A DNA stretch of 58,160 bases. Source: Armatimonadota bacterium (GTDB taxonomy: Bacteria > Bacteroidota > Ignavibacteria > OLB7). The DNA is taken from contig JADZEY010000070.1 of NCBI GenBank assembly GCA_020850315.1, positions 1 through 58,160 on the forward strand, read 5' to 3'. A program made the translations under genes and the position numbers. The notes below the pieces were generated by a model. That model was given only the letters and a program-made list of their open reading frames with translations. It made no database searches and was not told the DNA's origin. This document shows, in pieces, positions 1 through 58,160 of this stretch. Numbering within the stretch: position 1 is the first letter of the stretch; each line of letters opens with the position of its first letter.

Positions 1-15
1 CAATTCGTGGAATTG

Positions 16-54
16 CTTAACGGAGAGTCCCGTTAAGGATCGAAGAATCCGATC
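16..54. other. Hairpin-rich leader at the left edge
   Basis: Two small dyads lie side by side: an 8-bp stem (16-23 with 30-37) and a 5-bp stem (38-42 with 50-54). No U-run follows, so this may be the tail of an upstream transcript or part of the leader of the secreted protein that follows. No gene is seen in bases 1-196. Confidence 0.3.
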
Positions 55-196
55 GTTGCTTATTGCTCGTTGGATGTTCAGCATGTTTTTCTTGCTAACT
101 TAACCTATTCCTGAATAAGTCTAATGACCACGATTGGGTGATTGCTCGCTCGATGATCTTCAAACTCTAACATCCATCCATTGCATCTATCTATCC

Positions 197-1198
197 ATGA
201 CAACCATGCTCAAGACTATCAACTTCTGCTGCTTCGGCAGCCTCTGCCGATTCTACGGCCTTGCTCTGTTGTGGGCAATGCTGCTGTTGCCTTCGATACT
301 TTCTGCACAGCCTGCGGTAGGCACATCGGCCACGTGGCGGCGACCAAGCGGGTGCGGGCTTGACCTTGAGGTCTATTTTTTCGATTCCGTCAAATCTGCC
401 GATTGCCCGTTGCGGTTTGCCAAACTTGACGGAGGGATCGCACGGATCAACCCGTGGGAGCGGAGCAACAATGGTGCGATGTTGCAGGAGCGCATCTACT
501 CCGAGCGTGACAGCGCAGTTGCCGGGATGGTAATCGCTGAAGGGTTCGATGGAGGTGGTTTGCAGGGGCGGGTTCCAGATTTTTTGGTGGTGCGAGGTCA
601 CCTTTTTGGGATGGGGCCATTGCCGGATAGCGCGGTGCTTCTGCAGATACGTCTGTACAGCAAGGACACCCACCGCGAAGGAGCGAAGGAAGCAGAAGCA
701 ACCGATACGCTGGTGCGGATTCGGAAAGGGGAGTTTCAGCCATTGGCTGGCGACCGCTACGACCGCTACCAAGAGTACGTGATCGTGTTGCCAGCGTGGT
801 GGTCGCGTGCGGCAGCATCGTTGCAGCAACGTGACCACGCAGGGATTACTCTGCGATGGATGGGAGGAGAACGCATGGCGTTGCGCTCGATGGTGTTTCG
901 CGACAGCCTTGGCCAAGTGGTTCGGAGCCAGGCCCCTGCTTGGCGTTCATGGCGGGAAGAGTTGGTGAGCTGGATGGAATCGGAGGTGCGGGCACGGCCG
1001 AAGGTCGCTGCAGCGGTGATGGTACAGGAGATTATGGGGAGTCGCGGCGGTGGATTGTGTGATCGTTGGACAACAGCGCGTTGGTTATTGGAGTGGATGG
1101 TGAAGGACGTTCGTCAGTTGCAGGGCTTGCCGATGGAAGCCGAGGTAGAAGAAGAGACCACCTGGCCGCTGCTGCCGAAGGGGAAGGCGGGACGATAA
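197..1198 (+). CDS. Hypothetical secreted protein
   Basis: About 333 residues. An N-terminal signal peptide is visible: basic start, a hydrophobic stretch rich in Leu and Ala (about residues 18-36) and a likely signal peptidase I site after SILSAQ. I chose ATG 197 because the open frame upstream starts only with TTG at 134 and would bury the signal peptide; ATG 206 is also possible. The mature part is Trp/Arg-rich with mixed sheet-like segments and no motif I recognise. A hairpin follows the stop, so the gene may be monocistronic. It is probably exported to the periplasm or surface; function unknown. Confidence 0.6.
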   Translation: MTTMLKTINFCCFGSLCRFYGLALLWAMLLLPSILSAQPAVGTSATWRRPSGCGLDLEVYFFDSVKSADCPLRFAKLDGGIARINPWERSNNGAMLQERIYSERDSAVAGMVIAEGFDGGGLQGRVPDFLVVRGHLFGMGPLPDSAVLLQIRLYSKDTHREGAKEAEATDTLVRIRKGEFQPLAGDRYDRYQEYVIVLPAWWSRAAASLQQRDHAGITLRWMGGERMALRSMVFRDSLGQVVRSQAPAWRSWREELVSWMESEVRARPKVAAAVMVQEIMGSRGGGLCDRWTTARWLLEWMVKDVRQLQGLPMEAEVEEETTWPLLPKGKAGR

Positions 1199-1205
1199 GC
1201 ACCGA

Positions 1206-1239
1206 AACAGCCCACCACTATTGGCGGGCTGTTCCGTTT
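1206..1239 (+). terminator. Probable terminator after the secreted protein
   Basis: An 8-bp perfect stem (AACAGCCC at 1206-1213, GGGCTGTT at 1226-1233) with a 12-base loop, then a short T-rich stretch (CCGTTTA). It sits 8 bases after the stop. The tail is weak. Confidence 0.45.
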
Positions 1240-1453
1240 ATTGCTTACCCAAAAGGAGGTTGCGAACTCTCTCTGGTTGGTATTTCCGCGTTGGCGGGAA
1301 TACAGCGGTTGATTGTTCGCCAACTCCGTTCATCCCAATGTAGTTTGCTGCCACCAAAACTCAATGCCCCGTTGTAGATTGTGCGCCAAGCGATCACGTG
1401 GGATCGGCAACCGTCCACCGATTCGCGCCCGTCAACACTCGATTCCTGCAACC

Positions 1454-4102
1454 ATGACCATCGAAGAACAACGCCTGAACGAAAGCACCGAACGAGTCCG
1501 TCACTGGAAACGCTGGGGGCCATATTTAAGCGAGCGCGCTTGGGGAACCGTGCGCGAAGATTACAGCGCGAACGGCGAACCGTGGGAGTACTTCCCCTTC
1601 GACCACGCACGCTACCGCGCCTACCGCTGGAACGAGGATGGAATCGGTGGAATCTGCGACCGTCACCAGTTTATCTGCTTTGCGCTGACGTTGTGGAATG
1701 GGCGCGATCCCTTCCTGAAAGAACGGTTGTTCGGCGTGAACGGGAAGGAGGGGAATCATGGTGAGGATGTGAAGGAACACTACTTCTTTCTGGATAGCAC
1801 CCCAACGCATTCCTACATGCGGTTCCTCTACAAGTATCCCCATGCCGAATTCCCCTACCAGCAGCTGATAGATGAGAACCGCCGTCGCGGAAAATCCGAT
1901 CCTGAGTTCGAGCTGGACGACACCGGGATTTTTGATGAAGACCGCTACTTCGACGTTGAGATAGAGTACGCGAAGGCTGATGTTGATGATATTCTGATTC
2001 AGATCACCGCTACCAATCGCGGACCCGATCCGGCAACGCTTCATCTGCTTCCCACCGTCTGGTTCCGCAACACCTGGACCTGGGGAAGGGATCAATCGGA
2101 AAAGCCGCAGCTTCGTGGAATCCCGAACCCTTCCTGTGGAATCATCGAACTCCATCACCATTACTACCAACAACACCGACTGTACTGCGACGGCAGCCCA
2201 ATGCTGCTGTTTGCCGAAAACAACACCAACAACCGCAGGCTGTACAACGCCCCCAACAGCACGCCATTCGTCAAGGATAGCATCAACGAATACCTGGTGC
2301 GCGGCAACGGCGGCGCGGTGAACCCCAACCAAGAAGGGACGAAGGCCTCGGCCCACTACCGCAACTGGATGGAGCCGGGAGAAACGCGAACAATCAAACT
2401 GCGGCTGACCGACCGGGATTACGGCGTGGAGCGGGTGCGCGCTTTTGGGCGGGAGTTCGATCAAGTGGTTGCCCGGCGGCGCGCCGAAGCCGATGAGTTC
2501 TACCGAACAATCATCCCCCACACCCTTAGCGACGATGCCCGCAACGTGATGCGCCAAGCCTTTGCCGGATTGCTCTGGACCAAACAATACTACCACTACG
2601 TTGTGCAGCAATGGCTTGAAGGCGACCCCGCGCTTCCGCCGCCGCCAGCCGAGCGGCGCAATGGCCGCAACGCCCACTGGCCCTACCTCTACAACTCCGA
2701 CGTGATCTCCATGCCCGATGCGTGGGAGTATCCGTGGTATGCGGCTTGGGATCTTGCGTTCCACTGCATCCCCCTTGCGTTGGTGGATCCTGACTTTGCC
2801 AAGCAGCAACTGCTGCTGTTTCTGCGGGAATGGTACATGCACCCCAACGGCCAGATACCTGCCTACGAATGGAAATTAGAAGATGTGAACCCGCCGGTTC
2901 ATGCCTGGGCAGCGTTGCGGGTGTACCGGATTGAGAAGAAGCGAAAAGGGAAGGGGGATCGTGCTTTTCTTGAGCGCGTGTTCCAGAAGCTTCTGCTCAA
3001 TTTTACCTGGTGGGTGAACCGGAAGGATACCGAAGGGAACAACGTGTTTGAAGGGGGATTTTTGGGGCTGGATAACATCGGTGTGTTCGACCGCAGCGCG
3101 CCCTTGCCGATGGGGGGACGGCTTGAGCAATCCGACGGCACAAGCTGGATGGCGATGTACAGCCTGAACATGATGGCAATCGCGCTGGAGCTTGCCCACC
3201 AGAACCCCGCCTACGAGGATCTTGCCACAAAATTCTGGGAGCATTTCCTGCATATTGCTCACGCCATGAATATCCGTGGGAACGACGGGTTGGATATGTG
3301 GGATGAGCAAGATGGTTTCTACTACGACATCGTTCACCTTCCCCATGGCTTCTTCCCAATCCGAATCCGCTCGATGGTGGGGCTGATACCGCTGTTTGCT
3401 GTGGAGACGATTGAGCCAGGGCTGATTGAACAACTTCCCGGGTTCCGCAAACGGATGGAGTGGTTCTTGGAACACCGCCCCGACTTAACTGGCGGCATTG
3501 CCCAGATGAACGTTCCCGGAACTGGCCAGCGGCGGCTGATGGCGATTGCCAACGAGGAACGCTTGCGAAGTATCCTGAAATACATGCTGGATGAAGCCGA
3601 ATTCCTTTCCCAGCATGGCATCCGTTCGGTGTCGCGCTACCACCGCGACCACCCCTACCGGTTGCAGTTGGATGGGATGGAGTATCGGGTGGACTACGAG
3701 CCAGCCGAATCGCAAACCGGAATGTTTGGCGGAAACTCCAACTGGCGCGGGCCGGTTTGGTTCCCGGTGAACTATCTGATTATTGAATCACTCCAGAAAT
3801 TCCATTACTACTACGGCGATGATTTCACCGTCGAGTTCCCCACCGGGTCGGGAAACCATTTGAACCTGTGGGAAGTGGCAATGGAGTTGGAGCGGCGGCT
3901 GTCATCGCTCTTCCTTCGCGACGACGCAGACCGCCGCCCCGCAAACGGCGCAAACCAACGCCTGAACAACGATCCCCATTGGCGCGATCTTGTGCTGTTC
4001 CACGAATACTTCCACGGCGACACCGGCGCAGGGCTTGGCGCAAGCCACCAAACCGGATGGACAGCATTGGTGGCAAAAATCATGCAGCAGATGGGAGGGT
4101 GA
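1454..4102 (+). CDS. Glycoside hydrolase, GH63/MGH1-like (alpha/alpha)6-barrel glucosidase
   Basis: An 882-residue cytoplasmic-looking protein (no signal peptide) resembling the GH63 / mannosylglycerate-hydrolase-like glycosidases that release glucosyl or related residues from alpha-linked glycans. The N-terminal third is a beta-rich domain ([16 protein letters not shown] region). The catalytic barrel carries YAAWDLAFH near residue 431, the family's usual region for the catalytic acid Asp, then the [10 protein letters not shown] helix segment and a C-terminal EYFHGDTG...GWTALV signature near 850. ATG 1454 starts MTIEEQRL; the open frame runs upstream to 1313, but that part reads like noncoding sequence. 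Convergent with the DUF1015 gene. The exact substrate is not predictable from sequence. Confidence 0.85.
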
Positions 4103-4110
4103 AACTCCCG

Positions 4111-4138
4111 GTAGGCCCAGGTCTTCAGCCTGCGCTAC
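4111..4138. repeat. Imperfect palindromic element (copy 1) between convergent genes
   Basis: GTAG...CTAC ends flank a CCAGG/CCTG stem around a TCTTCAG loop. The same core (AGGTCTTCAGCCTGCGC, other orientation) recurs at 14671-14686. It overlaps the last 14 bases of the DUF1015 gene on the minus strand and may serve as a transcription end for both convergent genes. Confidence 0.45.
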
Positions 4139-5420
4139 CAACCAAGTTCATCAGCAACCCGCTTCCCAGTTTTGGATAGAAGAAGGTGCTTTTCTGCGGC
4201 ATCACGCCACCCGATGTTGCTACCTCCACAACCTGTTCCAGCCGGGTTGGGTTCATCACCACCGCAAGCTGAACTCCATCGGTTCCTGGGGCGGCCAATG
4301 CTTCGTTGGCGTTCTTCACATACCGCAGGTGCGTTTGCTCCATTTGTTGTTGCGGCGTGATCCCCAGCAGCCGCTCAAACAGGTGATCGTGCAGCAAGCT
4401 GACATCCAATGTGCGAACAGGGTCGGGGCTTTCCGGGGAGGTTAGCCGCACAACTGTTTCGGGTTTTTTTGCAACCACCACAGCACAATCGTTGCCGTCG
4501 GAGAGAAGGTAGCTGGGAAGCTCGTCGGTCTGCTGAAGTAACCCAAGCCCTTCGGCGAACGTTGCCGCCATCGTCACCGTGAAGTCCTCCCGAAGCTGAT
4601 CCAGCAACTGAGTGAAATTGAAATTGGGAAGTGAGTGAACTAACCGATGTGTCGGCAAGATCAGCAAGCCGGGGTCGTTCATTGGGGCAAGAAAGATCAT
4701 AATCCAGTCGCACGGCAACGCCCCAATCGGTTGGTCGCTTCCTTGTCGCGTCAGTTCCTGGTATCGCAGTGCTGTTTCGTAGCGGTGATGGCCATCCACA
4801 ATAAATGCTGGATGATCTTGAAGATGGTGCTTCAGTTGCTGGATTGCTTCCGGCTGGACCAACTTCCAGACTTGGTGCCGAATGCCATCGCTATCCATCG
4901 TGTCAATCTCCGGAAGCTCTTGCTTGATAGCGTTGTTCAGCGTAGCGGTCGTGTTCCCTTCTGGGTCGGCGTAGATTCCAAAAATTGGTTCAAGGTTCGC
5001 GTTGGTTGCCAGCATCAGCCGCAGGCGGTCCTCCTTTGGGCCGCTAAGAGTTCGCTCGTGCGGCAAAATCTCACCAGCAGAAAATGGAGCAAGCCGCAGC
5101 GTGGCCATGAATCCATTGCGGACAATCCGTTGGCCGGTGTGCGGGTGGGTGAATGTTTGGCAGTACGGGTACACAGCCTCCTGCGGTTCCCGCACCAGCA
5201 CGCTGCTCTTCTGCCAATCTGCCAGCAATGTGCTTGCTTCGTCGTATGGGCTATCCCCAGTTGGAAGAATCAGCCGAACAATGTTGTACGGCGATTGCTC
5301 CGCTAACTGCTGGCGCGATTCGGGGGTGACGACATCGTAGGGGGGCGAAAGCAGCAAGCCGAGATTGGAGAAGAACGAAGGATTGAAGCGAAGCGAGCAA
5401 AACGGCGAAAGCGTTGGCAT
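4125..5420 (-). CDS. DUF1015 family protein
   Basis: 431 residues, the usual length for the DUF1015 family (TM1086-like). The typical start (LLSPPYDVVTPE about 22-33), LPHERTLSGPKEDRL in the first half and the diagnostic DGHHRYETAL motif near 209-218 are all present. The family is widespread and of unknown biochemical function, often next to serine/phosphoserine genes in other genomes; no such neighbour exists here. ATG 5420 is the first start preceding the conserved core. The stop codon lies inside a dispersed palindrome. Confidence 0.85.
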   Translation of the reverse strand: MPTLSPFCSLRFNPSFFSNLGLLLSPPYDVVTPESRQQLAEQSPYNIVRLILPTGDSPYDEASTLLADWQKSSVLVREPQEAVYPYCQTFTHPHTGQRIVRNGFMATLRLAPFSAGEILPHERTLSGPKEDRLRLMLATNANLEPIFGIYADPEGNTTATLNNAIKQELPEIDTMDSDGIRHQVWKLVQPEAIQQLKHHLQDHPAFIVDGHHRYETALRYQELTRQGSDQPIGALPCDWIMIFLAPMNDPGLLILPTHRLVHSLPNFNFTQLLDQLREDFTVTMAATFAEGLGLLQQTDELPSYLLSDGNDCAVVVAKKPETVVRLTSPESPDPVRTLDVSLLHDHLFERLLGITPQQQMEQTHLRYVKNANEALAAPGTDGVQLAVVMNPTRLEQVVEVATSGGVMPQKSTFFYPKLGSGLLMNLVGSAG

Positions 5421-5491
5421 GGCACGTGCTGATTAGGTTGTTAGCAGAAATGGCGTGGATGGAAACCAGTGTGAAAGAAGGAGCAGCGTGA

Positions 5492-5535
5492 ACCAAAAAC
5501 GAAAATCCCCCGCATGGCATCACCAAGCGGGGGAT
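5492..5535 (-). terminator. Intrinsic terminator of the small lipoprotein gene
   Basis: Read on the minus strand, a perfect 9-bp stem (ATCCCCCGC/GCGGGGGAT, arms at 5505-5513 and 5527-5535) is followed by TTTTCGTTTTT. It lies 20 bases past the stop of the lipoprotein gene. Confidence 0.85.
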
Positions 5536-5555
5536 TGCTCCTTTGCAAGGAGTTA

Positions 5556-5753
5556 TTAGTGCTTTGCAGTGTCGGCTGGCTTTGCCGCGCTGTCGCCAGT
5601 TGCTGGTGCAGCTGGCGTGGTTGCTGCTGGTGCAGCTGGCGTGGTTGCTGCTGGTGCTGCGGTTGTGTCGGCAGCCGGTGCGTCAGCTTTTTTGCCGCAG
5701 GAGACCAATGCCAGAGCGACAAGTGCAGGAAGGAGAAGTGCTTTGAACTTCAT
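5556..5753 (-). CDS. Small Ala/Thr/Pro-rich lipoprotein
   Basis: 65 residues. The start MKFKALLLPALVALALVSCGKK is a textbook lipoprotein signal with lipobox LVSC (Cys19). The rest is almost only Ala, Thr, Pro, Asp and Lys, arranged as a tandem APAATTPA-like repeat encoded by a 24-bp DNA repeat. It resembles the tiny, very abundant alanine-rich lipoproteins found in many Gram-negative envelopes; function unknown. The open frame extends upstream, but the lipobox fixes the start at ATG 5753. It has its own promoter (-7 element TATTTTCG at 5820-5827) and a strong terminator, so it is a monocistronic and probably highly expressed unit. Confidence 0.75.
   Translation of the reverse strand: MKFKALLLPALVALALVSCGKKADAPAADTTAAPAATTPAAPAATTPAAPATGDSAAKPADTAKH
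5600..5660. repeat. 24-bp tandem repeat inside the lipoprotein gene
   Basis: The unit GCTGGTGCAGCTGGCGTGGT plus four bases occurs about two and a half times back to back. The unit is a multiple of three, so copy-number change keeps the frame and would only lengthen the linker. Confidence 0.7.
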
Positions 5754-5819
5754 GTTAGGTTGAACCGTTGATTTGTTGGTTATGGTATCTTGATGATACC
5801 TGTTTCGAAGTAACGTTTG

Positions 5820-5827
5820 CGAAAATA
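5820..5827 (-). promoter_or_regulatory. -7 promoter element of the small lipoprotein gene
   Basis: TATTTTCG on the minus strand fits the Bacteroidota TAnnTTTG type; a TTG lies about 22 bases further upstream. The 5' UTR of about 60 bases holds a GGTATC/GATACC hairpin at 5784-5800. Confidence 0.5.
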
Positions 5828-5914
5828 CGTGTTTTCGTTCCAATCCCGGCAAGGGATTTGGGAAAATGTTTTTTCCACGAAAGGAACGGTAGTTCTGAAG
5901 CGAAACCCACACAG

Positions 5915-6784
5915 ATGCCCGAAATCTCTCTACATCCACCAGCACACCCCACCACACAGCTTGCAGTTGTTGGCACCGGGCGGCTTGCCCATGCCTTGCT
6001 GCGTACTATTCAGAACCAGCGCGTTGCACTGCTATCCAGCCGAGGCGTTACCAGCAGCGCAAAAAAAATTTTGGAAACCCCACCGCTTCCGTTGGAGCAG
6101 TTAGCCGAATTTCCCATTGACACCCTTTGGCTTGCCGTTTCCGATTCGGCAATCACTCCGGTTTCTGAAGCCGTTGCTGGGCTGCGCCAGCGCTGGGATG
6201 GCATCACTGTTATTCATTCATCGGGGGTGCAATCGCTGGCGGCTCTTGGGCCGCTTACCGAGCGGGGCGCAACCGCAATGGTGCTGCATCCCAACGCTTC
6301 GCTGACCGGATTGCAAAGAATCCCGGAAGGGATCACATGGCGGATTGAGCCGGACAACGAAACCACACGCCGCGTTGCCAATCGTTTGCTGGAAGGGATT
6401 ATTCCCCGATTCGTGGCCGTTCCTGCCGATCTTCTTCCCCTCTATCATGCCGCCGCGTCCCTTGCCTCCAACCTCTCCATGACGCTCCATGCTGTTGCCA
6501 CCGAACTCTATCACTCCGCTGGCGTCCCCCCCGATGTGGCCCGCCAAACTGTCACCCGGTTCCTTCAGGAAAGTGCTGAACGGATGGAGGCTGCCCCGTT
6601 TGCCCAAGCATTAACCGGCCCAATCGCACGTGGCGATATGGAGGTTGTGCGCCGCCAGCTGCAGGGGGTGAAATCGGCGATGCCGGAGATGTTCGCGCTG
6701 TTCCAACAGCTTTGCCGTGCAACGGTTCAGCTTCGGTTCGGCCAGGTTTCGCAGGGGTGGGAAGATGCTTTGCGGGGGGAGTGA
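5915..6784 (+). CDS. Rossmann-like and DUF2520 domain protein
   Basis: 289 residues. The N-terminal half has a dinucleotide-binding start (VVGTGRLAHALL, about residues 19-30) and a SDSAI segment like F420/NADP-oxidoreductase folds. The C-terminal half is the helical DUF2520 domain (LLPLYHAAASLASN...). The family is seen across Bacteroidota and others next to various genes and is presumed to be a NAD(P)-dependent oxidoreductase of unknown substrate. ATG 5915 (MPEISLHPP) is the last start ahead of the Rossmann fold; the frame is open upstream to 5768, but that stretch contains the lipoprotein promoter. Divergent from the lipoprotein gene. Confidence 0.8.
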   Translation: MPEISLHPPAHPTTQLAVVGTGRLAHALLRTIQNQRVALLSSRGVTSSAKKILETPPLPLEQLAEFPIDTLWLAVSDSAITPVSEAVAGLRQRWDGITVIHSSGVQSLAALGPLTERGATAMVLHPNASLTGLQRIPEGITWRIEPDNETTRRVANRLLEGIIPRFVAVPADLLPLYHAAASLASNLSMTLHAVATELYHSAGVPPDVARQTVTRFLQESAERMEAAPFAQALTGPIARGDMEVVRRQLQGVKSAMPEMFALFQQLCRATVQLRFGQVSQGWEDALRGE

Positions 6785-6809
6785 GATGGTGAACCAGGGT
6801 GAGCAACGT

Positions 6810-7196
6810 TCAGCGAAGCGCGTCAAGCTCATCCAGTGCGGCTTCCAGTTCGGCAGCGGTGTGGCGGTCGTTCTGGCGAAGCGCGACGGTGATGCCGGTT
6901 CGGTAGGTTTCTTCGGCATCCTCTATCTGCTCTGCCGAAGCATACAATCCACCAAGCTGATAGTAGAGCGCCACATACTCAGGATCCCGCTGGCGAAGCT
7001 CCACTAACGTGGCAATCGCCTGCGCTGGTTGTTTTCGGCTGGCGTATTCTAATGCAACAGCGTAGCGGGCGAAACTATCGTTGGGGTCTTGCTCCAAAAA
7101 CTGGAGCATCTGGGAAAGGCGGTCGTTCACGGTGTCGTTCGCGATGTCGTTCACGATAAGGGCGTGCGGGAATTGGTGTGGGGAATTGAAAAGCAT
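6810..7196 (-). CDS. Small tetratricopeptide-repeat protein
   Basis: About 128 residues from ATG 7196. The conserved part starts at MLQFLEQDPNDSFARYAVALEY and holds two TPR-like helical pairs, ending DELDALR. Proteins of this type are short TPR scaffolds of unknown partner. The start is uncertain: ATG 7196 lies inside the 3' strand of the RNase P RNA P1 helix, and GTG codons at 7154 and 7130, or ATG 7109, also fit; none has a clear Shine-Dalgarno site. The gene follows rnpB on the same strand with no gap, so it may depend on read-through or on a promoter inside rnpB. Confidence 0.65.
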   Translation of the reverse strand: MLFNSPHQFPHALIVNDIANDTVNDRLSQMLQFLEQDPNDSFARYAVALEYASRKQPAQAIATLVELRQRDPEYVALYYQLGGLYASAEQIEDAEETYRTGITVALRQNDRHTAAELEAALDELDALR

Positions 7197-7646
7197 CCGA
7201 AGCGTGTTTGTACGCCGAATTCTGTCTGCCTTGCCACGATTGTGTGGCAAGGGAGGCAGCCATTGATCTGGGCGGATAATCGCTTATCCGCTCTAGCAGC
7301 CTACCCGGCATCGTGAACCTTCCGCGTGGGAAGATCCAGAGGCGGGCTGCCCCGTTCCGATGCCCTATTTGGCCTTGCTCCGCGTGGGGTTTGCACTGCC
7401 GTTGCGGTTGCCCGCAACGCGGTAAGCTCTTACCTCACCATTTCACCCTTACCCAATCCCTTGCGGGGGGCGGTATCTTTTCTGTTGCACTTTCCGTCGC
7501 CTTTCGGCTGGCCGAAGCCAGCGATTGAACGCCCGGCCGTTAGCCGGCACGCTGCCCTGTGGAGTTCGGACGTTCCTCTGGTTGCCACGCCCCGCTTGTT
7601 CGGCGGTGGTGGCAATACCAGCGGCTGCCCAACACACTCCGGATGC
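7193..7646 (-). ncRNA. rnpB: RNase P RNA (bacterial type A)
   Basis: The RNA subunit of ribonuclease P, which removes 5' leaders from tRNA precursors. On the minus strand it carries the universal 5' core (GAGGAACGTCCGAACTCC, complement of about 7563-7580) and the 3' core (GACAGAATTCGGCGTACAAA, complement of about 7208-7227). The ends are set by a 16-bp P1 helix: GCAUCCGGAGUGUGUU at 7646-7631 pairs with AACACGCUUCGGAUGC at 7208-7193, with a few G-U pairs. A short T-run (TTTTC) follows the helix. Length about 454. The Nif3 and zinc-ribbon genes lie upstream on the same strand. Confidence 0.93.
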
Positions 7647-7681
7647 CTGAATTATCAAGGAACAACGGTAGCACGGGATGC

Positions 7682-8416
7682 TTACTCGGCGGTGGCCACT
7701 GGTGGCGGGGCAACCAGTTCCTCCAACACCACAATCCGGTGGCAGTGCTGGCAGGTGAACAGCTGCTCGCCGCGGCGCATCTGGACTAACACCTGCGGCG
7801 GAAGTGCGCGGAAACAACCGCTGCAAGCCCCTTTGCGGACTTTCACCACCGCGTCGGCATAGGCGTTGCGGATGTGTTCGTACTTGCGCAGAAGGTCGGG
7901 AGCAATCTGCCCCAGCATCTCAGCTTTTTTCTCTTTCAGCTCGGTGATCTCATCGGCGTTGGTTTCGCGGATGGTGGCCATCACACTGCTTTTTTCCTCA
8001 TGCTCCCGCACGGCTTCGTCGCGCTGGCGGGTTAGGGTGTCGATATCTTTAATAATGGTTGCTTCCTGCGTGTCCAGCATCACCAAGAACCGCATAAGGC
8101 GTTGCTCTTCGGCATCGGCGGCTTCAATTTCGGTGGTGGTTGCGTCGTACTCACGGTTGTTCCTGACGGTTCGTAGCCGCTCGTTCAGGGTGCGCTTCCG
8201 TTCGGTTAGGGCTTGTATTTCCCCGTGCGTGTCGGTGCGGGATTTCCGCAGCTCGTGCAGCTTCCTATCCTCGGTTGCGGCAGCATTTTTCAGTGCTTCG
8301 CCCCGTTTTTTCAATGCTTCTACTTCGGTGGGAAGTTCACCGCCACGGTCATCAAGTTCATCCAACTCCAGGTCAAGGCGCTGAAGCTGATAGAGTTTTT
8401 TTAGTTCTTCATCCAC
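7682..8416 (-). CDS. Coiled-coil zinc-ribbon protein (zf-RING_7 / CT398-like)
   Basis: 244 residues. About residues 5-180 form a long Leu/Glu/Lys/Arg-rich coiled coil. The C-terminal domain has a four-Cys zinc ribbon: CSGC near 200 and CQHC near 222. The family is thought to bind nucleic acid or act as a hub (for example CT398 of Chlamydia); the role here is unknown. It starts with GTG at 8416, chosen because AGGAGG stands nine bases upstream and the protein begins MDEELKKLYQLQ; the nearby ATG at 8412 is out of frame. It follows the Nif3 gene with a 46-base gap, a recurrent pairing in bacteria. Confidence 0.85.
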   Translation of the reverse strand: MDEELKKLYQLQRLDLELDELDDRGGELPTEVEALKKRGEALKNAAATEDRKLHELRKSRTDTHGEIQALTERKRTLNERLRTVRNNREYDATTTEIEAADAEEQRLMRFLVMLDTQEATIIKDIDTLTRQRDEAVREHEEKSSVMATIRETNADEITELKEKKAEMLGQIAPDLLRKYEHIRNAYADAVVKVRKGACSGCFRALPPQVLVQMRRGEQLFTCQHCHRIVVLEELVAPPPVATAE

Positions 8417-8462
8417 GGTGTTCTATGCCTCCTGCAATGATAATGCTGTTTGCGTTCTGAAG

Positions 8463-9272
8463 TTAGCTGATGTATCGGACCGGATTGGTCGTTTCGTGAA
8501 GCGGATGGACTGAAATAGCAGCTCCAACACGTTGCACGGTTTCCCGCAGCAGCCCCGTAAGGCCATCCACCACAAAGGTTTCTGTCTCGAAATGCCCAGG
8601 GTCAATCACTGGGATTTGGTCGTTCGCGCTGTGGAATCCGTGGTAGCGAACATCGGCAGTGATGAACGCATCGGCCCCGGCGCGAACTGCGCTGTCGTAA
8701 AAACTCATCCCGCTTCCCCCCAACACCGCAACACGGTTGATGATTCGGTCTGGTTGGCTTCCCGCCGGAACGGATACCCGAACGGAAGGAACCTTGCAAA
8801 TGCCACGAACTCGTCCGGCTAATTGCTCCAGAGTGACCCCGGGTTCCAGTTCCCCGATTGCCCCCATCCCTGCATTGGGAAGAACGGGGGAGGGTTGCAG
8901 CGGGGCGATACTGGCGCAACCAAGCGATTCGGCAAACAGCACACTGGTGCCGCGGGGGTGGGCATCGAATGCGGTGTGGGCAATGAACAGCCCCACCCGT
9001 TCGGTTATCAGCCGCGCCACGCAACGCTCCACACGGGTTGCCCCGGTAACGCGCTTCAGCGATGGATAGATCAAGGGGTGGAAGGCAATAATCAGTTCGG
9101 CATTGGCACTGACGGCGCGGTCAATGGTTGCTGCGTCAAGCTCGTAGGCCACAGCAACGTTGGTAATCGGGCGATCCTCGGTAAGGACTTGCACCCCCAC
9201 GGGGTCGTCGGCCATTGCCAACGCAAGGGGGAGTTCCTGTTGAAATTCTTGAAGGAAGTGTGAGATCAGCAT
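8463..9272 (-). CDS. Nif3-family dinuclear metal centre protein
   Basis: 269 residues, the normal length of the compact NIF3/DUF34 fold without the inserted PII-like domain. Metal-site motifs are visible: HPLIYPS near 65, HTAFDAHPRG near 98, and DVRYHGFHSA with DPGHFETE in the last quarter. Family members are toroidal hexamers with two metal ions per subunit. They have been linked to GTP cyclohydrolase I type 2 activity or metal handling, but the function is not settled. Start ATG 9272. It is probably co-transcribed with the zinc-ribbon gene and perhaps with rnpB. Confidence 0.88.
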   Translation of the reverse strand: MLISHFLQEFQQELPLALAMADDPVGVQVLTEDRPITNVAVAYELDAATIDRAVSANAELIIAFHPLIYPSLKRVTGATRVERCVARLITERVGLFIAHTAFDAHPRGTSVLFAESLGCASIAPLQPSPVLPNAGMGAIGELEPGVTLEQLAGRVRGICKVPSVRVSVPAGSQPDRIINRVAVLGGSGMSFYDSAVRAGADAFITADVRYHGFHSANDQIPVIDPGHFETETFVVDGLTGLLRETVQRVGAAISVHPLHETTNPVRYIS

Positions 9273-9286
9273 CGCGAACGCAGGGG

Positions 9287-9865
9287 TCAGTCGTCGCCAA
9301 ATCGTTTGTAGAGTCCAAGCAACGAAGTTGCTTTCCGTTCTGGTTTGTTGAAGATGGACTCCATCCTAATCGTGGTTGTCCCTTCTGGCCAGAAGACCAC
9401 TGGCATGGATTCACCGCCGTAGGTTCCGTTCGAGTACTTGTAGATTTCGGGATTGAAATCCCCAGGGCGGGTGAAGTACATGAACGGCCCTTTCCCCTCG
9501 AACCGGTACAGCCCAACATCTTCGTAGGAAGCGAAGTCAAACGTGAGCTCACCACACAAAACGTTGTTGTCTTCGTACAGCCGTTTCTTCACATTGGTCA
9601 GGCCCGGGCGTTGGTCTTCGAACTCGGTTCCTTTCAGGTATCGCTCCTTCAGGTCGGTGAAATCTTTCACGCTCACATCCTCCGATTCCTCCTCCACCGA
9701 CATCAGATTAAAGAAGGTGATGATGCCGCTACCAGAGCCATCGGGATTGATGGTGAATTGGTAGGTTTTCCGTTCGGCAAGCAGACAACCGCCCAGCAGG
9801 GTCATGGTTAGCAGCATGATCCCGGGCAGAAGAAGCTGGCGGATGTTACGCTTGAATCTTGGCAT
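9287..9865 (-). CDS. Putative lipoprotein
   Basis: About 192 residues. The N-terminus MPRFKRNIRQLLL... has a hydrophobic helix ending in lipobox LLGGC (Cys near 27), so it should be lipid-anchored in the envelope. The mature part has a beta-rich look (KTYQFTINPDGSGSGIITFF...), reminiscent of lipoproteins that open with a quadratic-like TYxFxINxDGSG strand. No named family is recognised. ATG 9865 is preferred to ATG 9874 because it gives a normal n-region. It ends 14 bases before the Nif3 start and is probably in the same transcript. Confidence 0.65.
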   Translation of the reverse strand: MPRFKRNIRQLLLPGIMLLTMTLLGGCLLAERKTYQFTINPDGSGSGIITFFNLMSVEEESEDVSVKDFTDLKERYLKGTEFEDQRPGLTNVKKRLYEDNNVLCGELTFDFASYEDVGLYRFEGKGPFMYFTRPGDFNPEIYKYSNGTYGGESMPVVFWPEGTTTIRMESIFNKPERKATSLLGLYKRFGDD

Positions 9866-10033
9866 GCAGAACAATGGATACAGGCGTTGCTGTTGGTATG
9901 CCCGGCGGGGAAACTATCACCCGCCCAGCAGTGGAAAGCGGGATGCTGCGAAAGAGAAGCGGAGACCAGCAAGCGATGGATAGGCTACACTGGCCGCCGC
10001 TTTGACGGTTCCAACGGACGTTCAACATCAGTG

Positions 10034-10115
10034 CGGAGGGCGAGGGACTCGAACCCCCACAGGCTTGCGCCCGGCGGTTTTCAAGACCGCTGCAATACCA
10101 TTATGCGAGCCCTCC
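10034..10115 (-). tRNA. tRNA-Ser (anticodon UGA)
   Basis: 82 bases. Acceptor stem GGAGGGC/GCCCTCC, discriminator G; anticodon stem GCGGT/ACCGC around loop CTTGAAA gives anticodon UGA; the variable arm (CGGGC GCAA GCCTG) is of class II length; T-loop TTCGAGT. CCA is not encoded. A TATATTGG element at 10131-10138 on the minus strand may be its promoter. Confidence 0.95.
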
Positions 10116-10339
10116 GTAAAAAACCGAAGCCCAATATACAGCCACGCCCCACATCCAGCCAATAGTTCGGGAATGGCGGCTGAAGAATCTTACAAAGTGG
10201 GCGGGATAGCCAAGCAGGGTGTGGCGGAAACTGTGGCAGTTCTTTGACAATACCGTGACATTGCCGGAATGGTGATTGATGAAGTTTGCAGTGGACTGTT
10301 GATCCATAGCAATTAATCCACACTTCATCACGATCTGCC

Positions 10340-11947
10340 ATGAGTGTATCGCTACTGCAACGCGCTGTTTTTGGGGGGCTGATGGTTACTGCACTCTGCT
10401 GCACCCACACCCTTGAGCATACCTTCCGCGCCACCTACAAGGATATGAACACCATGATCCACACGGCCAACCCGGCACCTGAGTATTTGAAAGTTCATAC
10501 GAAGAACGGCGATGTCTTTGTGTTCATTTCTGGGTGGAATCTGGACTCAACCAGCAACCAGCTTCTGGGCGTTGCCAGCCGCTTTGACTTCAACCGGTTA
10601 TTTGTTGATAGTGGGCAGGTTAGAATTTCTACAGATCAGATTGCAATTATTGAAACGAACCGCCCCATTGAGTCATTAGATGCCTCGATTACGGCAACCC
10701 TAACTAGCTTAACCATTATTAATGCCGCAGTGACGATTGCTTGCATAGCCAATCCAAAGGCCTGTTTCGGGTCATGCCCTACGTTCTATTCGGGATCTGC
10801 TGCCAATGTTCATTACGCTGATGCCGAAGGTTTTTCCAGCTCGGTTGCGCCATCTCTAGAAGCTGCCGATACCGACCCATTGCAGCATCCCCCAATGGCC
10901 GCCCCCAATGGCAGGCTTCGGCTGACGATGAAAAATGAAGCCTTCGAGACTCACGTTGTGAACTCCGTTGCGTTGCTTGCCGTTCCGTGCCAGGCTGGCG
11001 AGCAGATTGTGCAGGGGGCCGATCAGCAATTCTATGCCGTAACGAACATTACCCCGCCAAGCCATGCTGCCACAGAGAATCCAGAACGGAATGCCACGTG
11101 GCTGCTTGGCCAGTTCGACGGCAACGAGCGAACCAGCACAACCGACGGAAACAATCTTCAATCGCGTGAGGTGCTGACCCTGCGGTTTCCGGCTCCGGCT
11201 CCGGCTCCGGCCCAGGGCTTCGCAGGGGCTGGGGTGGTGATCGGTTTCCGGCAATCGCTTCTCTCCACATTTCTGTTCTACACCGCGCTCTCTTGGATGG
11301 GGCATTCGGTCTCGGACGTTTTCGCCTCTATCGAATCGGCTCCATCGCTGCGCCGCGCCTTTTGCGGCACCGAAGACCTACTGGGGGGGATTGATTGCTT
11401 CGTCTGGAACAAGGCTTCTCAACGGTGGGATTCGGTGGGGAGCCTGAAGGAGTCGGGGCCGCTTGCGCGGAATCTGCTGCTGCTGCCGATTCCCACCGAT
11501 GCGGCCACTGGCGACAGCCTGCAAGTGCAACTGCGGATGACGCGCGGCCACTGGCGGCTGGATTGTGCGATGCTGGCAAGCATCGTTGGCACGCGCCCCC
11601 CCAGCCTGCTCCGTCCGGTGGAAGTGCAGCGCAACAGCAAGCCCGACACCGCCGCACCGCGCCAGCTTGGCCACGACGACCAACAGTATCTGGTAAGCCT
11701 TCCCGGCGATCAATTCTCGTTGATCTTTCCGCAGCCGCCGTCGGGTGGCAATGCTCAGTTTTTTGTGCGAAGCAAAGGGTACTATCTAGAGTGGATGCGC
11801 CCGGCCTGGAACAACCCGCCGCAGCTTGACAAGCTGATGGGAATGGTTGCGAACAACCCGACCGTTTGGCGCGATCTGGCGGTGGAGTTCAAAGGGATGG
11901 AGGCTGGGATGGAGGAAGTCTTTTGGTCATCAAAAGCAATCAAGTAA
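10340..11947 (+). CDS. Uncharacterised envelope protein with CFGSCPTFY motif
   Basis: 535 residues. The N-terminus (MSVSLLQRAVFGGLMVTALCCTH) looks like an export signal, possibly a lipoprotein with a non-standard lipobox at the Cys pair. After a short beta-rich segment (HTKNGDVFVF...LLGV, about 52-85) and a hydrophobic stretch (about 113-135) comes CFGSCPTFY (about 141-150), then AEGFSSSVAPSLE and NEAFETHVVNSVALLAVP. I believe this matches a conserved but unnamed family seen in several phyla; the match is from memory. A hexanucleotide repeat encodes PAPAPAPAQ near 284-292. First gene of a three-gene cassette (gap 13, then 5 bases) ending in an adenylate cyclase. Confidence 0.65.
   Translation: MSVSLLQRAVFGGLMVTALCCTHTLEHTFRATYKDMNTMIHTANPAPEYLKVHTKNGDVFVFISGWNLDSTSNQLLGVASRFDFNRLFVDSGQVRISTDQIAIIETNRPIESLDASITATLTSLTIINAAVTIACIANPKACFGSCPTFYSGSAANVHYADAEGFSSSVAPSLEAADTDPLQHPPMAAPNGRLRLTMKNEAFETHVVNSVALLAVPCQAGEQIVQGADQQFYAVTNITPPSHAATENPERNATWLLGQFDGNERTSTTDGNNLQSREVLTLRFPAPAPAPAQGFAGAGVVIGFRQSLLSTFLFYTALSWMGHSVSDVFASIESAPSLRRAFCGTEDLLGGIDCFVWNKASQRWDSVGSLKESGPLARNLLLLPIPTDAATGDSLQVQLRMTRGHWRLDCAMLASIVGTRPPSLLRPVEVQRNSKPDTAAPRQLGHDDQQYLVSLPGDQFSLIFPQPPSGGNAQFFVRSKGYYLEWMRPAWNNPPQLDKLMGMVANNPTVWRDLAVEFKGMEAGMEEVFWSSKAIK
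11187..11213. repeat. GGCTCC hexanucleotide tandem repeat
   Basis: About three and a half copies of GGCTCC in a row, coding alternating Pro and Ala. The unit keeps the frame, so length change would alter only the linker. Confidence 0.6.
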
Positions 11948-11960
11948 TCAAGGATATGCC

Positions 11961-12515
11961 ATGAATCGTACAACAATCATAGCACTGGTACTGATCATTG
12001 CCTCAGTGGTGGGATGCGTTGGGTATTCCCATCTTCCTAAGCCAAAGGATATTATAACCCACACAAAAGGGGCCGAAGTAGAGCTGTTTGATGCCAACGA
12101 AGACCAGCTTTTTGATGGCGAGCTTCTTGCTATTCAGAACGACACGCTCTATATCCTAAGCTTGATTGCTGATTCCAACTACATCAGTCATATCGGGCAA
12201 CAGTTGTTGGTACCCAACACGTGGATTGGTGCGATACCCAAATCGTTTGTTGGATCAATGCACCTACGGGTTGCCCGTACAGCAAATTCGCCAACTAGTG
12301 CTGGGATATGGTTCACGGGGTTACTTGCTTCCACCCTTAGCCATGGCTTCTATATCGTTGCCACACTGCCAACAACCTTGGCATGGGGGCTTCCTACAGT
12401 CATTGATGCTACCACCACAGCATTCCATGTGGAAGTCCCAGAGGCAGAGCTACATAAATTTGCCCGGTTCCCGCAAGGATTGCCACCGGGGGTGAATCTA
12501 TCAATGATTGATTGA
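11961..12515 (+). CDS. Putative lipoprotein of the cyclase cassette
   Basis: 184 residues from ATG 11961. The signal MNRTTIIALVLIIASVVGCVGY ends in lipobox VVGC (Cys19). The mature start (HTKGAEVELFD...DGELLAIQNDTLYIL) has the pattern of a small beta barrel and echoes the early segment of the preceding 535-residue protein (HTKNGDVFVF...), so the two may share a domain. A hydrophobic segment (about 110-145) could be a membrane-embedded hairpin. Ends 5 bases before the cyclase start, so translation is probably coupled. Function unknown. Confidence 0.65.
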   Translation: MNRTTIIALVLIIASVVGCVGYSHLPKPKDIITHTKGAEVELFDANEDQLFDGELLAIQNDTLYILSLIADSNYISHIGQQLLVPNTWIGAIPKSFVGSMHLRVARTANSPTSAGIWFTGLLASTLSHGFYIVATLPTTLAWGLPTVIDATTTAFHVEVPEAELHKFARFPQGLPPGVNLSMID

Positions 12516-12520
12516 CAGTA

Positions 12521-14653
12521 ATGGAACGCATCGAACCTACAATAGAGGTAGCGCAGCAATGGGTTGACGAGGCAAGAACCCCAGCGGCTCGCGCCCATGC
12601 TTTAACCCGATTGTCCACCGTGTTGGAACATCAAGGCCACTACGACGCAAGCCTTCAGGCTGCCGAAGAAGCCTATCAGGTTGCTGAAGAAATTGGTGAT
12701 AGTAATGCTATGTCCGTGGCCTTGCGATGCCGTTCGGCAATTGCGAGTGAACGCGGCCAGTATGCAATCGCGCTAGAGTGGCTTCATCAGGCGGTTGCCT
12801 TATGCCAAGGAAGTGGCAATACTCTTGGGGCCGCTATGGCCACGTCAAATATCGGCTCCGTGTACCGACATACAGCCGATTACTCCCGCGCCTTGGAGTA
12901 CATGAAGGAAGCCTTGTCCACGTTTGAAGCCTTACAAGAATCGGCTCATATAGCTCGGGTCATGGGGAATATTGGTACGGTCTATGGAGAGTTGTCGGAT
13001 CATCCGCGTGCGCTGGAGTGCTTCACCAAAGCCCTTGCTGAATATCAATCATTGGGAGACCGAAGGGGAGCTGCGATCGTTACCGGGAATATCGGTTATG
13101 AGATGTTCCAGCTATCGGACTACCCGCGTGCGTTAGAACATATGACCAAAGCCCTTGCCGAACATGAAGCATTAGGAGATAGGCCTGAAGCAGCGAATGT
13201 CATCGGCAATATCGGCGCTGTCTTTTTTGAGTTATCGGATTATCCCCGTGCCATAGAATGCTTCACCAAATCACTTGCCGAATTCGAAGCTATTGGGGAT
13301 CGTGCCAGAGCAGGGCGCATGACGGGGAACATCGGTAGCGTCTATCGTATGCTTCGGGATTACCCACACGCATTGGAGTATTACACCAAAGCCCATGATA
13401 CCTTTACGGTGCTTGGTCATGCCGGATATGCTGCGCGTGCGGTTGCAAATATCGGCGGTATCTACCATGAGCTTCAAGAATACCCCCAAGCACTGGAGTG
13501 CATGACTGTTGCTGTTGAAGCCTTCAGGAGCGTGGGTGATCGTGACGGGGTGGCCCAAGCAATGGCTAGTATGGGAAGAACCTACTTAGAGCTATTGGAT
13601 CCCCAACATGCGTTAGAGTGCTTAACCGAAGCCCGATTGGAATATGAAGCTCTTGGAAATCAAGCGGGAATTGCACGCACAACCCAGAATATGGGGGTTG
13701 TGTATTCTATCAAAGAGTTTGAACACTACAGCTTAGCCAAAACCGAAGAATTGATAAAACAATCCATTGCCCTAAACACCAAACTTGGCAGAAAAGACTT
13801 CGATACGCACCACGCACTATCACAGGTATATCAACAAGAAGGCCGTTGGGAAGAAGCACTAACGGAGTTCCAAGCATTCCATGAGCTCAAGGAAGAAATA
13901 GAAAGCGAGGAAGCAAAAAAGAAGGTATTGCAACTGGAGCAGCAACGCCAGATTGCCGAAATGGAAAAGCGCACCGCTGCCGAGCGTGCCCATGCCGAAG
14001 CCACCACTCGTGTGCTGCATAACATTCTTCCACCAACCATTGCTGCACGTGTTGTTCGTGGTGAAGAACGGATTGCTGAAGAATTCCCAGCGGTCACGGT
14101 GTTGTTCGCCGATATTGTTGAGTTTACAACCCTATCGCAGGGAATTAGCCCAGCCGAGTTGGTTAATGGATTAGATTACCTTTTCAGCCGATTTGACGAG
14201 ATTGCCGAGAAGCATGGGATGGAGAAAATCAAGACGATTGGTGATGCTTATATGGCCGTGGCGGGCCTGCCAGAAGCCCAGCAGAACCACGCCGAACGCG
14301 CAGCAAGTATGGCAGTGGAGATGCTGAAAGTAGCAAGCAGCTTCCACGGTCTCATCACTGGAAAACCGATAAGCCTACGGATTGGATTGCACAGCGGAAC
14401 AGTGGTGGCCGGAATCATCGGAAAGAAAAAATTTGCCTACGACCTTTGGGGCGACGCTGTGAACGTCGCCAGCCGCATGGAAAGCCACGGGATGCCCGGA
14501 AAAATCCATGTGAGCAAGGACTACATGCAAGCAGCTGGTGCATATGCCAACTTTGCCTACCGAGGTGTGATGAAGGTGAAAGGAAGGGGGATGATGGAAA
14601 CCTATTTTCTTGAGAAAATCCTTCCTTCTGGAGCAGCAGAACCAGTGGGGTGA
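12521..14653 (+). CDS. TPR-repeat class III adenylate cyclase
   Basis: 710 residues, no signal peptide. Residues about 15-440 are some ten TPR units of 40 residues, several nearly identical (NIG.VY.EL.DYPRALE..TKALAE..ALGD). Then comes a Glu/Lys/Arg-rich coiled coil (about 445-500) and a class III cyclase domain. The metal-binding Asp pair is in FADIVEFT (Asp531) and IGDAY (Asp575); Lys571 and the Asp of YDLWGD fit ATP rather than GTP; DAVNVASRMES holds the transition-state Asn and Arg. All catalytic residues are present, so it should make cAMP in response to protein binding at the TPRs. ATG 12521 chosen over TTG 12512. The two envelope proteins ahead of it are likely functional partners. Confidence 0.85.
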   Translation: MERIEPTIEVAQQWVDEARTPAARAHALTRLSTVLEHQGHYDASLQAAEEAYQVAEEIGDSNAMSVALRCRSAIASERGQYAIALEWLHQAVALCQGSGNTLGAAMATSNIGSVYRHTADYSRALEYMKEALSTFEALQESAHIARVMGNIGTVYGELSDHPRALECFTKALAEYQSLGDRRGAAIVTGNIGYEMFQLSDYPRALEHMTKALAEHEALGDRPEAANVIGNIGAVFFELSDYPRAIECFTKSLAEFEAIGDRARAGRMTGNIGSVYRMLRDYPHALEYYTKAHDTFTVLGHAGYAARAVANIGGIYHELQEYPQALECMTVAVEAFRSVGDRDGVAQAMASMGRTYLELLDPQHALECLTEARLEYEALGNQAGIARTTQNMGVVYSIKEFEHYSLAKTEELIKQSIALNTKLGRKDFDTHHALSQVYQQEGRWEEALTEFQAFHELKEEIESEEAKKKVLQLEQQRQIAEMEKRTAAERAHAEATTRVLHNILPPTIAARVVRGEERIAEEFPAVTVLFADIVEFTTLSQGISPAELVNGLDYLFSRFDEIAEKHGMEKIKTIGDAYMAVAGLPEAQQNHAERAASMAVEMLKVASSFHGLITGKPISLRIGLHSGTVVAGIIGKKKFAYDLWGDAVNVASRMESHGMPGKIHVSKDYMQAAGAYANFAYRGVMKVKGRGMMETYFLEKILPSGAAEPVG

Positions 14654-14666
14654 TACTCAATTTGGT

Positions 14667-14691
14667 CGGCGCAGGCTGAAGACCTGCGCCG
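14667..14691. repeat. Perfect palindromic element (copy 2) between convergent genes
   Basis: CGGCGCAGG (14667-14675) pairs with CCTGCGCCG (14683-14691) around the loop CTGAAGA. The core is the same as that of the imperfect palindrome at 4111-4138. It lies between the convergent cyclase and ABC exporter genes and may end both transcripts, though no U-run follows. Confidence 0.55.
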
Positions 14692-14705
14692 AATCGGAAT
14701 AACCC

Positions 14706-16565
14706 CTATCTCCCTTCCATCAACTCCTCGTGCAAAACATCTTCCCCCATCTGTTGTTGCAGCTGCACCAGCCGTGCAAACCGCCCGCCGGCGGCGATAA
14801 GTTCGGCGTAGGTTCCGGTCTCGATAATCTCCCCTTGTGCCATCACCGCCACCGTTGCGGCGTGGCGGATGGTGCTTAGGCGGTGGGCGATAATTACCGT
14901 GGTGCGCCCCTGCATCACCCGGCGCAAGGCTTCCTGCACGGCGTGTTCCGATTCGGCATCAAGGAAGCTGGTGGCTTCGTCCAAAATCAGGATCCCGGGG
15001 TTCTTGATGATTGCCCGCGCAATCGCAATCCGCTGGCGTTGCCCGCCAGATAACCGGACTCCGCGCTCCCCAACAATCGTCCGGTAGCCTTCCGGAAATC
15101 CGCTGATGAAGCTGTGGGCGTTGGCAAGCGTAGCGGCTTCGATGATCTCCTGCTCGGTGGCCCCTTCTTTTCCGTAGCCGATGTTCTCGGCAATCGTTCC
15201 GCCAAACAGCGTTATCTCCTGCGGGACTACGCCGATAGCTTCACGATACTGGCTAAGCGGGTAGCTGCGGGCATCCTTCCCATCCACCATCACCGCGCCG
15301 CTGTTCGGTTCGTACAGCCGCGCCAGTAGTGCTGCAACGGTAGTTTTCCCCCCGCCCGATGATCCAACAAACGCAATGCTGGAGCCAGCCGCCACCGCAA
15401 AACTGATCCCCCGAAGCACCTCGATATCGGGCCGGGTTGCGTACCGGAACCGAACGTCGTGGAACTCAACATTCCCCGCAATGCTTGGCTGTTGTGCTTG
15501 GTTGCCCTGGCCCTCCAATTCCTCAATCTTCTCATCCAGCAATAACTCCCTGGCGCGCTGGCTTGCCCCAACCGCACGTTGGACCGAGCTGTACAGGTCC
15601 GCAAAGCTCCCCATTGCCCCGCCAACAAACACCGCGTACAGAAGGAAGGTGGTTAGCGCGCCGATGGATAGCTCGCCGGTTTGCACCAGGGTCCCACCGT
15701 ACCAGATCACCCCGGTGATGCCGCCAAACAGGATAAAGATGATGAAGCTGATAAACGCCCCACGTGACCGCGCAACCTTCAGCGAGGTTCCGATAAGGTC
15801 GGTGATCTGGCCACGGTAGCGTTCGGTCTCGCGGGTTTCGGCGGTGAAGCCTTTCACAACGGCGATGCCCTGGAAGGTTTCCTCCACTGTGACGTTCAGC
15901 TGGGCGTACAGGTCTTGGATCCGCTTGCTTCCGGCGCGGATTGCCCGCCCAAACGCCACGGCGATTCCAACAATCAGCGGGATTGGAATCAGCACAAGAA
16001 GCGTCAGCCGTGGGCTGGTGTACACGATAAGTCCAAGCCCACCAATCATAATGATGGTCTGGCGGATAAGCTCGGCGGTGGTAGTGGTTAGCGTGGTGTG
16101 GATGGTGTTGATGTCAACACTGATGCGGCTGGAAAGCTCCCCCACACGGCTGGCGTTGAAGAAGTTCATCGGCATTCGGATCATCCGCGCAAACAGTTCG
16201 CGCCGAAGATCGGCAAGGGATCGCTCGGCAACGTCGCTGATGCTGTACATCCGAATAAAGCTGAAAACCGATTGTGCCACCAAAATCCCAAATGCCACGG
16301 CTGCAACCCCTTCCAGCGTCCATTCCGGATGCGCGGCTGGGCTGGTGGCCACACCAATCAGCAGCCCGCTAAGCCACGGGAAGGAAAGGTTGGTGGCCGA
16401 CGAAAGAAGCAATGCCACAATCGAAAGGAAAAACCTCCAGCGATAGGGCCTCAGGTAGCGATAGAGGAAACGTGTGCTGGCAAAAGAATCACGGAGTGAG
16501 AACCGTTTGCGGGGCTGCTGCTGGTCGTCGTCGCCACCGGTGTTTGTATGGGTTGGCTGGCTCAT
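14706..16565 (-). CDS. ABC exporter half-transporter (MsbA/multidrug type)
   Basis: 619 residues fusing a six-helix transmembrane domain (about 40-330) to an ATPase domain. Walker A GSSGGGKTT near 400, signature LSGGQRQR near 508, Walker B ILILDEAT near 525 and the switch IIAHRLST near 560 are all intact. It would act as a homodimer in the inner membrane, exporting lipid or drug-like substrates; MsbA-like lipid A flipping is possible but not provable. ATG 16565 (MSQPTHTN) preferred to the upstream ATG 16601. A 48-base gap separates it from the subtilase gene upstream on the same strand. Confidence 0.88.
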   Translation of the reverse strand: MSQPTHTNTGGDDDQQQPRKRFSLRDSFASTRFLYRYLRPYRWRFFLSIVALLLSSATNLSFPWLSGLLIGVATSPAAHPEWTLEGVAAVAFGILVAQSVFSFIRMYSISDVAERSLADLRRELFARMIRMPMNFFNASRVGELSSRISVDINTIHTTLTTTTAELIRQTIIMIGGLGLIVYTSPRLTLLVLIPIPLIVGIAVAFGRAIRAGSKRIQDLYAQLNVTVEETFQGIAVVKGFTAETRETERYRGQITDLIGTSLKVARSRGAFISFIIFILFGGITGVIWYGGTLVQTGELSIGALTTFLLYAVFVGGAMGSFADLYSSVQRAVGASQRARELLLDEKIEELEGQGNQAQQPSIAGNVEFHDVRFRYATRPDIEVLRGISFAVAAGSSIAFVGSSGGGKTTVAALLARLYEPNSGAVMVDGKDARSYPLSQYREAIGVVPQEITLFGGTIAENIGYGKEGATEQEIIEAATLANAHSFISGFPEGYRTIVGERGVRLSGGQRQRIAIARAIIKNPGILILDEATSFLDAESEHAVQEALRRVMQGRTTVIIAHRLSTIRHAATVAVMAQGEIIETGTYAELIAAGGRFARLVQLQQQMGEDVLHEELMEGR

Positions 16566-16613
16566 GGATGCTTTGAATTGCTGAAGCGATTGCAATCGCA
16601 AGGTTTCGGAGAG

Positions 16614-18656
16614 CTACCGCGTGTAGATCAACGGCTCCGAAGATGACTTGCCGCCAGCAATCAGGAAGTAATGATATGCACCAACCGGAAGCCCCGCCGG
16701 GTTAAAAATTGCGGTGTGCCACCCGGCCGGAAGATCAGCATCAATCAACGTTGCCACCTGCTGGCCCAGTGCGTTAAAGACCCGCAACGCCACCCGCCCG
16801 TCGCTTTCGGTAGAAAAACTGATGGTGGTTGATTCCCGCAACGGGTTTGGGGCGGCGGCGGTGATAAGCACTGCGCTGGGGGTAATCGCTTCGCACAAAA
16901 AACTCTGGGGATCACTTTCCCCAGAGCGCACCCGCAGGGCCACCCTCCGCAGTTCTTCCCCGCCAATCGTAAACCGTAGCAGGATGGAGTCGCCTTGCTG
17001 GGCGTTGGCCAGCGCAACTGGATCCAGCGTCCATTGTGCAACCCCTGAGTACGGGGTGGTGGATGACGTACTCCATTGTTGGCCGGTGGCAACGTTTGTG
17101 GCTTCCAGAGTGATTGTTTCGGCAGCGGCTACTTTCCCCGCTGTGCGTGGCCTGCTAACCCAAGCGATCACCGTCAGCCGATCGCCAGAAACCGATGCTT
17201 TCGGGAATCCCACAAACGCTGTTGTCTGGCTTAGCTTCAGCAGCGCGCGCCCAACGTTGATAAGCCCGTAGCCGTAGGCCGTATCTGGCGTGGTTGCGTG
17301 GTCGGCAGTGGCCGTAAGCAGTTGGCGAACTTCCCAGGGTTTCAGATCGGGGCGGGCCGAAAGGATCAGCGCGGCCGCAGCGGTTGCCAGCGGCGAAGCA
17401 AGCGAGGTCCCTTGCGAGGACGTAATCCGCGCTGTGTCGGAAGCCTCGGCCCCGAACACTTTCACCCCCATTGCTGCAACGTCGGGCTTCAATCCACGCC
17501 CGCGCAGGCCACGGCTGCTGAAGTTTGCAATCCGCCCTGCGGAATCCACGGCGGCAACCGCAACTGCCGAATCGGCTTCGGCAGGAACGCCAACGTATCG
17601 CCAACCGTTTGCGCCGTCGTTCCCGGCGGCGTTGATGCACAGCACCCCAAGCGTTGCTGCTTTGTTGATCCCGCGCGATGCAAGCGCGGTGTGCCCGTCA
17701 AGTTCGGCGTAGGTGTGGCTCTGCTCTGATGCGTCGAACGTGGTGTAGCCAAGCGAGGCGTTGGTGATATCCACCCCTTGCGATTCCAGCCACTCCAACC
17801 CCGCCACGTAGTGATCTTCCTCAATGTTCCGTTCGCGGCGGATGTCTTCGGTTCGGGCAAGCAGGAATGTTGCGCGTGGTGCGCCGCCGATAAACTTCCC
17901 CGGCAAATATCCAGCAATCGTGCTGGTCACAATCGTCCCGTGAGCCTCGGAGTTGGTTTCGCCCGGCAGGTCGTAGGTGGTGGAGTCGCCGTACACAAAA
18001 TCATACTCACCGATGACGTTCGCCCCCCGCAGCGCAAGGTGGTTGCGCCAATCGAATCCGGCATCCATCACGCCAATCAACACCCCCTCGCCAGCGATTC
18101 CCATCCGGTGGGCGTTGTCGAATCCCATCACCAAATTTTGGGTTGTTGCCAACCCGTACTGGTCGGGGATGCAGTTGTCGGTTTCTGTGTGTGGTTCGTC
18201 GCCGTGGGCTGGTGCTGTGGTTTTGCCAAACGGGTTTGCGGCGGGCGTTACCGTGCGTGCGGTTCGGATGGAGTCAAGAAACGGAAGCCCCAGCAACGTT
18301 ATGTGAGTTGCCGAATCGGTGCGAACCATCACGGTGTTCAGCCAGCGGCTTTTCTGGGCGATTTCTGCGCCAGTTGCGGCAATTGCATCAAGGTAGGGCT
18401 GGTAGATCGGCAGGTCGTCGGTGCTGACAAGGCGATCCGGCGGCAGCACCTTTGCGCGGCGTTGCAATGCACGTGGCGTAAGGTGGCGGGCTGCTTCTGG
18501 GTACAGCAAATCGTTAGGGGAAAGGTAGCGGAACGGTGTCCCTTTGTCTTTCAGGTACAGCCGATAATACCGGAGTGAGTCTTGCGCGTGGCTGGGAATT
18601 GCTTGCGTAGCAATCAGCAGTGAAAGGGCAATTGCAGTGAAGAATTGAGGACGCAT
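16614..18656 (-). CDS. Secreted S8 subtilase with T9SS-type C-terminal sorting domain
   Basis: 680 residues. Signal peptide at 1-24 (cleavage near SHAQ). The subtilisin-like catalytic domain covers about 165-465 with Asp in GVMDAGFD (near 195), His in EAHGT (near 237) and Ser in SQGTSLASP (near 415); the oxyanion Asn is in NAAGNDG. A beta domain follows. The last 75 residues (PNPLRESTTISF ... GQQVATLIDADLPAGWHTAIFN ... GAYHYFLIAGG) are a typical type A sorting domain of the type IX secretion system, so the protease should be exported across the outer membrane and surface-attached or released. The -7 element CATATTTG lies about 60 bases upstream of ATG 18656. Confidence 0.9.
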   Translation of the reverse strand: MRPQFFTAIALSLLIATQAIPSHAQDSLRYYRLYLKDKGTPFRYLSPNDLLYPEAARHLTPRALQRRAKVLPPDRLVSTDDLPIYQPYLDAIAATGAEIAQKSRWLNTVMVRTDSATHITLLGLPFLDSIRTARTVTPAANPFGKTTAPAHGDEPHTETDNCIPDQYGLATTQNLVMGFDNAHRMGIAGEGVLIGVMDAGFDWRNHLALRGANVIGEYDFVYGDSTTYDLPGETNSEAHGTIVTSTIAGYLPGKFIGGAPRATFLLARTEDIRRERNIEEDHYVAGLEWLESQGVDITNASLGYTTFDASEQSHTYAELDGHTALASRGINKAATLGVLCINAAGNDGANGWRYVGVPAEADSAVAVAAVDSAGRIANFSSRGLRGRGLKPDVAAMGVKVFGAEASDTARITSSQGTSLASPLATAAAALILSARPDLKPWEVRQLLTATADHATTPDTAYGYGLINVGRALLKLSQTTAFVGFPKASVSGDRLTVIAWVSRPRTAGKVAAAETITLEATNVATGQQWSTSSTTPYSGVAQWTLDPVALANAQQGDSILLRFTIGGEELRRVALRVRSGESDPQSFLCEAITPSAVLITAAAPNPLRESTTISFSTESDGRVALRVFNALGQQVATLIDADLPAGWHTAIFNPAGLPVGAYHYFLIAGGKSSSEPLIYTR

Positions 18657-18714
18657 CGGATACCAGGTTTTTGCTGAAAACCAACTACTGGGATAGTGTT
18701 ACAGTAAAGGTCGC

Positions 18715-18722
18715 CAAATATG
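18715..18722 (-). promoter_or_regulatory. -7 promoter element of the subtilase gene
   Basis: CATATTTG on the minus strand, one base off the TATATTTG seen elsewhere in the window, about 60 bases before the subtilase start. Confidence 0.4.
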
Positions 18723-18813
18723 ACGAACGAAACCACCTACACAAGGCATTTGCACGGCCACAATACCATGTAACAAATTGGCCCTTTTACTGCGGCTTTC
18801 ACCAGTGGCTAAG

Positions 18814-18821
18814 TATATTTG
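18814..18821 (+). promoter_or_regulatory. -7 promoter element of the E1 dehydrogenase gene
   Basis: TATATTTG exactly fits the Bacteroidota TAnnTTTG consensus; the start ATG is 57 bases downstream. It forms a divergent promoter pair with the subtilase element at 18715-18722. Confidence 0.6.
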
Positions 18822-18877
18822 GCTTCCGTAAAGTTATCGCATAACCAGCCTGAACATCTCTCAATCGGAATAGCCCT

Positions 18878-21013
18878 ATGAACGCAAGCCGGACAAAGGC
18901 AAAAGGGAAAGGGGGGAGCAAAACCCCTGCTGTGGCCGCAGCTTCAGCCCCGGCCAACACCACACAAACCGTTGCCAGCACGGCCAACGGAACCAGCGCA
19001 TTGAGCGCTGCGCCCCGCCCCGATAACGCAACGCTTCTTGCGTGGTATCGCTTGATGCACTTTGGCCGCATCCTTGACGAAAAAGCTGCCAACTACCTGA
19101 AACAAGCAAAAGGCTGGAGCTACCACGCACCATGCGCCGGGCACGAAGGAATCCAGCTTGCGCTTGGTTATTCGTTCCGCCAGGGCCACGATTTCCTTTT
19201 CCCCTACTACCGCGACCTGATGACCAGCCTTGCTGCCGGCATCAGCCCGTATGAGATTATCCTGAACGGGTTATCCAAAGATGGCGACGTTGCCGGCGGT
19301 GGGCGGCATATGTCGAACCACTTCGCCAAACCATCCATCAACATCCAGAACGTTTCAAGCTGCACCGGCAACCACGCGCCACAAGCGGTGGGGCTGGCCA
19401 AAGCCGTGAAATACTACAAGTCCGATGCCATCGTGTATTATTCCGGCGGCGAATCGGCCTGCGCCGAAGGGTATTTCTACGAGGCAGTCAACGGCGCGAC
19501 GCATGGCAAATTTCCGGTGGTGTTTGTTATCCAGAACAACCGCTACGGCATCTCGGTTCCGCTGCACGAGGCAATGGCCAACCAGGTGGTCAGCGACAAC
19601 TTCAAGGGCTTCCCGAACATGAAGATCATTGAGGTTGATGGAACCGATGTGATTGATTCGTGGCGTGGTATGCAGGAAGCAATCCAGTACGTGCAATCGG
19701 GCGCGGGGGCGGCAATGATCCATGCCGATTGCGCCCGCATCGGATCCCACTCCAACAGCGACCGCCACGAACTCTACCGCTCGCCCGAAGAATTAGCCGA
19801 AGCCAAACTGCGCGACCCAGTGAAAAAACTGCGCGAGTTGATTATCGCCGAAGGCATCGCCACCGACGATGAATTGAAGGCGATGGAGAAGCAGAACAAA
19901 ACGCAGATGCTGGAGGCCGCCGACCAAGCCGAGGCAACCCCCGATCCATCGCCGGAATCGTACAAAGATTTCTTTATTGCCCCGCCATACAACGCCACCG
20001 AGAACCGCGCCGCTGCCGGCGAAGAGATGACCTTGCTGCAAGCGTTGAACGAAACGATGAAGCAGGAATTCCGCCACAACCCCGACACGTTTATTTGGGG
20101 CCAGGATGTGGCCAACAAGGAGAAAGGGGGAATCTTCAATGTGACGAAAGGGATGCAGCAGGAGTTCGGCTACGACCGCGTGCACAACGCCCCGATTGCC
20201 GAGGATTACATCGTCGGCTCGGCAAACGGATTCAGCCGTTTCAACAGCAAGATTCGGGTGCTGGTGGAAGGTGCCGAGTTCGCCGATTATTTCTGGCCAG
20301 CAATGGAGCAAACGGTGGAGATGGGGCATGAGTATTGGCGCACACGCGGCCAGTTCTCGCCGAACGTCACCATCCGCATTGCTTCCGGCGGCTACATCAC
20401 CGGCGGGCTGTACCACTCGCAGACAATCGAGGCCACGCTGCAATCGCTTCCCGGAATGCGCGTGGTCTATCCAGCCTTTGCCGACGATGCCGCTGGGCTG
20501 CTTCGCACCTGTCTCCGTTCGCAAGGGATGAACATCTTCCTTGAACCGAAATATCTGTACAACCACGCTTGGGCAAAGACCCTTGTCCCGAACGGTTTTG
20601 AGGTTCCGTTCGGCGTTGCGCGCACCCGCCGCGAAGGGAATCACTTGGCGATTATCACCTACGGCAACGCCGTGCACCTATCGCTGCAAGCCGCCCAGAA
20701 ATTGGCCGCCGAGGGGATCGAGACCGAGGTGTTGGATCTTCGGACCATCCGCCCGATGGACGTTGGGGCAATCGTTGCGGCGGTGCGGAAAACGGGGCGT
20801 GCGTTGGTCGCGCACGAGGATCAGATCACTGGCGGCGTGGCCGGGGAGATCATCGCCACCATCATGGCCGAATGCTTCAGCCATTTGGATGCGCCGGTGA
20901 TGCGTGTTGGCAGCAAGGATACGCCCGTTGGATTCTCGCCAGTGTTAGAAAAAGCAATCCTGCTGAACGCTGACGATATCTACCAAAAAGCAAAACAGGT
21001 GGTCGCGTTTTAA
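18878..21013 (+). CDS. Fused 2-oxo acid dehydrogenase E1 (alpha and beta subunits in one chain)
   Basis: 711 residues. The N-terminal half (about 45-360) is an E1-alpha-type thiamine diphosphate domain (GNHAPQAVGLAKA..., then G-E-S at about 190 and NN near 218). The C-terminal half (from about 380) is E1-beta (MTLLQALNETM..., GADFADYFWPA-like segment, LDLRTIRPMD). The fusion is like the branched-chain 2-oxo acid dehydrogenase E1 of Bacteroidota and would decarboxylate a 2-oxo acid and pass the acyl group to a lipoyl E2. E2 and E3 are not in the window. The TPP/Mg motif GDG appears as G-E-S, a conservative but unusual change. The first 40 residues are low-complexity Ala/Lys/Thr. Confidence 0.85.
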   Translation: MNASRTKAKGKGGSKTPAVAAASAPANTTQTVASTANGTSALSAAPRPDNATLLAWYRLMHFGRILDEKAANYLKQAKGWSYHAPCAGHEGIQLALGYSFRQGHDFLFPYYRDLMTSLAAGISPYEIILNGLSKDGDVAGGGRHMSNHFAKPSINIQNVSSCTGNHAPQAVGLAKAVKYYKSDAIVYYSGGESACAEGYFYEAVNGATHGKFPVVFVIQNNRYGISVPLHEAMANQVVSDNFKGFPNMKIIEVDGTDVIDSWRGMQEAIQYVQSGAGAAMIHADCARIGSHSNSDRHELYRSPEELAEAKLRDPVKKLRELIIAEGIATDDELKAMEKQNKTQMLEAADQAEATPDPSPESYKDFFIAPPYNATENRAAAGEEMTLLQALNETMKQEFRHNPDTFIWGQDVANKEKGGIFNVTKGMQQEFGYDRVHNAPIAEDYIVGSANGFSRFNSKIRVLVEGAEFADYFWPAMEQTVEMGHEYWRTRGQFSPNVTIRIASGGYITGGLYHSQTIEATLQSLPGMRVVYPAFADDAAGLLRTCLRSQGMNIFLEPKYLYNHAWAKTLVPNGFEVPFGVARTRREGNHLAIITYGNAVHLSLQAAQKLAAEGIETEVLDLRTIRPMDVGAIVAAVRKTGRALVAHEDQITGGVAGEIIATIMAECFSHLDAPVMRVGSKDTPVGFSPVLEKAILLNADDIYQKAKQVVAF

Positions 21014-21046
21014 CAGAACGGATGGCTAATTGATTGAGCATAACCA

Positions 21047-21090
21047 AGAGACCTGATTGCCAACCGAACAATCAGGTCTCTGCTGTTTTT
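21047..21090 (+). terminator. Intrinsic terminator after the E1 gene
   Basis: A perfect 13-bp stem (AGAGACCTGATTG at 21047-21059, CAATCAGGTCTCT at 21069-21081), 9-base loop, then GCTGTTTTT. Separates the E1 gene from the efflux operon. Confidence 0.92.
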
Positions 21091-21135
21091 ATCGTTTCCG
21101 CAACTCTCAAAAAAACCTCCCGTAGGGGCCGACCT

Positions 21136-22470
21136 ATGACACTGCCACAACGCTTACAAGCACTTCGCTGCGCACTGCTGCTGGCCACTGCTATCCCGCT
21201 TGCGGCCCAGACCCCCGGAATCCCAACCACCGTCACGATTGACCAAGCTGTGCAGATTGCACTGGAGCGTAACATCGGGATCGAGCGTGCGCGGCTGAGC
21301 GTGGAATCTGCGGGCGCACGCATCACCAGCGCGTTCGGTTCCTTCCTTCCAACGGTGAATCTTTCGGCGGGCTATGCCAAGCCGCTGACTTCGGGCGATG
21401 TGGTGATTCAGGGGACAAAAATCCCCGGCAATCAACCCGATAATATCCTGAGCGCGAACGCCTCAACCAGCGTTGTGTTGTTCAATGGCTTTGCCAACTC
21501 CGCCAACTACAGTGCCGCCCAATCCTCCTACAATGCCACGCTGGAAAACCTGAACAAAACCCGCGCCGATGTTGCCTTCCAAGCCCGAAGCACTTTCCTG
21601 AACGCGCTGCGTGCCGAGCAGATTATGGACGTGCGGAAGAACGATCTTGAGGTTGCCCGCGAACAGCTTGCACGGCTGAAAGGGTTGGTGGAAGGTGGGG
21701 TGGGATTGATGACCAGCGTCTATTCCCAAGAGGCAGAAGTTGCCAACGGCGAGCTTGCGATAGAGCAATCTATCACCGATGCCACCATCGCCCGGAACAC
21801 CCTGAAGCAACTGCTGAACGTCTCACCGCTGAACGATCTTCAGCTTTCCAGCCAGGGGGTTGCCGCAACGATTGACACCAACGAGATTGCCCGCAACCGC
21901 GCACTGTTCCGCAGCTTCGGCCAGCTTGCGGGGGAGCAGATTGAGCAGCGGCGCGAGGTCCAAGCCGCCAAGTTGAACATCGAGGCAGCGCGCTTTTCGG
22001 TGGCGGCTTCCAAAGGGGGATATTATCCAAGCCTTTCGGCCAGCTTGGGCTACAGTTGGCAGAAAGTTCCCGATTACAGTTCCGACAACGCCGACTTTAG
22101 TTTGAACCTGAGCTACTCACCCTTCGATGGCTTCCGCACCAGCGAATCGGTGCAGCTTGCCGAAGCACAACTGAAGCAATCCGAGCTTGATCTTCAGCAA
22201 CTGCAAGTGCAACTGAACGCCGAACTTCAGCAGGCCATTGCCCGGCTGGACGGAGCCGAGCGGCAGCTGTTGGCAGCAAATAAATCGGTGCAGGCATCGC
22301 GCCAAAGCCGCATCGCCGCCGACGAACGCTACAAGGTTGGCGTTGGCAACTACAGCGATTACCTTCTGGCAAACGCCCAGTATCTGAACGCCCAAATCAA
22401 CCAAGTCAACGCAGTGTTCAACTATCGCCTTGCACTGTACGAAGTGCAGTATCAGTTGGGCCAGGAATAA
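21136..22470 (+). CDS. TolC-family outer-membrane efflux protein
   Basis: 444 residues. A signal peptide ends near residue 24 (PLAAQ). Two tandem OEP repeats follow, each with a beta-strand pair (SAGYAKPLTSG...; SLGYSWQKVPD...) and long amphipathic helices rich in Ala, Gln and Glu, as in the TolC beta-barrel/alpha-tunnel. It should form the trimeric exit duct for the adaptor and MacB-like pump encoded next. ATG 21136 is chosen since it directly starts the signal peptide; the frame upstream contains the E1 terminator. Confidence 0.88.
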   Translation: MTLPQRLQALRCALLLATAIPLAAQTPGIPTTVTIDQAVQIALERNIGIERARLSVESAGARITSAFGSFLPTVNLSAGYAKPLTSGDVVIQGTKIPGNQPDNILSANASTSVVLFNGFANSANYSAAQSSYNATLENLNKTRADVAFQARSTFLNALRAEQIMDVRKNDLEVAREQLARLKGLVEGGVGLMTSVYSQEAEVANGELAIEQSITDATIARNTLKQLLNVSPLNDLQLSSQGVAATIDTNEIARNRALFRSFGQLAGEQIEQRREVQAAKLNIEAARFSVAASKGGYYPSLSASLGYSWQKVPDYSSDNADFSLNLSYSPFDGFRTSESVQLAEAQLKQSELDLQQLQVQLNAELQQAIARLDGAERQLLAANKSVQASRQSRIAADERYKVGVGNYSDYLLANAQYLNAQINQVNAVFNYRLALYEVQYQLGQE

Positions 22471-22488
22471 TCACCCGCACTTGGGATC

Positions 22489-22600
22489 GCCGAGCGTCTG
22501 CTCGGCAACCGAACACGCGGAGTTTCTGAGCAGATCCGTTAAGCAACCAAATCCAGTACCCCTCATCCGGCATTCGACATTCGGCATTCAACATTTCATA
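22489..22600. repeat. Intergenic hairpin and CATTCGACATTC-type repeat
   Basis: A 7-bp stem GCCGAGC/GCTCGGC (22489-22495, 22500-22506) is followed at about 22566-22596 by a run of CATTCGACATTCGGCATTC-like units. Similar units occur at about 27285-27300 and 39059-39095. It lies inside the efflux operon, between tolC-like and adaptor genes. Confidence 0.5.
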
Positions 22601-22634
22601 CTCACTGACGAAATCACAGATAGGCATTTTCACT

Positions 22635-23966
22635 ATGGCTGAGACCACAACCAACCGCCGCCCCCTAAAAAAGAAAAGCCGCACCGGATTGATCGTTGGC
22701 ATCGTGCTGGCGGTGCTGCTTGGCAGCGCGATTGCCGCAATGGTGCTGCGCGATAGCGACGGGGAAGGAATCCTGGTGGAAACCGAAAAAGTGCAACGCC
22801 GCGACATCACCCAAACCGTCTATGGCCGAGGGACGATTGACCCCGAAACCCAACTGGTGATCTCCTCCGAAGTCAGTGGCGAGATCGTTTTTCTGGGAGC
22901 AAAGGAAGGGGATGTTGTCCAGAAAGGACAGGTGTTAGTGAAGATCAATCCGCAGTCCATGCTGGCGCAGCAATCCGAAGCGCAGGCCGCTATTTCTGGG
23001 GCGCAAGCGCGGCTGGCTTCGGCGAAAGCTGGGCTGATTCGCCAACAAACTGAGCTTGCACGAATCCAACAATTGTTCGACAAAAATCTTTCCACCCGGC
23101 AGGAGCTTGACAACGCAAAATCCCAGGTGCAAATCTCCGAAGCTGAGGTTGATGCTGCCGGATTTGCTGTTGACCAAGCCCGTGCGAACTCGCGGATGGT
23201 GCAGGAATCGCTGAACAAAACCACCATCCGCGCACCAATCACCGGGACCATCGTGAAGCTGAACAGCAAGGTGGGTGAGAAAGTTGTTGGCGCAATCCAG
23301 ATGACCGGCACCGAGATTATGACCATTGCCGATTTAAGCGTGATTGAAGCCGTGGTGGATGTCTCGGAAAATGACGTGGTGCAAGTGCAGTTGAACGATA
23401 CCGCCGACGTTGAGGTGGATGCAATCGCCAACGAGAAATTCAAAGCCTACGTCAGCCAAATCGCTAACTCACCAAAAAAAAGCGGACTGGGAACCACCGA
23501 CCAAGTAACCAACTTCGAGGTCCGTGTGCGGTTTGTGAACCCCGACCCACGGCTGCGCCCGGGAATGACCGCAACAGCAACCATAAAAACGGCAACCGCC
23601 AAGAACGTTCTTTCCGTCCCGCTGCAATCTGTCACCTCGCGCGATGAAGACAAGGAGAAAGACTCCATCCGCGCTGCCGAAGAAGAAGAGCGGAGCGTGA
23701 AGAACGTGAAACTGGCATCGAAAAAAGAAGAGAAAGCGCAGCCGATGGTGTTCGTGAAAGTTGGCGATAGCGTCACCATTCGCAAGGTGGAGTATGGCAT
23801 CCGCGATGAACAGTACTACCAGATCACAAGCGGGCTGAACGAAGGGGAAGAAGTTATCAGCGGCGGCTACAAGGCAATCTCCAAGGACCTTGAGCAAGGG
23901 TCGAAGGTCCGCATTGACCTTGAGGTAAAAAAGAAAGAGAAGAACGAGAAGGGAGGGAAGAAATAG
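22635..23966 (+). CDS. Periplasmic adaptor (MacA/HlyD family)
   Basis: 443 residues. One N-terminal membrane helix (about 17-37), a barrel-sandwich segment (VVSGEI...[15 protein letters not shown] near 80-105), a long helical hairpin of Ala/Gln-rich heptads (about 110-190), a second lipoyl half ([13 protein letters not shown] near 205) and membrane-proximal beta domains. The C-terminus has a Lys/Glu-rich tail. It should bridge the MacB-like pump in the inner membrane to the TolC-like protein. The stop overlaps no gene; the ATPase ATG follows after one base, so the two are translationally coupled. Confidence 0.9.
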
Positions 23967-23967
23967 C

Positions 23968-24759
23968 ATGACCCCAACGCCAACTTTAGAACCAAACTCA
24001 CCGCTACATTCGGAACCAACCAGCACTGGCGGGGAAGCAATCATTGAAATCCGCCACGTGGCGCGGCGGTACGATATGGGGGCCGAAACCATCCACGCTC
24101 TTCGCGACGTTTCGCTGACGATTCGCCGGAATGAGTACGTGGCAATCATGGGGCCGTCCGGATCGGGCAAATCAACGTTGATGAACATCATCGGCTGCCT
24201 TGACACCCCCTCCGGCGGCGACTACTACTTTGAAGGCGAGTTGGTCTCCAAAATGAGCGATAACGAGCTTGCCCAAATCCGCAACCAGCAGATTGGCTTC
24301 GTCTTCCAAACCTTCAATTTGTTGGCGCGGAACGATGCTGTGAAGAACGTCGAGCTTCCGTTAGTCTATGCCGGCGTAAGCCGCCAGGACCGCCACCAGC
24401 GGGCGGTTGAGGCGTTGCGGCAGGTGGGATTGGAGGATCGGATGACACACAAACCAAACGAGCTTTCCGGCGGTCAGCGCCAGCGTGTGGCGATTGCGCG
24501 CGCCCTTGTCACCCGCCCCTCCATCATCCTTGCCGACGAGCCAACGGGGAATCTTGACACCGCAACCGGGGTTGACATCATGCGGTTGTTCGAAGATTTG
24601 TGGCGGAAGGGAAACACCATCATTCTGGTGACACACGAAGAAGACGTGGCGCGCAACGCCGCCCGCATCATCCGCGTCCGCGATGGCAAAATTGAGAGCG
24701 ATGGCCCCAATCCGAACCGCATCCAAATGAACACACCAACCGCGCCAACAACGCCATGA
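23968..24759 (+). CDS. MacB-type ABC transporter ATPase subunit
   Basis: 263 residues, a stand-alone LolD/MacB-type ATPase. Walker [10 protein letters not shown] near 62, Q-loop VFQTFNLL near 112, signature LSGGQRQR near 165, Walker B IILADEPT near 185 and H-loop VTHEED near 220. The first 20 residues are a Pro/Thr-rich lead. Unlike E. coli MacB the ATPase and permease are separate chains. The stop overlaps the next start by four bases (ATGA), typical of a tight complex. Confidence 0.93.
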
Positions 24760-26000
24760 TGCAGTTCCTCGAAAGTATCCGCCTTGCCGTTGCGGCACTG
24801 ATTGCCAACAAAATGCGTGGCGCATTAACCACGCTTGGTGTGGTGATCGGCATCTTTTTTGTGCTGCTGATGGGGTGGCTGCTTACCGGGTTGGATAACG
24901 TGCTGGACGAAACCCTTGCCACTTTCGGCGACGACATCCTGTACGTTGATAAATTCAACTGGGCCGGTGAGGGCGATTGGTTCGAGAACCGCAACCGGAA
25001 GAACATCACCTTCGACCAATTCGAACGGGTGCGCCAGCGGCTGGCATCCGCTGCCGAGTACGTGATCCCAACCGCACGTGCCAACGGCGCGTCGGTCCGA
25101 CACGGCGATGAAGAGTTGACCTCCGCAGTAATCTTCGGCACAACCTCACAGTACATTGCCATGTATGGTGGCAATGTGAAGGAGGGGCGGTTTTTCTCCG
25201 AGATTGAAGAGCAGTCGGGCGGGTTTGTGGCCGTGATTGGCGCGAACGTCGCAAACAGCCTTTTCCCGAAAGGTGATGCGATTGGCCGGGTGGTGAAAAT
25301 TCAAGGTATCCCATTCACGATTATCGGCGTGATGCCCAAGCGCGGGTCGCTTCTTGCCGATATGGTTGACGACCAATTATTGATTCCGATCAGGCGCTTT
25401 TTTGGATTGTACGGCAACGGTATTCGTGTAGTCATCAACGTGAAAGCGGGGGGCGTTGAGCATCTGGAGGATGTTCGGTATGCCACGCTGGGGGCCATGC
25501 GCGAAGTCCGTTCGATAGCCCCCGGCCAGCGTGACGATTTCAGCATCAACACGCAAGAGCAGTTCCGCAAGCAGTCCGATCAGCTTCGCGCCATTGTTTG
25601 GGGGGTGGGGCTGGTGATGACCGGGTTATCGCTGCTTGTTGGCTCCATCGGGATTATGAACATCATGTTCGTTTCCGTGGTGGAGCGCACAAAGGAAATC
25701 GGCATTCGCAAGGCAATCGGCGCAACCCGCAGCTCGGTGTTGCAGCAATTTCTGGTGGAGGCCATCCTTCTCTGCTTGATCGGGACAGCTATTGGCGTGC
25801 TGCTGACTTCGGGGGTGGCATATGCTGGTGCGTACTTCGCCGAAAAGTATTGGGAGATTGATGTGTTGGATTCGACAATCTCCATTTCGCAGTTGGTGTT
25901 GGCCGTGGTGGTTTCGCTGGCGGTTGGGGTGCTTGCCGGAATCATCCCCGCCTTCCGCGCCTCGCGGTTGGATCCGGTGGAGGCGTTACGGGCCGAGTAA
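24756..26000 (+). CDS. MacB/FtsX-type permease 1
   Basis: 414 residues with the MacB fold: one N-terminal transmembrane helix (about 18-42), a large periplasmic domain with MacB-PCD character (about 45-280), and three C-terminal helices near 285-310, 335-360 and 375-400. The cytoplasmic coupling motif [19 protein letters not shown] lies between helices 2 and 3. It works with the ATPase and adaptor. A second, related permease follows after 49 bases. Confidence 0.9.
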
Positions 26001-26049
26001 GTTTGGCCACAGAAACAGATTTCACAACAACGATGGTATCCTAACAACC

Positions 26050-27270
26050 ATGCAAGTCACCGAATCAGTACGAATGGCAATCGGCGCAATCCGCGCAAAC
26101 AAGCTGCGGGCCGGGCTGACGTTGCTTTCCATCTCCATCGGTGTGTTTGCCATTGTTGGTGTTGCTGCTGCCGTGGGTGCATTAACCGCAAGCATTGATA
26201 AACAGTTGGAGTCGCTGGGCCGCAGCACCTTCATCATCCAGCGGGATCCTGCGTTCGAGATGGGGGGCGTTGGCGACCGCCGCCCGCAGATCACATTGCG
26301 CCAAGCAATGGATTTTAAAAACCGCTTTGCCGCTGCCGAAAATGTCTCGCTCACCAACTTCATTGGCGGGGTGGTCATCAAGTTCGAAGACAAATCGAGC
26401 GACCCCACATACTTCATTGTTGGCGGCGATGAATCCTACCTTCCCACCAACGACTACACCGTGGAAGAAGGGCGTTCGATTGACCCGATGGATATCCAGA
26501 ACGGGTCCGACCTGGTGGTGATTGGTGCCGACATTGCCAACAAATTCTTTAAACACCGCAGCGCACTTGGGAAGCAGATAAAATTGAACGGCTACCCCTA
26601 CACCGTGATTGGCGTGCTGCAGAGCAAGGGGGCAGTGTTTGGGCAAAGCCAGGATAATATTGTGTTGATTCCGATCACCAGTGCTGCCCGCCGATTCTTC
26701 GATGAATGGGGGTCTAGCGTTAGCATGGCAATCCGCGCCCCTTCGATTGAGACGTTGGAGGAGACGATGGATCAGGCCATTGGGCTGATGCGGATTATCC
26801 GGCGGTTGGATATCGGGCAGGAAAATGATTTTGAGGTGATCACCAACGAATCGCTGAGTGAGACCTTCGGCGGGATCACGAAGTACGTTTCCTGGTTTGG
26901 GGCAATCTGCGGCGCGTTTGCGCTGCTGGCGGCGGGCATTGGGATTATGAACATCATGCTGGTATCGGTGAAGGAGCGCACGCGCGAGATTGGAATCCGC
27001 AAAGCGATTGGGGCGACATCGGGGAACATCCTTTCGCAGTTTATCATCGAGGCGGTGACGCTCTGCCAGCTTGGCGCGCTGATCGGAATCGGGGTTGGGG
27101 TGGCGATTGGGCTTGGCGTTGGCGCGCTGCTTGGCATTGTGGCCCCGATACCGTGGGAATCGGTCGGCATTTCCGTTGGTATCTGCTTGCTGATCGGCAT
27201 CATCTTCGGCAGCTTCCCCGCCTGGAAGGCATCCCAACTGGACCCGATTGAAGCGTTGCGGTATGAGTAA
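26050..27270 (+). CDS. MacB/FtsX-type permease 2
   Basis: 406 residues with the same layout as permease 1: N-terminal helix (about 20-42), periplasmic domain, and three C-terminal helices, with the same coupling motif [21 protein letters not shown] 26050 (MQVTESVRMAI) is the natural start; the frame is open upstream only because of overlap with permease 1. Paired permeases suggest a heterodimeric pump, as each MacB functional unit needs two. Gene duplication followed by divergence is likely. Confidence 0.88.
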   Translation: MQVTESVRMAIGAIRANKLRAGLTLLSISIGVFAIVGVAAAVGALTASIDKQLESLGRSTFIIQRDPAFEMGGVGDRRPQITLRQAMDFKNRFAAAENVSLTNFIGGVVIKFEDKSSDPTYFIVGGDESYLPTNDYTVEEGRSIDPMDIQNGSDLVVIGADIANKFFKHRSALGKQIKLNGYPYTVIGVLQSKGAVFGQSQDNIVLIPITSAARRFFDEWGSSVSMAIRAPSIETLEETMDQAIGLMRIIRRLDIGQENDFEVITNESLSETFGGITKYVSWFGAICGAFALLAAGIGIMNIMLVSVKERTREIGIRKAIGATSGNILSQFIIEAVTLCQLGALIGIGVGVAIGLGVGALLGIVAPIPWESVGISVGICLLIGIIFGSFPAWKASQLDPIEALRYE

Positions 27271-27629
27271 GGGAAGCACCGAATGCCGAATGAAGGATAA
27301 CCTCTTCGCTACGGACTACTGATGACCAATCTTTTACCGATTACCGACTCGTCACAAGGCGTTGCCATAGGCGGCCTCCGCTAACTTCTTCAATTTTTCT
27401 CCCGTTGTTCGACCGTGCCAGGTAGCATTGCAGCGTTTTTTTCCTAATTTGGTGCGGCCTTCTGATGAACATGAAAAGGTTTGAGAGTGATGCTCACAGC
27501 ATCCGCACGCATAGGATCACACCGAATTATTGATAACGCCTTCGCTTGATGCTTACCGGCTCAATCGTCTGTCCATAACTTTGACAGTTCCAATCCCACA
27601 CAATAATCCGGATAACGGAGGCACAATTC
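27271..27629. other. 359-base intergenic region with degenerate repeats
   Basis: No gene is seen. About 27285-27350 contains degenerate copies of two repeat types found elsewhere: CCGAATGCCGAATG and GGACTACTGATGACC. The middle (27440-27462) has a T-run followed by CTAATTTGG, a weak -7-like element that could start the transcript of the lipoprotein and LysM genes. A good ribosome binding site (ACGGAGG) lies just before 27630. Confidence 0.4.
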
Positions 27630-27959
27630 ATGAACCGAACACTGAAGGCCGCAGCACTAATGCTTGCCGCCGCTGGCTTCTCGGTACTAACTGGCTGCAC
27701 CAGCATGATCACCGAAGAACAGCTTGCCGAAATGCGCCGACTACGGGCCGAAGACCGCACGCTTAACGAGCAGATTCGCATGAGAGAAAGCGAAATCAGC
27801 CAGTTAAAAAGCGAGATCGGCTCGCGCCAGTCGGAACTTGACCGCTGCAACAGCACCAAGCAGTTCATTGAGGGGAAGATGGCACAATGGCCAAATGTCT
27901 GGCCCGACTGGACTGAAGTCCCGGCCCAACAGCCCACTGAATCAAAGCCACGCCGCTGA
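27630..27959 (+). CDS. Small coiled-coil lipoprotein
   Basis: 109 residues. Signal peptide with lipobox LTGC (Cys23, in GFSVLTGCTS). Residues about 29-75 are a heptad-rich coiled coil (EEQLAEMRRLRAEDRTLNEQ... SEISQLKSEIGSR). The tail is Trp/Pro-rich. It resembles small Lpp- or Spr-like envelope spacers. A strong Shine-Dalgarno GGAGG stands 8 bases upstream. The LysM gene follows after 32 bases with a similar GGAGGA site, so the two are one operon, perhaps a peptidoglycan-binding pair. Confidence 0.75.
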   Translation: MNRTLKAAALMLAAAGFSVLTGCTSMITEEQLAEMRRLRAEDRTLNEQIRMRESEISQLKSEIGSRQSELDRCNSTKQFIEGKMAQWPNVWPDWTEVPAQQPTESKPRR

Positions 27960-27991
27960 TCCCATCAACGAACTAACGGAGGAAACAACCA

Positions 27992-28834
27992 ATGAAGACA
28001 CTATACCTGGCGTTGATCGCCATGTTGCTGGCAGCCCCGGTGTTCGCCCAAGATGGCGACCGCGCACCGGACAGTATGGCTGATTCGCTACTGACCAAAA
28101 AACAAGCCGAAACCCGCATCAACGAATGGCGGCTGAAGGTGAAAGCCTTGCAGGATAAAGCCGACGCACTCAGTGCCGAGAAAACCCAGAACGAGCAACG
28201 CCTTGCCCAAATTCGCAACGATGTCAAGGCGTGCAACGATGCCATTTATGCAATGATTGGCGCAACCGATGCCGACGTGAACGCCTTCCGCGAGCGCGTT
28301 GGCCGTCTGGAGAATCGCATCCGCGAAATGAAGAGCATGAGCGATGAGCAACTTGCCGACAACATCGCCCAAATTGATGCTTTGCAGACCGAGATGAACG
28401 AAATCCGCCGCAACAAAATTGCTGTGTTGCCGGAGTTCTACAACAAACTGATCTCGATGCAATCGGACATCAATCAACTGCGCGAGCGTGCCGGGCGTGG
28501 CAAGAAATTCTACACAGTTGGCACCTGGTCTAAGGATCGGGATTGCTTGTGGAACATTGCCGAGAAGAATGAGATTTACGCCGATGCCTTCATGTGGCCA
28601 AAAATCTGGCAGGCCAACACCGACCAGATTCGCAACCCCGACGTGATCTATCCAGGCCAAAAGCTGACGATCCCGCCGCGTGGGCCCAAAAGCGATGAAG
28701 AAATGCGTGCCGAACGCTTGTACTTCCGCAAAAAGAAAATTGCTGCCGCCGCCGCTGCCCGCGCTCGCCGCGCCGCCGCCGAGCGTACCCAGCAAGTTGA
28801 CCAGCAAGAAGCCGGAAGCGGCGAAAAGAAATAA
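27992..28834 (+). CDS. Secreted coiled-coil protein with LysM domain
   Basis: 280 residues. Signal peptide at 1-19 (cleavage near VFAQ). Residues about 30-165 are a long coiled coil. A LysM-like domain follows (FYTVGTWSKDRDCLWNIAEKNEIYADAFMWPKIWQAN ... IRNPDVIYPGQKLTIPP, about 170-227). The C-terminal 50 residues are Ala/Arg/Lys-rich. The LysM suggests peptidoglycan binding in the periplasm; coiled coil and lipoprotein partner suggest a structural envelope role. Similar LysM proteins with N-terminal coiled coils occur in Chlorobi/Ignavibacteria (from memory). A strong SD (GGAGGA) precedes ATG 27992. Confidence 0.8.
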   Translation: MKTLYLALIAMLLAAPVFAQDGDRAPDSMADSLLTKKQAETRINEWRLKVKALQDKADALSAEKTQNEQRLAQIRNDVKACNDAIYAMIGATDADVNAFRERVGRLENRIREMKSMSDEQLADNIAQIDALQTEMNEIRRNKIAVLPEFYNKLISMQSDINQLRERAGRGKKFYTVGTWSKDRDCLWNIAEKNEIYADAFMWPKIWQANTDQIRNPDVIYPGQKLTIPPRGPKSDEEMRAERLYFRKKKIAAAAAARARRAAAERTQQVDQQEAGSGEKK

Positions 28835-28871
28835 GTCAACCGCACACACGCAAGAAGCAACGCAAAACCTT

Positions 28872-28910
28872 CAAAGCCTGCTGGGTAATCCCCTGGCAGG
28901 CTTTGTTTTG
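28872..28910 (+). terminator. Intrinsic terminator after the LysM gene
   Basis: A 10-bp stem (CAAAGCCTGC at 28872-28881, GCAGGCTTTG at 28896-28905) followed by TTTTG. Confidence 0.85.
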
Positions 28911-29119
28911 TTGGTTGGAGTGTGTGGAGACGTTGTTGGTGGCCACAAGCGGAGTGAGTAGTGAGTGTGGGGGGCTTGAATGCTGCGATGCTTCGACAAG
29001 CTCAGCCCGAGCGGATGCCGGAGCGGCCTCCGTCATTACTTCTGCATTTTCGTATCTCTTCTTTCATCTTCATATCAATCACCCTTACCCCAAACGCCCG
29101 ATACCCGACTTCAAATGCC
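28911..29119. other. Intergenic region with dispersed repeat debris
   Basis: No gene is seen. It holds GAGTGAGTAGTGAGTG (about 28953-28968) and CTTCGACAAGCTCAGC (about 28991-29006), the latter a sequence dispersed in many bacterial genomes. An open frame here is not coding-like. Confidence 0.4.
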
Positions 29120-29127
29120 TATCTTCG
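29120..29127 (+). promoter_or_regulatory. -7 promoter element of the phoH operon
   Basis: TATCTTCG fits TAnnTTYG. It ends eight bases before the phoH ATG, so the transcript would start at or next to the start codon (leaderless). Confidence 0.4.
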
Positions 29128-29134
29128 CCACCGT

Positions 29135-30109
29135 ATGGAAACTGTAGAACGCAAAATCAAACTGAACGGCGTTGACCAGCTTGCGCTGCTGGGATTCAAC
29201 GATGCAAACCTGACGATACTGGAGAATCGTTTCGACACCACCATCACCGTCAGGGGTGACGCGGCGGTGCTGCGGGGCGAGCCAGCCGAAGCGCAACTGC
29301 TTGAGAAGATCATCAAGGAGATGATCTACATGGCGCAACGCAACGGAACCCTTCATGCAAGCGATGTGGAGACAATCATTGACCTTGTGGTGGGGGGCCG
29401 CACCGAGCAGCAGCAACAGCTGCAAGGCCAAGACCTTGATGAAGTGATTCTGTTCGCAAAGGAGACGGTGATTAAAGCCAAGGGGGAGCGGCAGAAAAAA
29501 TACTACCAGCTTGCCCGCGAGAACGACATCGTGTTCGCTATCGGCCCGGCGGGAACGGGGAAGACCTACCTTGCTGTGGCAATGGCGGTGGCCGCCTACC
29601 GCAATCGTGAGATCACCAAACTGGTGCTTGCCCGCCCTGCGGTGGAAGCCGGCGAAAGTCTGGGATTCCTTCCGGGGGATCTGAAGGAGAAAGTGGACCC
29701 CTACCTGCGCCCGTTGTACGACGCGCTGGATGACATGATCCCCGCCGATAAACTGAAGGCGATGATGGAGCGCCGTGGCATTGAAGTTGTCCCGCTGGCC
29801 TACATGCGTGGCCGAACGCTGAACAATGCGTTTGTGATTCTTGACGAAGCCCAGAACGCCACCACCATGCAGATGAAGATGTTCCTAACGCGGCTTGGTG
29901 CCAACAGCCGTGCAATTATCACCGGCGACGTTACCCAGATTGACCTTCCGAAAAATGTGGAAAGTGGCTTGGTACAAGCCGAGAAAATTTTGCGCGGGAT
30001 TGAAGGCATTGGCTTTGTCAACTTCGAAAAAGCTGACGTTGTGCGCCACCGCTTGGTGAAGGAAATCATCAAAGCCTACGAGGATCACGGCGTGATGGGG
30101 AACGTCTGA
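29135..30109 (+). CDS. phoH: PhoH-family ATPase
   Basis: 324 residues. P-loop GPAGTGKTY near 138-146, Walker B FVILDEAQN near 234 and TGDVTQIDLP near 268, all typical of the PhoH/PhoL ATPase-helicase family linked to RNA metabolism and ribosome maturation. The N-terminal 100 residues hold a KH-like segment (LLGFNDANLTILENRF...). ATG 29135 is chosen because METVERKIKL starts the conserved protein; the frame upstream contains repeats. First gene of the phoH-cdaA-pcm-miaA operon. No Shine-Dalgarno is visible and the promoter suggests a leaderless message. Confidence 0.93.
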   Translation: METVERKIKLNGVDQLALLGFNDANLTILENRFDTTITVRGDAAVLRGEPAEAQLLEKIIKEMIYMAQRNGTLHASDVETIIDLVVGGRTEQQQQLQGQDLDEVILFAKETVIKAKGERQKKYYQLARENDIVFAIGPAGTGKTYLAVAMAVAAYRNREITKLVLARPAVEAGESLGFLPGDLKEKVDPYLRPLYDALDDMIPADKLKAMMERRGIEVVPLAYMRGRTLNNAFVILDEAQNATTMQMKMFLTRLGANSRAIITGDVTQIDLPKNVESGLVQAEKILRGIEGIGFVNFEKADVVRHRLVKEIIKAYEDHGVMGNV

Positions 30110-30131
30110 ACGCCCCAAACAACCTACCGGC

Positions 30132-31004
30132 ATGGATGTTGAACTCTTCTCCATAGGATTCCTGCACGTTCGGGCGATTGACCTGCTGGATATCGTCATT
30201 GTTGCGTTTGTCCTGTACTGGCTGTATTCCGTGTTGCGGGGGACAATCGGCGCGCAGATATTCCTGGGTGTGCTGTTGATTATGGCGGTTGGTTTTGTTA
30301 GCCAAACGCTGGATATGAAGCTGCTAAGCTGGATACTCCGCACCGTTGGCGACATCTGGGTGATTGCGCTGATTATCCTGTTCCAGCCGGAGCTTCGCCG
30401 GTTGTTGGTGCTGGTTGGGCGCAATGGGTTGTTTACCACCTTCGAGCGGTACGACCCCAGCTACACCATCAACCAAATTGTGGCCGCTGCCGAAGAACTT
30501 GCGCTTCGCCGTTACGGCGCGCTGATTATCCTTCCCCGCACCAGCGATATTTCACTTTCGGTTGACACCGGCGTTCCGGTGAACGCACGCCTTTCCATGG
30601 AGATGTTGATCTCCATCTTCAACCCAAAATCCCCTTTGCATGATGGAGCGGTGATTGTCCGTGGCGACCAGATACAATCGGCGCGGGTGATCTTGCCGTT
30701 CAGTGTGGTGGCTGGTTCGGGGGAGTTCTCGCTGGGGACGCGGCACCGTGCGGGGCTTGGCATCACCGAGCAAGCCGATGTGTTTGCGGTGATTGTTAGC
30801 GAGGAAACCGGCAACATCAGCTACGCCCAAGAAGGGGTGCTGCATTACAACCAATCCACCGACACGTTGCGAATGGCACTGCTAAGCGCGCTGGAAACCA
30901 CGATTCGGCGGCGCGAACGCAAAACCCTGCGAACCCGCCTGAGCGGGAACGGAGCAAGCCCGCAAAGTTCACAGCAAGCAAAACAACCACGACAACCAGC
31001 ATAA
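30132..31004 (+). CDS. cdaA: Diadenylate cyclase (c-di-AMP synthase, CdaA type)
   Basis: 290 residues. Three N-terminal membrane helices (about 18-38, 44-62, 70-90), then the DAC domain with the catalytic LHDGAVIV motif near 168-175 and GTRHRAGLG near 202-210. It should condense two ATP to c-di-AMP at the inner membrane. The C-terminal tail is Arg/Gln/Pro-rich and disordered. Lies 22 bases after phoH. No CdaR or GlmM neighbour is present, unlike Firmicutes. Confidence 0.93.
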   Translation: MDVELFSIGFLHVRAIDLLDIVIVAFVLYWLYSVLRGTIGAQIFLGVLLIMAVGFVSQTLDMKLLSWILRTVGDIWVIALIILFQPELRRLLVLVGRNGLFTTFERYDPSYTINQIVAAAEELALRRYGALIILPRTSDISLSVDTGVPVNARLSMEMLISIFNPKSPLHDGAVIVRGDQIQSARVILPFSVVAGSGEFSLGTRHRAGLGITEQADVFAVIVSEETGNISYAQEGVLHYNQSTDTLRMALLSALETTIRRRERKTLRTRLSGNGASPQSSQQAKQPRQPA

Positions 31005-31011
31005 CCAACGA

Positions 31012-31683
31012 ATGTTCAATAGATCAGACAATGCTACCGCCACGTTGCGAACCTCACGCCAGGATTTGCTGGATCAGCTTCGCGGGCGCGGAATCAGCGA
31101 TGAAGCGGTGTTGAAGGCGATTGCAAAAATCCCCCGCGAGGAGTTCGTGCCAACAGCGTTTCGGCACCGTGCGTGGGAGGATGGCGCGCTCCCGATCTCC
31201 TGCAATCAAACAATCTCTCAGCCTTTTACTGTTGCGTTCCAGAGCCAGTTGTTGGAAGCAACGTCCGGGATGAATGTGTTGGAGATTGGAACCGGAAGCG
31301 GCTATCAAGCTGCGGTGTTATGGGCGTTGGGACTGCGCGTGTTCACCATTGAACGCCACGCCGATTTGTTAAGCCAAGCACGCCAGCGCCTTGATGCCAT
31401 TGGCTGCAACGTTGCCATGCGCGTTGCCGATGGAACCGTAGGCTGGAGTGCGTTTGCCCCCTTCGATAGGATTATTGTTACCGCTGGCGCGCCTGCCGCA
31501 CCGCCCGCATTGCTGAAACAGCTTGCCCCAAACGGGCGGATGGTAATCCCCATCGGCGATAAAGCAACCCAGCGGATGAAGGTCTTTATCCGCCAGCAGG
31601 ATTCTGAACAGTTCGACGAGCTTGACCACGGCGATTTTAAGTTTGTGCCATTGATTGGGCGTGAAGGATGGGAGAAAGAGTGA
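31012..31683 (+). CDS. pcm: Protein-L-isoaspartate O-methyltransferase
   Basis: 223 residues. The PIMT signature is clear: NQTISQPFTVAFQ (about 64-76), then SAM motif I VLEIGTGSGYQAAVL (about 88-102) and VTAGAPAAPPALLKQL. It methylates isoaspartyl residues in damaged proteins so that they can revert to Asp. It starts 7 bases after cdaA and ends 17 bases before miaA, so is operonic. Confidence 0.93.
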   Translation: MFNRSDNATATLRTSRQDLLDQLRGRGISDEAVLKAIAKIPREEFVPTAFRHRAWEDGALPISCNQTISQPFTVAFQSQLLEATSGMNVLEIGTGSGYQAAVLWALGLRVFTIERHADLLSQARQRLDAIGCNVAMRVADGTVGWSAFAPFDRIIVTAGAPAAPPALLKQLAPNGRMVIPIGDKATQRMKVFIRQQDSEQFDELDHGDFKFVPLIGREGWEKE

Positions 31684-31700
31684 GATATGAATGATGAAAT

Positions 31701-32645
31701 ATGAGTGAAGAAGTGAGCAACAGAGCCAGAACCACCGCCAAGCATATTCTGGCGATTGTTGGCCCGACTGCATCGGGGAAGACCGCACTGAGTCTGGAGG
31801 TAGCTGCGCGAATCAGCGGCAGGGTGGAGATTATCTCTGCCGACTCGCGTCAGATTTACACTGGGATGGATATTGGCACTGCCAAGCCAAGCCCGATGGA
31901 ATTAGCCCAGATCCCACATCACCTTATCAGCATCCTTCCGCCAAGCCAGCGGTATGCCGCTGGCCGATTTGCCGACGACGCAGCCGCTGCAATCCAGGAA
32001 ATTTTTTCACGTGGCAACATCCCAATTGTTGTTGGCGGTTCCGGTTTCTACGTGCAGGCGTTGTTTGAAGGCTTGACCGCCCCCACTGTTAATCCAGAAA
32101 TCTATGCTTTGCTGGAGCAGCGGCTGGCCGCCGAAGGCTACGATGCTTTGCACCATCAACTTCAGGCTGTTGACCCCGTGGCGGCTGCGGCCCACCCGGC
32201 CAACAACCGCGCAAAAATCTTGAGGGCGCTGGCTTGCTACCTTCAGACAGGGGAGCCATACAGCAATTTCCTTGCTGCCAGCAAGTCTGCTTCGGGGCGG
32301 TTCGTTCCCCGCTACGTGGTGCTTTCGCCGCCGCGCGAACTGCTGTACCAGAGGATTAACCAGCGTGTGCTGCAGATGTTGGATTCGGGGTTGATGGAGG
32401 AGGTGGATATGTTGCTTGCCAACGGCTACACAGCGGACGATGCGGGGATGCGAACGGTGGGATATGCCGAGGCAATGCAGCACCGTGCGGGGAAGTTGGG
32501 GTATCAGCAGATGGTTGAGCTCATCCAGCAATCCACCCGCCGCTACGCCAAGCGGCAGGTGACGTGGTTCCGACGGTTAGCCGATGGACTTTGGTTGCAA
32601 GAAAGGGGGGCGGCAGCGGTTGCAAGTGTGATGAAATTGATGTAG
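31701..32645 (+). CDS. miaA: tRNA dimethylallyltransferase
   Basis: 314 residues. P-loop VGPTASGKT near 19-27, SADSRQIYTGMDIGTAKP (about 46-63) and VVGGSGFYVQAL near 112, all hallmark MiaA motifs. It adds a dimethylallyl group to A37 of tRNAs reading UNN codons. The substrate-tunnel and zinc-finger-free C-terminus (WFRRL) are normal for bacterial MiaA. Last gene of the phoH operon; a long hairpin follows. Confidence 0.94.
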   Translation: MSEEVSNRARTTAKHILAIVGPTASGKTALSLEVAARISGRVEIISADSRQIYTGMDIGTAKPSPMELAQIPHHLISILPPSQRYAAGRFADDAAAAIQEIFSRGNIPIVVGGSGFYVQALFEGLTAPTVNPEIYALLEQRLAAEGYDALHHQLQAVDPVAAAAHPANNRAKILRALACYLQTGEPYSNFLAASKSASGRFVPRYVVLSPPRELLYQRINQRVLQMLDSGLMEEVDMLLANGYTADDAGMRTVGYAEAMQHRAGKLGYQQMVELIQQSTRRYAKRQVTWFRRLADGLWLQERGAAAVASVMKLM

Positions 32646-32678
32646 CACGCCGATGCAGGAATCGGAGCAAAAACAGAG

Positions 32679-32714
32679 ACGGGGATTGAGTTCTATGCAG
32701 AACTCAATCCCCGT
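32679..32714. terminator. Bidirectional terminator between miaA and the membrane protein gene
   Basis: A perfect 15-bp stem (ACGGGGATTGAGTTC at 32679-32693; GAACTCAATCCCCGT at 32700-32714) with loop TATGCA. Read in the minus direction it is followed by CTCTGTTTTTG; in the plus direction by TTTC. It serves convergent genes. Confidence 0.85.
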
Positions 32715-32743
32715 TTCATAATACCCAGTTGTGGCTACGCCGA

Positions 32744-33937
32744 TCAGCCGCGGTCAAGCTGCTGTGGGCCGCTGCCGAACATCTGGCGCATCGCCTCATC
32801 AATCCGCTCGCGGATTACCTTCTCGGTGATTTCGATGCTGGTTTCTTTGGTCACATACTCGGCCACCGCACGCTGTGCAACTTGGATGATGTACTCGCGG
32901 TTTGCGCCGGTCAGCGCGTCGGCCATTTTCTGCAAGTTTTCCGTTTGGCGTTGGATGTAATCCACCATCGAGGCCAGGTCGCGCTGCTGTTGTTGTGATG
33001 TGCGAACCAAGTTAATGAGCTCATATTTCTGTCCTTCCGAGCTCTCCTCAAGGTCACGGATCAGCTTATCCATACGCTGCTCTTCTTCGGTGTAGAAGAG
33101 TGTTGTTGCCAACAACAGAAGCATGGTGAACTCTAGCGCGATAGCCGCAAGCAGCACCGATGGCTGTGTTGGTGGGATAAATTTCAGACCGCGAATACCG
33201 ATAACCACGATAAGGATAGCCGCGCCACCGTAGGCGAAGCCTTGTACGTTGTTGCTGTAGCGTTCGGCAAAGTGGCGGGTCATGTACAGCCGCAGACCTT
33301 TGGTCACCAGCAGTTTGTTCCGCTTCCACTTGTTCCCCTGGCGAACGTCGTTGATTTCGTTGACGATCACCGGGCCGAACTCCTTCTCGATAGGCGTTAA
33401 ATCATCGCGGGAGCTTGCCGCAGTGATGCGCTCAATTTCCTCGCGGGAGATTTTGTCGCCGGTTTGCTCATCAATGCGGTCAATCGTGTGCTCGATTTCC
33501 CGCTCCATTTTGTTGGAGACGTAGCCAATCGGGGCAGGGAGCATTGCAGTGGCAATGATGGCGAAGATGAAGCCAAAGAAGAGCGAGAAAATGCCGAAGG
33601 TGAGTTCGGGCATGATCTCAATCGGTTCTTCGCCTAATTTTTCGGCTTTAATCACCCATGATCCCGCCGGTTTGTTGTAGGCAGCTTCTTTCCCTTCTTC
33701 AGCACGAACCTCATTACCGGTCATATCCATGATGAACTCCGATTCCACAACCGCTTTGGTGGTTGGGTCGGGATGGTGGTTCTTCACTTCATCAGGGGCA
33801 AACAGCCCGATGATTGCCGTAGAGAAGATGTTCGTGATGACAAACTTCTGGAAGCCGTAAGCGGCCACCAGCAAGATGCCGAAGAAGAGCAATATCTGGA
33901 CGATATTTCCCTTATACTTTTCCGTGTGTGAGCTCAT
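32744..33937 (-). CDS. Uncharacterised multi-helix membrane protein with coiled coil
   Basis: 397 residues. Transmembrane helices are seen near 12-36, 112-140, 236-252 and 262-285. Between them lie an acidic extracytoplasmic segment (DEVKNHHPDPTTKAVVESEF...) and a charged cytoplasmic stretch (about 145-225). After the last helix a 60-residue heptad region (EEEQRMDKLIRDLEESSEGQ...) leads to a helical C-terminus. I recognise no family. It has a TTG-N17-CATTTTCG promoter-like pair on the minus strand (about 33987-34014). It is monocistronic, ended by the bidirectional terminator. Confidence 0.7.
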   Translation of the reverse strand: MSSHTEKYKGNIVQILLFFGILLVAAYGFQKFVITNIFSTAIIGLFAPDEVKNHHPDPTTKAVVESEFIMDMTGNEVRAEEGKEAAYNKPAGSWVIKAEKLGEEPIEIMPELTFGIFSLFFGFIFAIIATAMLPAPIGYVSNKMEREIEHTIDRIDEQTGDKISREEIERITAASSRDDLTPIEKEFGPVIVNEINDVRQGNKWKRNKLLVTKGLRLYMTRHFAERYSNNVQGFAYGGAAILIVVIGIRGLKFIPPTQPSVLLAAIALEFTMLLLLATTLFYTEEEQRMDKLIRDLEESSEGQKYELINLVRTSQQQQRDLASMVDYIQRQTENLQKMADALTGANREYIIQVAQRAVAEYVTKETSIEITEKVIRERIDEAMRQMFGSGPQQLDRG

Positions 33938-34427
33938 ACTGCGTTGTTGTTAATACTGCGATTATGTGCAAAACGCTTCCATTCAGCGAAAATGCCGCCC
34001 ACCCTGTGGACCAATGTGGCCGGGCATTGCCTGAAGAAGATGGATGTTGCTGGAAGTAGCAGGTAAGGAAAGAAGCCTATGGGCTGGCGATACCTGATTG
34101 ATCGGTTGTCTGTTTGCGTGCTGCCGCGCCGTTGGTGGCGTGGGAAGCAGCGGGCAGAAAAATACACCCATCATCCCACGCAGGCAACAAGTTTTTTGCA
34201 TTTGTGCTGTTCTTCTTGCCGCCAGTACCCTTCATAACGGATTGGCGCGCCAAAACATCTCACAGAAACTTCACGTCATTGCGGTCTATCTGTTGGTTCT
34301 TGCTATGCTGCGGTGTATTTTCGACCCACGTTTTTTTTACCAGCAAACACCAACGTAGGACTGGTGGTTCCCAATCCCAGTCCTTCACCAACAACATTCC
34401 TACTAACCACACAACGGAGCGTAAGCC
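33938..34427. other. 490-base intergenic region, divergent promoters
   Basis: It lies between the divergent membrane protein and ssb genes. Short frames exist on both strands, but their Cys/His/Arg composition is not protein-like. It holds the membrane protein promoter (CATTTTCG, minus strand, 33987-33994) and the ssb promoter (34293-34323). Confidence 0.45.
34293..34323 (+). promoter_or_regulatory. Promoter of ssb
   Basis: TTGG at 34293-34296, then about 20 bases, then TATTTTCG at 34316-34323, fitting the Bacteroidota -33/-7 pattern. About 100 bases of leader precede the ssb ATG. Confidence 0.5.
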
Positions 34428-34883
34428 ATGGCACGCAGCTTGAACAAAGTGATGATTATCGGCAATATCCAGCCGAGCGACCCCGAACTTCGCCACACCC
34501 AAACCGGAATGCCCATCTGCTCATTCAAAGTCGTGACCGACGAGAGCTACAAGGACAAAGAAGGAAACATGGTGGAACGTTCCGAATGGCACAGCATCGT
34601 CTTTTGGGGAAGAGCTGGCGAGATCATCTCACAGTACATGAAGAAAGGGAGCAAAATTTTTGTGGAGGGTCGCCTGCAAACCCGTAAGTACGAGGACAAA
34701 GAAGGACAGACCCGCTACACCACCGAGATTGTTGGTGCCGACTTTGCCTTCCTTGACAGCAAAGGTGGCGGCGGCGGCGATGCAGCCGGAATGCACAGCG
34801 GAACTGGCGAATCGCAAGGAAGCTATGCTTCCCCAACCCCAGCCAACAACGCCCCCGTGGCCGAGGACGATCTTCCATTCTAA
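34428..34883 (+). CDS. ssb: Single-stranded DNA-binding protein
   Basis: 151 residues. The OB-fold domain covers about 1-112 (SLNKVMIIGNIQPSDPELRHT ... WHSIVFWGRAGE ... GSKIFVEGRLQTRKYED). A Gly/Ser/Pro-rich linker leads to the acidic tip DDLPF, which binds partner proteins such as RecQ and Pol III chi. Normal length for bacterial SSB. A GGAG site 9 bases upstream supports ATG 34428. Confidence 0.95.
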   Translation: MARSLNKVMIIGNIQPSDPELRHTQTGMPICSFKVVTDESYKDKEGNMVERSEWHSIVFWGRAGEIISQYMKKGSKIFVEGRLQTRKYEDKEGQTRYTTEIVGADFAFLDSKGGGGGDAAGMHSGTGESQGSYASPTPANNAPVAEDDLPF

Positions 34884-34890
34884 ATTCCCT

Positions 34891-34912
34891 AGGCTGTTCC
34901 GTTGAACAGCCT
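34891..34912. terminator. Hairpin after ssb
   Basis: A 9-bp stem AGGCTGTTC/GAACAGCCT with a four-base loop, 8 bases past the ssb stop, no U-run. It precedes a stronger terminator. Confidence 0.4.
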
Positions 34913-34933
34913 TCCTGTGTCAACCTTGCGCGA

Positions 34934-34966
34934 AGCCCCGGACGGGTTCCGGGGCTGCGCTGTTTT
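34934..34966 (+). terminator. Intrinsic terminator of ssb
   Basis: AGCCCCGGA (34934-34942) pairs with TCCGGGGCT (34948-34956), then GCGCTGTTTTT. Confidence 0.85.
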
Positions 34967-35037
34967 TCGGGGGTACGGCAGCGCCGCTGTGCTTGCGATA
35001 GGTGAACAACCAATCCTGATAATCTTTTCCGACTTCC

Positions 35038-35988
35038 ATGGCCTTATCCACAACATCACAGGAAGCCCGCGTTGGGTTAATCTCACTCATGGCTCTTATT
35101 CTGCTTGTTGGCGGGATTGTTTGGGGGAAACGCGCAGCTTTCGGTGCCGAGCAACGCACCATCACGTTCACTGCCGCCAATACTTCGGGGGTGGATGCTG
35201 GTTCGGTTATCACCGTTAATGGAGTGCGGAAGGGGAGTGTGGTGAGCGTAGAGGCCACTGCCAGCGGCGTAAAAATTGAGGCAGGGATTGACCCCACCGT
35301 CCTGCTGAAAGAAGATGCCACCGGAACAATCCAGATGCTGGAGATTACTGGCGGGAAGAAGATTGAGGTGAGTACCGGGAAATCCGAACGGCCCCTTTCG
35401 GCGGATGCCGCAATCCCCTGTGTGGTGGCCGGTGATTTGGGCGCGGTGGTTGGAACGTTCGACCAGATTGCCCAGAAGGTGGATGCCTTGCTAGTCCGAA
35501 TAGACACCACGGTTGGTTTTGCCAACGGATTGATCGGATCGCCACAGCTGCGGGGCGGGGTGGAGCGAACCATCCAGAACACCGAGCAGCTTACCCGCTC
35601 GCTGAACCTTCTGGTGGCCGACAACCGGGGGAAGCTGGAGCGGATGCTTGGCAATTTGGATGGAACAATCACCGAGCTGCGGGATCTTGTGCAACGCTCA
35701 TCCCCCGGCATTGACCGCTCGCTTGCGGCGGTGGAGCAGACCGCCGCCGATGCGCGCACGGTCATCAACTCCTCCTCATCAGTGATTCGCCGCGCCGACT
35801 CGCTGATTGCCCATGTGGATGCGCTTGTGGGGGATATCCGCAACGGCAACGGCATTGTTGCCAAGCTGATAAACGACAGCACCCTGACCAACGAACTGAT
35901 GCTGACCCTGCAAAACGCCCGTGGGATGATTGAGGAAGTGCGCAAGTACGGAATCAACACCAACGTCACCATTGGCCGGCGTCCGTGA
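35038..35988 (+). CDS. Mce/MlaD-domain protein
   Basis: 316 residues. One N-terminal transmembrane helix (about 10-30), then a single MCE domain (TITFTAANTSGVDAGSVITVNGVRKGSVVSVE..., about 40-115) and a long helical C-terminus with repeating Leu/Val/Asp heptads (about 130-300). MCE proteins form hexameric rings and channels for lipid transport between inner and outer membranes. The MlaE permease and MlaF ATPase are not next to it here, so it works with partners elsewhere. A terminator follows the stop. Confidence 0.85.
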   Translation: MALSTTSQEARVGLISLMALILLVGGIVWGKRAAFGAEQRTITFTAANTSGVDAGSVITVNGVRKGSVVSVEATASGVKIEAGIDPTVLLKEDATGTIQMLEITGGKKIEVSTGKSERPLSADAAIPCVVAGDLGAVVGTFDQIAQKVDALLVRIDTTVGFANGLIGSPQLRGGVERTIQNTEQLTRSLNLLVADNRGKLERMLGNLDGTITELRDLVQRSSPGIDRSLAAVEQTAADARTVINSSSSVIRRADSLIAHVDALVGDIRNGNGIVAKLINDSTLTNELMLTLQNARGMIEEVRKYGINTNVTIGRRP

Positions 35989-36033
35989 GTTCTGGATAGT
36001 TGGTCTGGCGGTTTGCAGCCAAAGAAAAAAGGG

Positions 36034-36071
36034 ATAGCACGCTATGATTATATCAGCGTGCTATTTTTTTT
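36034..36071 (+). terminator. Intrinsic terminator of the MCE gene
   Basis: ATAGCACGCT (36034-36043) pairs with AGCGTGCTAT (36055-36064), followed by a run of eight T including the last stem base. Confidence 0.92.
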
Positions 36072-36073
36072 GC

Positions 36074-36105
36074 TTGACTTATATTCCCATATAAGCATAT
36101 ATTTG
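36074..36105 (+). promoter_or_regulatory. Promoter and operator of the ArsR-AHSA1 operon
   Basis: TTGACT at 36074-36079 and TATATTTG at 36098-36105, separated by 18 bases, fit the Bacteroidota -33/-7 spacing. A dyad CTTATAT-TCCC-ATATAAG (36078-36095) sits between them and overlaps the -33 box, as an ArsR-type repressor operator would. The ATG at 36110 lies four bases after the -7 element, so the message is probably leaderless. Confidence 0.7.
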
Positions 36106-36109
36106 TGCC

Positions 36110-36415
36110 ATGCCAAGAGCACCAACAACATCTGATGTTTTCAACGCGGTTGCCGAACCACAGCGGCGGGCGATTATCGCTCTGCTATCGGAGGCGGGGG
36201 AGCGGTCGGTGAACCAGATTGCCGAGATGCTTGAGATGAATCAACCACAGGCTTCCAAGCATCTGAAAGTCCTGAAAGAAGTTGGCCTTGTCACCGTGCG
36301 GGGCAGTGGCCAGCAGCGGCTGTACAGCCTGAACGGAAAGGAACTAAAGCCGATGTACGACTGGATCACGAAATACGAGCGGTTCTGGAGCGAGAGCTTC
36401 GACCGGCTGGAATAA
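36110..36415 (+). CDS. ArsR-family transcriptional regulator
   Basis: 101 residues, a single winged helix. The recognition helix region NQPQASKHLKVLKEVGLV (about 44-61) and the wing GSGQQRLYSLN are typical of the SdpR/ArsR subgroup that lacks metal-binding Cys pairs (no ELCVCD motif). Such regulators are often paired with AHSA1/SRPBCC genes, as here (34-base gap). The dyad in its own promoter implies autorepression; the inducer is unknown. Confidence 0.9.
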   Translation: MPRAPTTSDVFNAVAEPQRRAIIALLSEAGERSVNQIAEMLEMNQPQASKHLKVLKEVGLVTVRGSGQQRLYSLNGKELKPMYDWITKYERFWSESFDRLE

Positions 36416-36449
36416 TACCTTCAAGAACTACAACGAAAGGAGAAAAAAG

Positions 36450-37418
36450 ATGAGCCAGGAACTGAATGAAGTGGCCATTGGCCAGGATCAAGAGATCGTC
36501 TTCACCCGCGTGTTCAACGCGCCGCGCCAACTGGTGTTCGAGGCTTGGAGCAATCCGCAGCATCTGATACACTGGTGGGGGCCCAAAGGGTTCACCAACA
36601 CATTCCACCACATTGAGGTGCGGGCCGGTGGCCAGTGGCGTTTCACCATGCACGGCCCCGACGGAACCGACTATCCAAACCTTGTGGTGTTCGATGAAAT
36701 TTTCCCCCACGAACGGATTGCTTACACCCACAGCCCTGGGGAAGAAAACGACCCAGATTTCCAAGTGGAAGCAAAGTTTGAGGATCAAGGAGAGAACACG
36801 CGGCTGACGCTCACGATGCGGTTTGCCAGCACCGAAGCGCGAAACAACAAAGTTGAGTTTGGGGTGCTGGAAGGGGGCGCGCAAACTCTGGATCGGCTTG
36901 GCGACGCGCTGGCCCAGATCACCACCAACCCCAGCACAACGTTCGCACTGGCGTTGCCGTCCGATCGTGAGATTGTGATGACCCGTTTGTTCAACGCCCC
37001 ACGCGAACTGGTTTTTGAGGCTTGGACTAACCCGGAACACGTTGCCAAATGGTGGGGCGGCTGCGCGCAAACCGTGCTGGTGTGCGAAAGCGATCTGCGG
37101 GTTGGCGGCCAGTGGCGGACGGTGCTTCAGGAGCCGGGGGGAGCTGTTCATCCGTTCAAAGGGGTGTTCCAAGAAATTGCCTCGCCGGAATTGTTGGTTC
37201 ACACGATGATCTACGATGTCGAGCCATACTCCAACATTGTGGCGGTTGTCACCGTGACGTTTCGGGAGGAGGATGGGAAGACAAGAATGATTGAGCGAAT
37301 CCAGCACGAATCGGTGGAAGCACGCAATGGCCACCTTGCTTCCGGAATGGAGTGGGGTGCAGTGGAAACGCTAAATCGGCTGGAGGTAGTGCTGGAAGAG
37401 ATGAGCAGGGAACAATAG
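36450..37418 (+). CDS. Tandem AHSA1/SRPBCC-domain protein
   Basis: 322 residues made of two AHSA1 domains in tandem. Domain 1 (about 15-155) starts FTRVFNAPRQLVFEAWSNPQHLIHWWGP; domain 2 (about 172-318) starts MTRLFNAPRELVFEAWTNPEHVAKWWGG. Most family members have one domain of about 150 residues, so this is a duplication and fusion. AHSA1/SRPBCC folds bind hydrophobic ligands in a deep pocket; function of the ArsR-linked group is unknown. Ribosome binding site AAAGGAG lies 8 bases upstream. It ends at a bidirectional terminator. Confidence 0.88.
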   Translation: MSQELNEVAIGQDQEIVFTRVFNAPRQLVFEAWSNPQHLIHWWGPKGFTNTFHHIEVRAGGQWRFTMHGPDGTDYPNLVVFDEIFPHERIAYTHSPGEENDPDFQVEAKFEDQGENTRLTLTMRFASTEARNNKVEFGVLEGGAQTLDRLGDALAQITTNPSTTFALALPSDREIVMTRLFNAPRELVFEAWTNPEHVAKWWGGCAQTVLVCESDLRVGGQWRTVLQEPGGAVHPFKGVFQEIASPELLVHTMIYDVEPYSNIVAVVTVTFREEDGKTRMIERIQHESVEARNGHLASGMEWGAVETLNRLEVVLEEMSREQ

Positions 37419-37475
37419 AGGTGATGTGCGGGCTTGCTCCAACAAGGGATAGCCCCAGATACTTCGCAAAAAAAT

Positions 37476-37522
37476 GTGGGTTAGGTCATCAGTACGATTG
37501 GCCTAACCCACGGGTGTTTTTT
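37476..37522. terminator. Bidirectional terminator between the AHSA1 gene and clpX
   Basis: GTGGGTTAGG (37476-37485) pairs with CCTAACCCAC (37502-37511). The plus strand continues GGGTGTTTTTT; the minus strand ends in ATTTTTTTGC. It serves both convergent genes. Confidence 0.88.
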
Positions 37523-37538
37523 CTACCTTCTTTCTCTA

Positions 37539-38807
37539 TCATCCTGCCGCTTTCTGCTGCACTTTCTCCTCGGAATAGATATAAATCGGTTCGCCGCTGC
37601 GCATAATTGTTTCTTCGGTGACAACCACGGTCTGCAAGTGTTCGCGGTCGGGAAGGGTGTACATCACGTCCAGCATGGCTTCCTCCACAACACCGCGAAG
37701 CGCGCGTGCGCCAGTTTTCCGCTGCTTGGCTTTTTCGATGATTGCAGCAACGGCATCGTCGCGGAACTCAAGTTCTACCCCTTCCATCCCGAACAGTTTT
37801 TTGTACTGCTTCACGATTGCGTTGCGTGGCTCAACCAGGATTTCCCGCATTGCCTCATCGGTTAGCGGCTCAAGTGGCGCAATCACCGGAACGCGGCCGA
37901 TAAGCTCCGGTATCAGCCCAAACCGGATAAGGTCTTCCGGCTCTACGTGGCGGAATAGCTCTTTTTTTGCCTCCACCCGATCTTGCACGTCGGTTCCGAA
38001 CCCCATGGTGGTGGTTCGCATTCGCTTGGCGATGATCTCCTCTAACCCATCGAACGCGCCGCCGCAAATGAACAGGATGTTTTTTGTGTTCACCTGGACC
38101 AGCGGCTGTTCGGGATGTTTGCGCCCCCCTTTTGGTGGGATATTCGCTTTTGTTCCTTCCAGAATTTTCAGCAACCCTTGCTGGACCCCCTCACCCGATA
38201 CGTCGCGGGTAATGGAGGGGGAGTCGGCCTTGCGGGAGATTTTATCCATTTCATCAATGTAGATAATGCCACGCTCGGCACGTTCAACATTGAACTCGGC
38301 AGCTTGCAGCAAGGCCACAAGAATCGTCTCGACATCATCGCCAACGTAGCCAGCTTCTGTTAGGGTGGTTGCGTCGGCAATGGCGAACGGGACATCTAAC
38401 AAGCGGGCAAGGGTTTGTGCTAGCAAGGTTTTGCCAACGCCGGTGGGGCCAATCAGCAGGATGTTCGATTTCTCAATCTCCACATCATCGAAACCGGAAA
38501 GGGTTTGCTGGGCTTCAATCCGCTTGTAGTGATTATAGACCGCAACCGCAAGGGATTTTTTCGCCAAATCTTGGCCGATAACGAATTCATCCAGTGCCGA
38601 GCGGATGGCCGTTGGAGTTAATCGTTGGTTGGGGTCGGATGGGCGGAACATCCGTGAGTTGCGGCGCAGAAGTTCCACCGAGTTCTGCACGCAGATGTCG
38701 CAGATGTAGCTGGTGGGGCCGGCAATGATGGAGGTGACTTCATCGGGAGTGCGCCCGCAAAAGGAGCATCGAACAAAGTCGGAAGCAAAATTTTTGTCGT
38801 CGGACAT
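37539..38807 (-). CDS. clpX: ATP-dependent Clp protease ATP-binding subunit ClpX
   Basis: 422 residues, normal for ClpX. The N-terminal zinc-binding domain has Cys14, Cys17, Cys36 and Cys39. Walker A GPTGVGKT near 120, Walker [10 protein letters not shown] near 187, the [19 protein letters not shown] pore/sensor region and a sensor-2 ([12 protein letters not shown]) are intact. The IGF-like ClpP-binding loop appears as MGFG in [11 protein letters not shown]. It unfolds tagged proteins and feeds them to ClpP. ATG 38807 (MSDDKNF) places the zinc domain correctly; the frame continues upstream. A TATATTCG -7 element stands about 100 bases upstream. Confidence 0.96.
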
Positions 38808-38904
38808 AAGCGGGAATGGATGCCAAGCCCTTCCGGCAACTGTGGTTGCCAGAATAGCGGCGTGTGTGTACGTGGTTGACCCAGTGTTCCTCAAGTCTGG
38901 GCTG

Positions 38905-38912
38905 CGAATATA
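38905..38912 (-). promoter_or_regulatory. -7 promoter element of clpX
   Basis: TATATTCG on the minus strand, about 98 bases before the clpX ATG. Confidence 0.5.
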
Positions 38913-38924
38913 CGCATAGAATAG

Positions 38925-38954
38925 CCGAGGGCAGCCATTGGCGGCTGCCCTCGG
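38925..38954. terminator. Strong hairpin between clpP and clpX
   Basis: A perfect 12-bp stem (CCGAGGGCAGCC at 38925-38936; GGCTGCCCTCGG at 38943-38954). It lies after clpP on the minus strand, just before the clpX promoter. No U-run follows on the minus strand, so it may be an attenuating or processing hairpin rather than a full terminator. Confidence 0.5.
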
Positions 38955-38987
38955 GGAAAAGTGGGGGGGTGGGGAGGAAAGTTATTG

Positions 38988-39096
38988 ATCAGTAGTCAGT
39001 GGTCAGTAGTCAGTGGTCAGTAGTCAGTGGTGAAGAGGGTGTTTTTTATTCTTCATTTGGCACGTGACATTCGACACTTGACATTCGACATTTCTT
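38988..39096. repeat. GTCAGTAGTCAGTG and GACATTCGACA repeat block
   Basis: At about 38990-39032 a run of TCAGTAGTCAGTGG units (14-bp period, about three copies), then at 39059-39095 a run of GACATTCGACA-type units directly after the clpP stop. Degenerate relatives occur at about 22566-22596 and 27285-27350. Confidence 0.65.
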
Positions 39097-39771
39097 CTAC
39101 TTTTCTGCTTCTGCCTTCACCGATGTTTCTTCGATGGTGATCCGTTGGTCGGCAGTGGTGCTGGGGATTTGTGGCATGTCGCGGCTGATTTCTTTGCGAC
39201 TTAGCAGCACGCGGTCAATCAGGCCGTACTCCACGGCATCCTGTGGCGACATCCAGAAATCGCGGTCGGCATCGCGGCGGATGCGGTCAACGCCCTGGCC
39301 GGAATGGAGTGAGATGATCTTGTAGAGCTGCTCTCTCATGCGGATCATCTCTTTCAGGTAGATCTCAATCTCTGTTGTCTGCCCTTGCGACCCGCCCGAC
39401 GGTTGGTGCATCAGGATTCGGCTGTTGGGCAGTGCCATCCGTTTGCCCGGCGCGCCGGCGCACAGCAGCACTTGTCCCATGCTGGCGGCAAGCCCCAGGC
39501 AGATGGTGGAGATGTCGGGGCGGATATACTGCATGGTGTCGTAAATCGCCAACCCAGCCGAGACGGATCCGCCGGGTGAGTTGACGTACATGATGATATC
39601 CTTGTTCGGGTCTTCTGATTCTAAGTAGATCAACTGAGCAATCACGATACTGGCGACTTCATCGTTGATCGGGGAGTCAAGCATGATGATCCGTTCTTTC
39701 AGCAGTCGGCTGAATGGATCCCAGGCTTCCCAGCCCATTGCTGTTCTTTCGCGAATTGTTGGGACGATCAT
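39097..39771 (-). CDS. clpP: ATP-dependent Clp protease proteolytic subunit ClpP
   Basis: 224 residues. Catalytic triad Ser97 (AASMGQ), His122 (LMHQP) and Asp171 (DRDFW), matching E. coli numbering. The N-terminus MIVPTIRERTAMGWEAWDPFSRLL is the expected axial-loop start without a long propeptide. It assembles as a tetradecamer with ClpX. The C-terminal 20 residues (TTADQRITIEETSVKAEAEK) are an extra charged tail beyond the usual end. It lies between tig and clpX, the classic order, but with long gaps that hold repeats and hairpins, so each gene may have its own promoter. Confidence 0.96.
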   Translation of the reverse strand: MIVPTIRERTAMGWEAWDPFSRLLKERIIMLDSPINDEVASIVIAQLIYLESEDPNKDIIMYVNSPGGSVSAGLAIYDTMQYIRPDISTICLGLAASMGQVLLCAGAPGKRMALPNSRILMHQPSGGSQGQTTEIEIYLKEMIRMREQLYKIISLHSGQGVDRIRRDADRDFWMSPQDAVEYGLIDRVLLSRKEISRDMPQIPSTTADQRITIEETSVKAEAEK

Positions 39772-39985
39772 TGCGTTCCTTGTTGATACGTTCTGTGGAA
39801 AGGTTGTTCTGTTGGTTGCTGATCCACCGTGCCTATGGGGTTCAGGTTCGCCAGTATGACGAACACCGTGGCGGCTTCATGTGGTGAAATTAAGAATTCA
39901 GACGAATGAAGTAGATGATAGCGCAAGAAAATAGAGCAAGAAAACTGTGTTGATAGCCTCATCCGGGATAAATGGGCTGAAACGG

Positions 39986-40027
39986 AAAACGCGACGGAAT
40001 GCGCTTCCGCACTTTCCATCGCGTTTT
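39986..40027. terminator. Terminator after tig
   Basis: AACGCGACGGAATGCG pairs, with one mismatch and a bulge, with CGCACTTTCCATCGCGTT around CTTC. On the minus strand it is followed by TTTTCCGTTTC; the plus strand also ends in TTTTT. The tig transcript should end here, before clpP. Confidence 0.8.
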
Positions 40028-40053
40028 TCTACTTGCTGGGTCTGCCGTGGGGG

Positions 40054-41421
40054 CTAGAGCTTTATGGTGCTTCCCTCATCGGAGTCCGCTTCGGCTCCCT
40101 CTTGTTGTTGCCCAACTCCATCTTCACCATTGGGGGTTGCTTTGGCCTCTTCTTGTTGCTTCAGCACGATATCCTCTATTTCTTGTGCGTCGGCGTAATC
40201 TTCCAACAGCACCATCACTTTCTCGGCCACAATCCGCTCTTGGGTGGTGTCCAGCGATTTCAGATAGCGGAGTACAATGTCATACTGAATGCCCATCCGT
40301 TTCGCCTCAAATTCGGCCAAATCTTCGTAGTCAGCCTCTTCAACCGTGATTCCTTCGGCCTCAATAATCTGCTCGCGAATCAGCATCCACTTTGCGGTGC
40401 GCTCGGCAGTGGGGTGCATTTCGCTTTCAAATTTTTTGCGGTCGAACCCAGCGGGGAGTTCCTTCTTTTTGTCACGCTGCTTCAAGTCCTCAACAAAGGA
40501 GTCCAGCACCATGTGGGTCATCGTGTGGGGAACGTCAAAATCGTGGCTGTTGACCAGTGCGGCCACCACGCTATCGCGGAATATCCGGCTATACTGACTG
40601 TCGTATTCGTGCTTAATCGAGAGGGTGATTTGCTCGCGAAGCTGATCAATGGTGGCGGTCGTGTCATCCAGCACCTTCATTGCCAAAGTGTTGTCGGCAT
40701 CGGGAAGAACCGCACGGTTGACCTCCTTCACGGTGACTTCGTAGGGGATATTTGTCTGGCCACCATCGCCAGTTGGTAGATCAACACGGATGGCATCACC
40801 AACGCGGGTTCCACGCAGCAGACGGCGAAGTTCTGGGTTGACATTCTCATGCTTCAGGAAAATCCGGATATCGCGAGAAGTCTCGCCAATCACGGGCAAT
40901 CCATCGGCCAATTTCTGGATGTCAACTGTCACTACATGGTCATCGTCATCAGCCGACTCGGCTGGCTCAAGCGTGGCCAACCGCTCGCGCAGATTATCCA
41001 ACTCCGTATCAACTTCTTCCCCGGTGACAGTGTGGAAAATGCGCTGGGCTTGCAGCCCTTTATACTGGCCAAGCTCAAACTCTGGATAGATTTCGTACCC
41101 GATTTTCACGTACAACCCGCCATCATCGGTTCGGCGCAGCTCGGTAACGGCTGGTATTCCAACAATTCTTGGTTGCACTTGCTCAGCATATCCCCGGAAA
41201 CTTTCCTGTGCAGCTTCTTCCATTGCCTCGGCTTCAAGCTGCTTGCCGTACAGCTGTTTCACAAGGTTCAGCGGAACCATCCCTTTGCGGAAGCCTTTCA
41301 GTTGGGCTTCTTTTTGGGCTTCGCGGAGGGTTTTGCTGAAGTGGGCATCATACTCCACTTTCGTCAGTGAGAACTCTATTTCACGGCGAACGCCGGAAGA
41401 TTCCAGGACTGTTGATTCCAT
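40054..41421 (-). CDS. tig: Trigger factor (ribosome-bound chaperone)
   Basis: 455 residues. The N-terminal ribosome-binding domain carries the signature region GFRKGMVPLNLVKQLYG (about 44-60; the usual motif is GFRxGKxP). A PPIase-like middle domain (about 165-255) and a helical C-terminal chaperone domain follow. The Lys of the ribosome contact GFRKG is kept and the next position is Met. ATG 41421 (MESTVLESS) sits 31 bases after the tRNA-Leu 3' end; the open frame upstream is a translation of the tRNA and not coding. The last 40 residues are Gln/Glu/Asp-rich. Probably co-transcribed with the tRNA from the promoter at 41580-41587. Confidence 0.9.
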   Translation of the reverse strand: MESTVLESSGVRREIEFSLTKVEYDAHFSKTLREAQKEAQLKGFRKGMVPLNLVKQLYGKQLEAEAMEEAAQESFRGYAEQVQPRIVGIPAVTELRRTDDGGLYVKIGYEIYPEFELGQYKGLQAQRIFHTVTGEEVDTELDNLRERLATLEPAESADDDDHVVTVDIQKLADGLPVIGETSRDIRIFLKHENVNPELRRLLRGTRVGDAIRVDLPTGDGGQTNIPYEVTVKEVNRAVLPDADNTLAMKVLDDTTATIDQLREQITLSIKHEYDSQYSRIFRDSVVAALVNSHDFDVPHTMTHMVLDSFVEDLKQRDKKKELPAGFDRKKFESEMHPTAERTAKWMLIREQIIEAEGITVEEADYEDLAEFEAKRMGIQYDIVLRYLKSLDTTQERIVAEKVMVLLEDYADAQEIEDIVLKQQEEAKATPNGEDGVGQQQEGAEADSDEGSTIKL

Positions 41422-41452
41422 GCAGAAACAAGAATTGAGTGGTTGTTTGTTG

Positions 41453-41534
41453 TGCGGATGGAGGGACTTGAACCCACACGCCTTGCGGCACCAGATTCTA
41501 AGTCTGGCGCGTCTGCCAATTTCGCCACATCCGC
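41453..41534 (-). tRNA. tRNA-Leu (anticodon UAG)
   Basis: 82 bases. Acceptor GCGGATG/CATCCGC with discriminator A; anticodon stem CCAGA/TCTGG around loop CTTAGAA gives UAG; short class II variable arm (TGCCGCAAGGCG); T-loop TTCAAGT. It stands just upstream of tig on the same strand. Confidence 0.95.
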
Positions 41535-41579
41535 AGTTGCTTGCCGGTGTTGGATAGCCAACACTTATGGCAAGGGGCG

Positions 41580-41587
41580 CAAATATA
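41580..41587 (-). promoter_or_regulatory. -7 promoter element for tRNA-Leu and tig
   Basis: TATATTTG on the minus strand, about 46 bases before the tRNA 5' end. Confidence 0.55.
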
Positions 41588-41717
41588 CAACAGTCGTTTC
41601 CGCAGAGCGCGACCCGATAGCAAGCCGATACAGAGAGATTCATTCGCGGGCAGAAACATCAGCTATATGCCGATTGCAACGAATTTTCAGCGATGAAGGG
41701 TTGGCGAACTGCCGTGC

Positions 41718-41725
41718 TATATTTG
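41718..41725 (+). promoter_or_regulatory. -7 promoter element of the polysaccharide locus
   Basis: TATATTTG, exact TAnnTTTG consensus, 64 bases before the first aminotransferase ATG. No other promoter of this type is obvious within the tightly packed 41.8-55.3 kb run, so this may drive the whole locus. Confidence 0.55.
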
Positions 41726-41789
41726 CGTGGCCTGTTCCGTTCGGTTCTGGCCTATTGTTAGCAACCTTGTTAGCAACCTGCACCAAGTG

Positions 41790-42965
41790 ATGACTGTTCC
41801 ACTGCTTGACCTAAAAGCGCAATATCATGCGTTAAAAGCTGAGTTAGATGCTGCCGTTCTGGATGTGATCGAACGCCAGCACTTCATCCTTGGCCCCGAT
41901 GTGGAGCGGCTTGAGCGGATGACCGAGGAGTATCTGGGGGTGCGTCACGCGCTTGGGGTGAGTTCCGGCACCGATGCCTTGTTGTTGGCGTTAATGGCGT
42001 TGGGGGTCGGTCCTGGTGATGAAGTCATCGTTCCTACCTTCAGTTTTTTTGCCACCGCTGGCGTTGTTAGCCGCCTGAATGCCCGCCCAGTTTTGGTTGA
42101 TATTGACCCAAAAACGTGGAATATAGACCCTGCTGGGGTTGCAGCCGCGATTACCGAGCGAACCAAAGCAATCATACCGGTACATCTGTTTGGCCAGTCG
42201 GCAGATATGGATGCGCTGATGGCAGTGGCTGCCGAACGGGGTGTTCCAGTTATTGAAGACGCCGCGCAGGCTATCGGAACCCAGTATCGTGACGGTCAAC
42301 GGGTAGGGGGGATCGGGTTTGCCGGATGTTTCAGCTTTTTCCCCTCGAAAAATCTTGGCGGTTTCGGCGATGGTGGCCTTCTGACCACCAATGATTCCGA
42401 TTATTATCAGCGAGCCCGCATCATGCGGATGCACGGCGAAAAAACACGCTATCACCACATGGTGGTTGGGGGGAATTTTCGGTTAGATGCCTTGCAAGCC
42501 GCCGTTTTAGCGGTGAAATTGCCATATTTGCCCTCATGGAGTGCTGCTCGGCGAAAGAACGCGGAACTCTACAATCGGTTATTCACGGAAGCTGGGCTAA
42601 GCACCGGAACAGGTGTTCAGCATTACAGCAATGGTAATCAGGTGCTTACTCCTGTTGCTGCCCATGGCGATTCTGGCCATGCTGATCACCATATCTTTAA
42701 CCAGTACGTTATCCGGAGCGAACGCCGTGATGAATTAAAAAGCTGGTTGGAGTCAAAAGGGGTTGGGACTGCTGTCTATTACCCTATTCCATTTCACCAG
42801 CAAGAGTGTTTTGCTGATCTTGGTTACTCTATCGGTGATTTCCCGAACGCGGAATGCGCCGCTAACGAAGTGCTGGCATTACCGATTTATCCTGAGTTGA
42901 CAAACGATCAAATTGAGTATGTTGTGCAGGCAATCGCCGATTTCTTCCAAACAAAGCATCCATGA
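41790..42965 (+). CDS. DegT/DnrJ/EryC1-family sugar aminotransferase 1
   Basis: 391 residues, PLP-dependent fold type I. N-terminus PLLDLKAQYHALKAELDAAV; PLP site IEDAAQAIG (Asp near 159) and the Schiff-base Lys in FFPSKNLGGFGDGG near 188. It would transaminate a keto-NDP-sugar to an amino sugar. ATG 41790 fits family starts. A segment near 265-290 (GTGVQHYSNGNQVLTPVAAHGD) is longer than in most relatives. Its stop overlaps the next start by four bases (ATGA). Base composition is still close to the GC-rich core. Confidence 0.9.
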   Translation: MTVPLLDLKAQYHALKAELDAAVLDVIERQHFILGPDVERLERMTEEYLGVRHALGVSSGTDALLLALMALGVGPGDEVIVPTFSFFATAGVVSRLNARPVLVDIDPKTWNIDPAGVAAAITERTKAIIPVHLFGQSADMDALMAVAAERGVPVIEDAAQAIGTQYRDGQRVGGIGFAGCFSFFPSKNLGGFGDGGLLTTNDSDYYQRARIMRMHGEKTRYHHMVVGGNFRLDALQAAVLAVKLPYLPSWSAARRKNAELYNRLFTEAGLSTGTGVQHYSNGNQVLTPVAAHGDSGHADHHIFNQYVIRSERRDELKSWLESKGVGTAVYYPIPFHQQECFADLGYSIGDFPNAECAANEVLALPIYPELTNDQIEYVVQAIADFFQTKHP

Positions 42966-44083
42966 ACGTCCCATTTGTTGATTTAAAAGCGCAATATCTT
43001 AGCATCAAGCAGCCCATGGACGCTGCGATTGCCGATGTGATTACTAACACCGCATTTATCGGTGGAAAGCGCGTTTCCGACTTCGAGGCAGCATTTGCCA
43101 GCTACGTGGGGATGCCGTATTGCGTCTCGGTAGCCAACGGAACCGAAGCGATTGAAATTGCTCTTTGGGCGTTCGGAATTGGTAAAGGGGATGAGGTGAT
43201 TGTGCCGGCCAACAGCTTCATTGCCAGCTCGGAAGCGGTGACAGCAACCGGGGCAACGGTGGTGTTTGCCGACAGTGATCCAGCAACATATACGCTGAAT
43301 CCTGAAGAATTTCGCCGAAAAATCACTTCTCGGACAAAAGCCGTCCTGCCAGTTCACCTTTACGGGCATCCGGCAGATATGGATCCAATAATGGCTATTG
43401 CCCATGAACATGGATTAGCCGTAATTGAGGATGCTTCGCAAGCGCACGGGGCACACTATAAGGGGAGGATGGTAGGTTCAATCGGGGATGCCGCTACGTT
43501 CAGCTTCTATCCTGGAAAAAACCTTGGGGCCTACGGTGACGCTGGTGGCATTGTGTTCCGCGATGCCGAAATTGCCGAGCGAGCGCGATTATTTGCTAAC
43601 CATGGCAGCCGTAAAAAATATATTCACGAAATTGAAGGGCGCAACAGTCGTTTAGATGGAGTTCAGGCGGCGGTTCTTTCAGTGAAATTGCTGCACTTAG
43701 ATAGCTGGAATGCTGCACGCAGAAATCATGCAAAACTCTACAATCACCTTCTTACTGGTATTGAAGGTATCTCAACCCCAACAACGGCTGACTGGGGAGA
43801 GCATGTTTTTCACTTGTATGTCATCCGCACCGCAGAGCGTGATGATCTTATCCAATTTTTAAGCGAGCGAGGGATTGCAACTGGGATTCACTATCCAATT
43901 TCGCTACCGATGTTAGATGCCTACTCGCATTTTAATCATTGTGTAGATGATTTTCCGGTAGCAAATGGGCAAATGGGGCAGCTTCTTTCATTGCCAATGT
44001 ATGCCGAATTGACCGAAGAAATGGTCCGCTACGTAGCATCTGCCATCCATGAATGGGCAGCAATTGAAGTAGTTAATAAATAA
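42962..44083 (+). CDS. DegT/DnrJ/EryC1-family sugar aminotransferase 2
   Basis: 373 residues, a near neighbour and paralogue of aminotransferase 1 (both open with DLKAQY). PLP motifs IEDASQAHGA near 158 and FYPGKNLGAYGDAGG, with the Schiff-base Lys near 188, are intact. The VDLKAQY...IGG...F.GSFIASSEA pattern is close to the WecE/FdtB/QdtB group that acts on dTDP-3-keto-6-deoxy sugars, but the exact substrate cannot be told. Translationally coupled to aminotransferase 1. A 42-base gap then leads to an epimerase. Confidence 0.9.
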   Translation: MNVPFVDLKAQYLSIKQPMDAAIADVITNTAFIGGKRVSDFEAAFASYVGMPYCVSVANGTEAIEIALWAFGIGKGDEVIVPANSFIASSEAVTATGATVVFADSDPATYTLNPEEFRRKITSRTKAVLPVHLYGHPADMDPIMAIAHEHGLAVIEDASQAHGAHYKGRMVGSIGDAATFSFYPGKNLGAYGDAGGIVFRDAEIAERARLFANHGSRKKYIHEIEGRNSRLDGVQAAVLSVKLLHLDSWNAARRNHAKLYNHLLTGIEGISTPTTADWGEHVFHLYVIRTAERDDLIQFLSERGIATGIHYPISLPMLDAYSHFNHCVDDFPVANGQMGQLLSLPMYAELTEEMVRYVASAIHEWAAIEVVNK

Positions 44084-44125
44084 TATTCATTCCAGAATCC
44101 TCCAAATAATACCTGATAACCAAAA

Positions 44126-45067
44126 ATGGCTGTTCTTGTCACTGGCGGAGCCGGATTTATTGGGTCAAATTTAGTGCGCGCAGTGCTTGAGCGTGGCGAA
44201 CGCGTTCGCGTCCTTGACAATTTTTCCACAGGTCGCTGGGATAATCTACGAGATGTGCTAGGCCAGATTGAGTTGGTGGAGGGAGATATTCGGTCGTACC
44301 ATATCGTTCGGGAAGCAGTAGATGGGATGGATATCGTGTTTCATCAAGCGGCATTACCATCAGTGCCGCGATCTATTAAAGACCCAATTACAACACATGA
44401 TGTAGGGGCAACAGGGACATTAAATATCCTTCAGGCCGCCCGTGATTGCAGAGTTGGACGTGTTGTTTTTGCAAGCAGCTCGTCTATTTACGGTGATACT
44501 CCAACATTACCAAAGCACGAAGGGATGACTCCCTCACCTTTATCCCCTTATGCAATTTCTAAGTTAACAGGAGAGCATTATTGCCGTGTATTTTTTCAGT
44601 TATATGGTGTAGAGACAGTGGCATTGCGGTATTTTAACGTTTTCGGGCCTTATCAAGATCCAACAAGTGAGTATTCAGCGGTCATTCCTAAATTCATTAA
44701 GCTAATGCGTAGTGGAAACCGCCCAATTATATACGGTGATGGCGAGCAAACGCGAGATTTTACGTACATTGCGAATGTTGTGTTGGCCAATTTATTGGTT
44801 GCATCGGTAGAGAGTGGTGTAGCGGGAGAGGTATTCAATGCCGCCTGCCATGATAAAATTTCACTCAATGCTTTAGTCAATGAGCTGAATTCTAATTTAG
44901 GATTGGACGTTGAACCAATTTATACAGAAGAGCGGCTTGGTGATATCAAGCATAGCTTTGCATCTATTGAAAAATTAAAGAATACAGTTGATTATTCTCC
45001 GGTTTTTAATTTTTCTGAAGGAATTCAGCGTACTATTACGTGGTCTGCTAAACAAGCAATAGAGTAA
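44126..45067 (+). CDS. UDP-N-acetylglucosamine 4-epimerase-like SDR (WbpP type)
   Basis: 313 residues, extended short-chain dehydrogenase. NAD-binding VTGGAGFIGSN near 5-15, catalytic SSSSIYG (Ser/Thr near 116-119) and YAISK (Tyr and Lys near 144-148). The stretch LPSVPRSIKDP...GTLNILQAARD and RYFNVFGPYQDPTSEYSAVIPKF closely follow the WbpP/TviC pattern of UDP-GlcNAc/GalNAc C4 epimerases. It would supply a galactosamine-type precursor. From here onward the DNA is AT-rich. The next gene begins two bases after the stop. Confidence 0.82.
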   Translation: MAVLVTGGAGFIGSNLVRAVLERGERVRVLDNFSTGRWDNLRDVLGQIELVEGDIRSYHIVREAVDGMDIVFHQAALPSVPRSIKDPITTHDVGATGTLNILQAARDCRVGRVVFASSSSIYGDTPTLPKHEGMTPSPLSPYAISKLTGEHYCRVFFQLYGVETVALRYFNVFGPYQDPTSEYSAVIPKFIKLMRSGNRPIIYGDGEQTRDFTYIANVVLANLLVASVESGVAGEVFNAACHDKISLNALVNELNSNLGLDVEPIYTEERLGDIKHSFASIEKLKNTVDYSPVFNFSEGIQRTITWSAKQAIE

Positions 45068-45069
45068 TT

Positions 45070-46095
45070 ATGCAAACGGTACAGCACGAAATCCTTGATT
45101 CTTCTGTTAAGCGTGTTATTGTCACGGGAGGCTGTGGGTTTATTGGATCGAATTTAATACTATACCTTTTGAAGCATCGCCCAAATTGGGAAATTATCAA
45201 TGTAGATGCTTTAACATATGCTGCAAACCCGGTATATCTTGCAGAAATTGCAAGCGACTCTCGGTATCATTTTGCTCATGTTGATATTCGGAATCGCACT
45301 GAACTACAGAAAGTATTCGATCAATATCAACCAAGCGGAGTGTTTCATTTAGCAGCAGAATCACATGTAGATAATAGTATCAGTAATCCGCAGTGTTTTA
45401 TTGAAAGTAATGTCATCGGAACCTTCCAATTACTGGAATCTTGCCGTCAATCTTGGAACAATAAAACGGATAGTCGTTTTTTGCACGTTTCCACAGATGA
45501 AGTGTATGGCTCGCTTGGTACAACGGGTTTTTTTAATGAACAGAGCCAGTATGCTCCGAATAGCCCTTATTCAGCCAGTAAAGCAGGAAGCGACCATCTT
45601 GTCAGGGCTTGGCATCACACGTATGAGATGAATACAGTTACTACCCATTGCGCCAATAATTTTGGTCCTCGGCAACATCCTGAAAAATTGATCCCTACGG
45701 TAATCCGTACAGCGTTATCACATTGTCCAATCCCAGTTTATGGTGATGGATCCAATATTCGAGAATGGTTGTATGTAGAAGATCATTGCAATGCTCTACT
45801 ACAAGTTTTTGAGCATGGGGTAGCCGGGGAGTCTTATGCAATTGGTGCGCGTAATGAATGGAAAAATATAGATTTAATCAATGTGATTTGCTCAATTTTA
45901 GATGATTATATTGGAAATAGCCCTATCGGTGGATATAGCAATCTAATCACTTTTGTTCCAGATCGCTTAGGACATGACCTGCGGTATGCAATTAATCCCT
46001 CAAAAATTGAAGAAAAATTAAATTGGAAGCCTTTGGGAAATTTCCAAGATAAATTGCTTGAAACAGTGATGTGGTTCTCGCAACCTATGCCTTGA
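45070..46095 (+). CDS. rfbB: dTDP-glucose 4,6-dehydratase
   Basis: 341 residues. NAD site VTGGCGFIGSNLILYLL near 18-35, HVSTDEVYGSLG near 139 with the catalytic Asp-Glu pair, Tyr/Lys of YSASKAGSDH near 167-171 and NNFGPRQHPEKLIPTVI, all RmlB/RfbB hallmarks. It makes dTDP-4-keto-6-deoxyglucose, the substrate for aminotransferases such as the two encoded upstream. No rmlA, rmlC or rmlD with standard features adjoins it. Starts two bases after the previous stop. Confidence 0.88.
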   Translation: MQTVQHEILDSSVKRVIVTGGCGFIGSNLILYLLKHRPNWEIINVDALTYAANPVYLAEIASDSRYHFAHVDIRNRTELQKVFDQYQPSGVFHLAAESHVDNSISNPQCFIESNVIGTFQLLESCRQSWNNKTDSRFLHVSTDEVYGSLGTTGFFNEQSQYAPNSPYSASKAGSDHLVRAWHHTYEMNTVTTHCANNFGPRQHPEKLIPTVIRTALSHCPIPVYGDGSNIREWLYVEDHCNALLQVFEHGVAGESYAIGARNEWKNIDLINVICSILDDYIGNSPIGGYSNLITFVPDRLGHDLRYAINPSKIEEKLNWKPLGNFQDKLLETVMWFSQPMP

Positions 46096-46108
46096 TGTTG
46101 ATAGCTAT

Positions 46109-47689
46109 ATGGCCATATCTAGTAATCAAGATGAATCTCTGAATCATTATGCTGAGAATAGAGGGGAGAAAGGTGCTAAACCAGAAAAATACTTAAAACG
46201 GATTGTTAAGGGGGCTGGAATAGCACTAAGTGGCAGCATTATTTCGCAAATACTTGGTGCTGTATCAGGTGTTATTACAACAAATGCGTTAGGCGTAACA
46301 CATTACGGAATATATGTTCTTGCAACTAGCTGGATGGGATTACTAGCTGATTACTCGCGGCTTGGCTTTGGGACAGTAATTATTCGATTCGGGGCTTCTT
46401 ATAACGCAGCCGGAAAAAAGGAATTCATTAAAGGTACTTTTTTATATGTAGTTAAAATTCAATTATTGCTTTCATTTGTGTTGTGTTTTTGTATTATGAT
46501 ATGGGCAGAAGAATTTTGTGATGCTGTTTTGAATGAACCAGTAGCAGCTCCATATTTTCGTTTTTTTGCTCCCGCAATTTTATTAACTTCATTATATGGT
46601 AGTGTTATTAGTTTTTTGGATGGAATGCAGAATCAAAAATATTCTGTATTATCGTCTGCTATAACAGGTAACTTTTTCAATATTTTCTCTTTGACCTTAC
46701 TTTTGTGGCTTGGTTATGGTATTTACGCAGCACTAGGTTCAAGTTTAATACAAGATGCTGCTATCTTATTTGTGGGAATATATTTTGCATGGAAGATATT
46801 TCCTGAATTTCTTAATCCCAACATCGAATCGAAAGTCGAAAAAAAAACAATATGGTCATTTGCATTGACAATGTTCGTTGCAAGCTTGAGTTATAAATAT
46901 TCTTTCGGTTTGGCTATGCCATTTTTAGGATACTATCGTTCTCCTTTGGAAGTAGGTCTATACGCAGTCGCTATTAACCTTCAGCAGTTGATTTTTGTAC
47001 CTGCAAATGCGCTATCTGTGATTTTTAATCCATTAATAGCAGAGCTTTATTCTCAAGATGAAATGCATGAAATTCATCATTTATATAAAGCAGTTACTAA
47101 GTGGTCTTTAATATGTTGTGCTCCTATAGCCATTGTTATTATACTACACACCAATTTTCTTCTTTCGCTATTTGGAAGCAGCTATGTTGATGCAGCAACA
47201 ACGTTAATAATACTGATTTCTATAAGTTTTATTGTAAATTTAATCGGCTTATCTGGTCACATTATTAATATGGTGGGTAAAGCCAAAATAAATATGATTA
47301 ATTCTATAATTACTGCTGTTATTACATGTACTATGTTCATATTCTTGATACCTATATATAGTGTAATCGGTGCTGCTATAGCATATGGAAGTGGGTTACT
47401 TATGAATAACATTATACGCGTAGGTTATGTGTTTTTTGCATTAAAAATACACCCGTTCAGTTTTGCGATAATTAAAATTATATTGGCAGTGGTGATGAGT
47501 TTGTTTGTTGGAATAACAATGCAATCAATAATAAAAAAACCAACAGATGTTGTTAATGTGTTATTGATAACAGTAATAAGTTTAACAATTTATTTGTATG
47601 CTATAATAGTAAATATCAATAATGACGACAAAATTATTTTATCTGCAATAAGGCGAAAAATAAAAAATAACCATGATGTCAATAGATAA
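46109..47689 (+). CDS. Wzx-like polysaccharide flippase
   Basis: 526 residues with about 13-14 hydrophobic helices and the N-terminal RIVKGAGIALSGSIISQILGAVSGVI start common in the MATE/PST (MOP) exporters. It should flip the undecaprenyl-linked repeat unit across the inner membrane. The first 30 residues are hydrophilic (NQDESLNHYAENRGEKG...), longer than usual. The sequence is very AT-rich. It overlaps the next gene by 17 bases. Confidence 0.87.
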   Translation: MAISSNQDESLNHYAENRGEKGAKPEKYLKRIVKGAGIALSGSIISQILGAVSGVITTNALGVTHYGIYVLATSWMGLLADYSRLGFGTVIIRFGASYNAAGKKEFIKGTFLYVVKIQLLLSFVLCFCIMIWAEEFCDAVLNEPVAAPYFRFFAPAILLTSLYGSVISFLDGMQNQKYSVLSSAITGNFFNIFSLTLLLWLGYGIYAALGSSLIQDAAILFVGIYFAWKIFPEFLNPNIESKVEKKTIWSFALTMFVASLSYKYSFGLAMPFLGYYRSPLEVGLYAVAINLQQLIFVPANALSVIFNPLIAELYSQDEMHEIHHLYKAVTKWSLICCAPIAIVIILHTNFLLSLFGSSYVDAATTLIILISISFIVNLIGLSGHIINMVGKAKINMINSIITAVITCTMFIFLIPIYSVIGAAIAYGSGLLMNNIIRVGYVFFALKIHPFSFAIIKIILAVVMSLFVGITMQSIIKKPTDVVNVLLITVISLTIYLYAIIVNINNDDKIILSAIRRKIKNNHDVNR

Positions 47690-48407
47690 TGGACAATCGT
47701 TGGAAATTTTGGTTCGTGACGCACAAGCTGAAGATTACACAGCTATGGTTGCTACACGCGGTGAAGCATGGTGGTGGATAGCGCAACGAACATTAATTAA
47801 TGAACTCCAGATTAAAAAAAATGATATTGTATGCGATGCTGGCTGCGGAGTTGGGATATATACTCGTGAAATAGTAAGACGATTTCCTAACAATCAAGTG
47901 TGGGCCGTTGATTTTTCAGTAAAAAGTCTCAATGTGCTTAAATTAGCTACAAATACAAGTAAAGTTAATACCCTTGTCGGTGACTTGATCAATTTTAAAT
48001 TGCCCCATCCAGTAGATGCATTATTATGTACGGAGGCAATTCTTCATATTCCATCGGAAAAATTGCGTGTGGACGCAATGAAAAATTTATTTGATACGCT
48101 TAATCCCGGAGGGAAGATAGTGATTGCCGTTGTACCTTTTACTAAAAGAAGTACCTTAAAAATAACAGATAACCGCGGAAAAGGTGGGTACTATTCGTAC
48201 CGATTTACCCCGAAAGAATTAATGGATATTGTTGCCTCAGCAGGGTTCGAAAATATTCAAGTTCGTGGATGTGTGAATTTTCGAGGATTTATTCGTTCGC
48301 GGTTGCCTAAGTGGTTATGGTGGACTGACGTAATGTTTTCAAAATTTCCTTTTTCAGCAAAATTTGGGCATTTAATTTTCTGTACAGCTGTACGGCCAAA
48401 GATATAA
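47673..48407 (+). CDS. SAM-dependent methyltransferase
   Basis: 244 residues. Class I fold: motif I VCDAGCGVGIYTREI near 49-63, motif II AVDFSVKSL near 73, and GGKIVIAVVPF near 146. It probably methylates a sugar, lipid carrier or the glycan; the substrate cannot be named. ATG 47673 or the next codon ATG 47676 is the start, overlapping the flippase gene by 17 or 14 bases, so translation is coupled. Confidence 0.8.
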   Translation: MMSIDNGQSLEILVRDAQAEDYTAMVATRGEAWWWIAQRTLINELQIKKNDIVCDAGCGVGIYTREIVRRFPNNQVWAVDFSVKSLNVLKLATNTSKVNTLVGDLINFKLPHPVDALLCTEAILHIPSEKLRVDAMKNLFDTLNPGGKIVIAVVPFTKRSTLKITDNRGKGGYYSYRFTPKELMDIVASAGFENIQVRGCVNFRGFIRSRLPKWLWWTDVMFSKFPFSAKFGHLIFCTAVRPKI

Positions 48408-48442
48408 TGCTTATCATATAATTTATCCTGATCCCGTATAAC

Positions 48443-50296
48443 ATGTGTGCGATCGTTGGGCTTTGGAGGAAACATAGTAGGATAGTAGAAAGCGATATTG
48501 AGGTGATGCGTGATACTATGCGACATCGCGGTCCTGATGGTGCTGGTCTTTATTTAGATAGGCAGTCTAATGTTGCACTTGGACATCGCCGTCTTGCCAT
48601 CATTGACTTAAGCGAAGCTGGCAAGCAACCAATGCTGAATACTAATGAAGACATAGCATTAGTACTAAACGGCGAAATATATAATTATCGGACTCTACGT
48701 CAACAAGCGGAGACTTGGGGGTATCGCTTTAAATCGACAACTGATACCGAGGTCATCATCGCACTATATGAACGCTATGGTGTTGAATGCCTACAATACT
48801 TACGCGGGATGTTTGCTTTTGCATTGTGGGATTCTAAACGCCACCAACTGCTGCTTGCGCGTGATCGTATAGGCATTAAACCATTGTATGTGTATCAAGA
48901 TTCAGAAACAATTGCGTTTGCTTCCGAGGTTCGCGCATTTCAAGCATTAACCTTTTTTGATAAAACAATAGACGTATCAGCATTATTTGATTTCTTTAGC
49001 TATCAGTATATTCCTGCACCAAAATCAATTTTCCGCAATGTTCAAAAACTAATGGCTGGACATTATGTCATTATAAATACAAAAACGGAAGAAAAAATCA
49101 CAAAATGCTATTGGAATTTACCTAAAGATAATCATAGCGTTGCACTAACAAGCTGCCAAGTAGTAGATAAAGTTGATGAGATTCTTCGGGAGTCTGTGGC
49201 TTTACACCTTATTAGTGACGTTCCTGTTGGAGCATTTTTAAGTAGTGGTATAGATTCATCAATTGTGGTTGCTATTGCGGCAAAAAAAGAATCTGATCTT
49301 GCAACGTTTACAGTGAATTTTAATGAAAAAAATCATAGAAATGAAGGAGTCTATGCTAAACAACTAGCAGATACGTTTGGTGTACGACATCAGATAATTA
49401 CTATGCAAAGAATGGATTTTGAGGAGTTTACAGAAAAATTTGCAGATATTTATGATGAACCATTTGGTGATACATCAGGAATCCCAACTTACTTGATGTG
49501 CCAAGCTGCTGCGCGATCAGTAAAGGTTGCTCTTTCAGGTGATGGTGGTGATGAAGTATTCGGCGGATATGTTGCCAATTATATTCCTATGTTAAATTCT
49601 ACAAAGCGCACATTCGCTTCTGGAATAGCTCATCAATTGATTCAGACAATGCCAGTAAAATTCGGCTCTTCAATTCTTTATAGACAACTTTCACTACAGC
49701 AAAAAATGATTGAGTCGACGATGCTGTTGCGCCGTGGTCAAAAACGGTTGATTTTTAATCAAGATGCTTTGCAAGCATCAAATTTGGATCCAACAAAGTA
49801 TGATGATGCTTGGAAGTTTCATGCCTTCCAAAAAAAGCGTGGACATGATTATGTGAGAGAACGAATGGAGATGGATATGCTTTCATGGTTACCCGAAAAA
49901 ATGTTAACTAAAGTTGATCGAGCATCTATGGCACATTCGTTAGAGGTACGTATTCCGTTGATAGACCATCTGCTCGTTGATTTTATGTTCCGTCTTCCTT
50001 CAAATTATCAGTGGCATCCAGAGAAAGGGGGAAAGTGGGTAGAGCGCGAAGTGCTTGAACGTTACGTCTCAGCCTCGCTTATTAATCGACCAAAGCAGGG
50101 TTTTAGCATTCCACTTAATGAATGGACAAAGCAATTAGGGATGCGGTGGGTTGAACAAGTTCGAGAATCTCAGATTGTCCGTAACGGAATTTTCTCATGG
50201 CGCGGTATTAAAATGGCCGATACCCGATCTTCGTTAGTACAGTGGATGATAGTTAATGTCGCGATTTGGTCTAATCGCTATTCTTGGAGCTTTTAG
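48443..50296 (+). CDS. asnB: Asparagine synthetase-type glutamine amidotransferase
   Basis: 617 residues. Cys2 (MCAIVGLW) is the N-terminal glutaminase nucleophile, followed by the class II glutaminase domain (RHRGPDGAG near 29; LNGEIYN near 74). The synthetase domain has the ATP-pyrophosphatase loop SSGIDSS near 267 and SGDGGDEVFGGY near 363. It would form an amide using Gln and ATP: asparagine, or in glycan loci often a uronamide or related sugar amide. Its place inside the sugar locus supports the second. The next gene is reached after 7 bases. Confidence 0.85.
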   Translation: MCAIVGLWRKHSRIVESDIEVMRDTMRHRGPDGAGLYLDRQSNVALGHRRLAIIDLSEAGKQPMLNTNEDIALVLNGEIYNYRTLRQQAETWGYRFKSTTDTEVIIALYERYGVECLQYLRGMFAFALWDSKRHQLLLARDRIGIKPLYVYQDSETIAFASEVRAFQALTFFDKTIDVSALFDFFSYQYIPAPKSIFRNVQKLMAGHYVIINTKTEEKITKCYWNLPKDNHSVALTSCQVVDKVDEILRESVALHLISDVPVGAFLSSGIDSSIVVAIAAKKESDLATFTVNFNEKNHRNEGVYAKQLADTFGVRHQIITMQRMDFEEFTEKFADIYDEPFGDTSGIPTYLMCQAAARSVKVALSGDGGDEVFGGYVANYIPMLNSTKRTFASGIAHQLIQTMPVKFGSSILYRQLSLQQKMIESTMLLRRGQKRLIFNQDALQASNLDPTKYDDAWKFHAFQKKRGHDYVRERMEMDMLSWLPEKMLTKVDRASMAHSLEVRIPLIDHLLVDFMFRLPSNYQWHPEKGGKWVEREVLERYVSASLINRPKQGFSIPLNEWTKQLGMRWVEQVRESQIVRNGIFSWRGIKMADTRSSLVQWMIVNVAIWSNRYSWSF

Positions 50297-50303
50297 TTTT
50301 TTT

Positions 50304-51479
50304 GTGAAAATAGCAATTGTTACTGACCATTTCTTGCCTCGTATTGGAGGGGCAGAATATGCAAGCCACTGTCTTGCAACAGCGTTAGCTGACCGTGGGC
50401 ATCAAATCACCGTGGTTGCTCCGCAATTAAAAAAAAATGAACCAAAAACAAATTATTCAATAATTCGATATATCAATAATCGTTTTTTTCCTTCAGTCTT
50501 AGCCCGTTCTATTGCTGTGGCAACATCAGGAATCTTTCACAAACCAGATATTATTCATGCCCAACTAATAGCTCCAGCTGGAATTGGAATATTTCCCTAT
50601 TCTAGGTTTATGAACATTCCGTTATTGGTTTCTCCACAAGGAGCAGATATTCATACTTTTCCAGCAATGAATTATGGATTATTGCTAAACCCTAAGTACC
50701 AATTCAAAATAGAGTCATTATTAAAGCGATTAGATGCAGTAACGTATTCTAGTCGGCTAATGAAAAAACTTCTGTATGTTCATGGGTTCCGTGGAAATCA
50801 TGCGTACTACTTACCAAATGGCACTGTTACTGGGCGTTTTCATCACCAGCGACGCCAACAATTGCGACGCTCGTTTGGGTTTGCTGATGATTCGGTAGTG
50901 ATTGTGGCGGTTAGTCGGTATTCGCCAATTAAAGGCTTGGTGCAGTTTGTGCAAGCACTAAACAGGCTACCCTCTAATTTGCCACGCTGGCAAGCTGTAA
51001 TTGCTGGAAGCAATGTTCAGAATCTTGCGCCACAAATAGAAGAAGCTGGCCTTACAGCTAAAGTGCGATTAATACCGAATTTGCCGTTTGAGTTCGATGA
51101 TAGCGGTATTCCAATAATACCTTCCCCGGCAATAGCTGATTTATTGATTGCCAGCGATATTTACGCTGCGCCTGCATTAAGCGGTGGATTTGAACTTTCT
51201 AGTGCCGATGCTATAGCGGCAGGATTAGCGACAGTGATTTTTGATGAAAACGGTAGCAAAGATTTCATTGAAGATACTTCCGCTGGTATTGTTGTGCCAA
51301 CGAATGATATTGCTGCTTTCGCGAACGCACTTAGTACAATAATTATCAATAAACAGCTTCGCTCTACTATGCACCATAATGCTTTGCTGGCTGCGCCAGC
51401 ATTAGATTGGAAGGCCATTGCACAGTCAGTTGAACTGATATACCAATCTATTCTTACTACACAGGGAAACAAAGCATGA
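50304..51479 (+). CDS. GT4-type glycosyltransferase
   Basis: 391 residues from GTG 50304 (VKIAIVTDHFLPRIGGAEYA), the standard GT4 N-terminus. The frame is open to ATG 50256, but that would overlap asnB by 41 bases and add an atypical hydrophobic start. Donor-site features include VSRYSPIKGLVQFVQAL near 205 and the ELSSADAIAAGLATVIFDENGSKDFI segment near 305 (the family ExGxxxxEA pattern is altered: FELSSADA). Retaining GT-B fold, expected at the inner-membrane cytoplasmic face. It overlaps the next gene by four bases. Confidence 0.82.
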   Translation: MKIAIVTDHFLPRIGGAEYASHCLATALADRGHQITVVAPQLKKNEPKTNYSIIRYINNRFFPSVLARSIAVATSGIFHKPDIIHAQLIAPAGIGIFPYSRFMNIPLLVSPQGADIHTFPAMNYGLLLNPKYQFKIESLLKRLDAVTYSSRLMKKLLYVHGFRGNHAYYLPNGTVTGRFHHQRRQQLRRSFGFADDSVVIVAVSRYSPIKGLVQFVQALNRLPSNLPRWQAVIAGSNVQNLAPQIEEAGLTAKVRLIPNLPFEFDDSGIPIIPSPAIADLLIASDIYAAPALSGGFELSSADAIAAGLATVIFDENGSKDFIEDTSAGIVVPTNDIAAFANALSTIIINKQLRSTMHHNALLAAPALDWKAIAQSVELIYQSILTTQGNKA

Positions 51480-52471
51480 GCAATCTATCTGAAGTTGTTG
51501 TGGTTACAGGAGCGGGTGGATTTATCGGAAGCCATCTTGTTGGAGCGTTAGTACGCCAAGGAAAAAAAGTTCGTGCAATGGTACGTTATGCATCACACGG
51601 AGGTATCGGTAATCTTGCTTGGAACGATCCCACTCTGTTACGCGAAGTAGAAATTATTCGCGGGGATATTCGCGATACCGAATTTGTTCGCTGCCTTATA
51701 AAAAATGCAGAGGTGGTGTATCATCTTGCTGCTGCAATCAGTATTCCGTATTCTTATACAAATCCGCGTGAGTTTACTGAAGTTAATATAAATGGTACAT
51801 TAAATATCTTAGCTGCAGCAAAGGACAGCCAGTGCCTGCGTCGTGTGGTGATTACTTCAACAAGCGAAGTCTTTGGGACTGCACAATCTGTACCAATGGA
51901 TGAAAAACATCCATTGCGGCCGCAATCCCCATACGCAGCAACAAAAGTAGGAGCTGATCAACTCTCTAAAAGCTTTTGGCATTCTTTCGATGTTCCTGTT
52001 ATTATTATTCGTCCATTTAATACTTTTGGCCCAAGGCAGTCTCCGAGAGCAGTGATCCCAACAATTATATTACAAGCATTGTCGGGGAATTCTATTCGTT
52101 TAGGGCAGATAGATTCTACACGAGATTTTTTATATGTTGACGATACAGTTAGGGGATTCCTTGCTTGTGGTAATGCAGCAGCAGAAATGAACGGTGAAGA
52201 ATTTAATTTCGGAACAGGCGTAGAAACAACAATTCATGGAGTTCGGGATGAGATTTTAAAATTAATGAGTCAATATACTGAAACATATGTAGAACAACGA
52301 AGACTTCGCCCGGTATCCAGTGAAGTAATGAGGCTATTATGTGATCCGCATAAAGCACATCAATTACTTAGTTGGTTTCCTGAAACTTCTTTGACAGAAG
52401 GTTTACAACGTACAGTTTCATGGTTTACTGAAAACCAATCTTCTTTTACTCAAGAAAATAATTTAATTTAA
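51476..52471 (+). CDS. NAD-dependent epimerase/dehydratase, LegB-like
   Basis: 331 residues, extended SDR. NAD site VTGAGGFIGSHLV near 10-22; TSTSEVFGTA near 127 and YAATK near 153-157 (catalytic Tyr and Lys); RPFNTFGPRQSPRAVIPTII. The VRAMVRYASHGGIGNL and PYSYTNPREFTEVNINGTLN patterns resemble LegB, the UDP-GlcNAc 4,6-dehydratase of legionaminic-type pathways. The usual TSTSEVYGTA reads TSTSEVFGTA here. Followed after two bases by a nucleotidyltransferase, also typical of nonulosonate loci, but no NeuB-like synthase is present in the window. Confidence 0.78.
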   Translation: MSNLSEVVVVTGAGGFIGSHLVGALVRQGKKVRAMVRYASHGGIGNLAWNDPTLLREVEIIRGDIRDTEFVRCLIKNAEVVYHLAAAISIPYSYTNPREFTEVNINGTLNILAAAKDSQCLRRVVITSTSEVFGTAQSVPMDEKHPLRPQSPYAATKVGADQLSKSFWHSFDVPVIIIRPFNTFGPRQSPRAVIPTIILQALSGNSIRLGQIDSTRDFLYVDDTVRGFLACGNAAAEMNGEEFNFGTGVETTIHGVRDEILKLMSQYTETYVEQRRLRPVSSEVMRLLCDPHKAHQLLSWFPETSLTEGLQRTVSWFTENQSSFTQENNLI

Positions 52472-52473
52472 TT

Positions 52474-53187
52474 ATGAAAGCAGTTATATTAGCTGGAGGA
52501 CTCGGTGAACGCTTGCGCCCGCTCACAAAAATAATTCCTAAACCATTATTACCAGTTGGGGAGCAATCTGTGTTGGAGATAACATTGCTCGCTATGAAAA
52601 ATTATGGAGTTAAAGAAATACTGATCGCGTTAAATTATCAATCGGAACTATTTCGTGCTTTTCTTGGAGATGGTAGCCGTTGGGAGCTTACAATATCTTG
52701 TTCACAAGAACAAGCACCATTAGGAACTGCAGGGCCGCTAAGGCTTTTTGCTGATCGGCTAACAGAACCATTTATTGTTATGAATGGTGATATTTTAACA
52801 AGTTTGGATTTTCGGGATATTATGAAAAATCATATTGATTCTGGTGCTATTTTAACAGTTGCTACTAAAGGAATTACTCTTCCACTACGTTACGGAATAA
52901 TCGATACTGAACAGGGACGTATTTGTAGTGTGCGCGAAAAGCCTAATTTGTATGCAGAAGTTGTTGCCGGAATTTATGTGTGCAATCCATCTGTTATCTC
53001 AGTAATCCCTGAAGGAGCAACATATAGTATGATTGATGTAATAAAATACCTATTAGATAATCAAATGCTAATAAATCATTATCCCTTGCATGATTATTGG
53101 CTTGATATTGGACAGATGGAAGATTATGAGCGGGCGCAAGAACTTTATGCACAAGGGATTTTTTCACGTGAAAACGAAATATCATGA
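52474..53187 (+). CDS. Sugar-phosphate nucleotidyltransferase
   Basis: 237 residues, short form without the C-terminal beta-helix. AVILAGGLGERLRPLTKIIPKPLLPVGEQ (about 3-31) is the NTP-transferase signature; VMNGDIL near 108 gives the metal-binding Asp; HDYWLDIGQMEDYERAQ closes the domain. It activates a sugar-1-phosphate to an NDP-sugar; the identity of the nucleotide is not clear from sequence. Starts two bases after the preceding SDR. A 33-base gap leads to the next SDR. Confidence 0.85.
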   Translation: MKAVILAGGLGERLRPLTKIIPKPLLPVGEQSVLEITLLAMKNYGVKEILIALNYQSELFRAFLGDGSRWELTISCSQEQAPLGTAGPLRLFADRLTEPFIVMNGDILTSLDFRDIMKNHIDSGAILTVATKGITLPLRYGIIDTEQGRICSVREKPNLYAEVVAGIYVCNPSVISVIPEGATYSMIDVIKYLLDNQMLINHYPLHDYWLDIGQMEDYERAQELYAQGIFSRENEIS

Positions 53188-53220
53188 AAAATAATAACCA
53201 AAAGCAATTTAACAATAGGT

Positions 53221-54204
53221 ATGTATAATAATTTGATAAAACTAATAAGGTTTTATGAAAATCGTAAAATTATTATATTAGGTGGAGGTGGTTTTATCGG
53301 TAGCAATTTGGCCTTAGCTTTAAATAAATTATACGCCGATATTGTAGTTGTTGATGATTTCATTTACGGAACAGGGGGGGATCCTTGTAATTTAAAAGAT
53401 GCTAATGTAAATCTAGTGCGCTCTCGCATTGAAAATATAAGCAACTGGCAAGATGCAATAGAACCTAATTCTATAGTTTTTCATTGCGCTGCAAAAAATA
53501 CTCATAAATGGTGCAATTTGCATCCAAGGGAAGATTGTGAAATAAACTACTATCCTCAATTTTCAATTATCCAAGCAATTCATGCAGTAGGTCCAAGCGT
53601 TAAATTGATATATTGCAGCACAAGAACGGTTTATAAGGACATAGAAAAATCTTTGATTACTGAGCTGTCCGAAATTCTTCCTCAAGATGTTTATAGCACG
53701 CATTGCTTTAACTCAGAGCGGCTTTTTCAATTGCTATTATCGCCTCAGCAAGTCCGAATTTTAAGATTAACTAATACTTATGGCCCAAGACAACGTTTGT
53801 CAGGTGACGAGATGGGGCTAGTTGGTGAAATCCTGTATGCGGCTCTCAATAATAGTTTTTATCAAGTCTTTCAAAACGGTATGGCAAGGCGTGATATCAA
53901 TTATGTTGAGGATGTAGTTGATGCACTCTTATCTATAGCAATGCTTGAAAAAGTAGGTGACCCTATTGTTCATTTAGGTGGTGATTGGGTACAAACAAAA
54001 AGCATTATTGAATATGTAAGCGAAATAACAGGATGGACAAATTATGAGTACCTTGACTTGCCAACAAAAACAATCTCACCTTTATCAACACGTCGTGCCG
54101 CTGAATTATTAGACTGGCAACCTAATGTTGATCTTAAAACTGGTCTAATCACAACAATAAACTATCTCCAATTAGCTAAAGCAAAGCATGAAATCTCAAA
54201 ATAA
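53221..54204 (+). CDS. SDR epimerase-like protein with Cys in place of catalytic Lys
   Basis: 327 residues, extended SDR fold with the NAD loop IILGGGGFIGSNLAL near 18-31 (GGGG instead of the usual TGGxG). STRTVYKD near 138 matches the Ser/Thr strand. The YxxxK motif reads Tyr158-Ser-Thr-His-Cys162, so the Lys is lost. RLTNTYGPRQRLSGDEMG is kept. It may be a non-catalytic or altered enzyme, or use a different base. A C-terminal RRAAELLDWQPNVDLKTGL is standard. It overlaps the next aminotransferase by 17 bases, so it is still under coupled expression. Confidence 0.75.
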   Translation: MYNNLIKLIRFYENRKIIILGGGGFIGSNLALALNKLYADIVVVDDFIYGTGGDPCNLKDANVNLVRSRIENISNWQDAIEPNSIVFHCAAKNTHKWCNLHPREDCEINYYPQFSIIQAIHAVGPSVKLIYCSTRTVYKDIEKSLITELSEILPQDVYSTHCFNSERLFQLLLSPQQVRILRLTNTYGPRQRLSGDEMGLVGEILYAALNNSFYQVFQNGMARRDINYVEDVVDALLSIAMLEKVGDPIVHLGGDWVQTKSIIEYVSEITGWTNYEYLDLPTKTISPLSTRRAAELLDWQPNVDLKTGLITTINYLQLAKAKHEISK

Positions 54205-55312
54205 AATTGAACGATGTAACTTGACTCGACAGGTAGATACGTTGCTTCCAGAGCTTATCGAAGCAGCGACATCTGTATTAAAAAGTGGCAAATATGTTTT
54301 AGGTGAAAAACTTAAAGCGTTTGAAGAATCTTTTGCTAACTATGTGGGGACTAAATATGCTGTAGGAGTGGCTTCGGGTACAGAAGCACTATATTTAAGC
54401 CTTCGTGTCCTTGATATAGGTATTGGGGACGAAGTTATTACAACCCCATTTACGGCTGTTCCAACAATATCAGCTATTATTATGACAGGTGCACGACCTG
54501 TATTTGCTGATATTGATCCCACTACATTTACAATTGCCCCAAAGTCTATTGCTAAAGTTATCAGCAACAATACAAAAGCGATTATCCCAGTACATATTTA
54601 TGGGTTAATGGCCGATATGGATGCTATTGCTGACATAGCGGAACAGCGCACGATTCCTATTATTGAAGATGCGGCTCAAGCTCATGGAAGCCAATCACAT
54701 GAAAGACGGGCAGGCTCTATAGGGTTAATGGGGTGTTTTAGCTTCTATCCCACCAAAAATCTAGGAGCTTTTGGTGATGGTGGATTAATTACAACAAATA
54801 ATAAGAAAATAGCAGAAAAATTATTTTTACTTCGTAATTATGGGCAAACCTCCCCATATACAACAAAAATTAATGGAATTAATACCCGGCTAGATGATCT
54901 ACAAGCAGCAATGCTACTTGCTAAACTACCATATCTTGATAAATGGAATAAACGAAGACAAGAAATAGCTGAAATTTATTATCAAAAATTAACTATACCC
55001 GAGATTGAAATACCAATCATACCTAAAGGGTATAAATCGAATTATCATGTTTTCGTGATCCGTGCTAAACAGCGAGATGAATTATGGAATCATCTTGAAT
55101 CTAATGGCATTCAAGCAAACGTCTATTATCCGATTCCGGGACATCTTCAAGAATCAAATAATTATCTTGGATACAATAAAGGTGATTTTCTTGTTGCAGA
55201 AGAGGCATCGAATAGTGTTATTGCTCTACCCATGTTTCCAGAACTTAGCAATGAAGAGGTGAATACGGTTATTAATAGTATATATGAATTTTATGGATAT
55301 AATCTTAAATAA
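54188..55312 (+). CDS. DegT/DnrJ/EryC1-family sugar aminotransferase 3
   Basis: 374 residues. PLP motifs: IIEDAAQAHGS near 158 and FYPTKNLGAFGDGG with the Schiff-base Lys near 190. The sequence is less like aminotransferases 1 and 2 (N-terminus LLPELIEAATSVLKSGKYVLGEKLKAFEE), so it probably works on another keto-sugar made by the two SDRs and nucleotidyltransferase just upstream. It starts inside the SDR gene (17-base overlap). After its stop comes a 234-base gap that holds a tiny ORF. Confidence 0.9.
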   Translation: MKSQNKIERCNLTRQVDTLLPELIEAATSVLKSGKYVLGEKLKAFEESFANYVGTKYAVGVASGTEALYLSLRVLDIGIGDEVITTPFTAVPTISAIIMTGARPVFADIDPTTFTIAPKSIAKVISNNTKAIIPVHIYGLMADMDAIADIAEQRTIPIIEDAAQAHGSQSHERRAGSIGLMGCFSFYPTKNLGAFGDGGLITTNNKKIAEKLFLLRNYGQTSPYTTKINGINTRLDDLQAAMLLAKLPYLDKWNKRRQEIAEIYYQKLTIPEIEIPIIPKGYKSNYHVFVIRAKQRDELWNHLESNGIQANVYYPIPGHLQESNNYLGYNKGDFLVAEEASNSVIALPMFPELSNEEVNTVINSIYEFYGYNLK

Positions 55313-55374
55313 AAAATATGCATTTTATTCAGAAATAAACAACAACCCTCTGGACTCAGTAACGAAAAGGATTT

Positions 55375-55449
55375 ATGAATAATCAATTTACCATTCCCGC
55401 AAACACAGGATTCAGCGGAACTGTGCAACACATCTATGTTCCGCTATAA
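55375..55449 (+). CDS. Tiny ORF with ribosome binding site, possible leader peptide or gene remnant
   Basis: 24 codons from ATG 55375, with AAAAGGA six bases upstream, ending in TAA at 55447-55449. The peptide opens MNNQFTIPANTGFSGTVQHI and ends YVPL. It has a higher GC content than its surroundings. It sits between aminotransferase 3 and the GT9 gene. I recognise no homologue; it could be a real small protein, or the N-terminal remnant of a deleted gene. Confidence 0.3.
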   Translation: MNNQFTIPANTGFSGTVQHIYVPL

Positions 55450-55546
55450 CTTTACAATATACTTTTGCTTGAGTATGGTAATTGCGTGGTGTAAAAAAAT
55501 ATGATATTTTGAATAAACTTTAGAATATAGAATTCCACTAAAAAAC

Positions 55547-56581
55547 ATGCGTCATATAATTTATTTAATAATTAAGTCGTTTTCTATTTTTTTCTTGCGA
55601 AAACATAAAATAAGCGATGATTTGTATAGTAGAGTCCTTGTTTTGTGTGGTGCTGGAATTGGAGATGCTATTATGGCAACCCCAATTATTAGAGCTATCA
55701 AAAAAAATAATAAAAAAATTAAAATAACAATTGTTTCCAACAATGCGAATGTAGATGTCTTTAAATTTAACCCTTATATATCAAAACACATTGTTTACTC
55801 TAATTCCTATTATTCGCGTCTAAAAGCATGCCTTTCCGTCCTTTGTAATAGGTGCGATGTCTTTATTGGTACTCAGCCATCGAATACAACACTTCATGCT
55901 ATATTTGCTTTTATGAGTTTGGCCAAAACTAAAGCTAAAGTTAATAAAGAAAATATTGATTACGCATATTTAGATTATGACTTTCTTTATGATATTTTAA
56001 TTTCTAATAATAAAAAACGGCATAGAGTTCAACTAAATGCAGATATCGTTCATTCGGTTAACCTAATAACCCATGTATCATCTAATATGAAATGTGAAAT
56101 ATTTTTTAATGAGAAAAAAAAACAAGTAAATCTATATCCATTCAAAATAAATTATGTCTGTGTGCATCTAGGAATTGGAAGAAAGCAAAAAATATGGCCT
56201 ATTGAAAATTATTCTAAGGTAATAAATTACCTTATTGATAAAAATAAAACTATAGTAATAGTTGGCGGAAATGAGGAGCGGAATCTTATTTCGAAAATGA
56301 AAATTAATAATTATATGAAAATTGTAAATCTAATTGGAAAATTGAAATTAAATGAATTGCATGTTTTTCTACAGCACGGCGCGTTGCTACTTACAAATGA
56401 TACGGGGGTGATGCACGTTGCCGCAACAACTAAAATAAAAATATTATCATTATTTGGTAGTACAAATCCATTACATATCGGACCTTATACAGATAAAGCG
56501 ATAGTGATAGCTAAGAATAGCATCAATGATATTTTAGTTGAAGAGGTCATTAACATAATCGATGAGATTTTAAGTGAATAA
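55547..56581 (+). CDS. Heptosyltransferase-like glycosyltransferase (GT9)
   Basis: 344 residues. The GT9 start VLVLCGAGIGDAIMATPIIRAIKK near 30-53 and the C-terminal donor site TNDTGVMHVAATTKIKILSLFGSTNPLHIGPY near 280-312 are clear. An N-terminal hydrophobic-basic stretch (about 1-20) may bind the membrane. The Lys/Asn/Ile-rich sequence reflects strong AT bias. It would add a heptose-like or other sugar to a lipid-linked core. It overlaps the next gene by eight bases. Confidence 0.82.
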   Translation: MRHIIYLIIKSFSIFFLRKHKISDDLYSRVLVLCGAGIGDAIMATPIIRAIKKNNKKIKITIVSNNANVDVFKFNPYISKHIVYSNSYYSRLKACLSVLCNRCDVFIGTQPSNTTLHAIFAFMSLAKTKAKVNKENIDYAYLDYDFLYDILISNNKKRHRVQLNADIVHSVNLITHVSSNMKCEIFFNEKKKQVNLYPFKINYVCVHLGIGRKQKIWPIENYSKVINYLIDKNKTIVIVGGNEERNLISKMKINNYMKIVNLIGKLKLNELHVFLQHGALLLTNDTGVMHVAATTKIKILSLFGSTNPLHIGPYTDKAIVIAKNSINDILVEEVINIIDEILSE

Positions 56582-57986
56582 TATCGTGGTCTTCTTTATC
56601 GGAACATTACTAGTTAGTCGATTGTTCTCCGAAACTTTTAGCATTATCCCTAAGGCGATAGACGTTGTTGATATTATAATAATCCCTTTTTTCTTGATAC
56701 TCTGTATTGTTCAGCGGATAAAAGAAAATAAATCTACAGTGTTTCGTCAAATTGGATCCTTAATTGTTGTGTTTGCTGCTATATCTTGTATTTCTACTAT
56801 AGTCAATTGGGATAGAGTACATCTGGGTCCTGTGTATCTATTTGTTTTTGGTATTCTTGAAGGTCCATTACTCTATATAACTTTAAATTTATTGATAAAA
56901 GACAAGAATGATTTAATAATTAAAATATTTAATTTTTATAAATTAATTATTATTATAGAAATAATAACCATATTTTCTGTTAGTATGCCTGCTTTTATTC
57001 TTACTCAAGATCCGGATAAAGTTTCAGGAACTTTTGGAAATAATTGCTATCAGTTTTCTGTACTGTTAACTATCATGGGAGGATTTTGCTTAGGCGAATA
57101 TTATCTTCAAAGAAAAAAATCCCTCTTCTATTTAGTCGCATTATTATTATTCTTGATAACATTTATATTGCTACAATACCGGACAGCATTACCAGTTTTT
57201 TTTATATCATTTACGATTGGATTCATTATACTTTATGGTCGAAAATTTATTAGGTTGTCTATGATTTTAATGATCATTGGACTTGGCTTAGGATATGGTA
57301 TGAATTATATAAGCTCTTCAGAAGTTGACCTAAAGTATGATGACTTGTTGGTTCTAGCAGCCAATCCCTCTGTAGTCTTAAACTATGGCAAGGTGAAATC
57401 TTATGTCAATACATGGGCAATGTTTGAAGAATACCCATATATGGCAGTAATTGGAAGTGGCCCGGGGACTTTTGTTAGTAGAGCTAATTATACGTTTACT
57501 ATTGAATTGAGTAGTTCAAAGTCAAAAGGAGTTGGTGCTATATTGCAATCTGTTTTTGGAAATCAAAATTACTATACTGATGTTCAAATTGATTACATAC
57601 TGCCATTATATGGCATGGAAGCACTGTTTGGTTCTGTACAGATTAATAACCCGAATTCAAGCATACTTGCGAATTTAGCGGAAGTGGGTATTGCTGGACT
57701 GATAGCTATATCCATTTTATATGGAATGCTGATTCGCCATAATATTCGATTTTTACAATATGCTAAATTCAAAAAAGATGAAATTTTAATACCTCTATCT
57801 ACAAGTCTATTCGTATCATCAGCATACTTCGTTTTGATTTTTCCATTGGATAATTATATGGAAATAGCACGTGTGTCTTTGCCTATTTGGTTGCTATTTT
57901 GGGTGGTTTCAAATAAAGTAGAAATTGATAAAAATGCAGATCGTAATAAATTTTTTGATAATATTAATTTTGTTTATAGTAAATAA
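56574..57986 (+). CDS. Wzy/WaaL-like O-antigen polymerase or ligase membrane protein
   Basis: 470 residues with about 10-12 hydrophobic helices and one larger extracytoplasmic loop between about 290 and 355 (FVSRANYTFTIELSSSKSKGVGAIL...), the hallmark layout of Wzy polymerases and WaaL ligases. It starts with GTG 56574, overlapping the GT9 stop. The segment YRTALPVFFISF in the middle fits the substrate-binding region. The short cytoplasmic C-terminus is basic. Polymerase and ligase are not separable from sequence alone. Confidence 0.78.
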   Translation: MNNIVVFFIGTLLVSRLFSETFSIIPKAIDVVDIIIIPFFLILCIVQRIKENKSTVFRQIGSLIVVFAAISCISTIVNWDRVHLGPVYLFVFGILEGPLLYITLNLLIKDKNDLIIKIFNFYKLIIIIEIITIFSVSMPAFILTQDPDKVSGTFGNNCYQFSVLLTIMGGFCLGEYYLQRKKSLFYLVALLLFLITFILLQYRTALPVFFISFTIGFIILYGRKFIRLSMILMIIGLGLGYGMNYISSSEVDLKYDDLLVLAANPSVVLNYGKVKSYVNTWAMFEEYPYMAVIGSGPGTFVSRANYTFTIELSSSKSKGVGAILQSVFGNQNYYTDVQIDYILPLYGMEALFGSVQINNPNSSILANLAEVGIAGLIAISILYGMLIRHNIRFLQYAKFKKDEILIPLSTSLFVSSAYFVLIFPLDNYMEIARVSLPIWLLFWVVSNKVEIDKNADRNKFFDNINFVYSK

Positions 57987-58034
57987 CGCTCCCAACGTTA
58001 AACGTTACTTACATCTAATATTCCAACACTATAT

Positions 58035-58160
58035 TATACTCGCGTGCTTTCAGTTTGCGAAATTGTCACCCTGTTTACCCCGATTTGATCGGGGCGAAGA
58101 CGAGGCCTATACAGGGCCTGACAAGAATAGAATTTCGCAATCTCAACACACGCGAGTATA
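58035..58160. repeat. Nested inverted-repeat element at the right window edge
   Basis: Four nested stems: TATACTCGCGTG (58035-58046) with 58149-58160, 12 bp; TTGCGAAATT (58055-58064) with 58131-58140, 10 bp; CCCTGT (58069-58074) with 58111-58116; and CCCCGAT (58078-58084) with ATCGGGG (58088-58094). The whole could fold as one long branched hairpin. It may be a MITE-like mobile element or a structured RNA; its right end is the end of the window, so target-site duplication cannot be judged. Confidence 0.6.

Follow-up and report, generated by a model that had tools for sequence, protein, structure and literature searches.

The window, that is, the whole stretch of 58,160 nucleotides analysed here, is contig JADZEY010000070.1 of assembly GCA_020850315.1, from a genome named Armatimonadota bacterium and placed by GTDB in the Ignavibacteria. 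Between a tRNA-Ser gene and an ABC transporter gene it carries a compact group of three genes, two for predicted envelope proteins, called ENV1 and LIPO2, and one for a TPR-adenylate cyclase. The features of the locus are the following:

4114-4136: a second copy, within the window, of the REP-like palindrome listed at 14668..14690
10033-10115, strand opposite to the three genes ENV1, LIPO2 and cyclase: tRNA-Ser gene
10201..14711: block of about 4.5 kb absent from a congener, between the tRNA-Ser gene and the ABC transporter gene, with exactly three genes inside
10340..11947, + strand: ENV1, an ORF of 535 aa
11961..12515, + strand: LIPO2, an ORF of 184 aa
12521..14653, + strand: TPR-adenylate cyclase gene, 710 aa counted from ATG, matching PF00211 at 6e-59 and TPR_12 at 9e-52
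14668..14690, + strand: REP-like palindrome GGCGCAGG-CTGAAGA-CCTGCGCC, directly after the cyclase gene
14706-16601, convergent: ABC transporter gene, downstream of the cyclase gene

The three genes all lie on the + strand and are packed as tightly as described at the outset, with 13 bp separating ENV1 from LIPO2 and 5 bp separating LIPO2 from the cyclase gene. Searches of ENV1 and LIPO2 in Pfam, NCBIfam and PADLOC gave no reliable match, and a sequence search of the PDB with profiles of both proteins returned nothing significant.

The expectation that the first two genes would also be neighbours in other genomes is strongly borne out. In 98 of 103 non-redundant ENV1 loci, LIPO2 follows immediately on the same strand, usually with overlapping frames, the quoted overlaps being upper limits since the reading frames were begun at the first possible start codon. 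Among 197 related genomes, ENV1 is found in 42 and LIPO2 in 18, and the LIPO2 matches mostly adjoin ENV1. A scan of GTDB genome contigs yielded 257 ENV1 relatives, 80 of which were taken for analysis. The pair spans at least five phyla (Bacteroidota, Ignavibacteriota, Calditrichota, Zixibacteria and Edwardsbacteria), and its hosts comprise Saprospiraceae, Chitinophagaceae, Flavobacteriaceae, Hymenobacter, Dyadobacter, Ignavibacteria, Caldithrix, Zixibacteria and Edwardsbacteria. The remotest ENV1 homologues, with 23-27% identity, keep a LIPO2-like partner in six of eight cases. ENV1 and LIPO2 apparently constitute a real two-gene module, undescribed as far as Pfam, NCBIfam and the PDB show.

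Apart from LIPO2, no family of neighbours keeps a constant position in the 103 ENV1 loci. An outer-membrane barrel encoded upstream was considered as a third partner and rejected, a related gene occupying that position in only 4 of the 103 loci. A protein of about 225 aa is encoded ahead of ENV1 in a few Ignavibacteria loci (L080 4590-5279, L068 8129-8803 and L070 7693-8367); the L080 gene encodes an outer-membrane beta-barrel (PF13568).

The CFGSCPTFY motif noticed in ENV1 is nearly invariant across its relatives. The N-terminal cysteine and residues C135, C142 and C146 are conserved in all 74 aligned relatives, and a hydrophobic segment centred near residue 130 precedes the motif in 73 of the 74 rows. 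The defining features of the module, namely the N-terminal cysteine, the hydrophobic helix, C135/C142/C146 and a NEAxETH motif, are all found in the window's ENV1. Judging from the invariant N-terminal cysteine, ENV1 is probably a lipoprotein like LIPO2, its own lipobox (TALCC) being irregular. The AlphaFold2 model of ENV1 (mean pLDDT 87.6) contains beta-sandwich domains. Its predicted layout begins with a signal helix (5-20), a small beta unit (50-106) and a hydrophobic helix (114-137), and the C-terminal part comprises a jelly-roll-like beta-sandwich (about 219-417), a YYLEWMR motif and a helix (507-530).

In VIA structure alignments of residues 219-416, this sandwich resembles the jelly-roll domains of beta-galactosidase/glucuronidase, the Eph ligand-binding domain and PAPP-A, with Z scores of 8.6-10.5. 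The alignments mostly extend over 118-143 residues at 3.2-4 A, the top one (Z 10.5) having an rmsd of 3.2 A over 118 residues. ENV1 nevertheless differs from these domains in that identity is 5-16%, a helical hairpin interrupts its sandwich, and it has no sequence relative in the PDB. The jelly-roll likeness of the model is a common arrangement and no proof of function. Foldseek with full-length ENV1 gave mostly poor whole-chain matches, many with an rmsd near 35 A, and the VIA alignments are more informative.

LIPO2 is a predicted lipoprotein with an SVVGC lipobox and a FARFPQGLP tail. Its AlphaFold2 model (mean pLDDT 85.2) shows five strands (39-105) and a long hydrophobic helix (111-152). 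Residues 34-108 resemble Sm/LSm/SH3-like small barrels, including many Hfq chains at a Z of about 5, with a best Foldseek E of 0.04. DUF150_C, the C-terminal SH3 domain of RimP, is matched by 5 of 61 LIPO2 members, at best with 2.5e-05. Unlike Hfq and RimP, the LIPO2 barrel is part of a lipoprotein that is predicted to be secreted and has a long hydrophobic helix. Because the score is weak, the likeness is taken as a resemblance of fold only. The earlier note had also suggested, from a similar beta pattern, that ENV1 and LIPO2 share an N-terminal domain. Both are predicted to carry a small all-beta unit preceding a hydrophobic helix. Profile comparison lends the suggestion no support, hhalign of the ENV1 N-terminus with LIPO2 yielding a probability of at most 3%; ENV1 residues 50-106 are barely covered by the structure matches.

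The third gene encodes a cyclase with N-terminal TPRs, a helical linker and a class III catalytic domain, in this order; the catalytic domain (520-698) scores 199.1 bits with PF00211 against a cut-off of 21.9. As had been supposed, the protein is soluble, with no hydrophobic segment, and keeps all catalytic residues (D531, D575, K571, D641, N648 and R652), which make up the two metal Asp, the Lys/Asp adenine pair and the Asn/Arg transition-state pair. The TPR array, put at roughly ten units before, consists of about eleven, of some 40 residues each. As an enzyme, the cyclase is, by its sequence, nothing unusual, a new member of the class III adenylate cyclases with TPR. The genome also encodes three cNMP-binding proteins that could read cAMP.

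No characterised cyclase with the same domain order was found in the open-licence papers searched. LA_4008 of Leptospira interrogans and its myxobacterial relatives also join a soluble class III cyclase to TPR repeats (PMC3789758). In LA_4008, two N-terminal cyclase domains are combined with an AAA ATPase and with TPRs at the C-terminus (PMC3789758), whereas the window cyclase has N-terminal TPRs, one cyclase domain and no AAA domain. The PADLOC model of the Pycsar cyclases (PycC) matches its catalytic domain at 5e-17; unlike in Pycsar, the Lys/Asp specificity pair points to ATP. A Pycsar defence system was considered and dismissed, the neighbours ENV1 and LIPO2 matching no PADLOC model.

The cyclase is not alone in its genome, which has 14 PF00211 matches, some of them pieces of broken genes at contig ends. 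The full and broken paralogues are 46-54% identical to the window copy, which is diverged and not a recent duplicate. Of the genomes searched, those of its own genus hold its best relatives, and sequence comparison assigns it to a genus-level paralogue family. The neighbours of the paralogues are mostly unrelated genes. Six contigs (L085, L086, L088, L089, L090 and L233) break off within TPR-cyclase genes, suggesting that the paralogues share near-identical stretches and perhaps undergo gene conversion. Each of the two species of the genus has a vWA-domain lipoprotein gene followed by a TPR-cyclase gene (L084 13446-19239 and L230 3380-7105); in L084, two TPR-cyclases stand in tandem after the vWA lipoprotein gene. 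This neighbourhood is better conserved than that of lipoprotein and cyclase in the window. Another TPR-cyclase of the congener (L224 13180-15264) is located near the counterpart of window position ~4138, where the window has a glycoside hydrolase gene.

The three genes had been proposed to form an envelope cassette in which the cyclase would report the state of the other two proteins. One half of this proposal, the adjacency of ENV1 and LIPO2, is conserved; the adjacency of the cyclase is not, and a conserved system finds no support. Within the flanks examined, a directly adjoining TPR-cyclase is found in none of the other 102 ENV1 loci, contrary to the idea that the cyclase would accompany the pair elsewhere. 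Locus L100 has two TPR-cyclases several kb from the pair, L132 has a ferredoxin-like cyclase near it, and L068 has a short cyclase encoded on the other strand. Outside the window, a cyclase immediately next to the pair was found once only, namely a 7TMR-DISM receptor cyclase in an uncultured Bacteroidales genome (L136 1631-3583), whose gene lies 130 bp upstream of ENV1 and on its strand. Of the 18 pair-bearing genomes, three (G060, G116 and G099) have no PF00211 match and hence no detected class III cyclase, and the congener (G001) has 15 such matches and no ENV1. Since the cyclase is a local neighbour and belongs to a set of about a dozen related copies in this genome, the evidence does not establish a conserved three-part sensing system.

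The history of the locus can be read from the congener, in which the sequences corresponding to window positions 4138-10200 and 14712-21374 align at 85.7% and 86.5%, respectively, with about 17 bp between the flanks. As the flanks are nearly contiguous there, one species has 10201-14711 and the other lacks it. A genome of another genus (G002) likewise has the two flanking genes near each other, about tRNA-Ser, an arrangement that favours insertion in the window's lineage. The edges of the block are blurred, with a shared GTGGCGGAAAC stretch near the left edge, and neither an integrase nor a target-site duplication was seen at the block. The REP-like palindrome has seven copies in the genome with at most two mismatches, compared with none for the reversed control, and both window copies sit at the two synteny breaks with the congener. 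The copy at 14668-14690 is possibly a terminator or a repeat at the insertion edge; a scan for promoters and terminators found no excess over shuffles (promoters 5 against 3.8, sd 2.1). The window's ENV1 groups in a clade rich in Bacteroidota, separately from about three quarters of its own class, and ENV1 is absent from four genomes of the same family, which together fits horizontal gain. The simplest reading is that the pair was gained horizontally; the cyclase may have arrived together with it or later.

The likely explanation of the locus is a conserved two-lipoprotein module with a TPR-cyclase as its resident downstream neighbour in this lineage. ENV1 and LIPO2 would be co-produced from genes that overlap or touch, then exported and lipidated at their N-terminal cysteines. 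Most likely, they would form one membrane-attached complex, which is proposed because each has a small beta unit near its lipid anchor and a hydrophobic helix able to pair in the membrane. The anatomy of ENV1 also suggests its jelly-roll domain as the candidate ligand-binding part of this complex. The TPR-cyclase would be cytosolic and, in this genome, probably transcribed together with the pair, which is plausible since the three genes lie in one block absent from the congener. A protein attached to its TPR array would control its production of cAMP; this partner need not be ENV1 or LIPO2, and the cyclase would have no obligate functional link to the pair. Two observations run counter to this explanation. 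The shared block and the 5-bp gap before the cyclase gene would also fit joint arrival as a functional unit, and in both species of the genus another TPR-cyclase gene stands after that of a vWA lipoprotein, which leaves room for a local envelope-cyclase link. The pair and the cyclase may be directly linked, the evidence for this being their adjacency in one genome.

Such a link could join the envelope pair to the cyclase as a single sensory unit, with the TPR array relaying the state of ENV1 and LIPO2 and thereby setting cAMP. The tight co-directional packing, the common block in this lineage, the complete set of catalytic residues with three cNMP-binding proteins in the genome, and the vWA lipoprotein adjacency conserved in the genus are all consistent with it. 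It is nonetheless very unlikely, given that the arrangement does not recur in the 102 other loci, that three genomes carry the pair without a detected class III cyclase, and that most cyclase paralogues adjoin unrelated genes. Furthermore, contact with a cytosolic TPR array would be impossible if ENV1 and LIPO2 were wholly extracytoplasmic. A topology in which ENV1 is lipid-anchored outside, spans the inner membrane with its helix and docks on the TPR array from the cytosol with its C-terminal domain, which bears the three invariant cysteines, seems extremely improbable; if true, a lipoprotein pair would be wired directly to an adenylate cyclase in this lineage. Conversely, the cyclase gene might be a wandering paralogue with its own promoter and unrelated to the pair, having landed downstream by recombination between repeats. 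The dispersal of the paralogues, their varied neighbours and the several contigs that end inside them, pointing to near-identical stretches, would agree with such a history, as would a REP-like palindrome at the block edge and another at the second synteny break. Set against these are the gap of only 5 bp, the promoter scan that does not exceed its shuffles and the divergence of the window copy, which make this origin rather unlikely.

The conserved two-lipoprotein module, with the cyclase as a neighbour in this lineage, is the preferred reading. The case of the cyclase demonstrates that genes tightly packed in one genome can look like a system for which comparison offers no support. The ENV1-LIPO2 pair, kept across at least five phyla and lacking a Pfam or NCBIfam model or a solved relative, is a good target for study, which may reveal an envelope function basic to the Bacteroidota and related bacteria.
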